Shown: positions 1-64,000 of the stretch, piece after piece | How the letters are laid out: each line of letters starts with the position of its first letter | Numbering within the stretch: position 1 is the stretch's first letter | Virus record (IMG/VR): IMGVR_UViG_3300009104_000020 | Span: 1 to 64,000 of that record | DNA: 64,000 nucleotides | Reading direction: 5' to 3' (one strand) | Source: a virus | Notes under the pieces: model-generated | Databases searched by the model: none | What the model was told of the DNA's origin: nothing | Seen by the model: the letters and a program-made list of their open reading frames with translations, nothing else | Translations under genes and position numbers: made by a program

Positions 1-216
1 ATCGTTAGCCAATTTGCGGCTGACCAAGGCTGGATTGCTTCCTTAGACAGCCAGATTGAGGCTATGAAGGAGCGCCCAGTTGCGCCTGACGACTTTGAGG
101 CTCCAGCTATTACCGTGGACACTACGGTCAAGGCAGCGGAGGGCAGTCCCGCCAACCCCAAAAAGGAGGAGGAGGAGAAAGCCGAGGAGGAGAAAGCCGA
201 GGAGGGTGAGGATTAA
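1..216 (+). CDS. 3' end of a gene cut by the window edge
   Basis: Frame 1 is open from the first base to TAA at 214-216 and encodes 71 residues. The tail is a Lys/Glu repeat (KAEEEKAEEGED), so the protein ends in a low-complexity acidic segment. I do not recognise the family. The window ends inside fibre genes, so if the genome is circular this may be the last structural gene before the lysis genes; that is inference. Confidence 0.6.
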   Translation: MVSQFAADQGWIASLDSQIEAMKERPVAPDDFEAPAITVDTTVKAAEGSPANPKKEEEEKAEEEKAEEGED

Positions 217-235
217 GCTTGTAAAAATCCAAGAG

Positions 236-245
236 GTAACACTAA
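236..245 (+). promoter_or_regulatory. GTAACACTAA element, copy 1
   Basis: Exact copy of the 10-mer that recurs between genes in this phage. It begins 20 bases after the stop of the preceding gene and 35 bases before ATG 271. An AT-rich stretch (AATAAA) follows. I read it as a candidate promoter for the small gene and holin-like genes downstream. No consistent -35 box accompanies the copies. Confidence 0.55.
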
Positions 246-270
246 AATAAACCTTCTGACAGGCAGAACT

Positions 271-471
271 ATGGACGAACAACAACAACAACTACAGGCG
301 GCGGTGCAAATACTGGCACAGGTCGCAGATCAAGCACTTGTTAATGGCCCTTCTGGCAGACAGCGGGATCAGGCGGTGCAAATACTGGCCAAACACCACG
401 GGTTAGCGCAGGAGCCAGCTAATAACCCGCCGATAGAAATGCCGAAGGAAGAGGAAACTGAATCTACTTGA
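271..471 (+). CDS. small Gln-rich protein of unknown function
   Basis: 66 residues. The protein opens with a Gln run and contains two related segments, AAVQILAQ near residue 11 and QAVQILAK near residue 35, so it looks like a duplicated helical unit. The tail is acidic. It is the first gene after a GTAACACTAA element and its end overlaps the probable start of the membrane peptide that follows, so translation is probably coupled. Position before two holin-like peptides suggests a lysis or late accessory role, but no family is recognised. Confidence 0.6.
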   Translation: MDEQQQQLQAAVQILAQVADQALVNGPSGRQRDQAVQILAKHHGLAQEPANNPPIEMPKEEETEST

Positions 472-622
472 TGACAACACGATAAAGGTATTCGCAAGCG
501 CAACTGTAGGCATAGGGAACTGGTGGGTCGACATCGACCTAGTGCTTAAATGTGCCGTTTCGCTGGCTACACTTGTCTATATCATCATAAAAATTCGGCA
601 GTTAGTTAAACAAAACAAATAA
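458..622 (+). CDS. putative single-span membrane peptide, holin-like
   Basis: An open frame of about 54 codons with no ATG. CTG at 458 is a possible start, preceded by the purine-rich AAGGAAGAGGAAA, which would serve as ribosome binding site. It contains one strongly hydrophobic segment (CAVSLATLVYIIIKI) followed by a short basic tail (RQLVKQNK). Such a small one-span peptide next to another small membrane peptide suits a holin or antiholin. The non-ATG start and the 14-base overlap with the gene before it leave the exact start open. Confidence 0.5.
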   Translation: MNLLDDNTIKVFASATVGIGNWWVDIDLVLKCAVSLATLVYIIIKIRQLVKQNK

Positions 623-623
623 T

Positions 624-800
624 ATGCTTAAAAGTAAAACGACTTGGACAGCCATAACGGGCGCAATCGCTGGAATTGCAGGGTATTTCACAGGGGAACT
701 GGAGCTAGGGGCCGCCGCTAATGTGGTAATCACCAGCTTACTGGCCTTATTCCTTCGCCACGGCATTTCAAAAACCGAGAAAGCTGTAACAGGCGAATAG
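624..800 (+). CDS. small membrane protein, putative holin
   Basis: 58 residues from ATG 624, one base after the previous stop. The N-terminus is short and basic. Two hydrophobic stretches, TAITGAIAGIAGYF and NVVITSLLALFL, are separated by a short acidic turn, and the tail is charged. Two membrane passages in under 60 residues is a common holin layout: oligomers open the inner membrane at lysis. No endolysin lies next to it; an RlpA-like protein at 21.7 kb is the nearest wall-related gene. Function is inferred from size, topology and position. Confidence 0.55.
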   Translation: MLKSKTTWTAITGAIAGIAGYFTGELELGAAANVVITSLLALFLRHGISKTEKAVTGE

Positions 801-803
801 CGT

Positions 804-1196
804 GTGCGCTCCACCGGGCAGCGGGGTGAGCTGCTTGTAGCGGAGAGACTAATAGGGAAGGGCTGGAGTGTAGCACACCCCATGGCGGACGCCCCTTATG
901 ACCTTTTGGCCATCAAAGGGGGAAGGTTCTTGCGTCTTCAGGTAAAAGCCACGCTGGAGAAACATCTACACAAAGGGAAAACCCGGCCCCATTACCAGTT
1001 TCAGTTGGCCCACGGGCTATCCTCGAAGAAGAGATATACAGCCGACCAGGTGGACTTCTTCGTCTGCTGCGCCTTGGACTCCCAGCGTTTCTGGGTCATC
1101 CCATTTCCTGACGCCACGGTTGTTACCCTGAAAATCTACAACGGCGAGGGAGGCAAGTTTCACAAGTTCGAGGATGCTTGGGTATTGCTTGAGTGA
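804..1196 (+). CDS. PD-(D/E)XK family endonuclease
   Basis: 130 residues from GTG 804. The N-terminal half has the layout of small PD-(D/E)XK nucleases of the PDDEXK_5 type: a helix with Glu (RGELLVAERL, E9), then APYDLL with D33, then LQVK with Q46 and K48 on the following strand. This fold cuts DNA with a metal ion. Related proteins are found with group I introns and in phages as resolvase-like or homing-type enzymes; no intron is visible here. It follows the holin-like genes and precedes a non-coding stretch of about 200 bases. Confidence 0.65.
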   Translation: MRSTGQRGELLVAERLIGKGWSVAHPMADAPYDLLAIKGGRFLRLQVKATLEKHLHKGKTRPHYQFQLAHGLSSKKRYTADQVDFFVCCALDSQRFWVIPFPDATVVTLKIYNGEGGKFHKFEDAWVLLE

Positions 1197-1203
1197 TCCT
1201 GTT

Positions 1204-1360
1204 TTCATAAACCTTACAAGATGAGAGCGTTTTTTTTCTTCATAAGAACCTGCGGAATTGCGCCTATTTCCAGGGGTAAAGCCGATTACTTAATAAATAT
1301 TTTAGCATAAGGGAAAAAAAGTAGTTGCCTTTCGTTCATAAATCTTCCACGATGGGGGTG
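1204..1360 (+). repeat. pair of degenerate 26-bp direct repeats in a non-coding gap
   Basis: The segments beginning TTCATAAACCTTACA at 1204 and TTCATAAATCTTCCA at 1335 match at about 20 of 26 positions. A third, shorter TTCATAA sits at 1239. They lie in the gap 1197-1404, which also holds a T8 run at 1230-1237 and an AT-rich stretch at 1288-1311. They could be protein-binding sites (operator or iteron) before the recombination genes. No gene is visible in the gap. Confidence 0.35.
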
Positions 1361-1404
1361 TGCCGAGGAAGCGAAATGGTTCGTATAAAATCAGGAGTGT
1401 GGCC

Positions 1405-1533
1405 GTGGACGAGGAGACGGATCGCCTTATTAGGGCCGGGTCACTTCTGGAGCAGCACCGAAATCCTAACACAGGAAAAGGGTGTATCTCGTCATTTATG
1501 AGGGCCGCAGTTAAAAAGTATTTCGATAAATAG
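1405..1533 (+). CDS. short basic protein, possibly ribbon-helix-helix
   Basis: 42 residues from GTG 1405, seven bases after a GGAG ribosome binding site at 1394-1397. It begins DEETDRLIRAGS and ends in the helical, basic SSFMRAAVKKYFDK. The pattern, an acidic start, a first helix, then SSFMRAAV as the second helix, resembles the C-terminal part of ribbon-helix-helix repressors. It is too short to be certain. It would fit a regulator just before the recombination cluster. Confidence 0.45.
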   Translation: MDEETDRLIRAGSLLEQHRNPNTGKGCISSFMRAAVKKYFDK

Positions 1534-1542
1534 AACAGAAAA

Positions 1543-2097
1543 ATGGGCAGACTAGACAACTACGAAGAGGTAAAAGACAGGCTTCCCCGGTTTTGGGGCT
1601 GCGTTAAGCAGGGTAGAATCATCACGAAAGTCCTAGACCACAGCGAAAACTGGGATCGGGTTGTGATGTTGGCGGAGCTATATGACGGGGATACGCTTAT
1701 TGCCACAGGAACCGCAATGGACTGGAAGGATAAAGACCGTAACGCCAACCGGACAAATTGGGTTGAAGTAGCTGAAACCAGCGCGATTGGGAGGGCTATT
1801 GCAAACTCCCGATACCAAGACCCCAGCGCAGCCAGACCCAGCCGGGAAGAGATGGAGGTGGCCATCGAAAGACAGTCCGCCCTGCCGACGACGCCAAAGC
1901 AAACCGGATCTGACAGTAAACCGGCGTGGGTTGTTCAACTTGAAACGCGCTTTGGTAAGAACGAAAACAAGGTGTCAGATTTTTACATAGGCAAGAATGT
2001 AATCAAAAAGGGGCAAACTTGGCGCGACCTGCCCACCGCAACAGCCGAAAAACTACAAGCCAAAGTGGAGGACATATGCAAACACCTCGGAATTTAG
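1543..2097 (+). CDS. phage protein with ETSAIGRA motif, ERF/annealing-associated
   Basis: 184 residues. It begins with NYEEVKDRLPRFW and carries TNWVEVAETSAIGRAIA around residues 70-87. This Glu-Thr-Ser-Ala-x-Gly-Arg-Ala signature is shared by phage single-strand annealing proteins of the ERF/Rad52 type and by many unassigned phage proteins. The C-terminal half is Lys-rich. It is followed at once by a RecB/Cas4-like nuclease and SSB, the usual company of a recombination module. A role in strand annealing is inferred from motif and neighbours. Confidence 0.5.
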   Translation: MGRLDNYEEVKDRLPRFWGCVKQGRIITKVLDHSENWDRVVMLAELYDGDTLIATGTAMDWKDKDRNANRTNWVEVAETSAIGRAIANSRYQDPSAARPSREEMEVAIERQSALPTTPKQTGSDSKPAWVVQLETRFGKNENKVSDFYIGKNVIKKGQTWRDLPTATAEKLQAKVEDICKHLGI

Positions 2098-2234
2098 AGC
2101 ATTTTCTTCAGCGGGATTTTCTCATTACCGCAACCGAAGGACTTCTAGACCGGAAGAGGGCCGAATTGCTGCTGAAAAACGCAATAGTCCGAGCCTCTAT
2201 TAAAAAACAACTGGAGAAAAATGCCAGAAACTGA
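2076..2234 (+). CDS. small basic helical protein, unknown
   Basis: 52 residues from ATG 2076, with GGAGG at 2067-2071 in front. The start lies inside the end of the previous gene (22-base overlap), so the two are probably coupled. The sequence is mostly helix-forming with a basic C-terminus (IKKQLEKNARN). The family is not recognised. It sits between the annealing-like protein and the nuclease. Confidence 0.55.
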   Translation: MQTPRNLEHFLQRDFLITATEGLLDRKRAELLLKNAIVRASIKKQLEKNARN

Positions 2235-3283
2235 ACACAGAGAGAGGGGCCACCACCCCCTTTCACCGAGCAACTACCCGAAATGGGAGCTTTGCCCCTT
2301 ATTTAAGAACAGGGGAGGAACCAGCGAGGCGGCAGAGCGCGGAACCCAGCGACATGAAGTATTTGAGAGGCTGATAGAGGAGAGAAACGAAAGCTTGGGG
2401 TATGACAAAGACGGTAAAAAAAGTTGAGGATGAGGCAGCCAAGTTCTCGATAGACTGCCTTAACAAGGAGATCGGCTCTGCGTATATACATTGTGAGACG
2501 CTTGTTGCGTATGAAGAGTTATACGAAGGGTGGGTTGATGCTTGGGCTGTAAAGGATGGACGCCTTCATGTGTTTGACCTAAAGACTGGCTGGGGAAGCG
2601 ACCCTGACTATGCGGCCCAACAGGAGGGGTATGCTTTGGCAATCCTCAATATGGCCAAGAAGGGGATGTGGCCAGAAATCAAGGATACCGACAGCGCAAC
2701 AATCCACCTTATATGGGAAGACCAACGGCGCACATATACTTGGGAAACCAAATACGATATCGCCAAGGCTTTAATCATGGAGATTCTGGCAAAGAAGATG
2801 TCCCCAGACTCCACCCCGCGAGCAAATAAGAACTGCCAATGGTGCGCTAATTTAAACTCCTGCGAAGCTGTAAACCACGAAATCATGGAGGTGGTTAAGG
2901 CGGGGCTTCCGACCAGCTTCAACTCTCCCGAAGATCTTTCCCGCGCTTTGATGGTAAAGGATCTAATTAAGCCTTGGTCTGATGGCATCCAAAAGCTTGC
3001 CGTTAAGCACATCGAGGAAGGCGGGGAATTGCCGGGGTGGAAGTGGTCGAAGATAAAAGGAAGAGAGGTTGCCCCAGAACTGAAGGATGCTTGGGCCGCT
3101 GTCCGAGAATCGCTGGAGGTAAAGCACGGAGACAAAGCAAAGGACGAATTTCTTAAATGCTGTAAAGTGGTCGCGGGGAAACTGCGCGGCCTGGATTACG
3201 AAAACGAATTTCCCGCCGAACACATAATGAAGCGGGGAGAACCATACTATAGGTTAACTTGTAAAAAGAGACTACTGAAATGA
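2221..3283 (+). CDS. RecB/Cas4-like PD-(D/E)XK nuclease with iron-sulfur cysteines, split by a frame change at an A7 run
   Basis: Two overlapping frames together make one nuclease. The first (2221-2427, 68 codons) carries SPSNYPKWELC and GTQRHEVFE, the opening motifs of the family, with Cys at codon 25. The second (frame from 2402 to 3283) carries GWVDAW and FDLKTG, giving D46, D59 and K61 in its own numbering, then QQEGY, then a C-x2-C-x5-C cluster at 145-154. The first Cys of the four needed for an iron-sulfur cluster is in the first frame, so both parts are needed. The shift is one base and falls at the A7 run 2416-2422. Either a base was gained there, by sequencing or mutation, or slippage joins the frames. 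SSB follows. Confidence 0.7.
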
Positions 3284-3633
3284 ACTGTATAAACATAATA
3301 GGGAGGCTTACGGCTGACCCAGAGACGCATCAGATGACTAATAGCTCCGTCTGCAACATTAGAATCGCGGTTAATGGCCGCAAGAAAGACGGCGACAGGT
3401 GGGTGGACGACCCAATGTTCATCAACGCAAAGGCTTGGGACAAGCAGTCCGACTTCATTGCCAAGCACTTCGAGAAGGGCAAAGAGATCTGGATACAAGG
3501 CGAACTCAGAATCGAGCAATGGGAGAAGGACGGGCAAAAGAGGAGCGCACCCGTTATTAAGGTTCGCACCTGCGGCTTCACCAGCGGCAAGGGCAACGGA
3601 AATGGCAAAGATGCCGGTGATGAGTTTGTATGA
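3280..3633 (+). CDS. ssb: single-stranded DNA-binding protein
   Basis: 117 residues with the OB-fold pattern of bacterial SSB: NCINIIGRLTADPE at the start, NIRIAVNGRKK, then FINAKAWDKQSDFIAKHFEKGKEI and WIQGELRIEQWEKDG. It coats single-stranded DNA during replication and recombination. The tail is short, Gly-rich and ends DAGDEFV instead of the usual DDDIPF, so contact with host partners through that tail may be altered. The start ATG overlaps the stop of the nuclease by four bases. Confidence 0.9.
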   Translation: MNCINIIGRLTADPETHQMTNSSVCNIRIAVNGRKKDGDRWVDDPMFINAKAWDKQSDFIAKHFEKGKEIWIQGELRIEQWEKDGQKRSAPVIKVRTCGFTSGKGNGNGKDAGDEFV

Positions 3634-3848
3634 GTTGGCTCATTGCACTTTTGAAGGCAGTCCCCGCATTGAGGAAGATCGGTGAACTACTTGAAAGGAA
3701 CATCAAGGCGGCAAAAGCAAAGTCAAGGAGGAACCACAAAGATAAACTTGTGGACGATGCTATTGCTGATGCTCTTGCTCACCCCAATGAGCGGGTGCAT
3801 AACGGTAGAGTACAACAACGCTCACGACCTAATAAAGATGCACCCTAA
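3630..3848 (+). CDS. small membrane-anchored basic protein, candidate inner-membrane spanin
   Basis: 72 residues, ATGA-coupled to SSB. A short hydrophobic N-terminus (SWLIALLKAVPAL) is followed by a long, charged helix (ERNIKAAKAKSRRNHKDK). Inside its reading frame, in another frame, a lipoprotein gene begins. A small anchored helical protein with an embedded or overlapping lipoprotein gene is the hallmark layout of Rz/Rz1 spanin pairs, which fuse inner and outer membranes in Gram-negative lysis. No sequence match to a named spanin is claimed. Confidence 0.5.
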   Translation: MSWLIALLKAVPALRKIGELLERNIKAAKAKSRRNHKDKLVDDAIADALAHPNERVHNGRVQQRSRPNKDAP

Positions 3849-3951
3849 AGGGTTCCGAGACGCCGTACACGCTTCTACGGAAAGCGCGGAATTTGTGGAG
3901 GACTGCCTTCACACTATTAACGAACTAGAGGAAAAGCTGGAGAGCCAATAA
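3748..3951 (+). CDS. probable lipoprotein, candidate outer-membrane spanin
   Basis: The frame is open from ATG 3682, but a strong ribosome binding site AAGGAGG at 3725-3731 points to a start at TTG 3748 or ATG 3757. From there the protein begins with a Leu-rich signal segment (MLLLMLLLTPMSGC) whose last four residues form a lipobox, so lipid attachment at that Cys is likely. The mature part has about 50 residues and ends in a charged helix. The gene overlaps the previous one by about 100 bases in another frame, as Rz1 does with Rz. The start codon is not settled. Confidence 0.55.
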   Translation: MWTMLLLMLLLTPMSGCITVEYNNAHDLIKMHPKGFRDAVHASTESAEFVEDCLHTINELEEKLESQ

Positions 3952-4433
3952 TGCCTCGAAACCCGACCTCACAACGCGCTCAAAAAATGCGAGATGGCTT
4001 TATTTACTTCATCTTGCAGGGTGAGGACTCGTGGAAGCAGTTGGAGCGTAGTGAGTTTGAAAACATGGGATGGGATGGAGTGTCCTTTGTTAAGATTGGC
4101 CGCACGGTAGATGTCAGGAAGAGGCTTGAGTCCCTGCAATGCGGCAACCCGATGGGACTTCAGCTACTAGGCTGCGTCAGGGGAGGCCCGAAGCTTGAGG
4201 GCAAGCTGCACCGCTGGTTCAAGCCATATCGCCACTCATGCGGGGAGTGGTTCCTGTATTCCTATCGGGTAGCACAATACATCAACTCTCTTCACCTTTA
4301 TAAACCAAACGGCAACTGCGAACCAAAAGATGTGGAAGGCGATGGCGACCTCGCTCAGTTTGAGAAAGAGTTCGAGATGCTTCTTGGGTGTGAATGTGTC
4401 TGGACGATTGAAGATCATTTAATGTTTGCATGA
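3951..4433 (+). CDS. GIY-YIG nuclease of the MUG113/T5orf172 type
   Basis: 160 residues. GFIYFI near residue 16 is the GIY half and VKIGRT near residue 47 the YIG half, followed by DVRKRLESLQCGNP with the conserved Arg. Further on, LEGKLHRWFKPYRHSCGEWF supplies the conserved Glu/His helix. These enzymes nick or cut DNA and are common in phages as stand-alone homing-type nucleases. A second member lies at 14930. The extension after residue 110 has no recognised domain. Confidence 0.75.
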   Translation: MPRNPTSQRAQKMRDGFIYFILQGEDSWKQLERSEFENMGWDGVSFVKIGRTVDVRKRLESLQCGNPMGLQLLGCVRGGPKLEGKLHRWFKPYRHSCGEWFLYSYRVAQYINSLHLYKPNGNCEPKDVEGDGDLAQFEKEFEMLLGCECVWTIEDHLMFA

Positions 4434-4582
4434 AGAAACCAGCTAAAAACAAAAAGGAACCCCGCAGCCTACGGCAATCGGTAAACGACGGGTGTGATAA
4501 GTTTTGGGCCAAGCGCGGCGGAGATCCGAACAAAGAAGGCTCGTTTAATTACGGAACCCCCCTAAAAAAGAAGAGGTTTTGA
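4430..4582 (+). CDS. small basic protein, unknown
   Basis: 50 residues starting at ATG 4430, which overlaps the stop of the GIY-YIG gene (ATGA). It is rich in Lys and Arg, with both ends strongly basic (KKPAKNKKEPR and LKKKRF) and a central DKFWAKRGGDPNKEG. No family is recognised; nucleic-acid contact is plausible from charge alone. Confidence 0.55.
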   Translation: MKKPAKNKKEPRSLRQSVNDGCDKFWAKRGGDPNKEGSFNYGTPLKKKRF

Positions 4583-4767
4583 ACCACGAATACGCACATG
4601 ACTGTATAGTTGATATTCAGAAAAGGATAAATAGCATGAGTAAGGAGGAAATAACCCAAGCCTTGGAAGTTGTAAGGGTGTGCCTTATTTCACCATCTGT
4701 AAGTGTGTGGAAAGAGCCTGTGTCTGCGAAAGAGGCGTACAGGCAGGCCTGCGAGGAGGAGCCATGA
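4579..4767 (+). CDS. small protein, unknown
   Basis: 62 residues if it starts at TTG 4579, which overlaps the previous stop as TTGA. A later ATG at 4636 (SKEEITQALEVV) is possible. The gene ends at 4767 within the start of the next nuclease gene, so it lies in a chain of coupled genes. It is predicted helical with two Cys in the second half. The family is not recognised. Confidence 0.5.
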   Translation: MNHEYAHDCIVDIQKRINSMSKEEITQALEVVRVCLISPSVSVWKEPVSAKEAYRQACEEEP

Positions 4768-5099
4768 AGAATAGCCGCAACAAGGGGAAGGTAAACGAAA
4801 GGGCGTGGGCATCCATCTGCACAAACGAGGGATACCCGGCTAGGCGTGGGCAACAATTTCGAGGGGGAGATGACAGCCCTGATGTCGTGTGCGAGTCTCT
4901 TCCCATGTTTCATTTTGAGGTTAAGTCCGGCAAAAGGCCCCACCTTTGGGATGCCGTAGCACAGGCCGAGCGCGACCAAAAGACAGGCGACTTTGCCATT
5001 GCGGCACTACACAAGGACTACCACCCGTGGATGGTTGCAATGTCAGCGGATACTTTTTTTAGGCTAGTCAGAGGAGATCACCTTCAGCCATGTCTGTAA
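4764..5099 (+). CDS. PD-(D/E)XK nuclease, resolvase-like
   Basis: 111 residues from ATG 4764, preceded by GAGGAG. The catalytic pattern is complete: a basic helix with E12, RRGQQF, then SPDVV with P39-D40, then HFEVKSG with E52 and K54. The layout matches the small phage PDDEXK enzymes related to Holliday junction resolvases and VRR-NUC proteins. It probably acts on recombination or replication intermediates. It is the third PD-(D/E)XK protein in the first 5 kb. Confidence 0.7.
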   Translation: MKNSRNKGKVNERAWASICTNEGYPARRGQQFRGGDDSPDVVCESLPMFHFEVKSGKRPHLWDAVAQAERDQKTGDFAIAALHKDYHPWMVAMSADTFFRLVRGDHLQPCL

Positions 5100-5410
5100 T
5101 TCGACCACCAAAAAAAATGATGATACTGAACCTTCCGTATAAGGTGAAGTTTGTAGAGCAAACAGAGAGAGATGCGGCTGACGCATACGGGTGGTGCGAC
5201 TACGACAACCAAACCATTGTTGTGTGCAAAACCATCCCGAAGGAGGCCATAGCTGACACTTTCCTGCACGAATGTATCCATGCAATAGCTCACGGGATGG
5301 ATGTTAACTGGCGCAAAGAGGAGCAGGTAGCCAGAAGGCTTGCCACGGGGCTGTGTACGCTGTGGAAACAAAACCCTGCTGCCTTTAGGTGGTGGAGGAA
5401 CCTGTTATGA
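5090..5410 (+). CDS. HExxH zincin-type putative metallopeptidase
   Basis: 106 residues. LHECIHAIAHGMDVNW near residues 61-76 contains HExxH, the zinc-binding motif of metallopeptidases, and a downstream Glu in KEEQVARRLATGL could be the third ligand. The first part is strand-rich (YKVKFVEQTERDA, NQTIVVCK). Similar small stand-alone zincins occur in many phages next to DNA metabolism genes. The substrate is unknown. It overlaps the previous gene by ten bases. Confidence 0.65.
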   Translation: MSVIRPPKKMMILNLPYKVKFVEQTERDAADAYGWCDYDNQTIVVCKTIPKEAIADTFLHECIHAIAHGMDVNWRKEEQVARRLATGLCTLWKQNPAAFRWWRNLL

Positions 5411-5607
5411 GGATTGGAGAAATTTACGACGCGATTGCAACCGAAATGAGACAGCAGGAAACCCAGTCTCGAAGTGCCATCGTGGGGGCTATGACTAGTT
5501 ATTGCCTTGCACTAAAGGCCTCTGGTCTTAACGCTCCGCTATGGTCTGAAACCGCCCTCTTGAAGGGGGTTCACAGCCGACTAGAATCTTACAACAAGGA
5601 AAAATGA
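5407..5607 (+). CDS. small protein, unknown
   Basis: 66 residues from ATG 5407, which overlaps the zincin stop (ATGA); an in-frame GTG 18 bases upstream is less likely. It is helix-rich, with EIYDAIATEMRQQETQ at the start. The family is not recognised. It is translationally coupled on both sides. Confidence 0.5.
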   Translation: MRIGEIYDAIATEMRQQETQSRSAIVGAMTSYCLALKASGLNAPLWSETALLKGVHSRLESYNKEK

Positions 5608-5807
5608 CAGAAGAATACGAACAACCAGTAAAAAGCCCCATTGAGGACAAGGAAGTGCATCACCTGGGCATGGCAGCGAGCGCAATGGGTTTCGCAGATA
5701 AAGGCGGGTTGAATGCCTACTTGAGCGACCTGTACTTGAGGATTCACAAGTGGGCTGTCGAGGTGATGGAATACGACAAAGAAAACCCCTTGGACAAGGA
5801 GGAATAG
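5604..5807 (+). CDS. small acidic protein, unknown
   Basis: 67 residues, ATGA-coupled to the previous gene. Acidic at both ends (TEEYEQP, NPLDKEE) with a middle Gly/Ala segment, LGMAASAMGFADKGG. No recognised family. It closes the coupled chain that began at SSB. Confidence 0.5.
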   Translation: MTEEYEQPVKSPIEDKEVHHLGMAASAMGFADKGGLNAYLSDLYLRIHKWAVEVMEYDKENPLDKEE

Positions 5808-5829
5808 TTTTTGGTAGGACAATTCAGCA

Positions 5830-5973
5830 ATGACGCTGGACGCTACCTTTCCCCGGTCAGAGCCACTCACAGGATTGGCTGGGGAAGAATTTCAGTCCCG
5901 TGAGTGCGGGGTGCTGAAAGACATGATTGATTGGGTTATTAAAGAAATGAGAGTTGAGGCTATGGTGTCGTAG
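5830..5973 (+). CDS. short hypothetical protein
   Basis: 47 residues from ATG 5830 to TAG 5973. It contains a central acidic helix (EEFQSRECGVLKDMIDWVIKEM). The ribosome binding site is weak (GGTAGGA at 5814-5820). The remaining bases to 6067 hold nothing I recognise. It is kept because it fills an otherwise empty gap in the same frame orientation, but it could be chance. Confidence 0.35.
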   Translation: MTLDATFPRSEPLTGLAGEEFQSRECGVLKDMIDWVIKEMRVEAMVS

Positions 5974-6067
5974 GAGAATTACGGACGGGTGGTTTAGTAG
6001 GGTTTTCTTCTAGCTTTCCCTGCTTGGTTGCATCCCATGAAACACCTCGGCTCTCTGTTTTTGAAAA

Positions 6068-6331
6068 ATGCCAAAGAAAAAGAAACAAATACAAATAATG
6101 TTAGGGCAGTTTGTCATCGTTAAAAACAAGAACGCTCATGCTGCTGCCAACTCTAATTATATGTTCGGGATAGTCAGGGAGGGGACTAAAGAGGTTCCGC
6201 TAATGCTGACAATGTCGGAATATTCCAAGGCGGTGACTCGTGCCGGGAAAAACCCAGAGGATTGCGTCATGCGGCATACCGTCGTAAGGCCAAAGAAAAG
6301 AGGCTTCATGGCGTGGCTCCGGGGGAACTAG
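6068..6331 (+). CDS. hypothetical protein, basic N-terminus
   Basis: 87 residues. Begins PKKKKQIQIMLGQFVIVKNK and ends RPKKRGFMAWLRGN. The middle has strand-forming segments (MFGIVREG, VPLMLTMSEY). No family is recognised. It overlaps the start of the next gene. Confidence 0.5.
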   Translation: MPKKKKQIQIMLGQFVIVKNKNAHAAANSNYMFGIVREGTKEVPLMLTMSEYSKAVTRAGKNPEDCVMRHTVVRPKKRGFMAWLRGN

Positions 6332-6597
6332 GAACCACAGACTGCTCAAAGTGTACCGGGGCCTGCTGCAAGCGGGTGGACTTGATAAGTCGAAAGGTTC
6401 ACCAATGCCAGCATTTAGCCGACGACAACTCGTGCATGATATACGAAGACCGGCCTATTGCCTGTCGGATGGACGAGAGATGGACTCCGCGCTCAATGCT
6501 GAAGGCGCATTGCACCACCTGTCAGCTTTCCGAGTGGAAGAAGATCCCGATAGACGAGGCTGCCGCATTAAAGAGACTCCTTGATAGGAAGCAGTAG
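6313..6597 (+). CDS. YkgJ-type cysteine-cluster protein
   Basis: About 94 residues from GTG 6313, preceded by AGAGG; the frame is open from 6262. It has CSKCTGACCKR, then CQHLADDNSCMIYEDRPIACR, and a final CTTC. C-x2-C-x3-CC followed by the C-x-IY-x-RP-x-x-CR segment is the signature of the YkgJ family, which is thought to bind zinc or iron. It overlaps the gene before it and ends two bases before the helicase loader. A longer relative lies at 19605. Confidence 0.65.
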   Translation: MAPGELGTTDCSKCTGACCKRVDLISRKVHQCQHLADDNSCMIYEDRPIACRMDERWTPRSMLKAHCTTCQLSEWKKIPIDEAAALKRLLDRKQ

Positions 6598-6598
6598 A

Positions 6599-7441
6599 AT
6601 GGGACAAGGTTATGTTAAGATGTTCCGCAAGGTGTTGGACAACCCCAACGCCACCAACCCAATGTGGCTGGCCGTATGGAACTACCTCCTTCTTCGAGCA
6701 ACCCACAAGCCTGTCACAATGAGAATCAGCGGGAAAGACAGGGTTCTCGACCCCGGAGAATTAGTCTGTAGTTGCCGCAAAATAGCCGATTTCTTTGAGA
6801 TAAATAAGGATACAGTACATAGGATATTAGTCACTATGGAAAACGACCTTATGATAAGACGCAAAAAGTACCCAAGAAAGACAGTAGTTACGGTGCTAAA
6901 CTGGGATTCTTACCAATCGCAACAGACAGTCGAGGGGACAGCGAAGGGGACAGTCGAGGGGACAGTCGTGGGGACACTAACAAGAAGAAAGAAGAAAGAA
7001 GAAATTAAAGAACATGATATGGCGGGAGGAGAAAAGGCTTCTAGGGAAATGGAGAAGCTGGCTCCCGTTGCTCGTGAGGTGCTGGCAGAGTTCAACAAGC
7101 GAGCAGGCAAGAGGTTCAAGGGGGATGCCAACCTTGAGACAATCCGTGGCAGGTTAAGGGAAGGCTTCACCAAGGAGGAGATGATCCAAGTGATCGACAA
7201 CAAGGTGAAGGAACTCAAAGGCACGGTCAACGAGCCAAAGTGGCTAACCCCCATCTGCATCTTCCGAAAGACCAACATGGACAGGAACCTCATGTTTGCG
7301 CTGGAAGGTGACAGGATAAAGGAAATCAATTTACAGGATGAGTACAGAAGAGTTTGCAACTCCGATGGCTACAGGGCGCAGAAGATAAGGGAAGAACTGG
7401 CTGAAATTAGAAGTGGAAAACTTGTACAACATAGAAGCTGA
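6599..7441 (+). CDS. replication initiator / helicase loader with Phg_2220_C-type domain
   Basis: 280 residues from ATG 6599. Residues 1-100 form a winged-helix type region (GQGYVKMFRKVLDNPN, then CRKIADFFEINKDTVHRIL). A linker of TVEGTAKGTVEGTVVGT follows, encoded by imperfect 12-base repeats at 6926-6975. The C-terminal part has VAREVLAEFNKRAGKRF and LREGFTKEEMIQVIDNKV, which match the phage replication domain known as Phg_2220_C. The protein probably marks the origin and loads the helicase, whose gene overlaps its end by 29 bases. Confidence 0.75.
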   Translation: MGQGYVKMFRKVLDNPNATNPMWLAVWNYLLLRATHKPVTMRISGKDRVLDPGELVCSCRKIADFFEINKDTVHRILVTMENDLMIRRKKYPRKTVVTVLNWDSYQSQQTVEGTAKGTVEGTVVGTLTRRKKKEEIKEHDMAGGEKASREMEKLAPVAREVLAEFNKRAGKRFKGDANLETIRGRLREGFTKEEMIQVIDNKVKELKGTVNEPKWLTPICIFRKTNMDRNLMFALEGDRIKEINLQDEYRRVCNSDGYRAQKIREELAEIRSGKLVQHRS

Positions 7442-8732
7442 AAAAGGGCTGTTAGGCTGCTGTATGCTTGGAGGGATCGAGGAATGCGTGTCTGCCGGGG
7501 TGGATGCGAGTTGGTTCTTCGACCTACGCCACTACGAGATATACCGCACCCTTGAGGAGATGCACGATAGGGCAGAGGAAATAGACACATCCAAGCTAAT
7601 CTATGAACTGCGCTCCAAGAATACCCTAGATAAGATCGGAGGCCCTGCTGTCTTAACCGAGTACGAAGACAAAGCACCAACGGCCCATAATGCCCCGTAT
7701 TGGCTCTCTGAGCTATTTGGATACCGAACCCGGCGTCAGACCAAGGCGAAGCTGGAAAGTGCCATACAGCGCATATCAACGGCCAATGTGGGCGAAATAG
7801 ATGGAATGGTAGCTGACCTCCAAACATTCATAACCGACCTCTCTGACCATGTGTCCCGCGAAACGGACGAAACCCTGAAGAAGCCAATCATCTCGGTTGT
7901 CAACAGTATCGAGGAAAGATATCACAATAAAACTGAAACACCTTGGGGCATCCCAACTGGCTTCCGAAACCTAGACAACCTGCTTGGAGGCCTGCGGAAA
8001 GGATCTCTCTACATTATAGCTGGTCGTCCAGGTCAGGGAAAAACAGCTATGGGGCTAGGCATAACCCTGAACATTACTGCCTCTGCCAATCCGGTAGCTC
8101 TGTTCTCCCTTGAAATGAACAAGGAGGAGGTGGCTATGCGCCTTATGGCAGCTTATTCCGACCTAGATATGCAGCAGGTTTTCAGGGGGCATATAAGCAA
8201 GAAGGACTTTGTAAAGATAGGTGAAGCCTCCAAATTAACAGGTTTACCCTTATGGGTTAATGAAAGAACCGACCTAACCATCAATATGTTGCGATCCGAA
8301 GCCAGACGGTATGTCAGGAACTACGGGGTTAAGGTGCTTGTAATAGATTACCTCCAGCTTATGACCGGCTCCAAGGAAGCAAGGCGAAGCGGGAAATACG
8401 AGGTGGTAAGCGAAATATCCCGAGGGCTGAAGCTTATGGCGCAGGAGCTTGATATCCCCGTAATAGCCCTTGCCCAGCTTAACCGCGACTACGAAAAGAC
8501 TGGTAGTGAAAGGAAACCTAGATTATCCGATCTCCGCGACTCTGGCAGTATCGAACAGGATGCTGATTGCTGTATGTTTCTATATGAAAACAACAAGGAC
8601 GGCAATGAAGGGGATCGAAGAATAAACTGCTTAATAGCAAAGAACAGAAACGGAGAACCAAACAAGGACGCATATTTTGAGTTCCAACCGGAATATACCA
8701 AGTTCGTTCCGTTGTCTCCCGTGGATAGATGA
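7413..8732 (+). CDS. dnaB: DnaB-type replicative DNA helicase
   Basis: 439 residues with both domains of DnaB. The N-terminal helical domain begins ENLYNIEAEKGLLGCCM. The RecA-like motor has Walker A GRPGQGKTA (K210), Walker B VLVIDYLQLM and a C-terminal motif LSDLRDSGSIEQDAD. It unwinds DNA at the fork as a hexamer and is slightly shorter than the host form of about 470 residues. The adjacent loader gene makes a self-supplied initiation pair. No DNA polymerase gene is visible in the window, so host polymerase is probably used. Confidence 0.92.
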   Translation: MENLYNIEAEKGLLGCCMLGGIEECVSAGVDASWFFDLRHYEIYRTLEEMHDRAEEIDTSKLIYELRSKNTLDKIGGPAVLTEYEDKAPTAHNAPYWLSELFGYRTRRQTKAKLESAIQRISTANVGEIDGMVADLQTFITDLSDHVSRETDETLKKPIISVVNSIEERYHNKTETPWGIPTGFRNLDNLLGGLRKGSLYIIAGRPGQGKTAMGLGITLNITASANPVALFSLEMNKEEVAMRLMAAYSDLDMQQVFRGHISKKDFVKIGEASKLTGLPLWVNERTDLTINMLRSEARRYVRNYGVKVLVIDYLQLMTGSKEARRSGKYEVVSEISRGLKLMAQELDIPVIALAQLNRDYEKTGSERKPRLSDLRDSGSIEQDADCCMFLYENNKDGNEGDRRINCLIAKNRNGEPNKDAYFEFQPEYTKFVPLSPVDR

Positions 8733-9000
8733 TTATGGAATAAAGAAACTACTCTGTGCAATCATACAAGTAGCGGTTGACGACTATCGAGTGGCACGGA
8801 AGAGAGGATTTATCATTGGCGATAAAGTTTACATTGACACAAGAATAGGAAAATTAAGAACAATGGATCAAGTTTCAGAGTTAAATTCCCTTATTGAGTT
8901 CTTTTATAGAGGAGGGCTACAGGCTCTCATAGACGCTGGCAACCTCAAGGATGGGCGAGGAATGATTCTAGACGCCACCTCAATCACAAACGCTTTGTAA
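8677..9000 (+). CDS. small phage protein, unknown, start unresolved
   Basis: The frame opens at TTG 8677 inside the helicase gene. The conserved-looking part begins near 8725 (DDYGIKKLLCAIIQVAVDDYRVARKRG) and the only later in-frame near-start is GTG 8791. The segment with alternating hydrophobic and charged residues is helical. It sits between helicase and DUF1599 in a replication run. The family is not recognised and the N-terminus should be treated as unknown. Confidence 0.5.
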   Translation: MSSNRNIPSSFRCLPWIDDYGIKKLLCAIIQVAVDDYRVARKRGFIIGDKVYIDTRIGKLRTMDQVSELNSLIEFFYRGGLQALIDAGNLKDGRGMILDATSITNAL

Positions 9001-9002
9001 CC

Positions 9003-9350
9003 ATGACACACGAAGAACTAGCAACAGCAATAGCGGGATCTTTAGAGATCAAAACCGAAATGGGCCGAGCAATCATCCCTATAGCCCTGGAATGTATCGA
9101 CCTCTTCGAAAGAAAACAGCAAGACTACGGCTCCTCTAACATATCCATGTCGGGCGACCTTGGGGTGGCTGTCAGGCTTACAGATAAGGTATGTCGGCTC
9201 CAGCATCTGCTCCGAAAACGCATCCAGCACGGGGGAACAGAGGGTTCTGCTATCCAAGAACTGCGAAATGAGCCAATTCAGGACACCTTCATGGACACCG
9301 CCAACTACGGAATGATAGGAATGATGCTGGAAAGGGGGGTCTGGAAGTAA
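9003..9350 (+). CDS. DUF1599 / nucleotide-modification-associated domain protein
   Basis: 115 residues. The conserved run ERKQQDYGSSNISMSG followed by GVAVRLTDKVCRL and then PIQDTFMDTANYGMIGMM is the signature of DUF1599 (Nmad1), a family near the MazG/dUTPase-like all-alpha pyrophosphatases. It may act on nucleotides or modified-base precursors. It is two bases after the previous gene and four before the next. Confidence 0.7.
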   Translation: MTHEELATAIAGSLEIKTEMGRAIIPIALECIDLFERKQQDYGSSNISMSGDLGVAVRLTDKVCRLQHLLRKRIQHGGTEGSAIQELRNEPIQDTFMDTANYGMIGMMLERGVWK

Positions 9351-9353
9351 AAA

Positions 9354-9593
9354 GTGCCTAGCTCCGGCAGAACAGCCATGATTTTGCTCCCTAAAGACAT
9401 AAGGGGGGCCTTAAATACCTGTTATTACTGTGGCGGCTCAAAGAAATGCTTCTATTGGGATAGAGCCGTAAGCGGAAATGTCTGTTACGACTGCTTTGAA
9501 AGCGTTCACGACACCGAAAGACTCTTAACCGCCAAGACAAAGGGAATAAGACACCCACATGAAGGAGAAATCAGACCAGAAGACAACCATTAG
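9354..9593 (+). CDS. zinc-ribbon-like small protein
   Basis: 79 residues from GTG 9354, preceded by GGAAG; ATG 9378 is an alternative. CYYC and, about 19 residues later, CYDC form a two-knuckle metal site (TCYYCGGSKKCFYW, NVCYDCFES). The rest is charged. It is probably DNA- or protein-binding. It overlaps the HU-like gene by 35 bases. Confidence 0.5.
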   Translation: MPSSGRTAMILLPKDIRGALNTCYYCGGSKKCFYWDRAVSGNVCYDCFESVHDTERLLTAKTKGIRHPHEGEIRPEDNH

Positions 9594-9897
9594 GCCTACC
9601 TGCGTAGGAACAAGGACAATCGCCAAGGAAATAGCGAAGGCTACCGGGGTGGAACTGGAAACGGTTAACCATATCCTCAAGGTTCTCCCGTTCCATATCC
9701 TTCGGCACACCAAAAACGGTAAAATTGTCCGCATTACATCGCTTGGCCGCTTCGTTCCAGTCGAAAGAAAGGCCCGAAAAGGGATAGACCTGAAAGGATT
9801 AAGCGTTTATTGGCCACCAACCATCAGAATGCAGTTTGTCCCGTGCCTAAACATTAGGAAAACCCTAAAAGAAGTCGCAAAAAACAAGGAAGATTGA
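9559..9897 (+). CDS. HU/IHF-like DNA-binding protein
   Basis: 112 residues. IAKEIAKATGVELETVNHIL is the N-terminal helix pair of the HU fold. KIVRITSLGRFVPVERKARKG matches the beta-saddle entry, where HU has GFGTFxxxxRxAR-G. FVPCLNIRKTLKEV matches the final FxPgkxLk segment. HU-like proteins bend and pack DNA. The version here departs from the consensus (SLGRF for GFGTF), so it is a divergent family member. Confidence 0.6.
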   Translation: MKEKSDQKTTIRPTCVGTRTIAKEIAKATGVELETVNHILKVLPFHILRHTKNGKIVRITSLGRFVPVERKARKGIDLKGLSVYWPPTIRMQFVPCLNIRKTLKEVAKNKED

Positions 9898-9940
9898 TAA
9901 AAAGCCAATAAAACTTGTTAAAAACTTAAAGCTTGCCGGT

Positions 9941-9950
9941 GTAACGCTAA
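9941..9950 (+). promoter_or_regulatory. variant GTAACGCTAA element
   Basis: One mismatch from GTAACACTAA. It lies 43 bases after the HU-like gene and 31 bases before ATG 9972, the same spacing as at other copies. AT-rich sequence (ACAATATAT) follows. I count it as a degenerate member because of position and spacing. Confidence 0.4.
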
Positions 9951-9971
9951 ACAATATATGCTGGGCGAGCT

Positions 9972-10139
9972 ATGTCAGACCTCATTCGACGATTAGAAGA
10001 AGCCCTCGCTGAACTTTCCATGTTTCAATGCCTTCCTACCTGCTCTAAAAGCATGAAAATAATCCAGTCTGCCCTAGATCGGGCCAATCAAATCGTCACG
10101 GGAGACTCATTAGATGATACTGATGGTAATCCTTCCTGA
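9972..10139 (+). CDS. small protein, unknown
   Basis: 55 residues from ATG 9972. Begins SDLIRRLEEALAELSMFQ and ends acidic. Its 3' end converges with, and overlaps by 44 bases, the leftward gene that ends at 10096. It is the last rightward gene before the leftward cassette and has its own variant promoter-like element. The family is not recognised. Confidence 0.45.
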   Translation: MSDLIRRLEEALAELSMFQCLPTCSKSMKIIQSALDRANQIVTGDSLDDTDGNPS

Positions 10140-10314
10140 CGCTGTCTAGCCAACGCTCAATTTCATCCAGAATATCCACGGGAACCTGATTCTTCGGCAT
10201 CGGACTCCTTACCAGTATCTTCATCTGGAACCCAGTTTCGTCTGCCACACAGGCTGCCCCAACCGCAAACACCATTCCCTCGGAGCATATCGTCAATATG
10301 AAGTATCTTGGCAC
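10096..10314 (-). CDS. small protein downstream of a pseudopilin, unknown
   Basis: 72 residues on the minus strand. A mildly hydrophobic start (PRYFILTICSEGMVFAVGAAC) is followed by a charged half (EIERWLDSVRKDYHQYH). Its start abuts the stop of the pseudopilin gene, so the two are probably one transcript. The family is not recognised. A role with the pseudopilin is inferred only from the arrangement. Confidence 0.45.
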   Translation of the reverse strand: MPRYFILTICSEGMVFAVGAACVADETGFQMKILVRSPMPKNQVPVDILDEIERWLDSVRKDYHQYHLMSLP

Positions 10315-10622
10315 TACTCGATTTCCTCCAAGAACGAACGAGCGTCATACCTCGGCCTGTGACAGTCGTGACAGTTGGCTTCCTGTGGTATCTCTATAAC
10401 CAACCTCCCGCTTTCCAACACCCCAACACCATATGACCTAACCGCTACACGGCAAGCCACCCTCTGGGCCTCCTCCTTCGCCTGACCAACCCCCGGCAAA
10501 AGCAAAGACACCAGCAGTATGATGATTACACATACCATCAGCAACTCTATTAGCGTCACCCCTTGATCCCTTCCTTTTTCCAGCCTGCGCTTTCCCCAGG
10601 GTACTCCTCGTTTATCCAGCAT
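10314..10622 (-). CDS. type IV pilin-like / type II secretion pseudopilin
   Basis: 102 residues on the minus strand. A basic leader of 21 residues ends in Gly, followed by VTLIELLMV: cleavage after G21 and the Glu at mature position 5 (E26) fit the prepilin peptidase and methylation rule exactly. About 20 hydrophobic residues (VCVIIILLVSLLLP) complete the class III signal. The mature part is short, about 81 residues, and includes CHDCH at 84-88. Such proteins assemble into pili or secretion pseudopili through host machinery. Opposite strand and cellular-type function suggest an acquired gene used on the host, perhaps to block pili or secretion; that is inference. Confidence 0.75.
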   Translation of the reverse strand: MLDKRGVPWGKRRLEKGRDQGVTLIELLMVCVIIILLVSLLLPGVGQAKEEAQRVACRVAVRSYGVGVLESGRLVIEIPQEANCHDCHRPRYDARSFLEEIE

Positions 10623-10903
10623 CCTCCCCCCATTATAATTTTAAACGGCATATAGCACCCACACCCAGCATTACTACCGCTATAAGGCCGACAACGGCGT
10701 AGGCTCCGATCAAAAAGCAAACACCTACTGCAACAACGATACTTTCTAGCAACCTCTTTACCACGACTTCCTCCTATCACCTTTACCATACTCCACACTA
10801 GGCGCAACTTATCCCTCACCGTTGCCCCCCCAAACTCCTCCTTCAACACCTCAAGCCACTCTTTGTAACGCTTTAGCCTGAACATAGGTGCAGAGAGTAG
10901 CAT
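10556..10903 (-). CDS. Cys-rich small protein, first gene of leftward cassette
   Basis: 115 residues on the minus strand (a second ATG at codon 7 is possible). The middle holds CCSRC, then C after a short loop (LRRCRPYSG), then GCGCYMPF: five or six Cys in about 30 residues, probably a metal site. The front is basic and helical. Its 3' end overlaps the pseudopilin gene by 67 bases, so they are co-transcribed. No clear ribosome binding site. The family is not named here. Confidence 0.5.
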   Translation of the reverse strand: MLLSAPMFRLKRYKEWLEVLKEEFGGATVRDKLRLVWSMVKVIGGSRGKEVARKYRCCSRCLLFDRSLRRCRPYSGSNAGCGCYMPFKIIMGGGCWINEEYPGESAGWKKEGIKG

Positions 10904-10969
10904 TGAAAGTGAAAAACGCCAGAAAGTTGAGAAGAGGGATGTATAGCTGCTGCCTTGGCTAGACGCCGT

Positions 10970-10990
10970 CCCCCCTCCCCCTACCCCCCC
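10970..10990 (-). repeat. G-rich tract on the minus strand, potential G-quadruplex
   Basis: The plus strand reads three C runs of 6, 5 and 7 bases separated by T and TA. Read leftward this is G7-TA-G5-A-G6. Four G-tracts of at least three can be drawn, enough for a quadruplex. It lies 67 bases upstream of the leftward cassette and just before the GTAACACTAT element, so it is placed to affect either transcript. Confidence 0.4.
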
Positions 10991-11006
10991 AAATGGGCCA
11001 AACGGG

Positions 11007-11016
11007 GTAACACTAT
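11007..11016 (+). promoter_or_regulatory. GTAACACTAT element before the structured RNA
   Basis: Nine of ten bases of the recurring element, at the left edge of the 1-kb region without genes. No open frame follows for 1 kb, so if this is a promoter it drives a non-coding transcript beginning near 11017-11022. Confidence 0.5.
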
Positions 11017-11994
11017 TTGGTTAGGGTGACAACGCAGTTCCTATAGGTGTAAGGCCTTACGGTCTTTGACATTGAGGGTGCAAGCCGGTGGATGCCGCTT
11101 GTATCCGTTGGGTTCAGTAGAGGCTTCCGCTAAAACGCATGGCGGCTACCAACCCTGACTGTACTAGATTTTCCGCAAGTTGCCTTGGCGACTATGTGTC
11201 GGGCGGAGACGGTCAGCGGCAAAAGGGTGCAAGCAAATAGTCAGCACCACGGCCATGTTAAATGTTAGCATCATCAGGAGTAAGTGACGCGCCTCATGGG
11301 ACACAACAAGCAATCAGCGGATTACCGAAAAACCGATGGAGAACGAAACTCCACGCAAAAAACAAATATTAGGCTTCGGCCAAAAATGCAGCGAGTAGGT
11401 TAATCCGGCTCCGAGAATGGAGTGTTCCACACAAACAAATCGTCATAATCATTGGAACATGGCGTGATAGTATGCGTCCCCGATAGCATGGGGCATAAGT
11501 AGGACGGTGCGACCGGCGAGGTCAGCAAATGCACCGTGGCAGCCGAATCAAGCGTATATTCCCAAAGTGGAGCATCAAAGAATGCGTGAAATAGTTTCGC
11601 CAATGAAGCGTTTGAGAGAGATTGGTCGAGAATGCGTGTGCGTTGAAGCTAGTGTTAAAAGCTAGTGACAGGAACGGCACGGGGTACGCAAAGTAAATCC
11701 CAAAGGGCAAGGGCCACAAGGCTCAAAGCTGATGGGTGTTGCGGCGAACCATAGCGAAACGGCATTAGTAGATGTTAGCAAGGTGGGTGTGCGGTAGTCA
11801 CTACGGTGGCGAGATACCTGATGAGGGAAATCAGACCTCAAGGATAGGCCGTGACAGCGGCGTGACAGATCCTGCTTAAAATCGTGGCATACGAGCGGCG
11901 AGCGTGTTCAAGCAACACCTTTGCAAGTCAACGCTGCTCAAGTGTCTAGTGCTTGTTGGCATTGCACTACTGATGATGACCAGCCAAAAAGGTC
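11017..11994 (+). ncRNA. candidate large structured non-coding RNA
   Basis: About 980 bases with no credible plus-strand frame. Complementary pairs recur along it: CAAGC 11081/GCTTG 11097; CCGC 11127/GCGG 11142 inside GTAG/CTAC; GGTGC 11226/GCACC 11244; CCATG 11253/CATGG 11295; TGGAG 11337/CTCCA 11349; GGC-TTCG-GCC at 11372; TGTTCCA 11423/TGGAACA 11453; ACGGTGC 11504/GCACCGT 11531 enclosing GACC 11511/GGTC 11520; CTGAT 11818/ATCAG 11830; AGGAT 11841/ATCCT 11869 enclosing GCCG/CGGC; GAGC+AGCGT near 11893/ACGCTGCTC at 11931; TAGTGC 11947/GCACTA 11964. Promoter-like elements flank it. Size and phage location recall GOLLD and ROOL RNAs, but I cannot assign it to either. Confidence 0.65.
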
Positions 11995-12004
11995 GAAACA
12001 CTAA
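11995..12004 (+). promoter_or_regulatory. variant GAAACACTAA element
   Basis: One mismatch from GTAACACTAA, 30 bases before ATG 12025, the usual spacing. It lies at the 3' edge of the structured RNA region, so the gene at 12025 may have its own start site or be read through from the RNA. Confidence 0.4.
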
Positions 12005-12024
12005 AACAAACGAAAGGAAAACAA

Positions 12025-12660
12025 ATGAGTAAGCAATACAAAACCATAAAAAACGGTGGATTAGTCAAGGTAGAGATCGACAGTTATCAAATCGCGATTC
12101 AAGGCACAACCGATATTCCGGCGGCGTCTTGGACAAAATACGACAGCTTGAACCAAGCAAGTTGGGCGAGCCAAGGGCTAATCAAGCTTGAATACAAAAC
12201 CGACAAGCATGGCAAGCGAACGGTCAAGCGATTAGCGGAAAATGCGGAGTTTTACCGCAAGCAACACAAGGCTTGGAAAGCAACCGAAAAGGCAATCAAT
12301 GATTCAATGCGGAAGATTGAAAAGGAAAACCCAACCCTGTCCAAGCAAAAGATGACCCTTGTCAAGGATGCGGATACCGGCGAGGTCAAGCGGTATGTGA
12401 AACGGGCAAGCTATAGAAACAGCGAACAACCCTTGCATATGCAGTTGAAAGGTGCGGAAAAGGTCAAGGCTACAGCGGCCAAGGATGCCAAGATACAGCA
12501 ACAATCGGAAGAAATTGCCAGACTCAAGAAAATGGTAGCCAATATCCCACCTGCCAAGCCGGTACAGATTGACCCGTTGGCGGCATATAAAGCGGGTGAT
12601 CCGGCACAACAGCAGCAGGTGATGTCTGCATTACAGACGCTTGGCTTGGTGACAGCCTAA
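12025..12660 (+). CDS. hypothetical protein following the structured RNA
   Basis: 211 residues, with GAAAGGAAAA before the ATG. Residues 1-75 contain aromatic and strand-like segments (VKVEIDSYQIAIQGTTDIP). The middle is a long basic helix (KQHKAWKATEKAIND). The tail has a coiled-coil piece (QQQSEEIARLKKMV) and a Gln run. No family is recognised. It is the only gene between the RNA and a strong terminator, so it probably shares a transcript with the RNA or is a partner of it; that is inference. Confidence 0.6.
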   Translation: MSKQYKTIKNGGLVKVEIDSYQIAIQGTTDIPAASWTKYDSLNQASWASQGLIKLEYKTDKHGKRTVKRLAENAEFYRKQHKAWKATEKAINDSMRKIEKENPTLSKQKMTLVKDADTGEVKRYVKRASYRNSEQPLHMQLKGAEKVKATAAKDAKIQQQSEEIARLKKMVANIPPAKPVQIDPLAAYKAGDPAQQQQVMSALQTLGLVTA

Positions 12661-12690
12661 CAGCAGCAGTAGCAGTAGCAGTAGCAGTAG
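12661..12690 (+). repeat. CAG/TAG triplet repeat after a stop codon
   Basis: Thirty bases made of two CAG triplets then four CAGTAG units, starting immediately after the TAA of the preceding gene and in its frame, so the frame is closed five times over (TAA then TAG four times). It lies between that stop and the terminator. Probably a slippage-prone microsatellite. Confidence 0.75.
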
Positions 12691-12691
12691 C

Positions 12692-12727
12692 GACCCTGCC
12701 CACCATCGGAGTGGGTGGGGTCTTTTT
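12692..12727 (+). terminator. strong intrinsic terminator
   Basis: GACCCTGCCCAC at 12692-12703 pairs with GTGGGTGGGGTC at 12711-12722 in a 12-bp stem with two G-U pairs, loop CATCGGA, followed by CTTTTT. It closes the transcription unit that includes the structured RNA and the gene at 12025. Confidence 0.85.
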
Positions 12728-12738
12728 GTAGCAAGATT

Positions 12739-12784
12739 TCCCTAGTGCATGGGCAGGTGTGCTAGGGACGGTTGAATCCTGCCC
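12739..12784 (+). promoter_or_regulatory. H-type RNA pseudoknot in the leader of the gene at 12808
   Basis: Stem 1: 12739-12749 pairs with 12758-12768 (11 bp, two G-U). The loop GGGCAGG at 12751-12757 is perfectly complementary to CCTGCCC at 12778-12784 (7 bp). Loop 1 is one base and loop 3 nine bases, the geometry of a classical H-type pseudoknot. It ends 12 bases before the GGAAAGG ribosome binding site. It could control translation, sense a ligand or protect the RNA end. Confidence 0.6.
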
Positions 12785-12807
12785 GTAACCCATAAGGAAA
12801 GGTAATC

Positions 12808-12972
12808 ATGTTAAGCAAAAGTGAAGTGAAAGAGTTGTTGGCCTTGGCGAGTGCCGAGATGGTGGATAGTGACACCCAAACGAATGGAATCCCTGACATA
12901 CAGGATGATGACGGCGAGGGTGTGGACATAGCGGTATCACCGACAGGAGAATTGGAGGTGGTGTACCTATGA
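12808..12972 (+). CDS. small acidic protein behind a pseudoknot leader
   Basis: 54 residues from ATG 12808, seven bases after GGAAAGG. Acidic in the second half (PDIQDDDGEGVDIAV). Its stop overlaps the next start (ATGA). It is the first gene after the terminator at 12.7 kb and the RNA pseudoknot. No recognised family. Confidence 0.5.
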   Translation: MLSKSEVKELLALASAEMVDSDTQTNGIPDIQDDDGEGVDIAVSPTGELEVVYL

Positions 12973-13415
12973 ACAGGAAAGCAGGGATCAAACCGTGCTG
13001 GAACAGGCAGATTGAAGCGGGCAACCACGCTGGCAAACACCGGCCTCTGCCTGTTGGAACCAAGGGGTTGGGATGTGGGAGTGTGATCCCGTCGAAGAAT
13101 CCCCTGCTCCGCAACTGGCGAACCAAGCCAGAGTTGGAACGGCCAGAGAAGTTTACCTTCGACTCGTGGTGCAACACGCCGGATGGACTGGATCGGGAGG
13201 ATCTGGTGGTGATGGATGGGTGGTCGAGTAGTGCTGTCGCTAGACGGGAGGCCAAGGCAGTAGGCGGGGGGAAGAAGGTGGCAATGAAGTTCTGGTTACG
13301 AAACCTAGTGACAGGCAAGTTCATCGTGCCAGAGGTGGCAAGGAGATACTACTCAAGGTTCATGTCCGAGATGACCGAGAGGAAGTATGCAACACTAGAC
13401 CAAAGGATAAGCTAA
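12969..13415 (+). CDS. hypothetical protein
   Basis: 148 residues, coupled to the gene before it. Basic and Trp-containing, with FDSWCNTPDGLDREDLVV in the middle and WLRNLVTGKFIVPEVARRYYSRF near the end. No recognised family. The C-terminal strand-turn-helix could bind nucleic acid, but this is not a firm assignment. Confidence 0.5.
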   Translation: MNRKAGIKPCWNRQIEAGNHAGKHRPLPVGTKGLGCGSVIPSKNPLLRNWRTKPELERPEKFTFDSWCNTPDGLDREDLVVMDGWSSSAVARREAKAVGGGKKVAMKFWLRNLVTGKFIVPEVARRYYSRFMSEMTERKYATLDQRIS

Positions 13416-13591
13416 TGGCAGCTAGAATAAACAGCAAGATAAGGAGAAAGGCGAGACGCAGGTATGCAGTCCGAAAACAGGTCAAGGAAAGCAGACAAGG
13501 CCAGCAAGATATGTTCCCGACAACAGGCAGGGTGTGCGTAGCCCTGGCCGAGGGAGTGGAAAAGCTGGCAGAAATAAGGAGGAAGCTCTAA
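13415..13591 (+). CDS. small very basic protein, unknown
   Basis: 58 residues from ATG 13415, sharing one base with the previous stop (TAATG). The N-terminal third is almost all Arg/Lys (SKIRRKARRRYAVRKQVK). The tail is a helix (VALAEGVEKLAEIRRKL). Probably binds nucleic acid; no family recognised. Confidence 0.5.
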   Translation: MAARINSKIRRKARRRYAVRKQVKESRQGQQDMFPTTGRVCVALAEGVEKLAEIRRKL

Positions 13592-13595
13592 ATGT

Positions 13596-13961
13596 ATGAC
13601 AACAGAAAACACTAGGCAATGTGGTGCTGACTGCCAATGGACTCTAGGGCATCCGTTACCCTGTAGCTTCGACGGCAACCTGTTCGACGGGAAGCTGTCG
13701 CATGAGAAGCAATGGGGTGTGCTTGAGAGGATAGGCAAGCGAACAACCTGCTCCGATCCAGAGGGAGACAGCGGCTACACATACTGGCATCTGCCGGAGA
13801 GTTGGGAGCTGGAAAACGAGTGGAAGTGTGGCGACATAATCTCACATGACATGGAGGACAGAGCGAATGCAGACAGATTCCTCAAGAGCCTGTGTCCGTG
13901 GGGAAACATAATAGGCAGGGAACATGGTGGTTGGATAGTGTCAACCCCTTGGCCCGTGTAG
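13596..13961 (+). CDS. hypothetical protein, Cys- and Trp-rich
   Basis: 121 residues. Contains CGADCQWTLGHPLPC near the start, CSDPEGDSGYTYWHLP in the middle and GGWIVSTPWPV at the end. Spaced Cys and His residues could hold a metal. No family recognised. The next gene follows after a purine-rich leader ending GAAAGGAAAAA. Confidence 0.45.
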   Translation: MTTENTRQCGADCQWTLGHPLPCSFDGNLFDGKLSHEKQWGVLERIGKRTTCSDPEGDSGYTYWHLPESWELENEWKCGDIISHDMEDRANADRFLKSLCPWGNIIGREHGGWIVSTPWPV

Positions 13962-13998
13962 TAGAAGCAAACAAACAAACAACGAAAGGAAAAACAAA

Positions 13999-14541
13999 AT
14001 GGACAAAACTAAAATAAACAAGGACAGGAAGCTATCATCACCCGACAAGCGGAGACTGCTTGAGATAATGAGGGAATCCAACCACGCAGCTAAACAGCTC
14101 GACGATGCTCAAACAGAAACCGCCAAGTCAAAGGCGCAGCAGGAGTGGGAGTCGTTCATCGGGGCAGACAAGGTGCGGGTAAAGATAAGGGAGTATTGCA
14201 GCACCATCAACGAACTCAACACCCAACTGGTTGAGCAGGGATGCGAGCCTGTCCATGCAGACGACAGGATACACAGCGCATGGGTGATTAGTCGGGACAA
14301 GCCAGAGCTAAAGCTCGAAGGCTCACAGTTGGAGAAGTACAAGGAACATCAGGCTCGCATGAGAAGCATTGATGAGGCAAGGGGGCAGGGCGTGAACGAC
14401 TACTACGAAGTGTCGGCCATACTGCACATTGAGACAGTCGGGGATGCCATTGAAGTGCTAGGCAAGACTGCTCCGCAACTCGTGTCACGGGATGAGATCG
14501 GGGTGTCGAGAATCCTTGAGACAAAGGAGGTGGAAGCATGA
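13999..14541 (+). CDS. hypothetical charged helical protein
   Basis: 180 residues, mainly Lys/Glu/Asp with long predicted helices (RRLLEIMRESNHAAKQLDDA). It has a strong GAAAGGAAAAA binding site and is ATGA-coupled to the next gene. No family recognised. It begins a coupled run that leads to the MoxR and VWA genes. Confidence 0.5.
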   Translation: MDKTKINKDRKLSSPDKRRLLEIMRESNHAAKQLDDAQTETAKSKAQQEWESFIGADKVRVKIREYCSTINELNTQLVEQGCEPVHADDRIHSAWVISRDKPELKLEGSQLEKYKEHQARMRSIDEARGQGVNDYYEVSAILHIETVGDAIEVLGKTAPQLVSRDEIGVSRILETKEVEA

Positions 14542-14933
14542 GTCTGGCAAAAGAAATACTGGAGATACTCAAGTCGCCTAACTCCGATGGTGAGTTCGAC
14601 ATCAAGCTGGCAACAAGTAAGTGCGAGGATGTTATCGCCAAGGAGGAGAGGGACAGAAGGACAAGCGACCTCGACGGGGTCATCCAAAGCGTAAGAGAGA
14701 TAGCAGAATGCCTTGCGAGCTGGGAGTGTCAGTTGGATAGCTTCCATGAGGGATACCCAACCTGTAGGGACGAGCTGTTGTTGGATGAGATAACCGACAA
14801 GGTAAGTGCCGAGTGCCAAGGCATAGGCGAGGCGGCTACCAAGTTGGAAAAGATCGCTGATGACTACGAGGACAAGGTGAACGCTCGACTGCATGAACTA
14901 GACCCGGAGGAATACCCGGAGGAGGAAGCATGA
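14538..14933 (+). CDS. hypothetical acidic protein
   Basis: 131 residues, strongly acidic, with five Cys spread through helical segments (SKCEDVIAKEERDRR, ECLASWECQLDSFHEG). Ends DPEEYPEEEA. ATGA-coupled on both sides. No family recognised. Confidence 0.5.
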   Translation: MSLAKEILEILKSPNSDGEFDIKLATSKCEDVIAKEERDRRTSDLDGVIQSVREIAECLASWECQLDSFHEGYPTCRDELLLDEITDKVSAECQGIGEAATKLEKIADDYEDKVNARLHELDPEEYPEEEA

Positions 14934-15664
14934 GCGGAGTTGTATATGCACTAACCAACCCGGCGTTCCCGAACCTTGTAAAGATAGGAAAGACCAACGA
15001 CTTGGGCAACAGGCTCAACCAGCTGTATAGCACGGGAGTTCCGTCCCCATTCGAGTGCCTCTATGCCAAGGAGGTAAGCGATCCGTCCTATGTGGAGGGG
15101 AAGTTGCACATGGCCCTCTCTAGCAAGAGGCGTAGCAACAAGAGGGAGTTCTTCGAGGTGGATAGCAACGAGGTGGTGTGTATGTTTGATCTAGTATCAG
15201 GCAAAGACATAACACCTGACAAGGAGAGGCCGGAAGAACCCAAGTGGGACAGCACCCTTCGGGTGAGGTTGCCTGACTCTGGCCCGGAACTTGAGGGCGA
15301 TAGCGTTGTTGATCTGCTTAATGGAGCGAAGGCGCGTGGTGTTGGATGCACCAAGTATTCCACCATCATAAGCCGAAGGAAGAAGGGGTGGACAATGGAG
15401 CAGGCGTTTGGCTTCGATGTTCCACCAAACTACACCGAGGTAAACGGGCTGTTGCCAAAAGGGTATGCTTATTTCCCATCCTACCCGACTGGTGACGACA
15501 ACACGAAACCTATAGTTCTGCACTCGTTGAAAAGGATATACATATCCCAGAGACATTTCGCAGATGAACACGGTATCCCTCCCGATTATGTAAGCGACAA
15601 GCTGAAGGCAGGGTGGGAGGCTGACAAGATAGTAACAGAGTATGGAAACGATGACGGCACATAA
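14930..15664 (+). CDS. GIY-YIG nuclease, T5orf172 type, with C-terminal extension
   Basis: 244 residues. GVVYALTNPAFPNLVKIGKT gives both halves of the GIY-YIG core, followed by GNRLNQLYSTGVPSPFECLY and VEGKLHMALSSKR with the conserved Glu. Residues 100-244 include YSTIISRRKKGWTMEQAFG and later SQRHFADEHGIPPDYVSDKL, which resemble the small DNA-recognition repeats often attached to homing endonucleases. It is probably a site-specific DNA nuclease. It lies inside the accessory run, so it may be a selfish insertion. Confidence 0.7.
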   Translation: MSGVVYALTNPAFPNLVKIGKTNDLGNRLNQLYSTGVPSPFECLYAKEVSDPSYVEGKLHMALSSKRRSNKREFFEVDSNEVVCMFDLVSGKDITPDKERPEEPKWDSTLRVRLPDSGPELEGDSVVDLLNGAKARGVGCTKYSTIISRRKKGWTMEQAFGFDVPPNYTEVNGLLPKGYAYFPSYPTGDDNTKPIVLHSLKRIYISQRHFADEHGIPPDYVSDKLKAGWEADKIVTEYGNDDGT

Positions 15665-16043
15665 GAAGATGAAGAGGACACCGCGCAAGAAGGTAACTCA
15701 AGCCGAGTGCCTAGCGTGGCTGAACAAGAACCATCCTAGCCTGTCCGCTGAAAAGAATGGCGACTGGGTTTGGGTTACAGAGGAAGTATTGAACCACGAC
15801 GGAGCATGGCGGTCGTTGGCTGGATACGGATTCGAGAGGAAGAAAAGGAGTCCGGGTTATAGCGAGATGGAGAGTGGCAACAAGGGGTACTGGAGTCACT
15901 CATGCAGTCACCCGACACGACACCTGTTCACCAAGGGGACAGGCAAACACACCGCGAAGGGCGTTGCCCCGAAGGCGGAGGAAGAGGTTGAAGTGGGCGC
16001 GGATGATGCGCTTATGGATGAGTTGGCAAGTCTAATAGGTTAA
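15642..16043 (+). CDS. hypothetical protein
   Basis: 133 residues from ATG 15642; later ATGs at 15651 and 15669 are possible. A basic start (KKMKRTPRKKVT) is followed by CLAWLNKNHPSLS and GDWVWVTEEV, then a His-rich stretch (SHSCSHPTRHLF) and an acidic end. No family recognised. It immediately precedes the MoxR gene and may belong to the same unit. Confidence 0.5.
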   Translation: METMTAHKKMKRTPRKKVTQAECLAWLNKNHPSLSAEKNGDWVWVTEEVLNHDGAWRSLAGYGFERKKRSPGYSEMESGNKGYWSHSCSHPTRHLFTKGTGKHTAKGVAPKAEEEVEVGADDALMDELASLIG

Positions 16044-16056
16044 GAGAAAGGCAAAC

Positions 16057-17403
16057 ATGACAGTAGCAGAAAAAAGCGTGAAGATAGTAGAGGTGATGCG
16101 GCAAGTGCTGGCATCAAGCAAGAGGCCCAGCAAAGAGGACGAGCAGAAGGTTCTCGACTGGGTGAACGGAGGCGAACACGGGAGTGACTACTTCAAGTCC
16201 CTTGAATCATGGCTGGACAGCGGCCCTAATCAGGTGGCTGTTAAAACCGTGGCCATGTTCCTTCAGGACGGAGACACATCTAGGTTTACCAACTTGGATG
16301 TAGCTGTAGATGGGGGTCGCCTCGTGTGTGAGGATGAGGAGGAGCAAGAGGATAGTGGCTGGACGCCCATCGTCATTAAGGATAGCGACATAGATGCGGG
16401 CCGCTTGTTTGGAGACAAGGCAGCCTACATTCAGGAGCTAGTTAACAACCACGCTCAACCTGTGTACGAGTTACACAAGAAAGAGGAGGCGGCGTGGGAC
16501 AGGGAGAAGCATCGCATGATGGCAGCAGCCAAGAAGATGGCCAAGCGTCCCGCTGCCGGAGGCGAAGAGGCGGAGGAGTTCGAGCCTATTGTTCCCCCGG
16601 TGGACAAGCACTTTATCGTGTCGCCAAAGGTTAAGAAGATGGGCAAAGCCTTGTGTTCCTCTACAAGCGAGAGGTGTAAGAAGGTTAGGGCCGAGGGGCC
16701 ACCGTCATCAGGCAAGTCTGATTGGTGTGTGTGGTTGGCGGCCACGGAGAAGCGACCCTTCTTCAGCATTAACTGTGCAACAGTTAGGGAGCCACAACAA
16801 TGGTTCGGTGAGCCGCAAGCAAAGAAAGGCTCTACCTACTGGCGAGTGTCGGAGTTCGTCAAGGCAATCGAGTTGGGCGGATGTGTTGTGCGCTTGGAGG
16901 AACTGAACAGGTTATCCTCCTACATACAGAATCCCCTGCTTGAGTTGCTTGAGGATGGACGCACCCATGTTGAGGGTTATGGCATGGTAGAGATAGGGCC
17001 GGACACCATCTTCATAGCAACCATGAACATAGGGTTACAGTACCAAGGGACATACAAGATGTGCGAGTCCCTGCTGTCACGCTTTGCCATCAAGGTGGAG
17101 TTCAAGCCGTTAACTGAATCGCAGACGGTCAAGACATTGATTGCAAGGACAGGCATAAGCGAGGATGTAGCCAAGAAGCTGGCCGCAATCAAGGCACAGG
17201 TAGATGCAAAGACAGGGGTGGTGGGGACAGGATCATACGACAAGCCCATCACATACAGGCAACTGGAGGCAGCGTGTCACCTGTATCCCAGCCTTGGAAA
17301 CGAGGCAATCAGAGTGACCATCCTCAATCACTACGACAACGACGGACACGACAGCGAGAGATCCCAATGCTTGAAGCTGGTGGCTGGCGTGGGCTTGGCG
17401 TAA
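16057..17403 (+). CDS. MoxR/CobS-type AAA+ ATPase
   Basis: 448 residues. The first 190 are unique to this protein and acidic to helical. The AAA+ core has Walker A GPPSSGKS (K220), Walker B VVRLEELNR (E281-E282), sensor 1 TMN (N324) and Arg finger LLSRF (R342). ELNRLSSYIQNPLLELLEDG fits the MoxR/CobS/dynein branch. Such ATPases work as rings with a VWA-domain partner to remodel a target or insert a metal ion. The partner is the next gene. The stop codon lies inside a GTAACACTAA element. Confidence 0.8.
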   Translation: MTVAEKSVKIVEVMRQVLASSKRPSKEDEQKVLDWVNGGEHGSDYFKSLESWLDSGPNQVAVKTVAMFLQDGDTSRFTNLDVAVDGGRLVCEDEEEQEDSGWTPIVIKDSDIDAGRLFGDKAAYIQELVNNHAQPVYELHKKEEAAWDREKHRMMAAAKKMAKRPAAGGEEAEEFEPIVPPVDKHFIVSPKVKKMGKALCSSTSERCKKVRAEGPPSSGKSDWCVWLAATEKRPFFSINCATVREPQQWFGEPQAKKGSTYWRVSEFVKAIELGGCVVRLEELNRLSSYIQNPLLELLEDGRTHVEGYGMVEIGPDTIFIATMNIGLQYQGTYKMCESLLSRFAIKVEFKPLTESQTVKTLIARTGISEDVAKKLAAIKAQVDAKTGVVGTGSYDKPITYRQLEAACHLYPSLGNEAIRVTILNHYDNDGHDSERSQCLKLVAGVGLA

Positions 17404-17409
17404 CACTAA
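17400..17409 (+). promoter_or_regulatory. GTAACACTAA element, on the MoxR stop codon
   Basis: Exact copy; the TAA of the ATPase gene is bases 2-4 of the element. The VWA gene starts 69 bases further on. It would allow separate transcription of the VWA partner. Confidence 0.5.
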
Positions 17410-17468
17410 CACCAAGAAGGCAAGTTTGGTATCGGGACGACTACACCAAGAAACAGAAAGGAAAAAAC

Positions 17469-19481
17469 ATGAGTTGGTTTGAAAAAGAACTGGACTACGC
17501 AAGTGGTAACTACGACAGCGAAATAGATACACAGCCCTCAAAGGGTAGCCTTACGGGGAGACTGTGGGATTACATGGGGCCAACAAACTGGAACTGGAAC
17601 TCTAGCGCAAGGTCTGATCCAGACAGGGAGAGCAGGGAAAAGATACAGCGAGAGGTGGCGGGTACGGTGAACCTGTTGAACAACAGCACGGACGGCAACG
17701 AGAAGTCGCTGAAGCTGGGGTTTGCCAACAACCATGACAGGCGAAACGATATAGGATCAGACACGGTCGTCATGCCAGCGGACATAGCAACCTCGGCTGG
17801 GTCAGAGGAGAATGCGATTGATGTTATGTCAGGCATGGCGTTGATAGCATCGACAATGAAAGCAACGGTAGACTTCCATGCTTACGAGGATGCTCTTCGG
17901 TTGGTCGAAACCTGTGGAACAAACAGGGCAGTAAAGGGTGGTCACTACATATGGACAGCGATTGAACAGGCAATAGCAAGGCGGGCTGTCTCTGATAAGT
18001 GGCCGGGGTTTGACTCCTACTTCGACGCGCATCGAAACTATTCCTCCCGTGTAGAGGGTAAGGACATAGACAAGATGATCGAGGTAGACAAGGCAAAGGG
18101 AGTTGCGGGCGGCATAAGTAGAGGCACGGCGATGGTAGCTGCTGCATTCAACACCCTGAACCCAAGGGAAGCCAAGCTAATGAGCGATGGAAGGATGCAT
18201 AAGGTAATGAACCTGATCGCAGACATAGCGTTGGACAGCGAGAAGAAGGACAGGTTTGCCAAGTCAACTAACATAGCTGATTTTATTTATCGGGCCTTCG
18301 AGAGCGAGGAGGATGAAGAGGATGGGGACGGTGAGGGAGACGAGAGCGGGGGCGAAAACAAGCCAGAGGAAGGGGGCAAGGAAGGAGACAAGGATAATGA
18401 AGAGGAGAGCAAGGATAATAAAGAGGAGGACAATCCGTTTAAGAACCTCCCGGATCAGGCAGACATGAGCTTGTTCGGTAACGAAGTTAACCACCTCTTG
18501 TCGGACGATGAAGAACCGTTGCCTGTTGATGAGCTAGTCCTTCCCAGAATCTCAACCAGAGAGGGAGGCCCAGCAAACATATTGGTGTACGGCTACCCTA
18601 AATCGTTGGTCAAGGCGAGGCAGAAAAAGTACAAGGATAAGGTGAGTGAACTGAAGGGAGAGATCAGAGCCGTGGTCAACAGCCTATTGTTTATGAACAA
18701 CCACCCTGAAAGCCACATCCACGGAATGCGACACGGCACACTTGACTCCGGCTCACTTCACAAGCTGGCTATTGATACTGATAACCCAACAGTATTTGAG
18801 CAGGTGGAAAACATAACCGGCAAGAGGATAGCTGTGTCCCTGCTGATAGACAGGTCAGGCTCGATGATTGCGACCTCAACATACGACGAGGAAAGGGTGG
18901 CAAAGACAACCAGACAAGATGACGCCAACCAAGTTGCGATGATACTTATTGAGGCATTGAGCAAAATTGATGGCATCAACCTGAATGTTCACACTCATTG
19001 CACATACCCCCACCGTCCAGCGGAACTAAAGAAGGAGATTCATACGGGGCATACCGGCACGATCAGCGACGACATGACAATCCACGACATAGTAGTGAAT
19101 GGTGATGACGCAAGGGAAATGCTTGTCGATCTCTCTCCCGGCGGCAACAACCTCGACGGGTATGCCATCAAGTATATAGCTGAAGGGATGAGCAAGGACT
19201 ACCATGACTATGACGACAGGGTTCTGTTTGTTATTAGTGATGGCCAACCCCACGCCAGTTACTACGGAGATTACGGTGCGATGCGCCATGTTGGAGACTG
19301 TTGCTCGTTTAGCAGGGAGGTTTACGGAACAGATGTTTACGGGATAGGCGTGGCCAACGCATTCGACGAAGACGAAGGGAAGACAATGTACGGGGAGGAC
19401 AAGTTCATAATACTGGAAGATGTGACACCATCTATTAAGGTGATGACCTCGTTCCTTCGCAAGGTAGCAGTTAAGAGATAA
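17469..19481 (+). CDS. VWA-domain protein, CobT-like partner of the MoxR ATPase
   Basis: 670 residues from ATG 17469 with GAAAGGAAAA in front. Residues 1-270 are helical. About 278-322 is a highly acidic linker of Glu/Asp/Gly/Lys, like the one in CobT. The C-terminal VWA domain has the metal site D461-x-S463-x-S465 (LLIDRSGSM) and FVISDGQPH. MoxR plus VWA pairs act as chelatase- or remodelling-type machines. In a phage they could modify a host complex or help virion assembly; which is unknown. Confidence 0.75.
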   Translation: MSWFEKELDYASGNYDSEIDTQPSKGSLTGRLWDYMGPTNWNWNSSARSDPDRESREKIQREVAGTVNLLNNSTDGNEKSLKLGFANNHDRRNDIGSDTVVMPADIATSAGSEENAIDVMSGMALIASTMKATVDFHAYEDALRLVETCGTNRAVKGGHYIWTAIEQAIARRAVSDKWPGFDSYFDAHRNYSSRVEGKDIDKMIEVDKAKGVAGGISRGTAMVAAAFNTLNPREAKLMSDGRMHKVMNLIADIALDSEKKDRFAKSTNIADFIYRAFESEEDEEDGDGEGDESGGENKPEEGGKEGDKDNEEESKDNKEEDNPFKNLPDQADMSLFGNEVNHLLSDDEEPLPVDELVLPRISTREGGPANILVYGYPKSLVKARQKKYKDKVSELKGEIRAVVNSLLFMNNHPESHIHGMRHGTLDSGSLHKLAIDTDNPTVFEQVENITGKRIAVSLLIDRSGSMIATSTYDEERVAKTTRQDDANQVAMILIEALSKIDGINLNVHTHCTYPHRPAELKKEIHTGHTGTISDDMTIHDIVVNGDDAREMLVDLSPGGNNLDGYAIKYIAEGMSKDYHDYDDRVLFVISDGQPHASYYGDYGAMRHVGDCCSFSREVYGTDVYGIGVANAFDEDEGKTMYGEDKFIILEDVTPSIKVMTSFLRKVAVKR

Positions 19482-19549
19482 ATAATTTGCGGTTCGGATC
19501 GTGGGCGCAAGGAAGCTTACACCTTGATCGTCTTGGAAATCCGTTAACA

Positions 19550-19588
19550 GGGCATGGCTGGCCTTTCCTTTTAGCCACCCCTCTGCCC
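19550..19588 (+). other. stem-loop in the gap after the VWA gene
   Basis: GGGCA 19550/TGCCC 19584 and TGGCT 19555/AGCCA 19573 make a 10-bp stem with a bulge and a pyrimidine-rich loop. There is no T run after it, so a terminator is doubtful. It lies 17 bases before the next ATG and may be a leader structure. The rest of the gap 19482-19604 shows nothing else. Confidence 0.4.
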
Positions 19589-19604
19589 TGCCGCCTCAAT
19601 TACA

Positions 19605-20195
19605 ATGAAACCAATGAAACCAATGAAACATAAAAGAACCAGTTGCAGTTGTAGTAAATGCAAACACGGATGCACGGTCATGCCTGGATACCTAATGCCA
19701 AGCGACCTAAAGGGATACCTAACCGAGAAGGAAGGAAGGTATAGGCTGGTGCATGAGAACCTGTTGGCAAGCGAGGGAACATATGTCCTACAGATAGACA
19801 AAAGAACAGGAGAGGTGGACAAGTTCCGTATACCAACACTTGTTCCCGCCGTAAGGGAGGATGGTAGTTGTCTCCATTACAAGGACGGCAAGTGCGGGGT
19901 TCATAAGGATAGTCCTACTGGATGCAAGATGTTCAATGCTTGTGCTGTTGGCAAGAAGAGAGACAGGCAGGATGAAATGTCAAGGGAGCTTCAGTTCGAG
20001 TTGATGAATGTGTGGGCTAGATGCCAAGCAGCAGAGGAGGGGGTGAGCAAGGAGGAAAGAGAGAAGCTAGGGTTGAGTGACCCAACAGAAGATGAGCGGA
20101 TGTATTGCAGGACATGGCACTACCTGTGGCAGATAGGAAAGAGAAAGGAAAACGCAGCAGAAACAATAACAAAGTATCAGGAAGGAGTTAACTAA
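19605..20195 (+). CDS. YkgJ-like cysteine-cluster protein, larger version
   Basis: 196 residues. Three ATGAAA repeats at the start (MKPMKPMK) offer alternative starts at 19605, 19614 and 19623. CSCSKCKHGC near residue 14 and CLHYKDGKCGVHKDSPTGCKMFNAC near residue 89 are the two halves of the YkgJ metal-binding pattern. The C-terminal 70 residues are helical and charged. It is probably an iron- or zinc-binding protein, related to the one at 6313. Its next neighbour starts one base after its stop. Confidence 0.6.
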   Translation: MKPMKPMKHKRTSCSCSKCKHGCTVMPGYLMPSDLKGYLTEKEGRYRLVHENLLASEGTYVLQIDKRTGEVDKFRIPTLVPAVREDGSCLHYKDGKCGVHKDSPTGCKMFNACAVGKKRDRQDEMSRELQFELMNVWARCQAAEEGVSKEEREKLGLSDPTEDERMYCRTWHYLWQIGKRKENAAETITKYQEGVN

Positions 20196-20504
20196 ATGAG
20201 TGAAAGCATAAAGATAGAAGGCCCCATTGATGTAATCAAGAACGCACACGATATACTTGAAGGAGACTGTGCAATCCCAAAGATCAAGGCAGCGGACACC
20301 GTTATGTCGGGGACAGACTGGCCTGCCATGTTGGCGGCTATACTAGACAAGGACGAAATGGCAATAAAGACAATGATGGTTTACCTGTCGTTCGTTCAGA
20401 CAGCAGTAAGGGAGGCAGTCGGCAGCCTGCCCTTGTTTAATCCATACATAAAGGGAAGCCTGTTAGCAACGGGGCCAAAAGAAAATCAATTCGGAAACAA
20501 CTAA
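20196..20504 (+). CDS. hypothetical protein
   Basis: 102 residues immediately after the previous stop. Helical, with DILEGDCAIPKIKAADTVM and MLAAILDKDEMAIKTMMVYLSFVQTAV. No family recognised. Confidence 0.5.
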   Translation: MSESIKIEGPIDVIKNAHDILEGDCAIPKIKAADTVMSGTDWPAMLAAILDKDEMAIKTMMVYLSFVQTAVREAVGSLPLFNPYIKGSLLATGPKENQFGNN

Positions 20505-20519
20505 TGAAAGGAAAAATAA

Positions 20520-20810
20520 ATGAGTAACCCATGCGATGGTGGCGATATGTGTAACGGACAAACAGACGGCGAGACTCGCTTGCTGCCTGTTGGAGGCAAT
20601 GGAAACTTAATCCTTTGTCGTGAATGCTATAAGGTTGAGTTGAGCTTCAGGTTCAACAGAATAATAGGCAAGCCCGGTCATGGCACGGAAGGAATCGAAC
20701 AGGATATGCCAACATGGGAGAGCCTAACAGTAAGCAGCGAGAAGGTGCAGCCTGTAGCCGACCCAACGGAAGTGTATCGACGCAACAACCAGAAACCAAA
20801 AAAGCAATGA
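20520..20810 (+). CDS. zinc-finger-like small protein
   Basis: 96 residues. CDGGDMC near the start and CRECYK at residue 34 form a probable C-x-C...C-x2-C zinc knuckle around a strand (TRLLPVGGNGNLIL). The second half is unstructured and basic. GAAAGGAAAAA precedes the start. ATGA-coupled to the next gene. Confidence 0.5.
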   Translation: MSNPCDGGDMCNGQTDGETRLLPVGGNGNLILCRECYKVELSFRFNRIIGKPGHGTEGIEQDMPTWESLTVSSEKVQPVADPTEVYRRNNQKPKKQ

Positions 20811-21265
20811 GTAAAGAAATACATGGCAAATACACGGAGCCGGACATCCTCAAGTTCAAGAAGGAGGAGGTGCAGAAAACAATCGAATGGACAATCAAGA
20901 ACCCAGACAGCAAGGGGGTGTGGTGGGGAGGGTACAAGGATGACGAAAGGGGAATGCTCAAGGTGCAGGACTCAAAGGAACCCACGATACTGATTGTTGG
21001 TGACGATGGTGTTTACATTATGCCGGGAGGTTCTGGCATCTGGGGGAAGGACACAAAACTGGCATATGCTGAAGGGTGCAACCCGAACAAGGACGACTTC
21101 GATGATTGGTGGGCATTAAAGGGAAACACATGGGGGGGAGACGACGGCATTGAATCTCTAAAGGTGAAGGAGATCCAGCCAATACTAGACAAGTGCAAGA
21201 CGCATCTAATCGTAGCCTTTAAGGAGGAGGACGGTAAGGATGTATTCGACATAACACACGACTAA
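20807..21265 (+). CDS. hypothetical protein, possibly DUF3085-like
   Basis: 152 residues from ATG 20807. The middle reads ILIVGDDGVYIMPGG, then YAEGCNPNKDDFDDWW: this Gly-Asp-x-Gly-Val-Tyr then Tyr-Ala-x-Gly-Cys-Asn-Pro order resembles DUF3085, which is found on plasmids and phages. The assignment is from memory of the pattern only. Function unknown. Confidence 0.45.
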   Translation: MSKEIHGKYTEPDILKFKKEEVQKTIEWTIKNPDSKGVWWGGYKDDERGMLKVQDSKEPTILIVGDDGVYIMPGGSGIWGKDTKLAYAEGCNPNKDDFDDWWALKGNTWGGDDGIESLKVKEIQPILDKCKTHLIVAFKEEDGKDVFDITHD

Positions 21266-21278
21266 AGAAAGGAAACAC

Positions 21279-21554
21279 ATGGAAAAGAAAAAAGAGAACG
21301 AAAGACTGAGCAAGAAGACAAGAAGCCAAAAGGATGCTGACCTGAAGAACCTAATCAAGAAAGGCAGGAAGGTGTACAACATGGTCGACAGACTAGAGGA
21401 TCAATGGACAGAGATTAAGGACTGTTACATGAGCGATCTAGTCAGGTTGTTCAATGTTAATTGCCGCCTGTCGCAAGCAATGGATCGCTGCAAGGAGAAG
21501 TATGTGAGCAGCGAATACAGGGAAGGCGCAACACATGAGGATGTATACAAATGA
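21279..21554 (+). CDS. hypothetical basic helical protein
   Basis: 91 residues with AAAGGAAA before the ATG. Basic first half (NERLSKKTRSQKDADLKNLIKKGRK would span it), helical second half with Cys. ATGA-coupled to the next gene. No family recognised. Confidence 0.5.
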   Translation: MEKKKENERLSKKTRSQKDADLKNLIKKGRKVYNMVDRLEDQWTEIKDCYMSDLVRLFNVNCRLSQAMDRCKEKYVSSEYREGATHEDVYK

Positions 21555-21817
21555 TAGTAGTTAGACTGATAACAACATTCACATACAACCTACTGCGGAA
21601 AGGGAAAGACTATGCCTTGTTCTCTGTGATGATGAGGCTGCTCGGTTCCTTCTACAACAGGGTTGGTGTTTACAAGGAAGGCGAAGCCCTTTATGCGGCG
21701 ACGAACGAATACAACCTGCAACAATGCATGACAACATACCTAAATGAAGAAGATAATAATAGTAGCGATAGCGATAGTGATGATCCCTCTCATGTGGGGG
21801 AAGGACAATGTAACTGA
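21551..21817 (+). CDS. hypothetical protein overlapping the RlpA-like gene
   Basis: 88 residues, ATGA-coupled to the gene before. The first 65 residues look protein-like (VVRLITTFTYNLLRKGKDY, MMRLLGSFYNRVGVYKEGEA). The last 20 are Asp/Ser-rich and fall within the signal-peptide sequence of the next gene in another frame, a 74-base overlap. The tail may be a by-product of that overlap. Function unknown. Confidence 0.45.
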   Translation: MIVVRLITTFTYNLLRKGKDYALFSVMMRLLGSFYNRVGVYKEGEALYAATNEYNLQQCMTTYLNEEDNNSSDSDSDDPSHVGEGQCN

Positions 21818-22106
21818 ATGCTCGTGGTACGGGGACAAGTACAAGGGCAAACCTATGGCAAGCAAGGTCAAGTTCGACCCGGCAAAGCCATACATAGCAA
21901 GCTGGGACTACCCGTTCGGGACATGGCTCCGGCTAGAGTACGGCACTAACAGAGTGGTGGGTATCGTGATGGATCGGGGGCCGAGGCGTGACCTATACCA
22001 CAAGGGGCGCAAGCTGGACATAAGCAAGAGCCTCTTCAAGAAGTTGGTTGGCGACCTCGATGTCGGGGTGGTCAAGGTTAAATACAGAAAGGTAAAAGTA
22101 TTATGA
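21744..22106 (+). CDS. RlpA-like double-psi beta-barrel protein with signal peptide
   Basis: 120 residues. KKIIIVAIAIVMIPLMWG is an export signal. The mature part follows the RlpA pattern: ECSWYGDKYKGKPMAS, then KVKFDPAKPYIAS, DYPFGTWLRLEY, and VMDRGPRRDLYHKGRKLDIS with the Asp of DRGP and of LDIS. RlpA proteins cut peptidoglycan strands that lack stem peptides, or bind them. This may act in lysis, in DNA entry or on the infected cell's wall. It is the only wall-acting candidate in the window besides the holin and spanin genes. Confidence 0.65.
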   Translation: MKKIIIVAIAIVMIPLMWGKDNVTECSWYGDKYKGKPMASKVKFDPAKPYIASWDYPFGTWLRLEYGTNRVVGIVMDRGPRRDLYHKGRKLDISKSLFKKLVGDLDVGVVKVKYRKVKVL

Positions 22107-22666
22107 GTATAGCAGCACTAGATAAACTAAAGAAAACTACCACCAAGAAGGTGGACACAAGTGGCAAGCACCCCGTTTGTACCGACGAAGAGATTGTCGA
22201 GCAGATGGAGGAGATGCAAAACCTCAAGCCAGCAGCAAAGGCATACGAGGCAACGGGCAAGCTGATAAAGGAAGCGATAGTTGACATACACTATAAGCAT
22301 TACAGCGGGAAGGCGATGACAACAGGGACATGGAAGGCTGGCCCCGGAACCATCACCATGTCGAACAGCTACCGAAAGGTAGAGAAGGAGGCGTTGGCAA
22401 ACATAAACCCCAACCTGCCAAGCCAGTTCGACACATCATACGAGGTATCCATTAAGAGCGAGATGATACCAACTGGTGTGCAGGACGAGGTGTTCAGCAG
22501 GCTGATCGGAGTGTTGGAGGAAGCTGGTTGTGTGGATGCCATCTCGGTGAAGGAGAAGTGCAAGCCAAAGGAGGGATTCCACAGCGAGAGGCACATGGAC
22601 TACTCCCTAGAGGAGAACCTAGAAATACACAACCTCGTGCCATGCACGGTATCTGTAAGAGTATGA
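22103..22666 (+). CDS. hypothetical protein
   Basis: 187 residues, ATGA-coupled to the RlpA-like gene and to the next one. Lys-rich start (DKLKKTTTKKVD), strand-rich middle (WKAGPGTITMSNSYRKV, YEVSIKSEMIPTGVQ) and a C-terminal CKPKEGFHSERHMDYSLEEN. Looks like a folded single-domain phage protein. No family recognised. Confidence 0.5.
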   Translation: MSIAALDKLKKTTTKKVDTSGKHPVCTDEEIVEQMEEMQNLKPAAKAYEATGKLIKEAIVDIHYKHYSGKAMTTGTWKAGPGTITMSNSYRKVEKEALANINPNLPSQFDTSYEVSIKSEMIPTGVQDEVFSRLIGVLEEAGCVDAISVKEKCKPKEGFHSERHMDYSLEENLEIHNLVPCTVSVRV

Positions 22667-22914
22667 TAACACTTTGCACCATAAGCGGCATCCGTGTTCA
22701 GTACATCAATGCTCGTAAAGAAACCGAAGGGTTATACGAAGTGTTGGTTTACGCAGAGACAGAGGATGGCAAGAAGCTCGTCGCATTGTGGGACACAGAC
22801 GGAAACGGTGTCACCGCTATTGATGGGCTTACTGATGAGGAATCGGATGAGGTTTATTACGAGGTGTTTCACCCCGGCCAAGCTGGAGAATCAGTTAAGA
22901 CGCGAGATGAGTAA
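22663..22914 (+). CDS. small beta-rich protein, unknown
   Basis: 83 residues from ATG 22663. Alternating strands (GIRVQYINARKETEGLYEVL, KKLVALWDTDGNGVTAIDG) end with an acidic tail. The small beta-barrel look suggests a binding domain. No family recognised. Coupled to both neighbours. Confidence 0.5.
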   Translation: MITLCTISGIRVQYINARKETEGLYEVLVYAETEDGKKLVALWDTDGNGVTAIDGLTDEESDEVYYEVFHPGQAGESVKTRDE

Positions 22915-23089
22915 AAAGAAAAAGATAATAGGAATAGATGGCGGCAATGTCGTTGGAGTTCCGGTTAGTGACCCTGATCGCTACCGAAACTGGACGGACT
23001 TGGACAATGAGGAACCCTATGAGGCTCCCGGTGCGACCAAGAAAAGGACAGGAAAAAAGAAACCAAAACAAAACGATGCAAGTAGTTGA
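22907..23089 (+). CDS. small basic protein, unknown
   Basis: 60 residues from ATG 22907, overlapping the previous stop by eight bases. Begins SKKKKIIGIDGGNVVGVPV and ends with a Lys-rich tail (TKKRTGKKKPKQ). Probably disordered at both ends. No family recognised. Confidence 0.45.
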   Translation: MSKKKKIIGIDGGNVVGVPVSDPDRYRNWTDLDNEEPYEAPGATKKRTGKKKPKQNDASS

Positions 23090-23333
23090 CTACATAAACG
23101 ACACGATATGCGAAGCAACGGACGAAGGACAGGAGCAGGACGCCCTGTTGGCAGCCGTGATGAGGGGCAAGGTAACACTAACCTACAACCCAGACCTCGA
23201 CGCACTTCACCTGCACAGGGAGATTCCCAAGATGGTGGATTGGTATAAGGGCTTCAAGGAAGAGGAAGCGTTCAACGACCTATTAAGATTATGTCCGGCA
23301 TTACAACCAAGCGAATTAGAATTGGCGCACTAA
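23076..23333 (+). CDS. small acidic protein, unknown
   Basis: 85 residues from ATG 23076. Helical start (VVDYINDTICEATDEGQEQD), then KVTLTYNPDLDALHLHREIP. It contains, inside its coding sequence at 23172, the only exact GTAACACTAA that is not between genes. Overlaps the next gene by 43 bases. No family recognised. Confidence 0.45.
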   Translation: MQVVDYINDTICEATDEGQEQDALLAAVMRGKVTLTYNPDLDALHLHREIPKMVDWYKGFKEEEAFNDLLRLCPALQPSELELAH

Positions 23334-23626
23334 CCGTGTACATAGGGAGAGACAGGGACTTGGTGTTGCGCCAAGTGTTCAACGACTTCCCTGACAAGGT
23401 GGTGCTGAACGGAAGCGACTGCTCGGTTGACCCGATGTCGTGGATATCAATGCACATAAGGAAGTGGCAGATAAAACCTGTCGCCTTCTTTCACACCGGC
23501 CCATCCGCAGATTTCTGGAGCGGGGTGGTGATAGACAGGGACGACCTGCTTGAGGTTAAGCAGAAGTTCAAACGCGAGTTCAATATGCCAATGGAGGAAG
23601 CAATAGAAATATGGAAGAAGGAATAG
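23291..23626 (+). CDS. hypothetical protein
   Basis: 111 residues. Strand-rich start (TTKRIRIGALTVYIGRDRD), a Trp-containing centre and a helical end (DDLLEVKQKFKREFN). It could be served by the element at 23172. Overlaps the ligase-like gene by 16 bases. No family recognised. Confidence 0.45.
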   Translation: MSGITTKRIRIGALTVYIGRDRDLVLRQVFNDFPDKVVLNGSDCSVDPMSWISMHIRKWQIKPVAFFHTGPSADFWSGVVIDRDDLLEVKQKFKREFNMPMEEAIEIWKKE

Positions 23627-24222
23627 TACCTAACCAAGACAAGATGATAAGTTACCCAGCCCGACCAACAAACGGTGGCCCAATAGATAAAGTAACTGTG
23701 CCGAAGAAAGGCAAGTGGTTCTATGAGCCAAAGTATAATGGTTGGAGGGCATTGATCCATGTTCCTACAGGCAGGATGTGGAACAGGCACGGCGAACCGC
23801 TGACCATAGAGTCACACTTCAAGACTGCGATATCCCAGCTACAGGAGACAGACCTGGAGTGGGCAGACTGCGAGGCGTTGGAGAGGCGACACAGTATGGG
23901 CAGAGGGTCGTTGATAGTGTTTGACTACCCAATGATACCGAACTGCGAGTGGTTCTTTCGCAAGCTGGTGATTGAACAGTCGGGGCTGCCTAACATTGGG
24001 GACTTGAAGGCTCCTCCTAAACCGGGTGCTTACACCTGCCCTGTTATAGCAGAGGAGATGGTAGACGGATACTGGCAGAGCATGAAGGAGTTCAACGAGC
24101 TGGAAGGATGTGAGTTCTTCGAGGGGCTGGTGGCCAAGAAGGCAGACAGTAAGTATCCCTTGCAGCTACGCAGCCCTAACGAGAAGTACGCATACTGGAT
24201 AAAGCACAGATACAAAGCATGA
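23611..24222 (+). CDS. one-domain ATP-dependent DNA ligase-like nucleotidyltransferase
   Basis: 203 residues. EPKYNGWRALI is motif I with the adenylated Lys at 41 (KYNG instead of KxDG). Motif Ia-like MWNRHGEPLT follows, then motif III WADCEALE (D86, E88), motif IV EGLVAKK (E171, K176) and motif V YWIKHRYK (K198). The protein ends five residues later, so the C-terminal OB domain of ordinary ligases is absent. It probably seals nicks or activates nucleic acid ends through an AMP intermediate. The Asn in motif I is unusual. Confidence 0.65.
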   Translation: MEEGIVPNQDKMISYPARPTNGGPIDKVTVPKKGKWFYEPKYNGWRALIHVPTGRMWNRHGEPLTIESHFKTAISQLQETDLEWADCEALERRHSMGRGSLIVFDYPMIPNCEWFFRKLVIEQSGLPNIGDLKAPPKPGAYTCPVIAEEMVDGYWQSMKEFNELEGCEFFEGLVAKKADSKYPLQLRSPNEKYAYWIKHRYKA

Positions 24223-24422
24223 TTGACTACAATCACGGAGAGGGCCGGGACTATTCCGGCTGGGACAAAGACAAGCTCCAAAAGGAATACGAAAAGACTA
24301 CCAAGGAGATCGTTGAGTTACACACCAAGCACGGGCTTACTGAAAGCTGGAAGGTGTCACGCAAGCTGGATGTTCTATGTGCAATGAAGTTCAAGATGGA
24401 GTTAGCATTAGATGAAGACTGA
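24219..24422 (+). CDS. small protein, unknown
   Basis: 67 residues, ATGA-coupled to the ligase-like gene. Charged first half (DYSGWDKDKLQKEYEKTTKE) and a helical second half. No family recognised. Confidence 0.5.
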   Translation: MIDYNHGEGRDYSGWDKDKLQKEYEKTTKEIVELHTKHGLTESWKVSRKLDVLCAMKFKMELALDED

Positions 24423-24798
24423 AACAACAACCATAATGAAAAGAAAACTAGGCAAATGCCAGAAGACAGGGCAAGAACACGCTCGCATCTGGATAGAAAA
24501 CAACAAGCTGTCAGAGAGCGGATTCATTCCTAACTCTCACTACACAACGGAATGGCAGCACTCGATAGAGTTGTGGGATGAGGCTATCAAGAACTCTATC
24601 AACGATCCCCCTACTCTCAGGCTGTGGCTGATGGAGGATGAGGACATTGCAGCAGAGGTACGCAAGGTGACTGACAAGAAGGGCAAATCAGTCATCGACC
24701 TGACCGGCTGGGTTATCAAGCAGTTCTTCGAGGGATACACTCATTACACCGTTGAATATGCGAAGGGGGTTATCACAATAAGGGGGGCGAATGAGTAA
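24412..24798 (+). CDS. hypothetical protein
   Basis: 128 residues, overlapping the previous gene by 11 bases. A second ATG at 24436 (KRKLGKCQKTGQEHARIWI) is an alternative start. It contains LWDEAIKNSINDPP and ends in two strands (GYTHYTVEYAKGVITIRG). Overlaps the methyltransferase start by eight bases. No family recognised. Confidence 0.5.
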   Translation: MKTETTTIMKRKLGKCQKTGQEHARIWIENNKLSESGFIPNSHYTTEWQHSIELWDEAIKNSINDPPTLRLWLMEDEDIAAEVRKVTDKKGKSVIDLTGWVIKQFFEGYTHYTVEYAKGVITIRGANE

Positions 24799-25381
24799 GT
24801 TAATCCTATCCCTTTGTGATTACAGCGGCAGGTGGAGTGAGCCGTACAAGGAGGCGGGGTACGAAGTGTTACAGGTGGATGTTAAGCTTGGGTTTGATGT
24901 TCGCTTAATCCCGAAGATAGACACCAAGGTACACGGTATATTGATGGCCCCTCCATGCACCGAGTTTGCGGTGTCAGGAGCAAGGCATTGGAAAGGCAAG
25001 GCAAAGGACACCCCGGAAAAACTTCTGGACAACCTAGCCTTGGTTGATGCCTGTCTTCGTGCGGCAGTAATCTATGATCCTGAATGGTGGGTGCTGGAGA
25101 ATCCTGTTGGCAGGCTGAAGAAGTGGATAGGTAACAAGGTGTATTCATTCCACCCTCACGAGTTCGCTGGCTGGCTGCCGGTGAGTGAGCAAGAGGAGGA
25201 ACAGTACACCAAGTACACCTGTCTATGGGGCAGGTTCAATGAGCCAGAGAAAAGGGAACTACCTCCCGTGTTAGGCTCGAAGATGTGGGCCAAGTACGGA
25301 GGGAAATCAGAAAGGACAAAGGAGATGCGGAGCCAGACACCAAGAGGGTTCGCTCGCGCATTCTTCGAGGCAAACAAATGA
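24791..25381 (+). CDS. DNA cytosine-5 methyltransferase-like protein
   Basis: 196 residues. SLCDYSGRWSEPYKEAGYEV corresponds to the SAM-binding start, with QVDVKLGFDVR after it. APPCTEFAVSG holds the Pro-Cys catalytic motif (C56), and WWVLENPVGR is the ENV-like motif. Short phage versions of this family modify cytosine, often against host restriction. The region beyond residue 130 is compact, with no large target-recognition domain, so specificity may be loose or may need a partner. Confidence 0.7.
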   Translation: MSKLILSLCDYSGRWSEPYKEAGYEVLQVDVKLGFDVRLIPKIDTKVHGILMAPPCTEFAVSGARHWKGKAKDTPEKLLDNLALVDACLRAAVIYDPEWWVLENPVGRLKKWIGNKVYSFHPHEFAGWLPVSEQEEEQYTKYTCLWGRFNEPEKRELPPVLGSKMWAKYGGKSERTKEMRSQTPRGFARAFFEANK

Positions 25382-25599
25382 AGACACCTAGACACACAAC
25401 CCATGTTCGATTGGACACGAGGGTAGACGGAACAAAGCGCATGGCATTGCTGGCCGTGAAAGATATGGACTGCCTAGCTGGATCAGCAGGGAAGCTGACA
25501 TTCCTACAGCAGTTACGAGGCAACAGGTACAAAGAGCTTGGGTCATTCGCCTTCGATGGTAAGTGGCCTATAACAGAGAAAGAAAACAAACAAACATGA
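25378..25599 (+). CDS. small basic protein, unknown
   Basis: 73 residues from ATG 25378, which overlaps the methyltransferase stop. Begins KTPRHTTHVRLDTRVDGTKR, then LAVKDMDCLAGSAGKLTFLQ. No family recognised. Coupled to both neighbours. Confidence 0.5.
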   Translation: MKTPRHTTHVRLDTRVDGTKRMALLAVKDMDCLAGSAGKLTFLQQLRGNRYKELGSFAFDGKWPITEKENKQT

Positions 25600-26132
25600 A
25601 GAGCATGAAGTGTAAAGAATGCGGCTGCGACGCTGACGAGTTCGTTGAATGCCGTGACGAAAGCAAGAAGCATAAATCCTGCGGAGCCGTGTGGTGCGTA
25701 GGCTGTTACGAGAAGTCGGAGGAATGGTTCCACGAAAGCGAGGATGCCCTGCCTGTGGCAGACGGGGTGATTGTGAACACAGACCTATGCCCCAAGTGCG
25801 CCAGTCGACCGCCTGTTACGGACATACCTTTATTGGAAAAAATATATCGTTGCTGCTGGTCGAACCCGGAGATTGATAGCGGAGTTGGGGCGTTGCCTGA
25901 CGGAAAGCATGACGGCTTCATTAGGAGCATCAATAAGGATGTGGTCTACCGCGAGTGGATTGAGATTAAGGACGGGAAGCTCGTTCTGGAAAGCCTGTTC
26001 AATATGGTCAGCAAGAATATAGTGGGTTACGAAGATGGAGAGGGAGACGCGCCGCCTGACCCTGACCATAGGTTTATTGAGCGGGTTTGGGTGAACGAGA
26101 AGGGACAAGTAGAGGTTTTTTTAGGGAGCTAA
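25596..26132 (+). CDS. Cys-rich N-terminal zinc-binding protein, unknown
   Basis: 178 residues from ATG 25596. KCKECGCDADEFVEC, then CGAVWCVGCYEK and later LCPKCASR give four Cys pairs in 70 residues, probably two zinc sites in cross-brace or ribbon form. The second half is a small beta domain (WIEIKDGKLVLESLF, FIERVWVNEKGQVEVFL). It may be a DNA- or protein-binding adaptor. Confidence 0.55.
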   Translation: MKSMKCKECGCDADEFVECRDESKKHKSCGAVWCVGCYEKSEEWFHESEDALPVADGVIVNTDLCPKCASRPPVTDIPLLEKIYRCCWSNPEIDSGVGALPDGKHDGFIRSINKDVVYREWIEIKDGKLVLESLFNMVSKNIVGYEDGEGDAPPDPDHRFIERVWVNEKGQVEVFLGS

Positions 26133-26138
26133 CCAAGC

Positions 26139-26435
26139 ATGAGCATACAACTACACGAAACAGTAATGGGGAAGCGACTCATCGAGCATACGCTTCCGAG
26201 GATAGGCAATGCGCTTGAAAGGATAGCCAAAGCTATGGAGAGGCCAAAGGAGAAGGATTGGTATGTGGTGTTTACTACAACGCACGACCTATTCAACGAA
26301 GGCAAGACAATAGACAGCACGCAGATGTTTGAGTCTAAAGAGGAAGCTAGGGTTGCGTACAAAAAAGCGATGGAGTTAGAGAACCTTCACAGCTTGGGCA
26401 TGGCCAGGTTAATGGAAGGAACTGATTGGGTATGA
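26139..26435 (+). CDS. hypothetical protein
   Basis: 98 residues. A helical start (LPRIGNALERIAKAME) is followed by WYVVFTTTHDLFNEGK and FESKEEARVAYKKAMELEN, a strand-helix pattern seen in small regulatory domains. ATGA-coupled to the next gene. No family recognised. Confidence 0.5.
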   Translation: MSIQLHETVMGKRLIEHTLPRIGNALERIAKAMERPKEKDWYVVFTTTHDLFNEGKTIDSTQMFESKEEARVAYKKAMELENLHSLGMARLMEGTDWV

Positions 26436-26992
26436 CAGACATACATTGGAGGTTCAATCAGAATATACTTGAAAACTTCGATAGGGAGACAAGCCATCGC
26501 GATCTGCTTTCTGTAACCTTGAGAACAATGTCAGGGCGATACATCACAACAGTAGGCAAACTGCATACTAGGGCTATCACCTTTGCCCAGGCCAAGGAGC
26601 TGGTTGAAGATTGGCACAACCACCTCAAGCCACCAGTAGGGTGGAAGTTTGGATTAGCAATTCAGGACGACATTGGAATTGTAGGTGTTATTACTGTTGG
26701 TCGTCCCATTGCCCGGAAGCTGGATGACGGTTCAACACTAGAGATTACGAGGTGTGCGCTGATGGATGAGGGTATAAAGAATGCAGCATCCATGATGATC
26801 GGCGCAGCTTGCAAGGCAGCACAGTCACAAGGCTACAAGAGGATGATTAGCTACACGCTTACGAATGAGGACGGGGTTTCGTATAAAGCTGCGGGATTCC
26901 ACCACGATCACACCAGTTCAGGCGGGTTGCGCCCGAAAAGAAAAAACGATCACCCAACAGGCCCAAAGAAAAGGTGGGTTAAATACTTATGA
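26432..26992 (+). CDS. XF1762-family GNAT-like protein
   Basis: 186 residues from ATG 26432, overlapping the previous stop. AKELVEDWHNHLKPPVGWKF, GVITVGRPIARKLDDG, LEITRCAL, then NAASMMIGAACKAAQSQGYKR and SYTLTNEDGVSYKAAGF follow the XF1762 family, a GNAT-fold branch found in phages. The order also recalls the Mom-type DNA modification fold. Acetyl or other acyl transfer is likely from the fold; the target is unknown. It is near the cytosine methyltransferase. Confidence 0.65.
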   Translation: MTDIHWRFNQNILENFDRETSHRDLLSVTLRTMSGRYITTVGKLHTRAITFAQAKELVEDWHNHLKPPVGWKFGLAIQDDIGIVGVITVGRPIARKLDDGSTLEITRCALMDEGIKNAASMMIGAACKAAQSQGYKRMISYTLTNEDGVSYKAAGFHHDHTSSGGLRPKRKNDHPTGPKKRWVKYL

Positions 26993-27201
26993 CAGTAACA
27001 TCAAAAACAGCAGCGGACAGGATGCTCAAAGACCCAGAGATTGTGAGGGTGTATGAGTATGAGAGTAAAACGACAGGCGAAAAGATGTGGGCCTGCTTCA
27101 CTAAAGAGGGAACACGGTACGACGACATGGCTAGCTCCCCCTATGTTGGGGACTATGTACTGTTGAAGAACACATACGACGGAGTTGGTTTTATTCCCTA
27201 A
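26989..27201 (+). CDS. small protein, unknown
   Basis: 70 residues, ATGA-coupled to the GNAT-like gene. Strand-rich (IVRVYEYESKTTGEKMWACF, GDYVLLKNTYDGVGF). No family recognised. It is the last gene of the accessory run before a promoter-like element. Confidence 0.5.
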   Translation: MTVTSKTAADRMLKDPEIVRVYEYESKTTGEKMWACFTKEGTRYDDMASSPYVGDYVLLKNTYDGVGFIP

Positions 27202-27238
27202 CCTCCACGCCATTCCCTTGACACGGGGAAAAACTATA

Positions 27239-27248
27239 GTAACACTAA
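27239..27248 (+). promoter_or_regulatory. GTAACACTAA element before the integration region
   Basis: Exact copy in a 51-base gap. It is only 14 bases before GTG 27253, so a start site there would make a leaderless message, or the gene starts later. A TTGACA at 27218 lies 16 bases before TAACAC, but this spacing is not repeated at other copies. Confidence 0.55.
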
Positions 27249-27252
27249 ATGC

Positions 27253-27654
27253 GTGGGCGATACATGGACGGTTGGCGACAAGTTCTGGAAAAGAGTAGAT
27301 GATTACCCGCCTGTTTTGTGCAGGCTAATGGCAAAGCATCGACCCGGCCCAGCCATGTCAACCAAAGAGATCTCCAAGCGGTCTGGTCTATCGGAGTACG
27401 AGGTGCTTACCTTGTCGGAGATGACTTCGTGGAACGGTGTGTACCTCACGACATTTAGGAAGTTCACGACTGCTTGCGGGGTGGATTTTCTTGACCCTCC
27501 CAGTATGAAATATGTTAGGGACTACCTGCGCAAGCGGCCTGTTCGATTCAAATACCTCAAGACCACACGGGAATGGGATGGCTACTATGTCCCCTTGATA
27601 AAGAAATGGAGGCAGAGTTATGCAATTAAGCGAGGAATGCCAAAAGGAAATTGA
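27253..27654 (+). CDS. phage protein with HTH-like segment, upstream of the integrase
   Basis: 133 residues from GTG 27253, or shorter from ATG 27328. Residues 34-60 (AMSTKEISKRSGLSEYEVLTLS) have the spacing of a helix-turn-helix. It continues SWNGVYLTTFRKFTTACGVDF and ends basic. The same order occurs in unassigned proteins near phage integrases in my memory. It may be a regulator or excisionase-like protein; neither is shown. Confidence 0.5.
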   Translation: MGDTWTVGDKFWKRVDDYPPVLCRLMAKHRPGPAMSTKEISKRSGLSEYEVLTLSEMTSWNGVYLTTFRKFTTACGVDFLDPPSMKYVRDYLRKRPVRFKYLKTTREWDGYYVPLIKKWRQSYAIKRGMPKGN

Positions 27655-27889
27655 TCGAAGGTGTTCGGAAAGTAAGACTATTAAGATCAACGAGAATGCA
27701 TTGGTCGAGATAAATGGCAAGATCGAGAAGCTGTTGGCTAGTCTTATACAGAAGAAGATGGCGATTGAAGTGGCTCGTGAGAAAATAGTGAGGGCCGTGA
27801 CAGATGAGGCCACAGCGGAAATGAGACGAGCCTTCATCAAGAAGGTAAGGTCGGATAAGGATATAGAATTATTTAACTATGAAAGCTAA
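27620..27889 (+). CDS. small coiled-coil protein, unknown
   Basis: 89 residues starting 35 bases inside the end of the previous gene. Long amphipathic helices (IEKLLASLIQKKMAIEVAREKIV) suggest a dimeric coiled coil. Overlaps the integrase start by 11 bases. No family recognised. Confidence 0.5.
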   Translation: MQLSEECQKEIDRRCSESKTIKINENALVEINGKIEKLLASLIQKKMAIEVAREKIVRAVTDEATAEMRRAFIKKVRSDKDIELFNYES

Positions 27890-28718
27890 TGACGCACTAA
27901 ATGAAATGTTAAGCTGGATGGAGGCTATCGGTAAGGCTCCCAAGACAATCGAGAATACTTGGAGAGAGGTGGACTTGTTCCTTCATTTTTCCATGTTCTC
28001 GGCCATACGCACGGTGAATGTTGATGAAATAGATGAGTTTCATTTGAACAGCTACATCAATGATACGGAAAAGGAGACAACCGTTGGAACGCGGCGGTAT
28101 AAGCTGTCTGCTTTAAGGACTTTCCTCACATACTGCGTGAACAAGGGGTGGAGAAAGGATAACCCCGCTGCCTTGGTGAAGGTTAACATCAGGAAAGTTC
28201 CGCACAGGAGCAGGGAAGCCAAGAAGAAGGAGGCGTACACCTCGGAGGAAATCAAATATATCCTAGCAAATACTGACGGTTTCTGGAGGGCAGCAATACT
28301 TATAGCCTTGGAAACGGGGCTTCGGATTGGGGACATAGTTCAACTGGAGTGGGACTGTTTCACCCATGATTCTATTGTTGTCTGGACTGACAAGAGGGAC
28401 AAGAGGGTGGATCTGAAGATGAGCCTGCGGTTGCACAAAACCATAGCTAATCTGCCGTGTCTGCATGAGGACTACCTATTCCCGGAGCAGAGGCTTGACT
28501 ACCTGTCCCCGGAGGAGGGAGGCAGGGGGAAGAGGACATGGTTTCCCGTTACCTTTAAGAGAATGATGAACGAGTTCGGGATAGACGGTAAGACATTCCA
28601 TTCTTTAAGGGTTACTCACGCCAGTCTTCGCAGTAAAGATGGCGAGGATGTGGCAGAAATAGCCAAGGACTTGGCCCACTCAAGCTCGGACACCACAAGG
28701 AAACATTACATTACTTGA
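27879..28718 (+). CDS. int: tyrosine recombinase / phage integrase
   Basis: 279 residues. The N-terminal SAM-like DNA-binding domain (NEMLSWMEAIGKAPKTIENTWR) is followed by the catalytic domain with R149 (ETGLRIGDI), H241-x-x-R244 (FHSLRVTH), H267 (LAHSSSDTT) and nucleophile Y277 (HYIT). All catalytic positions are present. The protein ends two residues after the Tyr, unusually close. Length is near XerC/D. It inserts or excises the phage at an att site, or resolves dimers. No att core could be picked out. Confidence 0.85.
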   Translation: MKANDALNEMLSWMEAIGKAPKTIENTWREVDLFLHFSMFSAIRTVNVDEIDEFHLNSYINDTEKETTVGTRRYKLSALRTFLTYCVNKGWRKDNPAALVKVNIRKVPHRSREAKKKEAYTSEEIKYILANTDGFWRAAILIALETGLRIGDIVQLEWDCFTHDSIVVWTDKRDKRVDLKMSLRLHKTIANLPCLHEDYLFPEQRLDYLSPEEGGRGKRTWFPVTFKRMMNEFGIDGKTFHSLRVTHASLRSKDGEDVAEIAKDLAHSSSDTTRKHYIT

Positions 28719-29395
28719 GGAAAACAACCTACAGTAAGGGTGAGCGCAAGGCTATCCACTTGGCGTTGGAAGAAGCAAAGGGAGATGTCGAACAGGCATC
28801 CTTGCTGGTTAATATACCCAAGGCTAATATATATAAACTCATAAGGAATGACAAGGAATTTAACGCAAGGTGGAGCAAAGACCCTGTCGAGCCACTCACC
28901 AAGTCCGAGGTGGTTCACAGACCTGACCCTTCCGTTCGGTTTGCTGATAGACTGAAGGAGGAGGAAAGGGCGTTAACGCATGGTTTGGAGGCAGTAGGTA
29001 TTGTTGGCAAGGCAAAGGAAGAGGCCATAGCTGCGGCAGCTTTCAGCAGTACCCACCTCCAGGCCATGCGTCAAATGACAGCGGGAGGAATACTCAAGGA
29101 CTTCACGCAACTGGGTGTTCTTATGGAGGATCTGAAGGGGGAGTTATCTGCCGGTCAAGAGGAAGAGCGAGAGAAAACCCTGTATGAAGCCCTGTTTAAT
29201 GCCGTCAAGTACAGAAATGAAATCAACAGGGACATCCTACGGGGCGCACTCATTGACGCACAGATAAAAGCCAAGCAAGATGAGAAGGGCAGACCACAAG
29301 GTAAGCCGGGGTTCACTCCCATGAACAACATCATCGTACAAACAGATGCCACGAAAGTCGAAGTAAAGGATGCCAATAAGGGAACCACTAACTGA
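28715..29395 (+). CDS. terminase small subunit-like DNA-binding protein
   Basis: 226 residues from TTG 28715, which overlaps the integrase stop as TTGA and has AGGAAA ten bases before. The start (AIHLALEEAKGDVEQASLLVNIPKANIYKLI would span it) forms a Fis-type helix-turn-helix. The middle and C-terminal parts are helical (LMEDLKGELSAGQEEERE), then Gln/Lys-rich and disordered. Place directly before the large terminase, with HTH and oligomerising helices, fits the DNA-recognition subunit of packaging. Confidence 0.65.
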   Translation: MRKTTYSKGERKAIHLALEEAKGDVEQASLLVNIPKANIYKLIRNDKEFNARWSKDPVEPLTKSEVVHRPDPSVRFADRLKEEERALTHGLEAVGIVGKAKEEAIAAAAFSSTHLQAMRQMTAGGILKDFTQLGVLMEDLKGELSAGQEEEREKTLYEALFNAVKYRNEINRDILRGALIDAQIKAKQDEKGRPQGKPGFTPMNNIIVQTDATKVEVKDANKGTTN

Positions 29396-30884
29396 TGAGG
29401 AGGTGGAGGCGTTGGCTGGCTTCGAGGCTGCACCAAGGCCAGAGCCAGAACAAACAGAATGGTATCCAGACCTCAACGAAACCCAGCAGAAAATCTTTAA
29501 CGATAATGCTAGGTTCATCCTTGGGTACGGGGAGAAGGGGTCAGGAAAAACCATTGGCTTTGCGCATAAGTTAACCCGCCACCTCTACGAGGAGGAGAAT
29601 GCGCTTGTGCTAATCATAGCTCCCAGTATACGCACAGGGGCAGAAGGTATCTGGCATGATCTTGACACCTTGGTTCTTCCGCAATGGGAGGAGGGGATTA
29701 ACCTCGAATACACCGCATCCAAGCTAGACCCAAACACCAAGGACAGACATCGCTGGGTAATGAATAGGTTTGGTGGGTGGAGCAAGATGCTACTTGTGTC
29801 CATTCCTTACGCTGCTGCGGTGGAGACTAGGATCAAGGGGCCAGCACCCAGCCATGTCTATGTGGATGAGCTTACTCAATGTGACGGGGTGGAATACTTC
29901 CGTTACCCAGCGGCCCAGCTAGGGAGAAGGCGAGGTATCCGTGGGCCTCAACAGTTCTGTGCAAGCTGCAACCCGGAGGGGCCTAGTCATTGGGTGTACA
30001 AGCAGTTCTTTGAGGACATCCTTGATGAAGACAGCGGGAAGATGGACAAGCGATTCAAGGTGTACCATGTCCCGATAACGGAGAATACAGTACGACTTCC
30101 AGAGGGGTATGTTGATAATCTTCGATCCATCCTGAAGGCTGACCCAGTAGAGTGGAGGAGGCTGATCGAGGGAGAGTGGGTAGACAGACCAAGCGGCGAG
30201 GCCCTGTTCAGAGACTATTACTCACCGGAACTGCACAAGAAGGGGGACGAGATTAAAGGCAGCGGGCTTATGCCAAAGGCAGGACACCCCGTCATTGTGG
30301 GCTATGACTTGGGGCAGGTGTACTCTGCTGTAACATTCCTCCAGATGATCCCGACCAAGAGGGGAAACCTATGGACAGTTTTCGATGAGGTAGATTATCT
30401 GGGTGAGCGACACCTTTACAAAAGGCTATGCCAGCAGATCATAAAGCGCATGAATTACTGGAACGAAAGGATAGGAACCGAGTTTCACTATGAGCATATC
30501 ACCGACTCAAGTGCCATCAACCAATGGCATCCCGGCGGAGAGGGGAGCTACGATAGCTGGGATTTTGAGCGTTACAGTAATGGCAGGATCAGGATGGTCG
30601 GATGCCCGAAGGGACAAGGTAGCGTGGAGGCTAGGGTTAGGTTACTGTCTAGCAAGTTGTTTCAAGATGAGTTCTATGTGAGCGCACAATGCCCTAACAC
30701 AACGGATATGCTGATGCGTCTGGAGGCAGACAAGAAAGACCCAACCAAGCCCAAGCGCAGCCGGTACATCCACAAATTTGACAGCGTGACTTATCCAATA
30801 TTTAAGCTAGAATTAAACGGGCAAGCCCATGCCCCCAGGGCGAGGGACATGAAGGCGAACCTAATCCATTGTGGAATTACTTGA
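29370..30884 (+). CDS. terL: terminase large subunit
   Basis: 504 residues. The packaging ATPase has Walker A GYGEKGSGKT (K60), Walker B HVYVDELTQ and coupling segment ASCNPEGPSH. The nuclease domain shows IVGYDLGQ with the first catalytic Asp, then a TDSSA segment and a later Asp in RYIHKFDSVTYP. It powers DNA into the prohead and cuts the concatemer. Overlaps the small subunit by 26 bases. Confidence 0.9.
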   Translation: MPIREPLTDEEVEALAGFEAAPRPEPEQTEWYPDLNETQQKIFNDNARFILGYGEKGSGKTIGFAHKLTRHLYEEENALVLIIAPSIRTGAEGIWHDLDTLVLPQWEEGINLEYTASKLDPNTKDRHRWVMNRFGGWSKMLLVSIPYAAAVETRIKGPAPSHVYVDELTQCDGVEYFRYPAAQLGRRRGIRGPQQFCASCNPEGPSHWVYKQFFEDILDEDSGKMDKRFKVYHVPITENTVRLPEGYVDNLRSILKADPVEWRRLIEGEWVDRPSGEALFRDYYSPELHKKGDEIKGSGLMPKAGHPVIVGYDLGQVYSAVTFLQMIPTKRGNLWTVFDEVDYLGERHLYKRLCQQIIKRMNYWNERIGTEFHYEHITDSSAINQWHPGGEGSYDSWDFERYSNGRIRMVGCPKGQGSVEARVRLLSSKLFQDEFYVSAQCPNTTDMLMRLEADKKDPTKPKRSRYIHKFDSVTYPIFKLELNGQAHAPRARDMKANLIHCGIT

Positions 30885-30886
30885 AT

Positions 30887-30896
30887 GTAACACTAA
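30887..30896 (+). promoter_or_regulatory. GTAACACTAA element after terL
   Basis: Exact copy two bases after the terminase stop and 31 bases before ATG 30918. TTGAAT lies directly before it. A candidate promoter for the head genes. Confidence 0.55.
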
Positions 30897-30917
30897 TTAG
30901 GGGTATTAAAAACCGAC

Positions 30918-31187
30918 ATGGCGAATCTGAATGATAAAGTTGTACTTGATTTGACCGACGACACCGAACTGGCTGGCTATGTGGCGAGCAAGGAACCCGG
31001 TGAGGAATGCACCATGACCGTCACCGCTACACTTGATGAGCAAACCGACGATCAGGCCGTGTTCTCCGTTAAGGAAGTCTCTGTCCACCAGCAGTATGGG
31101 GCAGAGGAAGGGGGAGACGAGCCGGTGCTGGCCGTAATGATCGGCGAAAGCAAGGGAGCTAACAAGGCAAAGGCCAATACATATTGA
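30918..31187 (+). CDS. small acidic beta-rich protein, unknown
   Basis: 89 residues. NDKVVLDLTDDTELAG, then CTMTVTATLDEQTDDQAVFSV: alternating strands with high Asp/Glu. It is the first gene of the head operon, between terminase and portal. A small structural or regulatory protein is possible. No family recognised. Confidence 0.5.
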   Translation: MANLNDKVVLDLTDDTELAGYVASKEPGEECTMTVTATLDEQTDDQAVFSVKEVSVHQQYGAEEGGDEPVLAVMIGESKGANKAKANTY

Positions 31188-31432
31188 GTAGTCCAAGCGT
31201 ATTTCTGCTGGAACAACTACATGAGAAGGTTGGAGTCAACGAGGGCTGGGACAGGCGTAGGGTTAAAAGATGCGCCCGGTTTCTCAATGTCACCTTGGAT
31301 GAACTGGCAGCCAGAAGTTGCATCAAACCATGGAAATTAAGGCAATGGTTGAAGAAAGACAGGGTTCCACCGTATGTTGCCCTACTGTTATACCTTCAGG
31401 AGAAGGCTGAAATAGAGGCCAGATATGATTGA
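31184..31432 (+). CDS. small HTH-like protein
   Basis: 82 residues from TTG 31184, overlapping the previous stop. RRRVKRCARFLNVTLDELAARSCIKPWKLRQWL has the look of a lambda-repressor-like or Cro-type helix-turn-helix with a basic second helix; a hydrophobic segment (PPYVALLLYLQEKAE) follows. It may regulate the head operon. It overlaps the portal gene by eight bases. Confidence 0.5.
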   Translation: MSSPSVFLLEQLHEKVGVNEGWDRRRVKRCARFLNVTLDELAARSCIKPWKLRQWLKKDRVPPYVALLLYLQEKAEIEARYD

Positions 31433-33782
31433 TTTTGATATTCTAAAAGAACACGGGACAACGAACGAACGGTTGAGGGAAGTCCTATCCGCAAAGCTTC
31501 CGGGCAAAATCGCCCTTGATAAGATGTCGAAGGCCGACACCAAGGCATTAAAGAAGGACATCGAGAAGCGGGAAGGGTTTGAGAAACTAGTAGCCAGCAG
31601 GGTTACTGAAGCTATTACATTCTCCCTGCGGAACCATCATCTCTATAGTTCTGTCGACCTTGCGTGGGACAGTAGCCCCCTTAACAGTAGGGTAATCCCC
31701 TTGATAATGTATGCACAGAAGAGGATCAATGTGTCCTCCTGCATCAAGGAACTAGACAAGCTCAAGATTACTGACAAGTATGTGAAGAGGGGTGCAGCCG
31801 GTCAGCCGGACGAGATAGATCTGCCTAAATTCTTTGAGGTAAACATCAATCTGGTCAGGTCTTTCGTGACCCGCCGCCTCGCAGCGCAGGTTAACAAGTA
31901 TAACAACCTGTACCCCTTCTTTAAGTACGACCCAAGAAGCACAAGCACAGCAGGTAAGTTGAGGGCTGATGCCTTATCGCAGCGGGTCGAGATCATGTCG
32001 GATCAGTATGACTACAGGCATTTTCAAACGCAGGTCATAAGGGATATGTTTCTCTATGGCCATAGCGTGGCATTTCCTAGAGCGGCTTGGGAAAGGGAGG
32101 TTCATTGGGAAAAGGCAAATCCAGAACTAGATGACAATAGGGCCAAAACAACGGTCACAAAGGAGGGGGTATGTTGGATCAACCCTCATCCTAGTAGAGT
32201 ATTTTGGGATAACGCCTACCCTTTGACCTCTCTTAACTCCGACACCGGCGCGGAATATGTGGGGTTCTGGGATGTCGTCAGGTACAGGGACATAATGAGT
32301 AACCCTCAATACTTCAACCGTGATGCAGTTGGGTTTACTACAGCTACGGTTGGCCTGTTCACCCAGTATGCCACCTACTTCAACAACTACTACACGCAAA
32401 TAGTTCCACCCCGAACAGAGGACGACCTTACCAGTTGGAACGACCGGAAGAACAATCTCGGCGTTTACTCTGGTGAAATGGGAGACACCTCTGTATTCGT
32501 GACGGATTACTTCTGCAAGATAGTGCCGAATCAATGGGGTATAGGGGACTACCCTCACCCTGTATGGGTTCACATGAGGATAGCTGGAGATTCTACCATT
32601 ATCTTTGCGGAGTTCCTGCCTAGCTCTCCTGCTGCTGTCTTTGCTTACAACGAGAATGATACTAGGTTGAGGAATATAAGTGTAGCTCACGAGTTAATGA
32701 GCTTTCAGGATCAGTTAACCAACCTGTTTTCCCAGCTATTGGAGACAACCAAGGCTGACCTTTTCAATGTGGGGGTGCTGAACACGGACATATTCCCAGA
32801 CACAGAGGAGGGGATGAAATTAAGGGAGGAGTTCCGCAAGACTATGAGCGGAGAGAACTACTATGCCACGACCCATGTACTAGAAGCCTCGTTCCAAAAG
32901 CTTGCAAACCTGGGGATAGACACCAACCCGGACAATGTGTTCAAAATTATTCGCAGCCAGCCTAACTCGCAGATCACAAACATATTCAGATCAATAGCGG
33001 AACTGATAGGCATATCCGAAAGGCTCATGGCATTGAGTCCACAAGAGCAGGGCCAGCCAGCCCCTAGAGAAACAAGTGCCACGGAAGTTTTGACTATCAA
33101 TAACACTACCGAGTCTGTTTATACTTTTATTAGTGAGGCTATCGACGAAGGCAGGGCTGCCATGAAGCGGGTGATCTATGAATCCATCATCAGCATGGGT
33201 AGCAACAGCATTAAGCTCCCGGTTAAAGAGCGATACACACAAGCCATCATTGAGCAAGCAGGGTTCGAGGTGGACATTGAGGATTCCGATACCACCACTA
33301 GCGATGTTGAGAAAAGGTACACCATCATAGGAAGCAAGAGAGCCTTGCAGCATGATTACATTTTCACCAGTCGAGACGGGTCGGAGCGGGCATCCAATAT
33401 GCAACAAGCCCAAGCCTTGATTCAGGTGTTCCAGATTGTCAGCCAATCACCGCTTATCCTAGAAGCATTGGGTAAAGATAAATACTTTGAACTGGTTAAC
33501 GAGATCGCCCGTAAATCCGGGACAGACATTAAGCTTGAGGTTCCGGCAGGTGACGACAACAGGCTGGCTGGGCCTAATCAGGAAACTGAACAGGTAATGC
33601 AGTCTATGGCCAATGTAATTGAGCAGAACGCAATGGAAATACAGGCTATCAAGGAGGCTCTAGGCGGCGAGGGTGGGCAGACACCCCAAAGCAGAACCAT
33701 GCTAGAGAGACGCGCTGAAGAAGAGAGGGCGGCAGCAGAGGCTATGCAGGCTGAGATGCAACCACAACCAGCAGCAATATAA
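31425..33782 (+). CDS. portal protein (podovirus type)
   Basis: 785 residues. Location after terL and before scaffold and capsid, the large size and the pattern identify it: PFFKYDPRSTSTAGKLRADAL, YRHFQTQVIRDMFLYGHSVAFPRA (the stretch after which wall and clip domains follow), SVAHELMSFQDQLTNLFSQL and a long C-terminal helical barrel with MQPQPAAI end. It forms the ring through which DNA enters and leaves. The length is close to portals of N4-like phages and above the usual 500. Confidence 0.75.
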   Translation: MIDFDILKEHGTTNERLREVLSAKLPGKIALDKMSKADTKALKKDIEKREGFEKLVASRVTEAITFSLRNHHLYSSVDLAWDSSPLNSRVIPLIMYAQKRINVSSCIKELDKLKITDKYVKRGAAGQPDEIDLPKFFEVNINLVRSFVTRRLAAQVNKYNNLYPFFKYDPRSTSTAGKLRADALSQRVEIMSDQYDYRHFQTQVIRDMFLYGHSVAFPRAAWEREVHWEKANPELDDNRAKTTVTKEGVCWINPHPSRVFWDNAYPLTSLNSDTGAEYVGFWDVVRYRDIMSNPQYFNRDAVGFTTATVGLFTQYATYFNNYYTQIVPPRTEDDLTSWNDRKNNLGVYSGEMGDTSVFVTDYFCKIVPNQWGIGDYPHPVWVHMRIAGDSTIIFAEFLPSSPAAVFAYNENDTRLRNISVAHELMSFQDQLTNLFSQLLETTKADLFNVGVLNTDIFPDTEEGMKLREEFRKTMSGENYYATTHVLEASFQKLANLGIDTNPDNVFKIIRSQPNSQITNIFRSIAELIGISERLMALSPQEQGQPAPRETSATEVLTINNTTESVYTFISEAIDEGRAAMKRVIYESIISMGSNSIKLPVKERYTQAIIEQAGFEVDIEDSDTTTSDVEKRYTIIGSKRALQHDYIFTSRDGSERASNMQQAQALIQVFQIVSQSPLILEALGKDKYFELVNEIARKSGTDIKLEVPAGDDNRLAGPNQETEQVMQSMANVIEQNAMEIQAIKEALGGEGGQTPQSRTMLERRAEEERAAAEAMQAEMQPQPAAI

Positions 33783-33785
33783 TTT

Positions 33786-35135
33786 ATGGCAGAGACAGCA
33801 GTATTAGAAGAGGAGCAGGCACAGGTTCAAGATCAAGAAGAAACAGTACAAGAAGAAGTACAGGAGGTACAGAAAGAGGAGTTCTTGGATGTTCTTTATA
33901 ACGATCTAGGCGCAGACATAGCACCCCCGCCCGCTGAAGAAGAGGAAGAGGAGAAGGAAGAGGAGAAGGCGGAACCAGAGCCGGAACCCGAACCAGAACC
34001 CGAACCAGAACCGGAGCCGGAACCCCAAGAGGAAAAGGCAGAAGAAAAGCCCAAGAAGCGGTTCAATATTAAAGAGCCTGACCTGTCAAAGGACGACATC
34101 AGGAGGGCGGTTCGAGAAGAGCTTAACCAACTTCCACCTTCGCTACCCACCCCGGCAGAGCCGGAACCCGAACCGGAGGATGACCTTGAGGGTTACATCC
34201 CGGAACAGCAGGAGGAGATTGAGCTTGCCAGATATGCGGAATCAGTTGATCCCAAGAAATACAAGGGGATGGCTGACAATCTTATCCAGTTTTACAATGA
34301 TCTAGACTCGTACATAGACAACTCCGACGACCCTGACAGAACCTTTGATGAAGAGGACGAGGCGTTCATGCAATGGGTTGAAAACAACAAGCCGTCCATA
34401 AGCAGGGTGGATCAGCGAAAGCTGGAAAGGCAAATGATTAAAGATCAGGCTCTAACCGAGGCAAGGTCGGAGTTTGAAAGCAAGAACAAGGAGCTAGAAG
34501 AAAAGATCAGGCAGGTGTCCGACAGGCCTAAAGCGGAAAAGGAGTACAGCAGGTACGAAAGTTTACTGAGCGAAGACGCCCCCCAAGACGACAGCTTTGC
34601 ACAATCCCTACATGAAACCGAAATGACAGACGCTAGGAGAGTGGGCCAAGAATATCTGGATCTCTTTTATGGGCTAAAAACCTACAACGAAAACAACTCC
34701 CTGCATAAATGGATCGTTGACTTTGTTACGCAACAATCAGATGCATTCAGTAAGCACGGAGGCGAGCATCTTGTAAGGGTTGGTGAAGACGGGGTTAAGA
34801 AATCGTTTGTGCCTCCATCTGAATACCCCAATACAGATAGCAACAAGCATTGGACTTTCACCTCGTCCGATGTCATGGATATTATGGGCAATTACTTTCA
34901 GTCTAGGGTTAAAGAGAGCATTAAGGCTGAAGAAAAACGCCTAGAGAAGATGGGCTTCACACGGCAAGGCAATAAAAAGTCGTCGTCTAAAGCGAAAAAG
35001 GAAGAGTTAAAAGCAACCGAATCCCCAAGAGCAACAACCTCGCCAAGCCCCGGAGCCGCCAACTCTGACGGGGTTGAGGAACCGCCAGCCCCCGGCGCAG
35101 AAATCCTAGACAGGCTAGGCATAAACTTTGATTAG
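33786..35135 (+). CDS. scaffold protein
   Basis: 449 residues, very acidic. Residues 30-80 are a run of Glu-Pro pairs after an EEEEE block, and another EPEPED lies near 125. The middle is helical and charged (LARYAESVDPKKYKGMADNL) and the C-terminal 60 residues are Lys/Pro/Ser-rich. A Glu-rich, disordered protein between portal and capsid is typical of scaffolds, which guide capsid assembly and then leave. No protease motif is visible. The Glu-Pro repeat is unusual. Confidence 0.65.
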   Translation: MAETAVLEEEQAQVQDQEETVQEEVQEVQKEEFLDVLYNDLGADIAPPPAEEEEEEKEEEKAEPEPEPEPEPEPEPEPEPQEEKAEEKPKKRFNIKEPDLSKDDIRRAVREELNQLPPSLPTPAEPEPEPEDDLEGYIPEQQEEIELARYAESVDPKKYKGMADNLIQFYNDLDSYIDNSDDPDRTFDEEDEAFMQWVENNKPSISRVDQRKLERQMIKDQALTEARSEFESKNKELEEKIRQVSDRPKAEKEYSRYESLLSEDAPQDDSFAQSLHETEMTDARRVGQEYLDLFYGLKTYNENNSLHKWIVDFVTQQSDAFSKHGGEHLVRVGEDGVKKSFVPPSEYPNTDSNKHWTFTSSDVMDIMGNYFQSRVKESIKAEEKRLEKMGFTRQGNKKSSSKAKKEELKATESPRATTSPSPGAANSDGVEEPPAPGAEILDRLGINFD

Positions 35136-35261
35136 CTATCGCTACCCTTGGCGAAAAAAAACCACGCCGCAAATCTTTATTTATTTTACTGCATTAGGCC
35201 CGATTCATTGAGGTATTAAGCAGGTTAAGGTTATCCTTCGCTTTTTAGGAGGTAATATCTT

Positions 35262-37151
35262 ATGGCAAATACCACATTAGTATCAGCGGTTGGCAATTGC
35301 ACCCCTCGGCACATTCTTGTCGATGACAGCAAGGGCTGTTCGCTTACTCGGGCCAACATAACGGCCTTTAAACGCAGCGACTTTGAGGCTCAAGCGGCCA
35401 AGGAAGTCGGGATGGACAGGATCATCGCACAGACCGCCGAGGCTCGCCTTGCTGGTATGCACGAGAAATCTCTGTATGACTTGTTATTGTCACGCCATGT
35501 GGCTCTGGGCGAGAAATCCGGTAGCGGTTCGCAGTCTGTAATTGCACCGTTCACTCTGGTTCCGCGCAGAAACACGCTGAACTTTAACTACTTCCAGATT
35601 GAGGCGCAGTCTGTTGCTGTTTCAAGCGGAGCCTTCACGGCTTTCACTTCGGTTGCGGACATCAAACCTGGGGTCGCCCACACTACTTATGGCTATATCC
35701 CAAACTCGGCCATCGTGTTTACGGTGAACGCCGGGACTGACGGCTCTCCTTCTGGTAATGCAAATGCCCTGACTAACACTAACTTCAACAAGAGTCAGGT
35801 TCAGAATATCGAGAAATACTTCAATCCGGGTGCATATGTTAATGTTATGACCAATGGTCACGCCGATAACCTTGGCGCAAACAACACCATCGGAGACAAG
35901 GCTACGGTTTACCTTCAGTACAAGGTGTATGCCGCTGAGAATGCTGACGCAGGTGGCGTCTCAAAGGCTAGGGTTGTCATGGCTCCTAGTGAACACGCTG
36001 GATCTTCAGCAAGCGATTCTCTTTCCACCGGATGGAGTTCGGTAAGTGCTGGCGATAAGGCTGATGCAGGTTACAACCTAATTAAGGGAACCGGCATGAT
36101 TATGGGCAACTCGGTGAGCGACTACGAGAAGTGGTGTCACCAAGGGCCAGCAGTCAATGACCTTACCTTGATAGAATACTGGTCACAGACTCAACGCCAC
36201 ACGACTCAGTTCAATGAGGAATATATCAAGGCTCTCCAAGCTCCGTTAACTTCCGAGTATTTCAAGAAGTTCCGGCAGTTGCCTCTAGCCCAACAGCGGA
36301 AGCAACAGGAAGCCTACCAGCAACACGCCTTTACGAACACGGTGTTCTACGGGCAGCGGATTAACGGCAACCAAACAGTAGAGGGTTACACTAATCTGCC
36401 TACGGTTGTTGATCCTAATGCTGGTGCTACGGCTCCGTTTGGGTCTGATAGTTGTAGTTCTGCCCCGACGATTGAGTACAAGTCCAACACGCTTGGTATT
36501 CGTACACAGTTGAACGAGTGTTCCCGCACTTGGGACAACGCTGGCGCGGCATTGAACTTGGATGTCTTGTTCGAGACTATCTATATGCTGAAGCGTGAAC
36601 GCGAGAATTCTGGTGGCACGGTGGATACCATCGACGCCATGACGGATCGCTTCACCTCTGCCAAGATTCGAGACTTGATGACCAAATACTACAAGTCCAA
36701 GTATTCTACTGACCTGACGCTGTTCATGCAGCCGAAGCAGCAGATTACCTTCGAGGGCAAGGTGGTCTTTGAGTACAACAAGTACGACCTGCCGGATCAA
36801 GGAGTTAGCTTGGCTGTCTTCACGGACACCTTCTTTGACGACAAGCTGGGGGCAACCCTATCTGCCAACGACGGAGCCGCTTCTACCAAGAATGTGGGTC
36901 GCCAGCTTTGGCTGATTGACTGGTCTGATATCGCTATCAATGTCCTCAAGACTGCGAGCGTGAAGCGTCAGACCAATACCGCTGATGATCTCTATAACTG
37001 CGTGATTCAGCCCAATGTCTCCCACTATCAGTTAAATAGTAAGACATTTGAGGTGCGTGTAGGAAACACCAACCGCCACGCTTTGGTTGAAAACTTCAGC
37101 GATGCCTCACCTAGCGTGAGTGTTTCTGGAGCCGATGTAACTATCACATAA
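35262..37151 (+). CDS. major capsid protein
   Basis: 629 residues with the best ribosome binding site in the window (AGGAGGT at 35247-35253) and a strong terminator after it, as expected of the most abundant protein. Position after the scaffold supports it. The sequence is mixed: RSDFEAQAAKEVGMDRIIAQ near the start, strand-rich domains with many Gly/Asn, and a C-terminal VGNTNRHALVENFSD. HK97-fold is assumed from position; it is longer than common capsid proteins, so an inserted domain is likely. Confidence 0.7.
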   Translation: MANTTLVSAVGNCTPRHILVDDSKGCSLTRANITAFKRSDFEAQAAKEVGMDRIIAQTAEARLAGMHEKSLYDLLLSRHVALGEKSGSGSQSVIAPFTLVPRRNTLNFNYFQIEAQSVAVSSGAFTAFTSVADIKPGVAHTTYGYIPNSAIVFTVNAGTDGSPSGNANALTNTNFNKSQVQNIEKYFNPGAYVNVMTNGHADNLGANNTIGDKATVYLQYKVYAAENADAGGVSKARVVMAPSEHAGSSASDSLSTGWSSVSAGDKADAGYNLIKGTGMIMGNSVSDYEKWCHQGPAVNDLTLIEYWSQTQRHTTQFNEEYIKALQAPLTSEYFKKFRQLPLAQQRKQQEAYQQHAFTNTVFYGQRINGNQTVEGYTNLPTVVDPNAGATAPFGSDSCSSAPTIEYKSNTLGIRTQLNECSRTWDNAGAALNLDVLFETIYMLKRERENSGGTVDTIDAMTDRFTSAKIRDLMTKYYKSKYSTDLTLFMQPKQQITFEGKVVFEYNKYDLPDQGVSLAVFTDTFFDDKLGATLSANDGAASTKNVGRQLWLIDWSDIAINVLKTASVKRQTNTADDLYNCVIQPNVSHYQLNSKTFEVRVGNTNRHALVENFSDASPSVSVSGADVTIT

Positions 37152-37158
37152 TTCTAAC

Positions 37159-37197
37159 GGGGTGGGGGTCTTAACCGGCCCCTGCCCCTAGCTTTTT
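37159..37197 (+). terminator. intrinsic terminator after the capsid gene
   Basis: GGGGTGGGGG 37159-37168 pairs with CCCCTGCCCC 37179-37188 (10 bp, central G-U pairs), then TAGCTTTTT. It probably reduces read-through from the capsid gene into the next one. Confidence 0.85.
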
Positions 37198-37204
37198 ATT
37201 AACA

Positions 37205-37756
37205 ATGAAGGTAGAAAAACTAATAGGAACAGCACCAAGTTCAACCTTTGCGGATCTTAAGAACAACGTAAGGAATGCTAACTTCACGCACAAAATTACG
37301 TTCGATTACACAGATTACACAGGAGAATCCAGCGAACTATACGCCACTGTTATGGTTCCTGTTGCATACCAACCCGGAACAACCAACGAAAAAGGGTTGC
37401 TAAAGGGGTGGTTGGTTAGGGATGTGGTTTGCCATACGAAAGTTGCACCAGTATTACCCAACATAGATACGGCTGTATTTGACTTTGGGGTTAATACGGA
37501 TACCGACAACTTCATTGACAACCAATCTGTAGCTACAGTCGGATCATGGGATGCTTATGCTGGCCAAGGTGATGGTGATGCTTACGGATTCATAGCTAAT
37601 GCCCATCATACAATGGGAGGCAAACTAACCTGCACCGTTAGCTCTGGATCTAGTAAACTTAATGCCCTAACTGCCGGTCAGATTGAAGTTTACATGGAGA
37701 TTGTAGACATGAATGAACTTACAACTGAGGGCGCATGGGCTACGGTTACGTTGTAA
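37205..37756 (+). CDS. probable minor head or decoration protein
   Basis: 183 residues, all beta-type: FTHKITFDYTDYTG, ELYATVMVPVAYQPG, VAPVLPNIDTAVFDFGVN and GQIEVYMEIVDMNE. It stands alone between two terminators directly after the capsid gene, where decoration or head-fibre proteins often lie. Location and fold type support a head surface protein, but no family is recognised. Confidence 0.5.
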   Translation: MKVEKLIGTAPSSTFADLKNNVRNANFTHKITFDYTDYTGESSELYATVMVPVAYQPGTTNEKGLLKGWLVRDVVCHTKVAPVLPNIDTAVFDFGVNTDTDNFIDNQSVATVGSWDAYAGQGDGDAYGFIANAHHTMGGKLTCTVSSGSSKLNALTAGQIEVYMEIVDMNELTTEGAWATVTL

Positions 37757-37794
37757 TGTACAAGAAGAAAAAAGGCAGACGTAAAGGGAAGTAA
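37756..37794 (+). CDS. possible micro-ORF, 12 residues
   Basis: ATG 37756 shares a base with the previous stop (TAATG) and encodes MYKKKKGRRKGK then TAA, all Lys/Arg/Gly. Position in front of the terminator allows expression by reinitiation. It may be chance. Confidence 0.25.
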   Translation: MYKKKKGRRKGK

Positions 37795-37828
37795 TTTTTG
37801 CTCCATACCTGTTCTGTCTCTGCTACGA

Positions 37829-37861
37829 GGGGTCGGGGTGTCAAGCCCTGGCCCCTTTTTT
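37829..37861 (+). terminator. intrinsic terminator
   Basis: GGGGTCGGGG 37829-37838 pairs with CCCTGGCCCC 37846-37855 (10 bp, two G-U), followed by TTTTTT. A GTAACACTAA element follows 13 bases later, so transcription stops and restarts here. Confidence 0.88.
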
Positions 37862-37873
37862 CTTTGACAAAAT

Positions 37874-37883
37874 GTAACACTAA
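37874..37883 (+). promoter_or_regulatory. GTAACACTAA element right after a terminator
   Basis: Exact copy, 26 bases before ATG 37900 and 13 bases after the terminator's T run. TTGACA at 37864 is too close to act as an ordinary -35 box. This is the clearest case for a promoter role. Confidence 0.6.
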
Positions 37884-37899
37884 AATTAGTTTCAGCTTC

Positions 37900-38274
37900 A
37901 TGGCTGCTAAATACTACAGCGGGAACCCGGTTGTGGGCCACAAGATGGATGGATTCACATTTGCTTTTGAGTCTGTATCAGTCCGGTCAGGTGGATGGAG
38001 AGGAGTGTATGCAACCGAAAGCAAAGAGGAGCAAGTAGCTCTGAAGAAGCTGGAATCAGATGGTCAGATCAAGGAGATTTCTGAGGAAGCTTACGGGGAT
38101 TTCCTGAAAAAAAAAGCGGAGAGATTGAGTTTATCTCCAAACTTGAGCGGCGTGTCAGAACAACAAGCTGTGGATCGTGCGGAGGTTCAGGCTCCCAAGG
38201 AGTCAGTCGAGGATGAGGACGATGTTCTGGAGGTGAAACAAGTTGCAAAGCCTAAGAAAAAACGTAAAGCCTGA
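37900..38274 (+). CDS. hypothetical protein of the head-tail region
   Basis: 124 residues from ATG 37900. Begins AAKYYSGNPVVGHKMDGFTF and GWRGVYATESKEEQ, a small beta domain; the second half is Glu/Val/Lys-rich and disordered, ending PKKKRKA. No ribosome binding site is obvious. The beta front and charged tail resemble small structural adaptors. No family recognised. Confidence 0.5.
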   Translation: MAAKYYSGNPVVGHKMDGFTFAFESVSVRSGGWRGVYATESKEEQVALKKLESDGQIKEISEEAYGDFLKKKAERLSLSPNLSGVSEQQAVDRAEVQAPKESVEDEDDVLEVKQVAKPKKKRKA

Positions 38275-38458
38275 AACTTTAGCAGAGAGGCAGGCCAAAC
38301 AGGAATACTGGAGGGAATATGGATTAGAGTTGCTCAAGGAAAAGAACCCAACATACAGCCAATGCAAAGCAGCAGCCATAGGGAATGGAAGTAACCCCGA
38401 GTTGGCAGAGGATTTGATGAAAAAGGCAAGGAAATACAGGAGGAAAAGTGGCAGATAA
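38243..38458 (+). CDS. small basic helical protein
   Basis: 71 residues from TTG 38243. The start is well supported by GGAGGTG at 38229-38235, eight bases before. Contains KQEYWREYGLELLKEKNP and SQCKAAAIGNGSNPELAEDLMKKARKY, which has the look of a terminase-small-type helix-turn-helix. Overlaps both neighbours. Function unknown. Confidence 0.5.
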   Translation: MQSLRKNVKPETLAERQAKQEYWREYGLELLKEKNPTYSQCKAAAIGNGSNPELAEDLMKKARKYRRKSGR

Positions 38459-38999
38459 ACTAATAAAAGGATTGGGATATGCTGGGAGAATAGCAGGGGT
38501 AGCGGGCGGCAACCCTCTTTCTATTTATGGAGAAACACAGAACCTTTTGCCATTCCTGCCACCCATAAGCAAAATTCCAGTAGTTGGTGATCTGGTTAAG
38601 ATTCAGGGTAAGATTCAGGATAAGGTAATTCGCAAGCCTATTGAAAACCTCCTGCGACCACGGCCCCGGCCAACAAAGCCTCGCCCAAGGCCAAAGAGGC
38701 CGCCGTCAAAAATCAATCCATCTAGGCCAAACCGAACACCTTTGCGTAAAAGAGGGGGGCGATCAGTCAGTAAGATGGGGCCTTCGTGGTTTGGGGCAAT
38801 GCCGGCGGGGCTGGTTGGACTCCAACTTGGTACACAGAGGAGAACACACCCATCACAGCACCGCCCGCAGCGACCACCGAAAGCACAGGCTCGCCGGGTT
38901 GCAACAAAATACCCGTCTGTACTTCCGGGCGGGTTGTCCCGTGAACGCTTAATCCACGGTCTACGAGCTGCACTTGGGAGAGGAGGTTGGGGAGGGTAA
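38448..38999 (+). CDS. Arg/Pro-rich basic protein, unknown
   Basis: 183 residues from GTG 38448. A Gly-rich hydrophobic start (LIKGLGYAGRIAGVAGG) is followed by PFLPPISKIPVVGDLV and then a long run of Arg-Pro and Lys-Pro pairs (LRPRPRPTKPRPRPK), ending GLRAALGRGGWGG. Net charge is very high. A virion protein that contacts DNA, or an internal ejection protein, is plausible. An alternative frame at 38641 overlaps it but looks less protein-like. Confidence 0.5.
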   Translation: MADKLIKGLGYAGRIAGVAGGNPLSIYGETQNLLPFLPPISKIPVVGDLVKIQGKIQDKVIRKPIENLLRPRPRPTKPRPRPKRPPSKINPSRPNRTPLRKRGGRSVSKMGPSWFGAMPAGLVGLQLGTQRRTHPSQHRPQRPPKAQARRVATKYPSVLPGGLSRERLIHGLRAALGRGGWGG

Positions 39000-39598
39000 T
39001 GTCCGACAAACGCAAAGTTCCGCATAGACGACCCAAGCTTCAGGTTGCGGGAACCTATGCCACGCCTATGAAGCAGAATGTTGCAGAGCTAGACCCTAAT
39101 TGGGACAGCCAAAACCGAGGGCTGCACTACACCGGGTCACACTTAATCCCACACGGGCCATCAAGAGGCGAGAGGATACACTTGATGGCGAGGGAGAATG
39201 TCGGGATAGAAAACAAACCTAACTTTGAGACATTCAGATTCAGGAAGTTCGGGAAAAAATGGAGAGAGGTGGACGCCAAAGGTAAAGCCGTTGACCCGGA
39301 TCACACGCAATACATAACGCCTAATGATAAGATAGAGGGGTGGAGCGGGCTGGTCGTTGAGGACATAGACCCTGTTGTGGGCAAGGTTAAGTACCGTCAG
39401 TATGTGCAGAGTCCCATTGCCCAAGCAGAAGAGAAGGCATTTAAGGGATGGCTTGAGGAATTTATTAGCGACCCGTTTGAACGAGAACTGCGAATGAAGA
39501 GTCCCTTTGAGCGAACAGTCCTAAAGAACACATTCAAGGCAGAGATGAAGGCCCGAAGTAAAAACAGAGAAGCAGCAGCTAATATGTTCCAAAAATAA
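38999..39598 (+). CDS. hypothetical structural-region protein
   Basis: 199 residues from ATG 38999. A basic start (DKRKVPHRRPKLQ) is followed by a folded middle (NVGIENKPNFETFRFRKFGKKW, GWSGLVVEDIDPVVGKVKYRQ) and a helical end with many Arg/Glu. No family recognised. It lies between two very basic proteins in the head region. Confidence 0.5.
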   Translation: MSDKRKVPHRRPKLQVAGTYATPMKQNVAELDPNWDSQNRGLHYTGSHLIPHGPSRGERIHLMARENVGIENKPNFETFRFRKFGKKWREVDAKGKAVDPDHTQYITPNDKIEGWSGLVVEDIDPVVGKVKYRQYVQSPIAQAEEKAFKGWLEEFISDPFERELRMKSPFERTVLKNTFKAEMKARSKNREAAANMFQK

Positions 39599-39600
39599 CA

Positions 39601-40047
39601 ATGCCCAAGAAACAATACGCAAGCGGAAGAACTAGGCAACAAGCAGCCAAGGCTAAAAGAACTCGGCCGAGGGTTGTTGTTACAATGGAGGAGCCGAAGA
39701 AGCCTAAAGGCGAGAAGAAGAAGAAAGCCGCAAAGGTTGCTGCCAAGGTGGAACCAAAGGAGGAGCCAAAGCCGAAGCCGAAGCGTAAGCTGGCTCGAAC
39801 TTGGCCGGGCGCTCAACCCTCCCGCAGCCAACGCGCAGCCCGGAGAATTCCAAAGAATGTCACGCCAAAGCCCAAGCCCAAGCCCAAGACTCGTAAGGTT
39901 CCCCGCCGGAAACAGGCAAGCGTTAAGCCTCTGGTTAAGCCAGCACCAAAGAAACCTATGTTTGGGAAAGGCACAGTTGAGCCTGGATACGAAGAGATTC
40001 ACCCGATTTTAACTAGGCTAGGTGTGACAAGGAGGAAGAAGAAATGA
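39601..40047 (+). CDS. Lys/Pro-rich histone H1-like protein
   Basis: 148 residues, extremely basic. KKKKAAKVAAKVEPKEEPKPK and TPKPKPKPKTRK recall the tail of histone H1 and of bacterial H1-like proteins. Only the last 30 residues (GTVEPGYEEIHPILTRLGV) look folded. It may neutralise packaged DNA or coat DNA on entry. Its C-terminus overlaps the adaptor gene by four bases. Confidence 0.5.
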   Translation: MPKKQYASGRTRQQAAKAKRTRPRVVVTMEEPKKPKGEKKKKAAKVAAKVEPKEEPKPKPKRKLARTWPGAQPSRSQRAARRIPKNVTPKPKPKPKTRKVPRRKQASVKPLVKPAPKKPMFGKGTVEPGYEEIHPILTRLGVTRRKKK

Positions 40048-40793
40048 CTTGGGCAGAATTTAAGACTGCGGTTAAAGAACTTATTACGGTTGATGGGTCT
40101 AGGCAGGGTGTCACCAGCTATGTGGATCGCATGATTCGGCTGGGTACTGTCGAGGTGTTGTCTCATGTGGAACACTACAGCAAGGGTAATATCACAAAGT
40201 ACAATCTGGCCGGTGTTGCTGGCCATCAACCAATGACCACGGAGGGAAACGCCAGCTTGGGCCAACTCCCGGCTGAAGCCAGACCGCAAGAGGCATACAG
40301 AATTTTCTACACCACGGCCGAGGACGCTGCTACCCCAGCCACAGACGATGAAGGGTGTAACCGAACCCCATTAACAAACTACTCCTACGCCAACCGCAAT
40401 GACCTTATCTGTTCGCATCCATTGATACATAACGGAGCCTCGGTCATAGCCATAGGGAGAGGGGGAGACTTCTACATCTACCCACAAATGGATCGCAACG
40501 AGGTTCTTGAGGTACATTGGGACGGGTTCACAGCCAGCCATTCAGATACAGACACGGTTCCCTATGACGAGCCGATGGCAGAATGCGTTGGGGAATATGT
40601 TAAGGCAAAGATAACAAGGGAAGTGGATAAAGACCTGAAGTTGTTTGAGTCCTACTATTCCACTTTCCAGAAAAAGAGACAGGAGTTATACTTGAACAGC
40701 TTTGGAAGGCAGGTGTTGAAAAGGAATCCAGAGGGAGGGCCTAACAACCTAGCCTGCGAGACGACAACAACTACAACTTGCACGAATTGTTAA
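40044..40793 (+). CDS. head-tail adaptor-like protein
   Basis: 249 residues. TWAEFKTAVKELITVDGSRQG and the all-helical C-terminal half (AECVGEYVKAKITREVDKDLKLFESYYSTF) resemble the adaptor (gp11/T7 gp11-like) that docks below the portal. It lies before the nozzle-like gene, as adaptors do. The end is odd: six Thr between two Cys (CETTTTTTCTNC). Assignment is by position and helix pattern. Confidence 0.5.
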   Translation: MTWAEFKTAVKELITVDGSRQGVTSYVDRMIRLGTVEVLSHVEHYSKGNITKYNLAGVAGHQPMTTEGNASLGQLPAEARPQEAYRIFYTTAEDAATPATDDEGCNRTPLTNYSYANRNDLICSHPLIHNGASVIAIGRGGDFYIYPQMDRNEVLEVHWDGFTASHSDTDTVPYDEPMAECVGEYVKAKITREVDKDLKLFESYYSTFQKKRQELYLNSFGRQVLKRNPEGGPNNLACETTTTTTCTNC

Positions 40794-40794
40794 C

Positions 40795-42615
40795 ATGAGT
40801 CTATTAAATACAACTGATACGGCCAGCGGTGCGAATGTGCCGGATGCAGGAGCCACTACCAAGTGGAAGGATTACATCTGGGTTCGCAGGCTGGGAACTA
40901 GCGGGGAGGCCAAGTTCTATATCTGGAACGAGAACGCCACGAGTGATGCCACCTACCTGAAATGGCAGGAGAAGAGTGATGTTGTGGTGAGCGACATCTC
41001 CATGACCAGCGGCCAAATTCTAGTAGGCGGATCTACTGGCCTTGGCACATCAGTCGCCATGAGCGGGGACGCAACGATCAGCAATGCGGGAGCGGTTACA
41101 GTTTCCAACATTGCAGACGCAGCGATTACCAACGCCAAGGTGTCCAACTCTGCCGCGATTGCCTACAGTAAATTGAATCTTGGTTCTAGTGTTACAAACG
41201 CTGACCTAGCTGGAAGCATAGCCAACGACAAGCTCGCCGGAAGCATAAACCAGGACAAGCTCGCCGGGAGTATTCCTTGGGCCAAGCTGTCAATCAACGA
41301 TGCCCAGATTCCTTTCGGTAAGATTGATAAGATATTTGAAAAGAACATTGATGTGCAAAGCACGGGAAGCAATGCCCCTAACGGCAACGCAAGCGTATCT
41401 GGCAATTTCCCTGAACACAGCACCCCTACTGGACTCGCTATTCCGAACGGAAGCCAATCACTAGAAGGGGTCTATCGAGTGGCTGTTTCGTCTGGCAATT
41501 CCTCAAGCACAATCACTTTACCTGACCCAAGTAGCGGCGCATTTGATGGTAAGATTTTCAAGCTGTCTATTTACAGAGCCAATGTCACGCAGAGTAAGGG
41601 GCCGGTTTATCTACGGATTGCAGGCTCCTCTCCTACTGCTGGTCAATGCACGGCCACCTCGGCCCAGTTCACTCTGCCATCCGGTCACGGCCTGACATCT
41701 ACTGACAAGGTTAGCATCATGGGGGTATTTGATTCCAATGACCGCAGTTATGAAGCTGAAAACACGGCTATTACAATTAGCGGAAACACGATGACATATA
41801 CCCTGCCGACTGCGGCTGTCACCTCGATTACCGAATCAGGCAATACAGCTACAGTAACAACAACAGACCCGCATCCGTTCAAGACTGATGATGAGGTTAC
41901 AATTAGTGGGGTTTCGTCTGGTAATGCCAGCACCTACAATACAAACCATACAGTCACAAGGACAGGCAACAACACGTTTACAATGACTGTCTCTGGCAAC
42001 CCCGGAACAGGAACCGGCACAATGTTGGTGAGTCGCTCCGGCCTTGGGAATTTCACATCACAGAGGGGAGTCGTTGTTCGTTCGTTTAAACTGGTAGATA
42101 ACGCTAACGGCGTCTTGTCTGACATGGTTGAAGTGATACCTTCTACTAACGACAGCGTAGCTAAGAAGGTAGTCTTGGATATTACCTGTGATTCAAGGAA
42201 TACGGGCGATGGTCAATGGCTAGTGAGTGGTCACGGAGGAATGAGGACTAATTACGCTAAGACAGGCACACGAATTACAGTATCAAGCGGATCAATAAAT
42301 GCGGGTAGCAACGGAAATATTACAGCAGACCTAGATGAAGCTGTAACTGCCGGTGAAATATTAACCGATACTGCAACCGGCAAAAAGGTAGAGGTCACAG
42401 AAGATGTTGCAGCCGGTTCAGGTAAAACAGTTCCGGTCAAGAATACAGGTGACTCTGCCATAGCTGCTAATGACAAGCTAACTAAACCGCCAACTAGATC
42501 TGTTGAGTTTATCGCAGAAATTGGAGATCAGATGTTCTTCGATCCGGTTACTGGGGAATTTAAGATGCCTACTATAACTTGGAAGCCGAAGAAACCGGGT
42601 GCATATGGGGGTTAA
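40795..42615 (+). CDS. fibre-like virion protein with KLAGS repeats
   Basis: 606 residues. Residues 95-165 repeat short units (VSNIADAAITNAKVSNSAAIA, then ADLAGSIANDKLAGSINQDKLAG) typical of trimeric fibre shafts. Residues 270-400 are Ser/Thr-rich beta (SPTAGQCTATSAQFTLPSG, TITISGNT). The end (AGEILTDTATGKKVEVTEDV) resembles capsid-decorating beta proteins. It is probably a head or tail appendage. The order before the nozzle gene is unusual for a fibre. Confidence 0.5.
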   Translation: MSLLNTTDTASGANVPDAGATTKWKDYIWVRRLGTSGEAKFYIWNENATSDATYLKWQEKSDVVVSDISMTSGQILVGGSTGLGTSVAMSGDATISNAGAVTVSNIADAAITNAKVSNSAAIAYSKLNLGSSVTNADLAGSIANDKLAGSINQDKLAGSIPWAKLSINDAQIPFGKIDKIFEKNIDVQSTGSNAPNGNASVSGNFPEHSTPTGLAIPNGSQSLEGVYRVAVSSGNSSSTITLPDPSSGAFDGKIFKLSIYRANVTQSKGPVYLRIAGSSPTAGQCTATSAQFTLPSGHGLTSTDKVSIMGVFDSNDRSYEAENTAITISGNTMTYTLPTAAVTSITESGNTATVTTTDPHPFKTDDEVTISGVSSGNASTYNTNHTVTRTGNNTFTMTVSGNPGTGTGTMLVSRSGLGNFTSQRGVVVRSFKLVDNANGVLSDMVEVIPSTNDSVAKKVVLDITCDSRNTGDGQWLVSGHGGMRTNYAKTGTRITVSSGSINAGSNGNITADLDEAVTAGEILTDTATGKKVEVTEDVAAGSGKTVPVKNTGDSAIAANDKLTKPPTRSVEFIAEIGDQMFFDPVTGEFKMPTITWKPKKPGAYGG

Positions 42616-42621
42616 ACCGTA

Positions 42622-44568
42622 ATGCCAAAGGCGAGGTACAAAAGTGTTACAGCAAGGCCGACTGACGGTGGGCAGTTGTTCACCTCGTTGTCCAAGGAGT
42701 TTGCTGGCCCCGCCAACTATGTCCAAAAGCTTGACTGGCGCAGGGACTTGGATCAGGAGGTTAGGAGAGAGGGCTATGATTACTTCAGTCCTTCAGGCTC
42801 CAGCGATGCACAGGGCAACGCCTTCCCCGCATCTAGCGAGATCAACCTAGTACACATGGTGCGCCGACCTAACGGCGAGGTGGCCATCGTTGTTGGAACC
42901 AAGACCCATCTCTACCGCTACCAAAAAAGCGACAATGTAACCTATGCCTTGGGAGACGGTAACGGAGATTACTTTGACTCTGAATATGTTGATAGCACCC
43001 CGGATAACTGGATCACTATAGGCAGCGGCTTCAGTTCATCTGGCAACAGGTGGCAGGCGGTAAACATAAATGGGTATGCCGTGTTCAATAATGGTGTGGA
43101 TCTGCCTGTTTCCTACCGGGTGGAGCATGAGGAAGTCACCCCGCTGTATGAGTTAAGGGAGAACGGTATTGCTAGCGTTGGTTGCATGGCTGTTTATAAC
43201 GGCATCCTAATGATGGGCAACCTTGACTTGATCGACGACCTTAACACCTGGATGGCAGGAGGAAGTCCTTACGGTGTGGTTACAAGTAACACTACAAGGT
43301 ATCACACTCGGCTTATCTGGTCGCAAATCAGAGAGCCATTGAAATGGGCATCACCCACTCCGGGCAGCATAACGGAAGGCTCCCGAGTTCTTACCCTTAA
43401 ATATCCGGCAAAATCCTACAAGGTCGGTGACTCTATAACCATAACAGGAGCCGGAACCAACGGGGGAAATTTAAGCAGTACCATTGAGATAGTTACATCC
43501 AACCAAACTATAACGATAGCCGATGCTGCAAGTACGACGGTATCAGAACTAGCCGTATTACAGACGGGCGAAATCGGGAGCATAGTTGGGTATGAGGATC
43601 TGGAAGATGACGGGTCAGGTGTTATCAACATGGCTCCGCTCCAAAACATGGTGGTCATCTACAAGGACACCTCAATTTTCGTGGGTCAGTTCACGGGCAA
43701 CACCAATATCCCCTTTAAGTTTCGGGTAATAAAGACCCCCAGCTCGCAGGCCCTTTACTACAAGCACACGCTAATCCCCCTCAAGAATTCCCATGTATAT
43801 GTAGGCAGGGACAGCTTCTATTCGTTCGACCTGTCAAGCGGAGGCCCGCAGGAGGTGGCAGCGTTGGCGTCTGTTAAGGACTTGTTGTTTTCGCAGACAG
43901 ACATATCAACAACTAATACCGTTTTTGCAGCAGACAATACTTTAACCAACGAGATATGGTTTTGCTTCGGCTCCCTGACGGATGATTGTGCGATATGCTA
44001 CGATTACAGGAACGGCACAGCGTCAACCACCGCAACCAATATTACGGCAGCAGCAAGCGTTAAGAAACCCCCTTCAACGAACGAGGATTGGTTTGTCATG
44101 GGAACAAATGTGGGAGGCGTACTTCGGTATGGGCTTTCCAATGAGGAAGTATCTGAATGGGGAGACAAGAAGGCGATATTCTGGAAGAGGGCATCCAACT
44201 ACTCAACAAGCAAAATCAGCTACGCAAGCAAACTGCAAGGGGGGCTGGCTAACTTTGGGGATGCTTACAACGAAAAAGATTTCAGGGGTTACTTGTTACA
44301 GTTAGCAAGTCAACAGGAAGAGAACGCCACGCTGACTATCAAGGTGTATGGATATGCAAACCCCTACAGTACGGCGACAACATTGGTGGATGGCTTCCAG
44401 ATAACCACGCCAGCAACACGGAACCTAGTGCCTTGCTTCTTCAGGCAACACTTGTTTCAGGACGAAATTACAGCAACAGAACAAAAGAATGTAAGGCTTG
44501 CAGCCCGCACCTTTGATGTAGGGCTGGTCGCAAGCGCAAGCGAAATAAGACAACCTGCTTTAAGCTAA
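42622..44568 (+). CDS. tail nozzle (tubular protein B-like)
   Basis: 648 residues. LSKEFAGPANYVQKLDWRRDLDQ at the start, NGEVAIVVGTKTHLYRY, NRWQAVNINGYAVFNNGVDLPVSYR and later MVVIYKDTSIFVGQ and HVYVGRDSFYSFDL are beta-propeller blade pieces common to podovirus nozzle proteins such as T7 gp12. A C-terminal FFRQHLFQDEI part ends it. It would form the short tail tip. It is the best evidence for a short-tailed particle. Confidence 0.65.
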   Translation: MPKARYKSVTARPTDGGQLFTSLSKEFAGPANYVQKLDWRRDLDQEVRREGYDYFSPSGSSDAQGNAFPASSEINLVHMVRRPNGEVAIVVGTKTHLYRYQKSDNVTYALGDGNGDYFDSEYVDSTPDNWITIGSGFSSSGNRWQAVNINGYAVFNNGVDLPVSYRVEHEEVTPLYELRENGIASVGCMAVYNGILMMGNLDLIDDLNTWMAGGSPYGVVTSNTTRYHTRLIWSQIREPLKWASPTPGSITEGSRVLTLKYPAKSYKVGDSITITGAGTNGGNLSSTIEIVTSNQTITIADAASTTVSELAVLQTGEIGSIVGYEDLEDDGSGVINMAPLQNMVVIYKDTSIFVGQFTGNTNIPFKFRVIKTPSSQALYYKHTLIPLKNSHVYVGRDSFYSFDLSSGGPQEVAALASVKDLLFSQTDISTTNTVFAADNTLTNEIWFCFGSLTDDCAICYDYRNGTASTTATNITAAASVKKPPSTNEDWFVMGTNVGGVLRYGLSNEEVSEWGDKKAIFWKRASNYSTSKISYASKLQGGLANFGDAYNEKDFRGYLLQLASQQEENATLTIKVYGYANPYSTATTLVDGFQITTPATRNLVPCFFRQHLFQDEITATEQKNVRLAARTFDVGLVASASEIRQPALS

Positions 44569-45512
44569 TGCCAAGTTCAATTACCCTAGTTAAAAGACTC
44601 ACTAAAGGTTCCCCCCTCACGGCAACGGAGATGGACGCCAACCTAACCAACCTAGCGGCGGGCATCACGGGGGATTACTCCCTTCTACTTGCCGCCCATG
44701 ATTCTAGTGGGAACATAAAGACAGCCAGCGGCACGGTTAATGGCAGCGCGTTGACTGACGGCACGGTTACATACGACAAGTTGTCGACCATCTTCTATGA
44801 GACAGACAGTAGCGCAGATGCTAACATCATTACGGTTACATTAAGCGAACTAGACGCTGCGCCAGCCGTTGGGAGTGTGTTCTTTATCAAGGTAAACGGA
44901 GCCAACACAGAGGGTGTGCAGATTCAAGTGGTGACGGGAAGCGTTACGACAACAGGTACTCTCTACAAGAACGGAACAACCACAACCCTTACCAGCGGCG
45001 ACTTGGTTAGCAACCAGATCATTGCTGTAGCTTATGCCGGGAGCAGCGCGTTCCACCTGTTAAGCAACCTGTCGGCATCTGCTGGAGCAGGCGAGATGGT
45101 GAAGATTGCCACAGTTGAATCTGATTCGTCATCACACACATCGGCCGCTCCTTCGCCAACGCAAATCGCCAGCTACTCCTTGGCAAGTAATTCGTACAGT
45201 AAGATCATTGTTCGCGCCACGGCTAGGGTGATTGCAGGTTATGGGGTAACGGCAGGGGTACAGTTCTATAAAGCGTCAACGGCGGTAGCACCTTCATACG
45301 ATATGCCACAGATGCAGGTTCCTTCAGGCAAGGCATACAGCGACAGCACCGCAACAGCAGCAACTGACATTAAGTATGCGCCCTGGCAAACATTCGTTGC
45401 AGAATTTGATGGAGGAAATCCCTCTAGTGTTACTATCTACTTTTACAAGACGGGAACTAGCGCAGACTATAAAGCTGAACTAGACTTCCTTGAAGTTTAC
45501 GGAGTAATTTAA
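44568..45512 (+). CDS. fibre-type virion protein
   Basis: 314 residues, starting one base before the previous stop ends. KGSPLTATEMDANLTNLAAG is a motif often found at the start of phage tail-fibre and appendage proteins. A Ser/Thr/Ala-rich beta body follows, and a C-terminal domain begins around residue 175 (MVKIATVESDSSS). It is probably a fibre or spike with a beta-sandwich tip (VTIYFYKTGTSADYKAELDFLEVYG would span the end). Confidence 0.5.
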   Translation: MPSSITLVKRLTKGSPLTATEMDANLTNLAAGITGDYSLLLAAHDSSGNIKTASGTVNGSALTDGTVTYDKLSTIFYETDSSADANIITVTLSELDAAPAVGSVFFIKVNGANTEGVQIQVVTGSVTTTGTLYKNGTTTTLTSGDLVSNQIIAVAYAGSSAFHLLSNLSASAGAGEMVKIATVESDSSSHTSAAPSPTQIASYSLASNSYSKIIVRATARVIAGYGVTAGVQFYKASTAVAPSYDMPQMQVPSGKAYSDSTATAATDIKYAPWQTFVAEFDGGNPSSVTIYFYKTGTSADYKAELDFLEVYGVI

Positions 45513-45539
45513 AATGGAAACTAAAAGGAGGACAAACTA

Positions 45540-46706
45540 ATGGCTTGGTGGGTTCCGGCAATCGCATTTGCGGCAAAGACTTATAGTTCTTATCAGGCGG
45601 GCAAGAGTGCGTCGTTATCACAGAATCAGTCTTATGACAGGATAATGGCCCAGCTAGACAAGGCGTTTAACCTTGATGTAAAGCAGGCTCTTATGTCGTC
45701 TGGAGGATACGGGTTTGCCAATTTCGCCAACTACCTGTACCGAGGAGAATATGCACCGGGAACGCTTCAGTACATGAGCGACGAAAAGCTGAAGCAAGTT
45801 GCTGGACAGTATGGAGTGGAGCCAACGTACAGAACCGAGTATGAATCCGGCATTAAGAAAAGAGGCGGGTTGGCAGGTTTATTCGGAGGCACTAAAAAGT
45901 ATAAGAAGGCAATCGAAGTGCTTAACAGGGATGAGTTAATAGCCAAGCTAGAGCCTTTAGCTGTCGTCCCGTTCGAGAAGGAGATGGGCCAAGACTTGAT
46001 AGCGACCTACGATCAGGGAATGAAACCTGACGAGGCGTTGTCAACTTTTACCGATATTCGAGACAGATATCAACCCTCTGTAGATGCAGCAGGACAAGAG
46101 GCGGTGGACTTATTCAGCGGCCAGAGGCTACAGCAACAACTTGCAGACATCCGGCCCGTAGAAGAAGCCGAGCGTCAATACATAGCCGGAATGGAAGATG
46201 CCTATGGAACACAAACGGCGGAACAGATGAATCAGTTGAGAACTGCGAACCTTGCCAAGTATGGTAGCGCAAATACGGGGCTTGGCCAGCGGAAGCTGGA
46301 GGCACAATTAGGTCTGGCATCGTCTGAGGCTTTGGCAAAGTTGCGCGGTGACATGGGCATAACACAGGCCGGAAGGGTGGCTGACATGAAGGAACAAAAC
46401 CGTCAATTGAAGCTGTCTAATCTTGGTATCCCGGCACAAGTGGCACAACAGGCAGGTCAATATGCAACCATGCCTTCTGATATGGCTGGTCAATACCAGT
46501 TAAGGCGTTCCGGGTGGATGAATCCTGCGGCAATCAATCAACCGATACCGCAAACCTACACACCGTTCCAAGGGTTTAAACCTGTTGCCTCTACAGGCCA
46601 GATACAATCAGGGTTAATGAGTAAAATCTTTGGCCAAATGTATAAGGCGAGTGGGGGTATGGGCGAACCCGGCGGCAAGGACGGTATAATGAGTATATTT
46701 GGATAG
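45540..46706 (+). CDS. internal virion-type protein
   Basis: 388 residues with AAAGGAGG before the ATG. A hydrophobic start (WWVPAIAFAAKTYSSYQAG) is typical of internal virion proteins that enter the host envelope. A helical body follows, with many Gln/Ala (LFSGQRLQQQLADI, QLRTANLAKYGSANTG). It precedes two more such proteins and the giant gene. Ejection-related function is inferred from layout. Confidence 0.5.
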   Translation: MAWWVPAIAFAAKTYSSYQAGKSASLSQNQSYDRIMAQLDKAFNLDVKQALMSSGGYGFANFANYLYRGEYAPGTLQYMSDEKLKQVAGQYGVEPTYRTEYESGIKKRGGLAGLFGGTKKYKKAIEVLNRDELIAKLEPLAVVPFEKEMGQDLIATYDQGMKPDEALSTFTDIRDRYQPSVDAAGQEAVDLFSGQRLQQQLADIRPVEEAERQYIAGMEDAYGTQTAEQMNQLRTANLAKYGSANTGLGQRKLEAQLGLASSEALAKLRGDMGITQAGRVADMKEQNRQLKLSNLGIPAQVAQQAGQYATMPSDMAGQYQLRRSGWMNPAAINQPIPQTYTPFQGFKPVASTGQIQSGLMSKIFGQMYKASGGMGEPGGKDGIMSIFG

Positions 46707-46714
46707 GAATAAAA

Positions 46715-47746
46715 ATGGCCAGAATTAAAGGAGGACAAAAGCTAGTGTGGATGAACAAGCTCCGACCTGTTCCAAGGGTGAGGAGAGCGCAAATCGTAAA
46801 GACTCCTCCGCTATGGGACGAAGAAGCTGGGTTGCGGGAGGGCGAATACTACGGAGACGATGCTGGCGCGCCATCAGAGAGTGAGGAGGTTTTCAGGGCA
46901 GGATACACCGACCCGAGGGTGCAACCCCAAACTGGGCCGTTCGGCATGATTGAACCTTTCTTCACCCCGGAGCAACAGGCGAAAGAGGATGAGATAAATA
47001 ATCTTAACGCCCAGATAGACAGCCTAATAACAAAGGCAGGGGTTGACCCTAGAACAGGAGAGAAAACCGAGAAAGAACCTGCCCCACAGGATGAGTTTCG
47101 TGGGCCGGAGAATGAGTTTCGTGGGCCGGAAAGGGAATATCAAGAAGATCCAAAGAAGCCGAAACCTCAAAGCAATGAACTGGTTGATGTCTTGAAGGAA
47201 ATGAACAAGGCAATCAAGGCTTACAGGGATACAGACACTTCGCCCGGACAAAAAGATGATACCAGTTGGAAGCAGGGGGCAAAAGACTCTCCTTATTTTG
47301 GAACCCCGGCAGTAGATATGCCGCCACCACCGCCTTCAAAAGAAGAGGCATGGCAATTCAACAACCCAAGCGGAATGCCAAGGGAAGCTATTGAACAGGC
47401 TAATCAGGCTGCCGCACTTGAAACTGTCGGATCATCAGCGGCTGCTCCGTTCCTGTTTTCCGACCAAGAGATAATGAACGCCGCCGCTTTAACAGAAGTC
47501 CCTAGTGACAGGCTCATCTTACCACCGTCCTATGCAACTAGGGCTGATGCTGCGGCAGATGTTGACCGGGCTTCAGAAATGGGGCAACCCCTTCCTCCGG
47601 TAGTCTTTATTAAGGATGAGAATGAATACCTAGTGCTGGCAAACGACGAAGAGCTAGGGAGATTTGTGTGGGGAGCCGAAGACATAAAGAGGTATAACGA
47701 AAAACTACTGCCTGCCATAATGCAGCAGCAACAAAAGAATCAATAA
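46715..47746 (+). CDS. probable internal virion protein, Pro/Glu-rich
   Basis: 343 residues. A basic start (ARIKGGQKLVWMNKLRPVPRV), then a disordered part with the tandem repeat EFRGPENEFRGPE at about 129-142 (encoded by a 15-base repeat at 47094-47123), then a folded C-terminal half (TEVPSDRLILPPSYATRADAAADV). Its last residues are Gln-rich. Part of the run that leads to the giant gene. No family recognised. Confidence 0.45.
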   Translation: MARIKGGQKLVWMNKLRPVPRVRRAQIVKTPPLWDEEAGLREGEYYGDDAGAPSESEEVFRAGYTDPRVQPQTGPFGMIEPFFTPEQQAKEDEINNLNAQIDSLITKAGVDPRTGEKTEKEPAPQDEFRGPENEFRGPEREYQEDPKKPKPQSNELVDVLKEMNKAIKAYRDTDTSPGQKDDTSWKQGAKDSPYFGTPAVDMPPPPPSKEEAWQFNNPSGMPREAIEQANQAAALETVGSSAAAPFLFSDQEIMNAAALTEVPSDRLILPPSYATRADAAADVDRASEMGQPLPPVVFIKDENEYLVLANDEELGRFVWGAEDIKRYNEKLLPAIMQQQQKNQ

Positions 47747-47747
47747 C

Positions 47748-49541
47748 ATGGCTAACGGATACGACGGATTCAATGTGGCAATGGGCCTTATGGCCGATAC
47801 CTTTGACGAGGATGAGGCCAAGCGCAGAGAAGCGAGGGCAGAGAAGGCTGAAATACGCCGGGAGAATCGGGCTGACACGCGACTGATAGAAAAGGAAAAC
47901 CGCCTCAACATGAGGACTGACGCTGTCATTCAAGAGCAGAGAAACTTTCTTCAGACAAACAATGAACGCTTGAAGCTTATAGAGTTGAAAGACGAAGCCG
48001 CTGCCCTGGGGCTACCTTTCGAGGGACTGTCAAGGCATGAGCTTATTCGGCAGAACGCGGTTGCTAAAACAAACATTGGGCCTTGGAGTTGGTTTATGAC
48101 CAATAAGCAGTACATAGACCAGTTACCGATGGATGCGTCAGAAGCTGCCTACCAAGAGGTGCTAGGGATTCAGGGGCCACTTGACCTTGAAACACTAAAG
48201 GAACAGCCACCGGAAAAGCTTTTAGAATTACAGTCAAGACTCCAGACACCTGTTGAGTCCATAGCTAAAACTGAACGGGAAAACCGCATTAGAAAATTAC
48301 CGTCCTATCAGAAAAACCTGAAAAGGCTAAACCAGTTACAAGCCATAGCAGGGAAATATGCTTACCAGTCCATTGGGCCTACCATGATGGGAGTAGCACA
48401 GGGCCTCAGGGGGCAAACGGCCAGTCATTTGGAAATAGCTGGAAGATTGATGAACAACCCGGAATTTACCAGCATGATGAATGCAGACGGGGAAGATCTG
48501 GGCAAAGTTCGGACACAGTTGTTCCTACAGAACCCGACAACTTTTTTTGCAAAGGCCTACGACGCAAGAGGCACGGGTACTGGCATGGGGTATTTAACGA
48601 TGGAACAGGGCATAAAGCTGTCTGCCTTGTATGAATTCGCAAAGGAAGAGGTAAGGTCAGAGTTGTCGGAGGTAGCTCAGTCTGGCAAGCCCATGACTAA
48701 AGACAATACAGCCGCCCTTGAATGGCTTAACAAAGAACTAGAATTAACAATAAGCCAAAGGGACAAGGCCAGCCAAAGAGAAACATTTGCCAAGGTGTGG
48801 CCAGAAATGCTGAATGAAATAAGTACATTGATGGATCCAAAAACAGTTGCTGGACCTCTCCTGCGTCAAGATACTCACTCTTGGTTAAACGAATTTATAA
48901 TCAAGGGAGAAGAGCAAGAAAGCCAACGGCAGACCGGGCAGGGGCAGGGACTCGGGCAACAGAAAAGACCTGAACTCCCCGGACTTGGTCAGAGCCAACG
49001 CACTCCGGCCCCATTCCCCGGTGATCCTCGTTCTAGTGTTGCGCCTTTGCCTCCGCCGATTGCTCCTCCAGTAGTAACGGTAGAAGGGGGCGAGCCATCG
49101 CAGGACAGACAACGGTTAGCTGAACAATATTACAGGAGATCTCTTTTCGCACCAGAGGGAAGGGGTGACTACTTTGGTTACTGGGCTTCTCCGGGCAGCC
49201 TTCCCCCGGCCGAGCTGATTAAAAGAGGCGTGTCGAGCGCACAGGCGTTGAAAGCGGAAAAGCAAAGCGAACTTCGCAGCATAGGCGCAGCCCGCTCCGC
49301 AAGTGGCATAACAGTCAGCCCGAGGAAAAAGGTGTGGCAAACCACAGTTGAGGCAGGCGAAGTTGGCGGAAATTGGGGGTGGGAACCGTTTGGAAGGGAC
49401 GAACTAGAAACTAATAAGGAAACGGCCATAAGATTATTTAAGGAAATAGATGATATAGACGCCGCGCTTGAGAGAATGAAGAAGCAGGCAGAGAATCAGA
49501 CAGGCGCGAAAATCCCTGGCTTGGGCGCAGAACAGAGGTAA
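47748..49541 (+). CDS. probable internal virion protein, helical
   Basis: 597 residues. Residues 15-80 form a long charged helix (EDEAKRREARAEKAEIRREN). The middle is helical (LPSYQKNLKRLNQLQAIAGKY). Residues 390-450 are Gln/Gly/Pro-rich and disordered. The stop lies in the GTAACACTAA element before the giant gene. It may be a core or ejection protein working with the giant protein. Confidence 0.45.
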   Translation: MANGYDGFNVAMGLMADTFDEDEAKRREARAEKAEIRRENRADTRLIEKENRLNMRTDAVIQEQRNFLQTNNERLKLIELKDEAAALGLPFEGLSRHELIRQNAVAKTNIGPWSWFMTNKQYIDQLPMDASEAAYQEVLGIQGPLDLETLKEQPPEKLLELQSRLQTPVESIAKTERENRIRKLPSYQKNLKRLNQLQAIAGKYAYQSIGPTMMGVAQGLRGQTASHLEIAGRLMNNPEFTSMMNADGEDLGKVRTQLFLQNPTTFFAKAYDARGTGTGMGYLTMEQGIKLSALYEFAKEEVRSELSEVAQSGKPMTKDNTAALEWLNKELELTISQRDKASQRETFAKVWPEMLNEISTLMDPKTVAGPLLRQDTHSWLNEFIIKGEEQESQRQTGQGQGLGQQKRPELPGLGQSQRTPAPFPGDPRSSVAPLPPPIAPPVVTVEGGEPSQDRQRLAEQYYRRSLFAPEGRGDYFGYWASPGSLPPAELIKRGVSSAQALKAEKQSELRSIGAARSASGITVSPRKKVWQTTVEAGEVGGNWGWEPFGRDELETNKETAIRLFKEIDDIDAALERMKKQAENQTGAKIPGLGAEQR

Positions 49542-49547
49542 CACTAA
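49538..49547 (+). promoter_or_regulatory. GTAACACTAA element before the giant gene
   Basis: Exact copy containing the stop codon (TAA 49539-49541) of the gene before it, 22 bases before ATG 49560. There is no clear ribosome binding site between it and the giant gene. Confidence 0.5.
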
Positions 49548-49559
49548 CAGAAAAGTTGC

Positions 49560-52500
49560 ATGGCAAACCAAATAGTAGATTTCTACCGCCAGCAGAACCC
49601 TACCTATACGGGAACTGATGACAGCATTACCCTGCTTTACGCAGAGGAGTACGCCAATGAACTTCCAAATCTGTTAAAGACCTACCCGGATTTCGCACAA
49701 GACTACAAGAGGATCTATGACCACGCATTCCCTGTAACCGCCGGGGATAGGGCCAAGCAAGCTGCTGGATCACTAATCAAAGGGGTGACAGGAACAATCG
49801 CCTCAATCCCCGAGGCGGTAGGCATAGCGCGGGCTGAAACTTTTGGGCGGGGGCTGGGTGTGGGGACTACCGATTATCGGGAAACCTTAATGGGCCAGTT
49901 AGCTGAAGGGATTCGCGGCGTGGGCGAATGGGCAGCACCAGAGGTTGCGGAAGCCAAGGCCGAGAACATGGCCGATGACTTTTGGACTACGGTAGTTCCC
50001 GGTGCATTTGGTTCAGGCGTAGGATTCCTTACCACAGGTGGCTTAACGGGCATGGGGGTAAGGACGGCCGCTGGTGGGATGCTGGCGAAGGGAGGGGCTA
50101 GGGTTGCCACAAAGGAAAGCGATAGAATGGCCAAGGTGCTTTCCGGCGGATTGCACTCCCCGGCAGTCAAAAACATCTCCCAGAAAGCGGGCAAAGGAGC
50201 AAGCGACCGTTACTTAAAGAAGAAGGCTAGGCAAATAAACGCCGGTAGTATTGCTGCTCTAGGTTCAGCCGCAAACGCCACGGCAGGGTATAAGGACGCC
50301 CTCGCTAACGGAGCAACACCTGAACAAGCTTTATCATCCTATCTACTTAACGGACTTGTCGGCACAAGCGAGGCAATGCCTTTGGCAAGAATGCTTAACC
50401 GACTGGACAATGCGAGTGGTGGGACATTGATGTACTACCTCGCCAATGCAGCACCAGAAATACTGGAGGAATCCCTTCAGGAAGCAATGCAATCGGCTGC
50501 CGGGGACATCATTGCAGCCAACATCGTTAAGTATGACCCCGACAGGGTGATGTATGAGCATCTAGAACGCGATGCGGCTGCCGGAGGTGTGTCCGGTGGG
50601 CTTCTGTCCATCATCACATCTGCATTAAGCCGGAAAGCAAAGCTTTTAGAGGACAAGAAAGCTGGAAGGTTCGTGGAGGATGAAGGCTTTGTCCCCGGTG
50701 AGGGTGAAGAAACGGTTACGGACGCCAGGGGGCGGTACAAGGGTGGCAGAGAGGGTGACATAACCAAGCTTGCCATGATGGTGGCCCTTCAGCGGCAGGA
50801 CGATCCAACCGGGCAAGATCAAGAGGCATGGGCGAAGCTTCGGCAGGCTCACGAAGAGGTAATAGGGAACGACCCTGATGCCCAGATGATATTTGAGGCT
50901 GAAATCTTTAATGCCGACTCAGACCTTGCCGCTGACCGTGCAGCCAACGTAATCAACACGGAGCTGGGAGAGATCGCTAACCCGGAGAAACGGAAGAGCC
51001 GCGCCGTAGAGTCAACCATAAGCCTTGCACCGGCAGACATAATAGGGGCAGAGGAGGAGCTTGACCCAGAACTGGAAGAGAATTTCGCAAACTACAAGGG
51101 CGAACTGCTAGAGGAACGCAACAGTCTTGTAGGCGAGTTGATGGAGGTAAACAACAATATCAACTTGGCCAAAGCCGGTATAGAAGATTCTGCTGTTGAC
51201 CCGGATCAAAGGGCTGCCTACGAACAGATGCTTGTTGGCAGACGGGGGGAGCTAGCTGGAAGAATACAGGCCATCAACGCAGAGATCGAAGGCATAGACC
51301 AGCGACTGTCAAAGGTGGGTCGGGCCACGCCGGACATTGACCTTCTTGATGTCCCGCAAACATTCGACCCGGAAGCCAGAAGAGAAGAAGCAGAGCAGGC
51401 TTTAGATATTGAAACCCGGCTGGTCGCAAGACTGCGTGAAGAACTTGCAGAGCTTGAAGAGCTTGAGAAGGAAGAACTAGACACGGCAGAGAAACAAAAG
51501 TATTGGGATGACTTACACCAAGAACTAGCAGATGACCGCGCCGCGCTGGAGGAACTTCGCGACCAGATGGAAGCTCAACTGTTGGACAGGCTGGCCGCAT
51601 TAGAGACGACAGACACCAGCGAGTTTTCCGAGGAGGACTTACAGGGCCACGCAGAACTAGTTCAGATTACTAGGGAACAACTGGAGGGAGGAGTAACTTC
51701 CGGGCAGGCCGCAGCAGCCGTCGGGTTAACCTCTGACCAGTTAAGCAGGCTGGTTCGATACACGGAAGGCAACACGGACTGGAACAAACACCGGCCAACC
51801 CCGGCAAAACTAGTTCCAAGAAGATTAGGTGGGGCAAGGACAGTCGGGACTGCTCAAGACTTGACCTCCCTAGAGCGACGCAAGGCTAGGGTAGAGAGTG
51901 AAATTGCGGGGCTTAAAAAGAAACCGGCAACAAAAAAAGCTCCGGTCAAAACACAAACTAAAGCAGCTGTAGCAGCAACGGAGCAACACAGGAAAACGCG
52001 GGGGGTTGTCCGAATCCTTCCAACCATTGAAGGAAAGACTCAATTAGAAAGAGCCGAACAGGAGCTTGCCGGAATAAAGGCTGACATCGCTAGAATAAGG
52101 GAAGCTGAAACAGTTGTAAGAGGCCCGGATCAATTAACGGCAGGCGAACTGAACGCCGCAATCAAAGGCCAAAAGCTGCTCATCAAGAGGCTGGAGAATC
52201 GTGTGGCTGCCGGTGAAACGGTATTCAAGGGAACCGGACAATCCATCCTGTCAGAAATAGAGGCCCGCAGAAAGCTGGTCGAAGAACTGGAAGCTAAACA
52301 CGCAACAAAGAAAAAAGCGCAACAGACAGCAGCAGAATTTGACACAGAGAAGAACGCCAAGAAATCACAAACCCTCGGAATAGAGCAAGCCCTTGACCAA
52401 GCCGAAGAGCAAAAAACAGCCGCAACCAAGAAGTTCGACAGACTGGTTGACTCTCTAAAGGGCCTGTCTCCAGAGGAAAGAACTAAACTAGATCAACAAA

Positions 52501-55500
52501 AAGCCAACATTAACGCTGTTAACAGGCTGGATAAAAAGATTAGTAATAACATAAAGAAGATAGACAGCCTTGAGAAAAGGATCAGCAAAGCTGTAAAACA
52601 AAGCACAAAAGATAATCTCCGAAAACAATCCAATGCATTAAAGTCTGAGAACACAAAGTTAAGCAATGATAAGCGGCTAATAATCGGTGTAGAAAGTGGC
52701 CTGACGAAGGAAGAGGCGCTAGACCCGGAAACGGATATTCAAGATACCAAGAAGGCGCAGAACGATGCCATTGTTGATGATTGGGTTGATGCCAATAACG
52801 AAGTCACTAACACACAACGCGAGTTACGGGATGCCAGCAAGCGTGATCCGCTGGATGTCAGGAATGTTGAGATCATATCCCACTTCGGTTCTGACCGGGG
52901 GCTGGCCGAATACGGAAGGGGAGACACAAACAAGCAAGACAGGGAACTGAAGGCAGGGCCAGCTTACTATGAGGTAGGAACAAACGACACAACCCAAGCA
53001 ACCAAGTGGGGCAGGGAAGCGACAGAGACTTTAAATAAATATAAAAAAGCCACGAGCGAAGAGGAAAGAACAAGGCTGGCTCAACAACTCGCCTCCCAAC
53101 TGGCAAGGGGCGCAAATGTCCGTGGAACATCTGGAGTGTCCCGCAGGGGAATTTCATTCATTGCCCCAGATGGAAAGATATGGGTGCTAGGGATAAGCCG
53201 CAGCGGGAAGGACAAAACCAGCTACAGCCTAGTGCCGCCAAAGACAGATCCAAATGACAATGTTGGTTACGAAGGCGTACTGTTTGAGGACTTGCTGGCC
53301 CAAGGGTTTATTCCGTTTGCTGCGATTCGACTTCGGAACCCGGCTGTCAGGCTTAACTACAAGATAGAGTCTGCTGAAGAGTATGAGAACATAGTAGCCC
53401 CCATAAAGCGGGAGGTTGTCGATACGCCTGCATTCATGGAACAAGTGTCTCAGGGGCCGATTAGTAAAACGGTTTCCTTGAACGCAATCATCGAGAAGGT
53501 TGAGCCGGTGTTTGATGCTGGGACTGTATCAAGGACGGGTATTCGCCTCGGTGAAACAGATGCAGCAAGAGCCGCGAGCCGAACCTCCCCCGTTGACGAA
53601 CCAACAGAAATAGGAGAAGGGCCAGTTACCCCGGCAGAAGCTATCGTCGAGGCTGAAGAAATTGTAGAAGATATAGAAGTTAAAATCCTGACGGAAGAAG
53701 GTGCTGGCAATGTTTTCGACATACTGAACAAGGTAGACGACACACCTGTAGAAGTTGTGGTGAACCCGGAAACGGGCCTTGTGGTGCAAAGCGAGGAAGA
53801 TTCGATCAGTAGCGTCGAAGAGGCGATTGACGAGGTTATAGAATCGGACGAACAACTCGATAACCTTGTCGAAACACTAGGCAAGGCTTCCGCAACCAAG
53901 GGCATAAGGTTTGTAGAATTTTTAACAGATCACATACTAAAGATTTATGAAGAAAACGCAGGATCAAAAGAAGCGTTCGTTGAGGCGTTCCTCGGTAGCG
54001 ACTCTGCTCAAATTATTGGCGAGCAAATACGAGCAGAAGCATTCAACGAAGAACTCAATCGCGACGACACAAACCAGCAGCTAGATAATCTGGTTGCCAA
54101 AAAGCAAAAGGAAGAGTCAGACCCGAACTCTAGAGAGGATACTGTTGCCGAAGAAGAACAGGAGGCTTGGGATGTTGTCTTCCCACCAGGGGAGCCTGTC
54201 ATGTCTGTTCCTCTAGGGTTAGGCGGCCCGACGGGCAGTATTTCCGGTTACTCAACATTCGACAGGTTATGCGAAAACTGCTCCGGGAAGGTGATGCGCT
54301 TTTTCAAGGACATGGGGATACCTGTAACTTATGCTGTCATCACATCCAAAAGCCCTGTAGGAAAAGGGAATATAGCCCATTGGGTTGCAGTCGTAAATAT
54401 TAACGGAAAGACTTATGTTGTAGATGATCCACAAACCAACTTGATAGAGGACGCGCCGGAAGCTGGTGAGGTTGAATCAACTAGAGAGAGGTACATTGGC
54501 GAGGCCCCTGAAATGGAGGGTCAAGGCAGAGTTATCAAGGACACTTTCGATCCTGTACTAATCCCTGTCACACCAGAAGCTCTGGAAGCTGCCTACGGAC
54601 AGACTATAAAAGAGGAAGTTCTAATTAAATCGGGGGTATTGAAGGGTGATGTGTTTTCTGAAAGCTACAATCAGGTAGAGAGAAACATAGAAAAAATTAC
54701 CAAGGCAGCGGCAGAGATTGGTGGGGCAACTGAAACACAACAAGAGGAAGCACCTGCTCCCAAACCGTTCGTCGCCAACGAAATCAACAAGGACGGCGAG
54801 ACGGTACGGATGACCTCCGAGCAGTACCAAGACCCTGCCTTTAGAAAAGCTAACAAACTTGATCCGCTTGAATACTTTGTAGACGAGAAGACCAAGAAGA
54901 AAATGCTGGTTAACCAACCCTCGTCAGGGCCGGACATCACCAGAGATCGCAATGCTCCAGACAGGCCTCACAGCGCATACCCAAGAGTTTCCCAGCATAA
55001 GCTAAACAAGATTTTCGCATACCTGATAGAACGACTACGCACCTTGGGTGTGCAGGTGGAGGTGACTGAAAGAGAGTTTGCCAACGCAGCGACTAAAGCC
55101 AAGGCAATGTTCGGGTTCGCCAATGGAAAGCCGATCATCGTGCTGGCCATGAACTCTCTGGAGAACGCAACCACACAGAATTTATACGACCTGCTTCACG
55201 AGATTGGCCACGCTGCGACAGCGGATATGCCCAAAGAGGCTAGGCTGCGGGTGCTGGCTGCCATTGCCAAGCTCAACGATTCAGTCCTCAAGATACCGGG
55301 ACGCAAGTACAGGATCCCATTGGACGAAGCTGGCGAACTTGATGCTGAGATCGAACAGGAGGAGAGGTTGGTTGAAGCTATTGCACAAGCGTTGATAAGC
55401 GAGAACTTTGACCCGACAACGGCTAACACTCTAGCTAGTAAGATTGTCAGGTTTTTCCGTAACCTTATGCTGGCCGTTAAACAGGCTTTCCATCGCATGA

Positions 55501-58500
55501 TGGGTCACGACGGCGAGGTTGCGCTGAACTATTTCAAGGCACAGGTCGAGGCAATGCTTACAGGCAATGAGGCTCCGGCATATTTAAGCTGGGTTTCTGG
55601 GTATAAGTATTCTGTCAGCGAACGGATGGACTCAATGGAGCTTGAGGATTCTGATTCCGTAATTGATTCGATATATGACCTAGCCGGTTTCAGCAAGGAA
55701 TACAAACTGGTGGTTGGAGATTCGCCAGAGGCAGTTGAGCATAACATCAGATGGGCCGGGATACGGTTCACCGTGGAGAGGGATGACCTTTCACCTGAAG
55801 ATCTGGCTGCATCAAGGATGAGAGCGCAAAGGATTATAGCATCTGATAACGCTCTTAACGAAATACTGATCGGCCTGCACGACACATTCAGGCGCACAGG
55901 AGGCAGCCGGTTTTCCGGGATCAGCAGGGAGGAATTCGTAAACCTGCTTACCAACGGGAAACTTCCTAGTGACAGGATCAAGGCAGCCATAGAGGCATCA
56001 AAGGACGAATCGCTTGCCAACACGCAGATGCAAGACCTTGAAGGTGAGGAGGCAAAACAATCTGCCGCTGTCATGCTTCACAGGCATCTGTCATCCATTG
56101 AAACCAGACTCAAGAATCTCAGCGACGAAGCTAATATTGAGCTATCAGAAAGCGTCCCCGGTTCCTCGGTAAACAAAAACAAGAAAGCACACGAAGACCT
56201 TATAAAGCTGACCACCAAGTATGAGGATCTTGGGGTTATGCAGGATCATATCTACAGGATTTCAAATGAACTGATAAACGGGATGGCAGAGAAAACTGAT
56301 AAGACCATCCCCAGGGTTCTGAAGGAGCTTGGATTAAAGGCAACAGCAAAAGAGATTGAAACAGCTAGAAACAAAAGGCTGGGTGATAAATTTATTGATG
56401 CCCTTGAATATCTCTCAACCGAGATTACCGAGTGGGGAAGGGGTACTGCCAAGTCAATACAGAAGAAGATAGCCCTACTTGGCAACCCTGTAACTGACAT
56501 CCTCAATGACCCGGCCACCCTAGCGTTGGCCATATCCATTGGAAGAAACCAGAAAACAGCAATGGCTCTGCTCGCCTTACGCAGGGAAGATATGCAAGGG
56601 ATGAAGCAGGCGTTCAACAAAGCTCTTGCCGCATCCATCTCAGGGAACGTGAAGGCTGCACTTAATGGGTGGAACACAAAGGTAAACAGCAGTACGAGAA
56701 CAGACGCTCCCTTTGAAAGGATAGCAACTAAACTGCGAAAGGTATTAGATAAAATAGCCAAGGCCCAAAAAGTATCCGAAGCCACTCGTGAGGACTTGGA
56801 CGAGTATGAAAGGAGAAATGCTTTATACGAAAAACTGACTGACCCCATTGCAGAGTACAAGGAAGAGGTTGGTGCGATCTTCGGGAAAGAAAGCGTATTG
56901 CCTAATTGGTTAGCCACCAAGGATGGAAAGGGTGGGCAGCAATGGAAAGAGTGGGCAGCCATAGACGGGGCCGTGTATGTAGTGCCACCAAACCCAGCGG
57001 CCAGCCTGAACGAACTAAAGAATCCGAAGAATCATAGCAAGCTTGACCTGATGGACATAAAGAACATTGGGCAGATTGTTAGGGACATCGAGAAGATGAA
57101 CGCTTGGCTGCTGGCCCAGCCTATAGAACGCAGAGGTGGCGAGTACAACATGATTAAGCGCATGGTGGACAGGATGACTGAGTTGCAGGCCATTCAATAT
57201 CACCGTGAGTTAGGCAACAGCCTTGTCGTTCGCCTTATGGGAAGCTTAACTGACAGGCTGGAGACGGTGGGAACGCCTGCGGCATCCAAGATTGCGGCAC
57301 AACTTAAAAGGTTTGCTTATTACATAGCTTCATATGCTGGCCACGGAAGTAAGTCTGCAATCCGCAATGGCAAGTTGTGGAGTAACAAGCTTCAAAAGGC
57401 CAGAATCAAGATGAAGGACGCAGGCCTTAACTATGACCTGAAGACATTCAAGAGGGTTATGTATGGCCCTGCGATGCAATACTTTCACCACAGAAGAGAC
57501 ATACTCAATGACGCGCCAAACCGCGAGACAGGCGAGGACAGGTTGATCGAGTCTTGGCTGAACAGTAAAATCTCGTCCGACCCCATAATGAAGCCAGCTA
57601 TTGACGCAGCTAGAGGTGAGCTTCGGGCGTTCTATAAACAGACGGCAGTTAATTCCAGACAGATAGCTGATGTTGCCTCGAAAATGGGAGTGATGGTTTA
57701 CGACGACGAGGGTGGTTATTTCAGGGAGAGAATTGGATCAAGCCTGACGACCACCATGAGGCACACAAACGACACAGCAAAGAATGTTTGGCGATTCATG
57801 TCACCTGTATGGGGTCATAACAAAAGGAAAGAAAGCGAACTCGCTGGGGTATCAGAACGCCCGGATGCAAACAATTTAACTGAAGAAGAGTTCAATGATT
57901 ATGTGGCGAACAGATTTGGGGACTTGCGAGTTGTAGGCGAATTTGTTTTTCCCATTGTTCTCAGGCCCGGAAGCAGCGTGTTTTACGACATAGACGGATC
58001 TGTCCTTCCCAGAAAGTGGGTGCTGGATTCCCTACAGGAAAACGTAGGCCCAAGTGGGAGCAACATGGTTGGGTTCCTTAACTCCCTTACAGAAAGAGCA
58101 GGGATAGAGAAGGATGATGTCAGGAGGTTTCAAGCTGGCATCGTAAACAGGTTCCAGAGTTTCTTCGACAAGCTCGATTCCGTGGTCGACCAGCAAAACA
58201 AAGAGAGCGGCTTCCTTGGAGGCAAGGCTGCTGTTCCTATTCATGTAATGATGGACGCCCGCAAGTTCAATGATTTCCCCCTTGAGTGGGTTGATTACGC
58301 AGACTTCACGGAGCGCAGGATGTATCAGTTTGTAAAGAACCTATCCGCTGAAGCCGCATTCGGCAGGGACATGGTGCAGGTACATAACGACTTTGCCCTT
58401 GCCCGTAATGACATAGGTGCAGCTATGGCGTTGCACGAGGAAATAGAAGCCGAGATTGGGAAGATGGGTTTGCTCAGTAGGCTAGGGCCAGCTTGGCTTA

Positions 58501-60755
58501 ACTGGGGTAAAAGGTCTTACAATAAGAGGTATGATGAGTTGGCAGCCGACAAGCAAAGCAAGTATGGCCCCAAGTATACCGGCAAATTCCTGCGAAAATC
58601 AATTTCCATGGGAAGGTTCATAGACGGAATCGAATCATCCTTTAAGGCTTACTTGGCCAAGGAGCGGGACTCTGCCCTGGAATTTACCGTTTGGAACGAA
58701 CTGATCCGCGCACTCACCGGGTTGATTGTCCAGTCTCCCGGCACAGCCTTGGTGGATACTATCGCCATCGTTGAGCAACCTTGGAGGAAGATGGGCTTCA
58801 ACAAGTTCGGGTTCCAGATGATGATGAAGAATATCACAGGCTCATTCGGGATCGGGGCAGGCAGCTTCTTTCAGGTGTTCAACAGGAGCATCAAGTTCGC
58901 GCATGATGACATGGCCAAGATGATGGAGCTTGGGTTGGATGACGCCACCGCTTCCCTAGAAGGGGGATGGTTTAAGCGGCTCACAACAGAGTTCAGGTCT
59001 AATATGTCTGATGAAATGATAGGCCAGAATATGCTCACGAGGGGGGTAGAGCGCACGGCAAGGGGTATCCGGGCATTCCTAGAAGCCGGTAAAGGCCGAC
59101 CTGAAGAAGGAAGGGGAGCGTTCCCGGCCTTCCGGCCACAGGCTATTTTCAGCCAGATTGCAAAACAGTCAGCCATGGCCAACACCATCACCACCTGGAA
59201 AATGTTCCGAAACTTTGTGGCCAATGCGGCAGACTACATCGAGGCACACCCCGAAACGATGAAGGTATATCAAGAGAAAGGGATGATCTTCAACGAGAAC
59301 GCGCTAGGGGCAGAAGGCCTGAACAATGCTCTTAATGAAATGGGATACGGGAGGTCGTTCCTGTTCTTCAGCAATAAAAAGGCTTACCACAATATGTACA
59401 ACACTCTGGTTGAGGGTGGGTTCAACCTAGAAAAGGTGGCCTTGGATTACATTGAGAGAAGGAAAACTGACTCAAAGGCTGACCCATTAGCCGCCAGTTA
59501 TGCCCCGGAAAACTCCCTTCTTATGGCTTTAGCTCACACCACAACCTCTCAAGTGATGCTAGAAACCGATGTGACCACCCGATCCCCCATGTTCCTGAAC
59601 AACTCGTTCGGCTATATGGCAATGCCCCTGCTTGGGTGGTCTTGGCAGAAGTTCGTGGATATCAATAAGTCAATGGCCAAGGATCGTGACGCTCACGGTG
59701 CATTTCTGGGAACCATTGAGAGCCTGAAGACTTACCAAGCGATTTTGCCATTAGGTATGATCTACGCCATGTTGCGGGATGAATATGACGAGGAGATAGT
59801 GGGCAAGAAGAGTAGCCTGCAATCAGGTAAGGGCTTGTTCTTTAAGGGAGACGGAATGCCCAGCATCAAGGAAATACAGACTGATCCGTACAACTCCCTA
59901 CAGGTTGCCGCCGAACGGTTTGATCGAGTAGGCATATTCGGGCTGGGCGGGGAGTTTCTTAATACCACCCTCAATTCAGAGTCAGCACGAGAGTTGAGCA
60001 TAGATAGCCGTGTGTACGCCCTGAACACGTTTCGTAATACAACAAGGGTTCTGACCGCGCTGGCAATCCAAAGGCCGGAGAACGCCACCTACGCCACCAT
60101 TTACAGGCCCCTGCTTTCCGCTTACGGGGGGGCCGGGTTCCTTCAATATGGGCAGATAATGAATAATGCGATGGCCAAGATGGGCGGGGAACCCCTGTTT
60201 GAAACTGAATATGCAATGGCCCAGCGTATCGGGACTAACAATTTCCTCCGGGCTGCTGGCCGATATCTGGATCTCGATGTCCGAACCTTCTCTGGAACAA
60301 GGGGTATCACCACCACCAGAATGCGCCCTTGGGTTAGCGATATGTTGATGGCGGCGGTCGTGGACGATGAGCAATGGTTCGATGAATCGTGGAGAAGGGC
60401 GGTCGAGGAAGCAGAGGCTATGGGTAAAACAGATCCCGTTGACACCGTTAAGCGCAGTTTTCAGGCATATCACCCCCTTCGGTACATCTACCAGACCATG
60501 CCGACAGAGTTGGAATATATGGATATCTTGAACAGCATTGAGGAAACAAGCGGGATAGAGGGGAAAATACAGGTTCAGCAGACCATACGGAACATAAACG
60601 ATTACGGCACTTTACTGGGGATAACGCCAAGCGAAGGCAAGGTGGACAAGGCCCCTACCGCAACATCTGTTAAATCCAGACTACGCCGGGAAGTGTTTTC
60701 TGACTTTCGGAAGCCGCGCAAAGAGGACATTCTAGCCAGGGTTTCTGGATTCTAA
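49560..60755 (+). CDS. giant virion-type polyprotein (3,731 residues) with papain-like and zincin motifs
   Basis: One uninterrupted frame of 11.2 kb. In order: a short folded start (NQIVDFYRQQNPTYTG); Gly-rich hydrophobic segments at about 140-190 (FWTTVVPGAFGSGVGF); charged coiled-coil regions at about 500-1130; a papain-like segment with C1571 or C1574 (CENCSGKVMRFF), H1607-W1608 and D1622 before PQ, as in toxin-type papain-like domains; a zincin HEIGH at 1880-1884 with EERLVEAIAQAL after it; then a long helical part with hydrophobic stretches near 3,030-3,080. The layout fits an ejected internal virion protein carrying effector enzymes (polyvalent proteins). It is not an obvious RNA polymerase. 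Confidence 0.65.
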   Translation: MANQIVDFYRQQNPTYTGTDDSITLLYAEEYANELPNLLKTYPDFAQDYKRIYDHAFPVTAGDRAKQAAGSLIKGVTGTIASIPEAVGIARAETFGRGLGVGTTDYRETLMGQLAEGIRGVGEWAAPEVAEAKAENMADDFWTTVVPGAFGSGVGFLTTGGLTGMGVRTAAGGMLAKGGARVATKESDRMAKVLSGGLHSPAVKNISQKAGKGASDRYLKKKARQINAGSIAALGSAANATAGYKDALANGATPEQALSSYLLNGLVGTSEAMPLARMLNRLDNASGGTLMYYLANAAPEILEESLQEAMQSAAGDIIAANIVKYDPDRVMYEHLERDAAAGGVSGGLLSIITSALSRKAKLLEDKKAGRFVEDEGFVPGEGEETVTDARGRYKGGREGDITKLAMMVALQRQDDPTGQDQEAWAKLRQAHEEVIGNDPDAQMIFEAEIFNADSDLAADRAANVINTELGEIANPEKRKSRAVESTISLAPADIIGAEEELDPELEENFANYKGELLEERNSLVGELMEVNNNINLAKAGIEDSAVDPDQRAAYEQMLVGRRGELAGRIQAINAEIEGIDQRLSKVGRATPDIDLLDVPQTFDPEARREEAEQALDIETRLVARLREELAELEELEKEELDTAEKQKYWDDLHQELADDRAALEELRDQMEAQLLDRLAALETTDTSEFSEEDLQGHAELVQITREQLEGGVTSGQAAAAVGLTSDQLSRLVRYTEGNTDWNKHRPTPAKLVPRRLGGARTVGTAQDLTSLERRKARVESEIAGLKKKPATKKAPVKTQTKAAVAATEQHRKTRGVVRILPTIEGKTQLERAEQELAGIKADIARIREAETVVRGPDQLTAGELNAAIKGQKLLIKRLENRVAAGETVFKGTGQSILSEIEARRKLVEELEAKHATKKKAQQTAAEFDTEKNAKKSQTLGIEQALDQAEEQKTAATKKFDRLVDSLKGLSPEERTKLDQQKANINAVNRLDKKISNNIKKIDSLEKRISKAVKQSTKDNLRKQSNALKSENTKLSNDKRLIIGVESGLTKEEALDPETDIQDTKKAQNDAIVDDWVDANNEVTNTQRELRDASKRDPLDVRNVEIISHFGSDRGLAEYGRGDTNKQDRELKAGPAYYEVGTNDTTQATKWGREATETLNKYKKATSEEERTRLAQQLASQLARGANVRGTSGVSRRGISFIAPDGKIWVLGISRSGKDKTSYSLVPPKTDPNDNVGYEGVLFEDLLAQGFIPFAAIRLRNPAVRLNYKIESAEEYENIVAPIKREVVDTPAFMEQVSQGPISKTVSLNAIIEKVEPVFDAGTVSRTGIRLGETDAARAASRTSPVDEPTEIGEGPVTPAEAIVEAEEIVEDIEVKILTEEGAGNVFDILNKVDDTPVEVVVNPETGLVVQSEEDSISSVEEAIDEVIESDEQLDNLVETLGKASATKGIRFVEFLTDHILKIYEENAGSKEAFVEAFLGSDSAQIIGEQIRAEAFNEELNRDDTNQQLDNLVAKKQKEESDPNSREDTVAEEEQEAWDVVFPPGEPVMSVPLGLGGPTGSISGYSTFDRLCENCSGKVMRFFKDMGIPVTYAVITSKSPVGKGNIAHWVAVVNINGKTYVVDDPQTNLIEDAPEAGEVESTRERYIGEAPEMEGQGRVIKDTFDPVLIPVTPEALEAAYGQTIKEEVLIKSGVLKGDVFSESYNQVERNIEKITKAAAEIGGATETQQEEAPAPKPFVANEINKDGETVRMTSEQYQDPAFRKANKLDPLEYFVDEKTKKKMLVNQPSSGPDITRDRNAPDRPHSAYPRVSQHKLNKIFAYLIERLRTLGVQVEVTEREFANAATKAKAMFGFANGKPIIVLAMNSLENATTQNLYDLLHEIGHAATADMPKEARLRVLAAIAKLNDSVLKIPGRKYRIPLDEAGELDAEIEQEERLVEAIAQALISENFDPTTANTLASKIVRFFRNLMLAVKQAFHRMMGHDGEVALNYFKAQVEAMLTGNEAPAYLSWVSGYKYSVSERMDSMELEDSDSVIDSIYDLAGFSKEYKLVVGDSPEAVEHNIRWAGIRFTVERDDLSPEDLAASRMRAQRIIASDNALNEILIGLHDTFRRTGGSRFSGISREEFVNLLTNGKLPSDRIKAAIEASKDESLANTQMQDLEGEEAKQSAAVMLHRHLSSIETRLKNLSDEANIELSESVPGSSVNKNKKAHEDLIKLTTKYEDLGVMQDHIYRISNELINGMAEKTDKTIPRVLKELGLKATAKEIETARNKRLGDKFIDALEYLSTEITEWGRGTAKSIQKKIALLGNPVTDILNDPATLALAISIGRNQKTAMALLALRREDMQGMKQAFNKALAASISGNVKAALNGWNTKVNSSTRTDAPFERIATKLRKVLDKIAKAQKVSEATREDLDEYERRNALYEKLTDPIAEYKEEVGAIFGKESVLPNWLATKDGKGGQQWKEWAAIDGAVYVVPPNPAASLNELKNPKNHSKLDLMDIKNIGQIVRDIEKMNAWLLAQPIERRGGEYNMIKRMVDRMTELQAIQYHRELGNSLVVRLMGSLTDRLETVGTPAASKIAAQLKRFAYYIASYAGHGSKSAIRNGKLWSNKLQKARIKMKDAGLNYDLKTFKRVMYGPAMQYFHHRRDILNDAPNRETGEDRLIESWLNSKISSDPIMKPAIDAARGELRAFYKQTAVNSRQIADVASKMGVMVYDDEGGYFRERIGSSLTTTMRHTNDTAKNVWRFMSPVWGHNKRKESELAGVSERPDANNLTEEEFNDYVANRFGDLRVVGEFVFPIVLRPGSSVFYDIDGSVLPRKWVLDSLQENVGPSGSNMVGFLNSLTERAGIEKDDVRRFQAGIVNRFQSFFDKLDSVVDQQNKESGFLGGKAAVPIHVMMDARKFNDFPLEWVDYADFTERRMYQFVKNLSAEAAFGRDMVQVHNDFALARNDIGAAMALHEEIEAEIGKMGLLSRLGPAWLNWGKRSYNKRYDELAADKQSKYGPKYTGKFLRKSISMGRFIDGIESSFKAYLAKERDSALEFTVWNELIRALTGLIVQSPGTALVDTIAIVEQPWRKMGFNKFGFQMMMKNITGSFGIGAGSFFQVFNRSIKFAHDDMAKMMELGLDDATASLEGGWFKRLTTEFRSNMSDEMIGQNMLTRGVERTARGIRAFLEAGKGRPEEGRGAFPAFRPQAIFSQIAKQSAMANTITTWKMFRNFVANAADYIEAHPETMKVYQEKGMIFNENALGAEGLNNALNEMGYGRSFLFFSNKKAYHNMYNTLVEGGFNLEKVALDYIERRKTDSKADPLAASYAPENSLLMALAHTTTSQVMLETDVTTRSPMFLNNSFGYMAMPLLGWSWQKFVDINKSMAKDRDAHGAFLGTIESLKTYQAILPLGMIYAMLRDEYDEEIVGKKSSLQSGKGLFFKGDGMPSIKEIQTDPYNSLQVAAERFDRVGIFGLGGEFLNTTLNSESARELSIDSRVYALNTFRNTTRVLTALAIQRPENATYATIYRPLLSAYGGAGFLQYGQIMNNAMAKMGGEPLFETEYAMAQRIGTNNFLRAAGRYLDLDVRTFSGTRGITTTRMRPWVSDMLMAAVVDDEQWFDESWRRAVEEAEAMGKTDPVDTVKRSFQAYHPLRYIYQTMPTELEYMDILNSIEETSGIEGKIQVQQTIRNINDYGTLLGITPSEGKVDKAPTATSVKSRLRREVFSDFRKPRKEDILARVSGF

Positions 60756-60762
60756 TTGAACT

Positions 60763-60772
60763 GTAACACTAA
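60763..60772 (+). promoter_or_regulatory. GTAACACTAA element before the fibre genes
   Basis: Exact copy seven bases after the giant gene's stop and 32 bases before ATG 60795. AT-rich sequence (AATAATATAA) follows. TTGAAC precedes it by one base. Confidence 0.55.
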
Positions 60773-60794
60773 ATAATATAAGAACACTCACGAC

Positions 60795-61310
60795 ATGATA
60801 CTATCGAATAAAATATCAGTACCAAGAACGGTCAGCGTGGCAAGCGTAACATCCGCTGGCACTCTGATTACAGCACCGAGCGCAGGGAAGAATGTAGTCC
60901 TTGTAGACTTGATAAACGCAGACGGCTCAAACATAGCCACGCTGAAAGATAAACACGGTTCCGCTGCGGCAGACACACTTGCCCTGGTTCCAGTCAGCAC
61001 GGCCATAAGCCTGAATGCACCTATCCTAGTTTCAACAAAAAAAGTGGTAACAGGCTCCGCCCATGCAGTTGCAAACGGCATCACGGTGACGGTAGAGAAA
61101 CTGGCTGCTGCGCTGGCGTCCGGTGATGTAATCACTTTTGCCGGGGGAGGTGTTTTAACGCTTACATCAGCAGCTAACGCCGCAGCAACAAGTCTAGCTG
61201 GCAACCTTACAGTCGCAGCAATCACCGCTGGAGAAAAAGGTTACACCACGGTTAAGGTTGATGTTGTCACCTCCACTAAATTTACCGCTACCTATATGGT
61301 TGAAGATTAA
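60795..61310 (+). CDS. Ala/Val/Thr-rich virion-type protein
   Basis: 171 residues of low-charge beta type: ISVPRTVSVASVTSAGTLIT, then Ala-rich strands (SAANAAATSLAGNLTVAAIT) and a strand-like end (TKFTATYMVED). No clear ribosome binding site; directly after a GTAACACTAA element. The context with fibre genes suggests a small structural protein. No family recognised. Confidence 0.45.
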   Translation: MILSNKISVPRTVSVASVTSAGTLITAPSAGKNVVLVDLINADGSNIATLKDKHGSAAADTLALVPVSTAISLNAPILVSTKKVVTGSAHAVANGITVTVEKLAAALASGDVITFAGGGVLTLTSAANAAATSLAGNLTVAAITAGEKGYTTVKVDVVTSTKFTATYMVED

Positions 61311-61312
61311 GT

Positions 61313-61654
61313 ATGGCATTTACCCAAAAGTCTTCTTCAGTAATCCAGCGGGACGAGGGTGAGTTTCCCCAACTGCCGGATCAGGCCGAGGCCCGGATGA
61401 AGGGCTGGTGGTCAGACACCGTGGCTGTTCTTGACAGGGTCAGGGACAAGATAGGAGAGATTGAGTCAACCACGGGGGCGAAAGGAGAAAAAGGAGATAA
61501 GGGCGATAAAGGCGACACCGGGAATGCCGGGGCTGCCGGGACAAGTGCTACAGCAGAAGAGTTAAAAACGATATTGAACATCCAAGGCGACGCAGTAGGC
61601 ACACTAAATGAACAAGAAGTGGAAAATAAAATTATAGGTGGAGGATCATTCTAA
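61313..61654 (+). CDS. collagen-like short fibre protein
   Basis: 113 residues. Residues 58-82 are Gly-x-y triplets (GAKGEKGDKGDKGDTGNAG) that form a collagen triple helix in phage fibres. A helical start (LPDQAEARMKGWWSDTVAVLDRV) precedes it and a short C-terminal part ends GGGSF. It may link larger fibres. Overlaps the next gene's ATG by one base. Confidence 0.65.
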   Translation: MAFTQKSSSVIQRDEGEFPQLPDQAEARMKGWWSDTVAVLDRVRDKIGEIESTTGAKGEKGDKGDKGDTGNAGAAGTSATAEELKTILNIQGDAVGTLNEQEVENKIIGGGSF

Positions 61655-63168
61655 TGGGAAACGTACTAAAAATTAAATCACGGCAGACGGGTTCGGCGGG
61701 TGCGCCATCCTCTCTAGCCAGAGCCGAGGTAGCATATGACGAACTTGGCGAAATCTTTTACATAGGACACGGCTCTGGAACTGACGCTTCACGCAGCAAG
61801 AATGCTATAGGAGGTGTCGGGGCATTCGTGGACAAAGGAACAGCCCAGACCATTACCGGGGCTAAAACCATGTCTAGCTCCAGTAACGCCTTTACGGGTG
61901 ATGGCTCCGCGCTGACCAGCCTTAACGCAACCCAGCTAACTTCAGGCACGGTTCCTGTTGGGCGACTTGACAATGCCTCAACCACACAGGAGGGCATCGT
62001 TGAGTTGGCGACTGGCGCAGAAACCAATACGGGAACAAGCACCACCAAGGCAGTTACCCCTGATGGATTGGATGATTGGACTGGTTCCGCACAGATTGTA
62101 ACGGTAGGCACTATCGCCAATGGAACATGGAACGCCACGGCAATAGCCGCTGGAAAGCTGCCTGCACTAGACGGGATCACGGCTCCAGCCAACAATTTAA
62201 GCCTTAACTCAAAGAGGATCACATCACTCGCAACCCCTAATGCTGACACCGATGCCGCTACTAAAGGCTATGTAGATTCAAAGGCCCAAGGGTTGGATGT
62301 CAAGGAGAGCGTGAGGCTCGCAACCGCAGCCGACTTGCCCGCCTGTACTTATGCCCAGCCTGACAGCACATCTGGCGATGGGGCGACACTAACGGCAAAT
62401 GCTAATGGTGCGTTGACAATTGATAGCGTTGCCGTTGCCTTAAATGACAGGATTCTGGTGCAGCACCAGGGGTCAGGAACGGAGACTCACGCCCATAACG
62501 GAATATATACTGTAACCACCCTCGGGACAGGGAGTGCGGCTTGGGTCTTAACAAGGGCAACGGACTTTGATGAGAACGACGAAATCACCTCTGCTGCATT
62601 TGTTTTTGTTGAGGCAGGGAGTACCAACGCTGACAGCGGTTTTGTTTGCACCACAGACGGAGACATCACCTTTTCAAGTGACACGTTTAGTGGCGTTGGA
62701 TGGACGCAGTTTTCTGGTTCAGGCTCCATAACTGCCGGGGATGGCATAGCGCAAAGCGGTGTAGTTTTAAGTGCCGACCTGAAGACAAACGGCGGACTTG
62801 TAATTGAATCCAGTAAGATTGCGGTTAAGCTGGACGCAAGCTCGATCACAGGAACCCTTGCAATTAGTGACGGCGGTACTGGGGCTACCTCTGCTTCCGC
62901 TGCCAGGACTGCGTTGGGTGTTGCTATTGGTTCAGATGTTCAGGCTTACGACGCACAACTGGCGGACATAGCCGGATTAACCCCAACCAACAACGAGTTT
63001 ATAGTTGGCAATGGCAGTAACTTTGACACAGAAACGCCAGCACAAGCTCGCACTTCCCTTGGCCTTGGCTCTATAGCAACTCAAGCCAGTACAGCCGTTA
63101 ACATAACGGGGGGGACAATTACCATGGGAACAGCAGATAGTGTCACTATAGATTGTGGAACATTTTAA
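61654..63168 (+). CDS. tail fibre-like protein
   Basis: 504 residues. Begins NVLKIKSRQTGSAGAPSSLARAEVAYD, a start shared with many phage fibres, including the gene that follows. TGDGSALTSLNATQLTSGTV and NSKRITSLATPNADTDAATKGYVDSK are the tail-fibre repeat unit. A C-terminal shaft (QAYDAQLADIAGLTPTNNEF) completes it. It is probably an adsorption fibre. Confidence 0.65.
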   Translation: MGNVLKIKSRQTGSAGAPSSLARAEVAYDELGEIFYIGHGSGTDASRSKNAIGGVGAFVDKGTAQTITGAKTMSSSSNAFTGDGSALTSLNATQLTSGTVPVGRLDNASTTQEGIVELATGAETNTGTSTTKAVTPDGLDDWTGSAQIVTVGTIANGTWNATAIAAGKLPALDGITAPANNLSLNSKRITSLATPNADTDAATKGYVDSKAQGLDVKESVRLATAADLPACTYAQPDSTSGDGATLTANANGALTIDSVAVALNDRILVQHQGSGTETHAHNGIYTVTTLGTGSAAWVLTRATDFDENDEITSAAFVFVEAGSTNADSGFVCTTDGDITFSSDTFSGVGWTQFSGSGSITAGDGIAQSGVVLSADLKTNGGLVIESSKIAVKLDASSITGTLAISDGGTGATSASAARTALGVAIGSDVQAYDAQLADIAGLTPTNNEFIVGNGSNFDTETPAQARTSLGLGSIATQASTAVNITGGTITMGTADSVTIDCGTF

Positions 63169-63171
63169 GAC

Positions 63172-64000
63172 ATGGCTAATACCGTTAAGATTAAGCGGAG
63201 TACCACTTCGGGCAACACTCCGACACTTTCCGAAGGTGAGCTAGGTGTAAACATCACAGACGAAAAGCTCTGGGTCGGCGACGGCTCAACCAACATACTT
63301 CTAAACCCTTCTGCATCCGTTGACTACCTCCCGCTAACAGGGGGAACGCTGACGGGTGCGTTAACGGGTACTACTGCTGCGTTTAGTGGTAGCGACACAA
63401 CGCCACAATTAAAAGTCAGCGGCGGCAACGCTATGCTTGAGCTGGATGATACGACTAGCGGGAGTGCGTTTAATATATTCAGCAACGGCAACTGCTTGCG
63501 AATGGCCCGAACCGGGGCTGGCGGTTATCCAGCTAGTTATTTTGAGTTAAACACTACAGGTCAAGTTGGCATCGGAGTGGCGAGCGGAACGTATCAATTG
63601 AACGTAGGAGGGTCAGGAAACTTCAGCGGTGCGCTGACGGGTACTAGTGCTACGTTCACGGATGGAAGGCTCACCGTGGCCAGCACCACCAATGAGTCAA
63701 TCATCGTAGATAATACTAGCATAGGTAATTCGGGTAGCAATACATGGACTTGGCATTCTTTCAAGGCTGGCGGGACGAGAAAATGGCGAGTCTTTGGCAG
63801 GGGTAATTCAACCGCACAAGACCTTGAGTTCTGGAATGACGGACAAAGTTTAGCGCAACTCAATCTGGGCAGCGATGGGACATCCACGTTCAGCGGTGCG
63901 CTGACGGCCAATTCAACAATTCAAGTTAGTCGCTCTGGTGCTTCACCGTTGTTTCAAGTCACCGATGCTGACGCTGGTGGTGGAGCTAAAAGTCGCTGGT
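63172..64000 (+). CDS. tail fibre-like protein, cut by the window edge
   Basis: 276 residues visible, open at the right edge. The start (NTVKIKRSTTSGNTPTLSEGELGVN) is a duplicate of the previous gene's fibre opening. Repeats of the type FSGALTGTSATFTDG occur three times, each starting GAL. Four bases after the previous stop. It is likely a second or paralogous fibre. Confidence 0.6.
   Translation, partial: MANTVKIKRSTTSGNTPTLSEGELGVNITDEKLWVGDGSTNILLNPSASVDYLPLTGGTLTGALTGTTAAFSGSDTTPQLKVSGGNAMLELDDTTSGSAFNIFSNGNCLRMARTGAGGYPASYFELNTTGQVGIGVASGTYQLNVGGSGNFSGALTGTSATFTDGRLTVASTTNESIIVDNTSIGNSGSNTWTWHSFKAGGTRKWRVFGRGNSTAQDLEFWNDGQSLAQLNLGSDGTSTFSGALTANSTIQVSRSGASPLFQVTDADAGGGAKSRW

Follow-up and report, generated by a model that had tools for sequence, protein, structure and literature searches.

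The question raised by this locus is what is encoded in the longest gene-free gap of a phage genome. The window is the 64,000-nt stretch analysed here, a part of a 64.8-kb virus record. The phage encodes a terminase large subunit, a DnaB-type helicase, a DnaD-like loader and a tyrosine integrase, and its 629-aa protein (35262–37151) is probably the capsid protein. No relative of the 629-aa protein or of the genes flanking the gap is seen among INPHARED phage records, and BLAST against phage and plasmid records gives nothing useful. No credible gene is found in the gap, 10904–12024, and no gap of this kind in the window is longer. It belongs to the window's longest stretch without a plus-strand ORF of at least 60 aa (9898–12024), the left half of which is occupied by minus-strand genes up to 10903. 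The only ORFs inside the gap are on the minus strand (67 and 65 aa), and neither has a family match. The lack of a credible plus-strand frame, reported in an earlier note on this DNA, is thus confirmed and extends to the minus strand.

The gap is flanked by a small group of minus-strand genes (10096–10903) and by a plus-strand gene for a 211-aa protein (12025–12660). The nearest gene of the minus-strand group, a divergent neighbour encoding a Cys-rich small protein (10556–10903), serves as the synteny anchor based on alignment and searches. In the same group, a small protein at 10314–10622 carries the N-terminus of type IV pilins/pseudopilins (N_methyl), and a full 328-aa version is present at the same place in the contig L060. 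The 211-aa protein has no match in Pfam, PHROGs or NCBIfam. A homologue of its gene, the first after the putative RNA, is found at the same place in the relative L063; another contig retrieved with this protein, L002, proved unrelated. The transcription unit likely ends at an intrinsic terminator on the plus strand (12692–12722), a 12-bp stem followed by a T run. This strong terminator, with a low local folding z, lies in a second gene-free stretch of 308 nt (12661–12968). Elsewhere in the window, an AAA ATPase adjoins a CobT-like protein at 16057–19481, comparable to the cobaltochelatase pairs of phages, and for a 3731-aa ORF at 49560–60755 neither Pfam nor PHROGs gives a noteworthy family match.

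The answer favoured here, held with somewhat better than even confidence, is that one long plus-strand non-coding RNA is transcribed from the stretch, an antiterminated leader that is cut from its mRNA by a ribozyme. This RNA would head an operon, and its transcription would start after a GAAAGTTGAGA-N9-TATA element. The leader, composed of a C-rich tract, a covarying hairpin and a boxA-like site, resembles the antitermination leader of rRNA operons. Judging from this motif, the host polymerase with NusB/NusE would escape termination by Rho while it transcribes the long untranslated stretch. A hammerhead-like ribozyme motif at 11941–12002 is predicted to cut the transcript after C11946. The cut would free an RNA of about 1 kb and leave the 211-aa gene with its own 78-nt leader. 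In L063 a twister ribozyme would take the place of the hammerhead. The putative RNA body corresponds to 11072–11946 on the plus strand, and a gene-free stretch occupies the same place in L063, L090, L091 and L102. As a guess, the freed RNA could be a scaffold or a host-takeover RNA, comparable to the orphan RNAs that other phages produce in abundance.

The 5′ edge of the gap (10922–11071) is a module common to about 20 viral contigs. It consists of GAAAGTTGAGA, 9 bases, TAT, about 25 bases, a C-rich tract and a hairpin, with boxA in some copies. The promoter-like element GAAAGTTGAGA-N9-TATA at 10922–10945, the start of the module, is unique in the window, where none is expected, and recurs in some 20 viral contigs and in four MAGs of Verrucomicrobiota; it presumably reads in the plus direction. 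The C-rich tract (10970–10990, plus strand) is at a similar distance in all module copies. The leader hairpin (11006–11031, plus strand) contains two A-G mismatches in the window phage. Across 16 phages it shows 18 two-sided cells, where shuffles give 8.0, and 82.7% of its cells are paired against 25–46% when the hairpin is slid. Its U-G pairs fit the plus strand. The spread of the module and this covariation with plus-strand U-G pairs support the long-RNA reading. The earlier note placed promoter-like elements at both edges. Sigma-70-type promoters are absent (1.4 expected); the left edge does have the conserved promoter-like element, which is of another kind, and the right edge contains the hammerhead-like motif and no promoter. 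Likewise, among the proteins scanned there is no phage RNA polymerase able to read the unusual promoter.

A search of 257 Gb of genomes with the module pattern gives only four matches, all in MAG contigs labelled Verrucomicrobiota. Because the pattern is limited to this phylum among genomes, the host of the window phage probably belongs to Verrucomicrobiota. A role as a general host promoter was rejected, since the module is present in only 2 of 195 genomes. Three of the MAG copies (L146, L148 and L149) have no evident large RNA. Those in L148 and L149 are immediately upstream of ankyrin-repeat lipoprotein genes, and those in L146 and L149 are near tRNA genes. These copies may be a remnant, an attachment site or a shared promoter.

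The boxA-like antitermination site GGTCTTTGACA is at 11061–11071 on the plus strand and has two mismatches to TGCTCTTTRACA. The match is 10/12 in the window phage and 12/12 in L063 and L125, where the exact boxA is located 127–145 nt from the module start, a distance that matches that in the window. An exact boxA is also seen at the start of the gene-free stretch of L098; none is found in L090, L091 and L102. Genomes of the presumed host phylum contain boxA-like sites upstream of 16S rRNA. The exact copies in three relatives, the close copy in the window and the sites of the host phylum argue for the long-RNA reading, which is weakened by the three relatives without boxA. In rRNA leaders the hairpin precedes boxA. 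The same order here suggests, from the motifs, that the leader serves antitermination over a long untranslated RNA. The leader elements of rRNA operons are named boxB, boxA and boxC (PMC10250234). As in those leaders, a hairpin and then a boxA-like site follow shortly after a probable promoter and precede a putative long untranslated RNA (PMC10250234, PMC4807359). Unlike them, the module has an additional C-rich tract and an unusual promoter-like element; its boxA departs from the consensus by one or two bases in the window phage, and some relatives lack it.

At the 3′ border, a descriptor scan for type I and type III hammerheads gives a single match in the 64 kb, both strands included: a type III motif on the plus strand at 11941–12002, the last 62 nt, with the predicted cut at 11946/11947. 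Stem I has 6 bp (TAGTGC/GCACTA), stem II 4 bp (GACC/GGTC) and stem III 5 bp (AGTGT/ACACT). The core is CTGATGA at 11970–11976 and GAAA at 11995–11998, with the pair T11945–A11998 (A15.1-U16.1) and C11946 as the cut-site nucleotide in GUC. The core is not free of insertions, as one extra nucleotide (T11977) precedes stem II. The same descriptor gives 12 matches in 76.8 Mb of shuffled sequence, one of them with at least 15 bp. The chance of a match of the observed strength is about 1e-5 per given kb, a figure that is optimistic because the motif was spotted by eye before the descriptor was written. Even if several ribozyme classes are allowed for, a chance origin of the motif looks unlikely. The Rfam hammerhead models, including Hammerhead_3, give no score to the motif, and a standard energy model prefers an alternative fold by 1.7 kcal/mol. 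According to a reference listed in PMC6155905, an extra nucleotide in the core has a precedent in a viroid, and variation of the core is known among the hammerheads of phages (PMC3088659). The motif shares with phage hammerheads all core bases, the three stems and an intergenic place in a phage (PMC3088659, PMC6155905), and differs from them by the extra nucleotide between A9 and stem II and by the lack of a match to Rfam models.

In L063, an Rfam search detects twister-P1 at 10157–10229, the last part of its gap. Its score of 44.4 bits is below the curated cut-off of 67.2, with E-values of 1e-6 over all families and 4e-10 in its own record. The predicted cuts, placed at the cleavage sites known for the two classes, are 78 nt (window, hammerhead-like) and 82 nt (L063, twister) before homologous start codons. 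The presence of ribozyme motifs at matching places supports the long-RNA reading. The support is reduced by the lack of an Rfam score, the extra core nucleotide and the alternative fold of the hammerhead-like motif, and by the sub-threshold score of the twister. Matches to twisters (Rfam RF03160, RF02684) border the gene-free stretch or the next gene in the relatives L063 and L133, whereas the twister models have no match in the window genome. In L133, the stop codon of the first gene is followed after 4 nt by twister-P5 (10485–10540, plus strand) and, 800 nt further downstream, by a weaker twister-P1 (11336–11407, plus strand). This pair could serve the release or circularisation of an RNA.

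The locus was traced in other viral contigs via DnaB, then the Cys-rich minus-strand gene, then the DNA pattern; the earlier note had proposed to collect homologues. After the module, 0.6–1.1 kb without credible genes are present in the window, L063, L090, L091, L102 and L133, while other module-bearing phages have only 150–330 nt. L089 and L098 have a gene-free stretch of 1.2 kb after the first gene instead (3840–5071 in L089), which has no Rfam match. These two stretches are 92% identical. Relative to column-shuffled alignments their alifold z is -8.9, compared with -1.0 to -3.2 for coding controls from the same pair. As coding controls descend to -3.7 in these tests, weight is given only to values below that. 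L090 and L091 (54% identity) reach -4.2 with 28 two-sided changes; the support is only moderate because their controls reach -3.7. In a home-made fold-and-align program, L090/L091 score z 3.4 (2.3 on structure alone), as do L100/L104, two partial relatives on non-circular contigs; L102/L104 give nothing. Conserved structure of the gene-free stretch is therefore well supported in one pair (L089/L098), which adds to the case for a long RNA, and moderately supported in two (L090/L091 and L100/L104). The energy z-scores of L102 (-4.6) and L133 (-4.1) were given no weight, since values of -5 also occur in 400-nt windows of L102 that lie outside its gap. No common structure is detected between the gap of the window and that of L063, the closest and only full-length syntenic relative, a single-relative comparison of low power. 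Covariation, proposed as a check in the earlier note, is found in the leader hairpin and supported for the body in other relatives; for the body of the window phage, the comparison with L063 shows none.

L090 and L091 share a second conserved gene-free stretch, which separates the Cys-rich gene from the module by about 400 nt. It has 74% identity and an alifold z of -3.7 (plus) and -4.0 (minus), so the RNA may be on either strand. The two contigs also contain manA RNA-like elements below Rfam's cut-off (L090:4395–4581, plus strand, E 2e-8; L091:172–358, minus strand, E 9e-7), and a tRNA adjoins the one in L091.

The folding of the window gap itself is at the level of dinucleotide-preserving shuffles. 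The stems named in the earlier note exist: ACGGTGC at 11504 with GCACCGT at 11531, TGTTCCA at 11423 with TGGAACA at 11453, AGGAT at 11841 with ATCCT at 11869, and GGC-TTCG-GCC at 11372. Their density, taken there as exceeding chance, does not: perfect stems within 60 nt number 33 at 5 bp or more (29.2 ± 5.2 in shuffles), 12 at 6 bp or more (15.9) and 8 at 7 bp or more (6.5), and tetraloop hairpins number 3 (2.4). The folding energy z is -0.79 on the plus strand and +0.80 on the minus strand, and no 120-nt window inside the gap falls below about -1.7 on either strand. An energy no better than that of shuffled copies had been named beforehand as a sign against a structured RNA, and on energy alone this sign is present. 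The main argument of the earlier note therefore fails, and the long-RNA reading is weakened by these values and by the absence of a common structure with L063.

It is very improbable that the gap belongs, as a divergent form, to GOLLD, ROOL or any other large RNA described so far. The gap resembles them as a phage-encoded gene-free stretch of similar size with no known function (Rfam; PMC12286853), which speaks for membership. Against it, the Rfam covariance models, GOLLD and ROOL included, give no match at the gathering score or, with permissive filtering, at any E up to 10, the relatives likewise give none, and the 64-kb window contains no tRNA gene, whereas GOLLD and ROOL usually lie near such genes. 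An elaborate covarying fold of their kind is not seen here in the energy z or in the low-power comparison with L063, and the ribozyme-like 3′ end and the boxA leader also distinguish the window phage. The membership considered in the earlier note is accordingly rejected, while its broader idea of a large phage RNA is probably right. The stems are not the reason; a discrete plus-strand RNA is indicated by the module at the 5′ edge, by the boxA-like site and by the resemblance of the 3′ end to a ribozyme. A likeness is also offered by the Vibrio phage ICP1, in which an orphan RNA of about 800 nt was seen by RNA-seq (PMC7567579). Both phages lack tRNAs and have about 1 kb of gene-free space outside known families; the RNA of the window is only predicted, and the likeness is drawn from the description in that paper, not from sequences.

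An unlikely but more serious competitor is a plain long 5′ leader of the 211-aa gene, in which the relevant parts are the promoter module and the antitermination site, the intervening 870 nt are a weakly constrained spacer, and the resemblance to a hammerhead is due to chance or is a relic. The chance-level energy and stem counts, the missing structural conservation with L063 and the short leaders of other module-bearing phages all agree with it. It accounts poorly for six phages that keep 0.6–1.1 kb here despite compact genomes, for ribozyme motifs at the 3′ border in the two closest phages and for the structure conserved in other relatives. Less probable still is a DNA element without any RNA, such as a replication origin, a packaging site or an attachment site. 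The divergent genes, the G-rich/C-rich tract, a change in the sign of GC skew near 10–11 kb, the integrase gene and the module being single-copy at its locus in host-phylum genomes, in two of them near tRNA genes, could be read that way. There are no iterons, though, and the skew merely tracks gene direction; boxA, the twister and hammerhead motifs and the U-G covariation are RNA features with plus-strand polarity. On balance, a large RNA at this locus remains the better-supported expectation.

It can be speculated, tentatively and at less than even confidence, that phages of Verrucomicrobiota carry a class of large RNAs organised like an rRNA unit (special promoter, hairpin, boxA) with interchangeable ribozyme ends, hammerhead or twister, and that the RNA acts independently during infection. 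If the long-RNA reading is true, the locus would combine, unusually, a large orphan RNA of a phage with antitermination in the style of rRNA operons and with ribozymes whose self-cleavage sets the RNA end. Two unrelated ribozyme classes, equally far from the starts of homologous genes, would clearly exemplify a swap or convergence of ribozymes, and phage ribozymes would gain a testable job. The module would also serve as a tag for recognising, by sequence, phages with probable hosts in Verrucomicrobiota.
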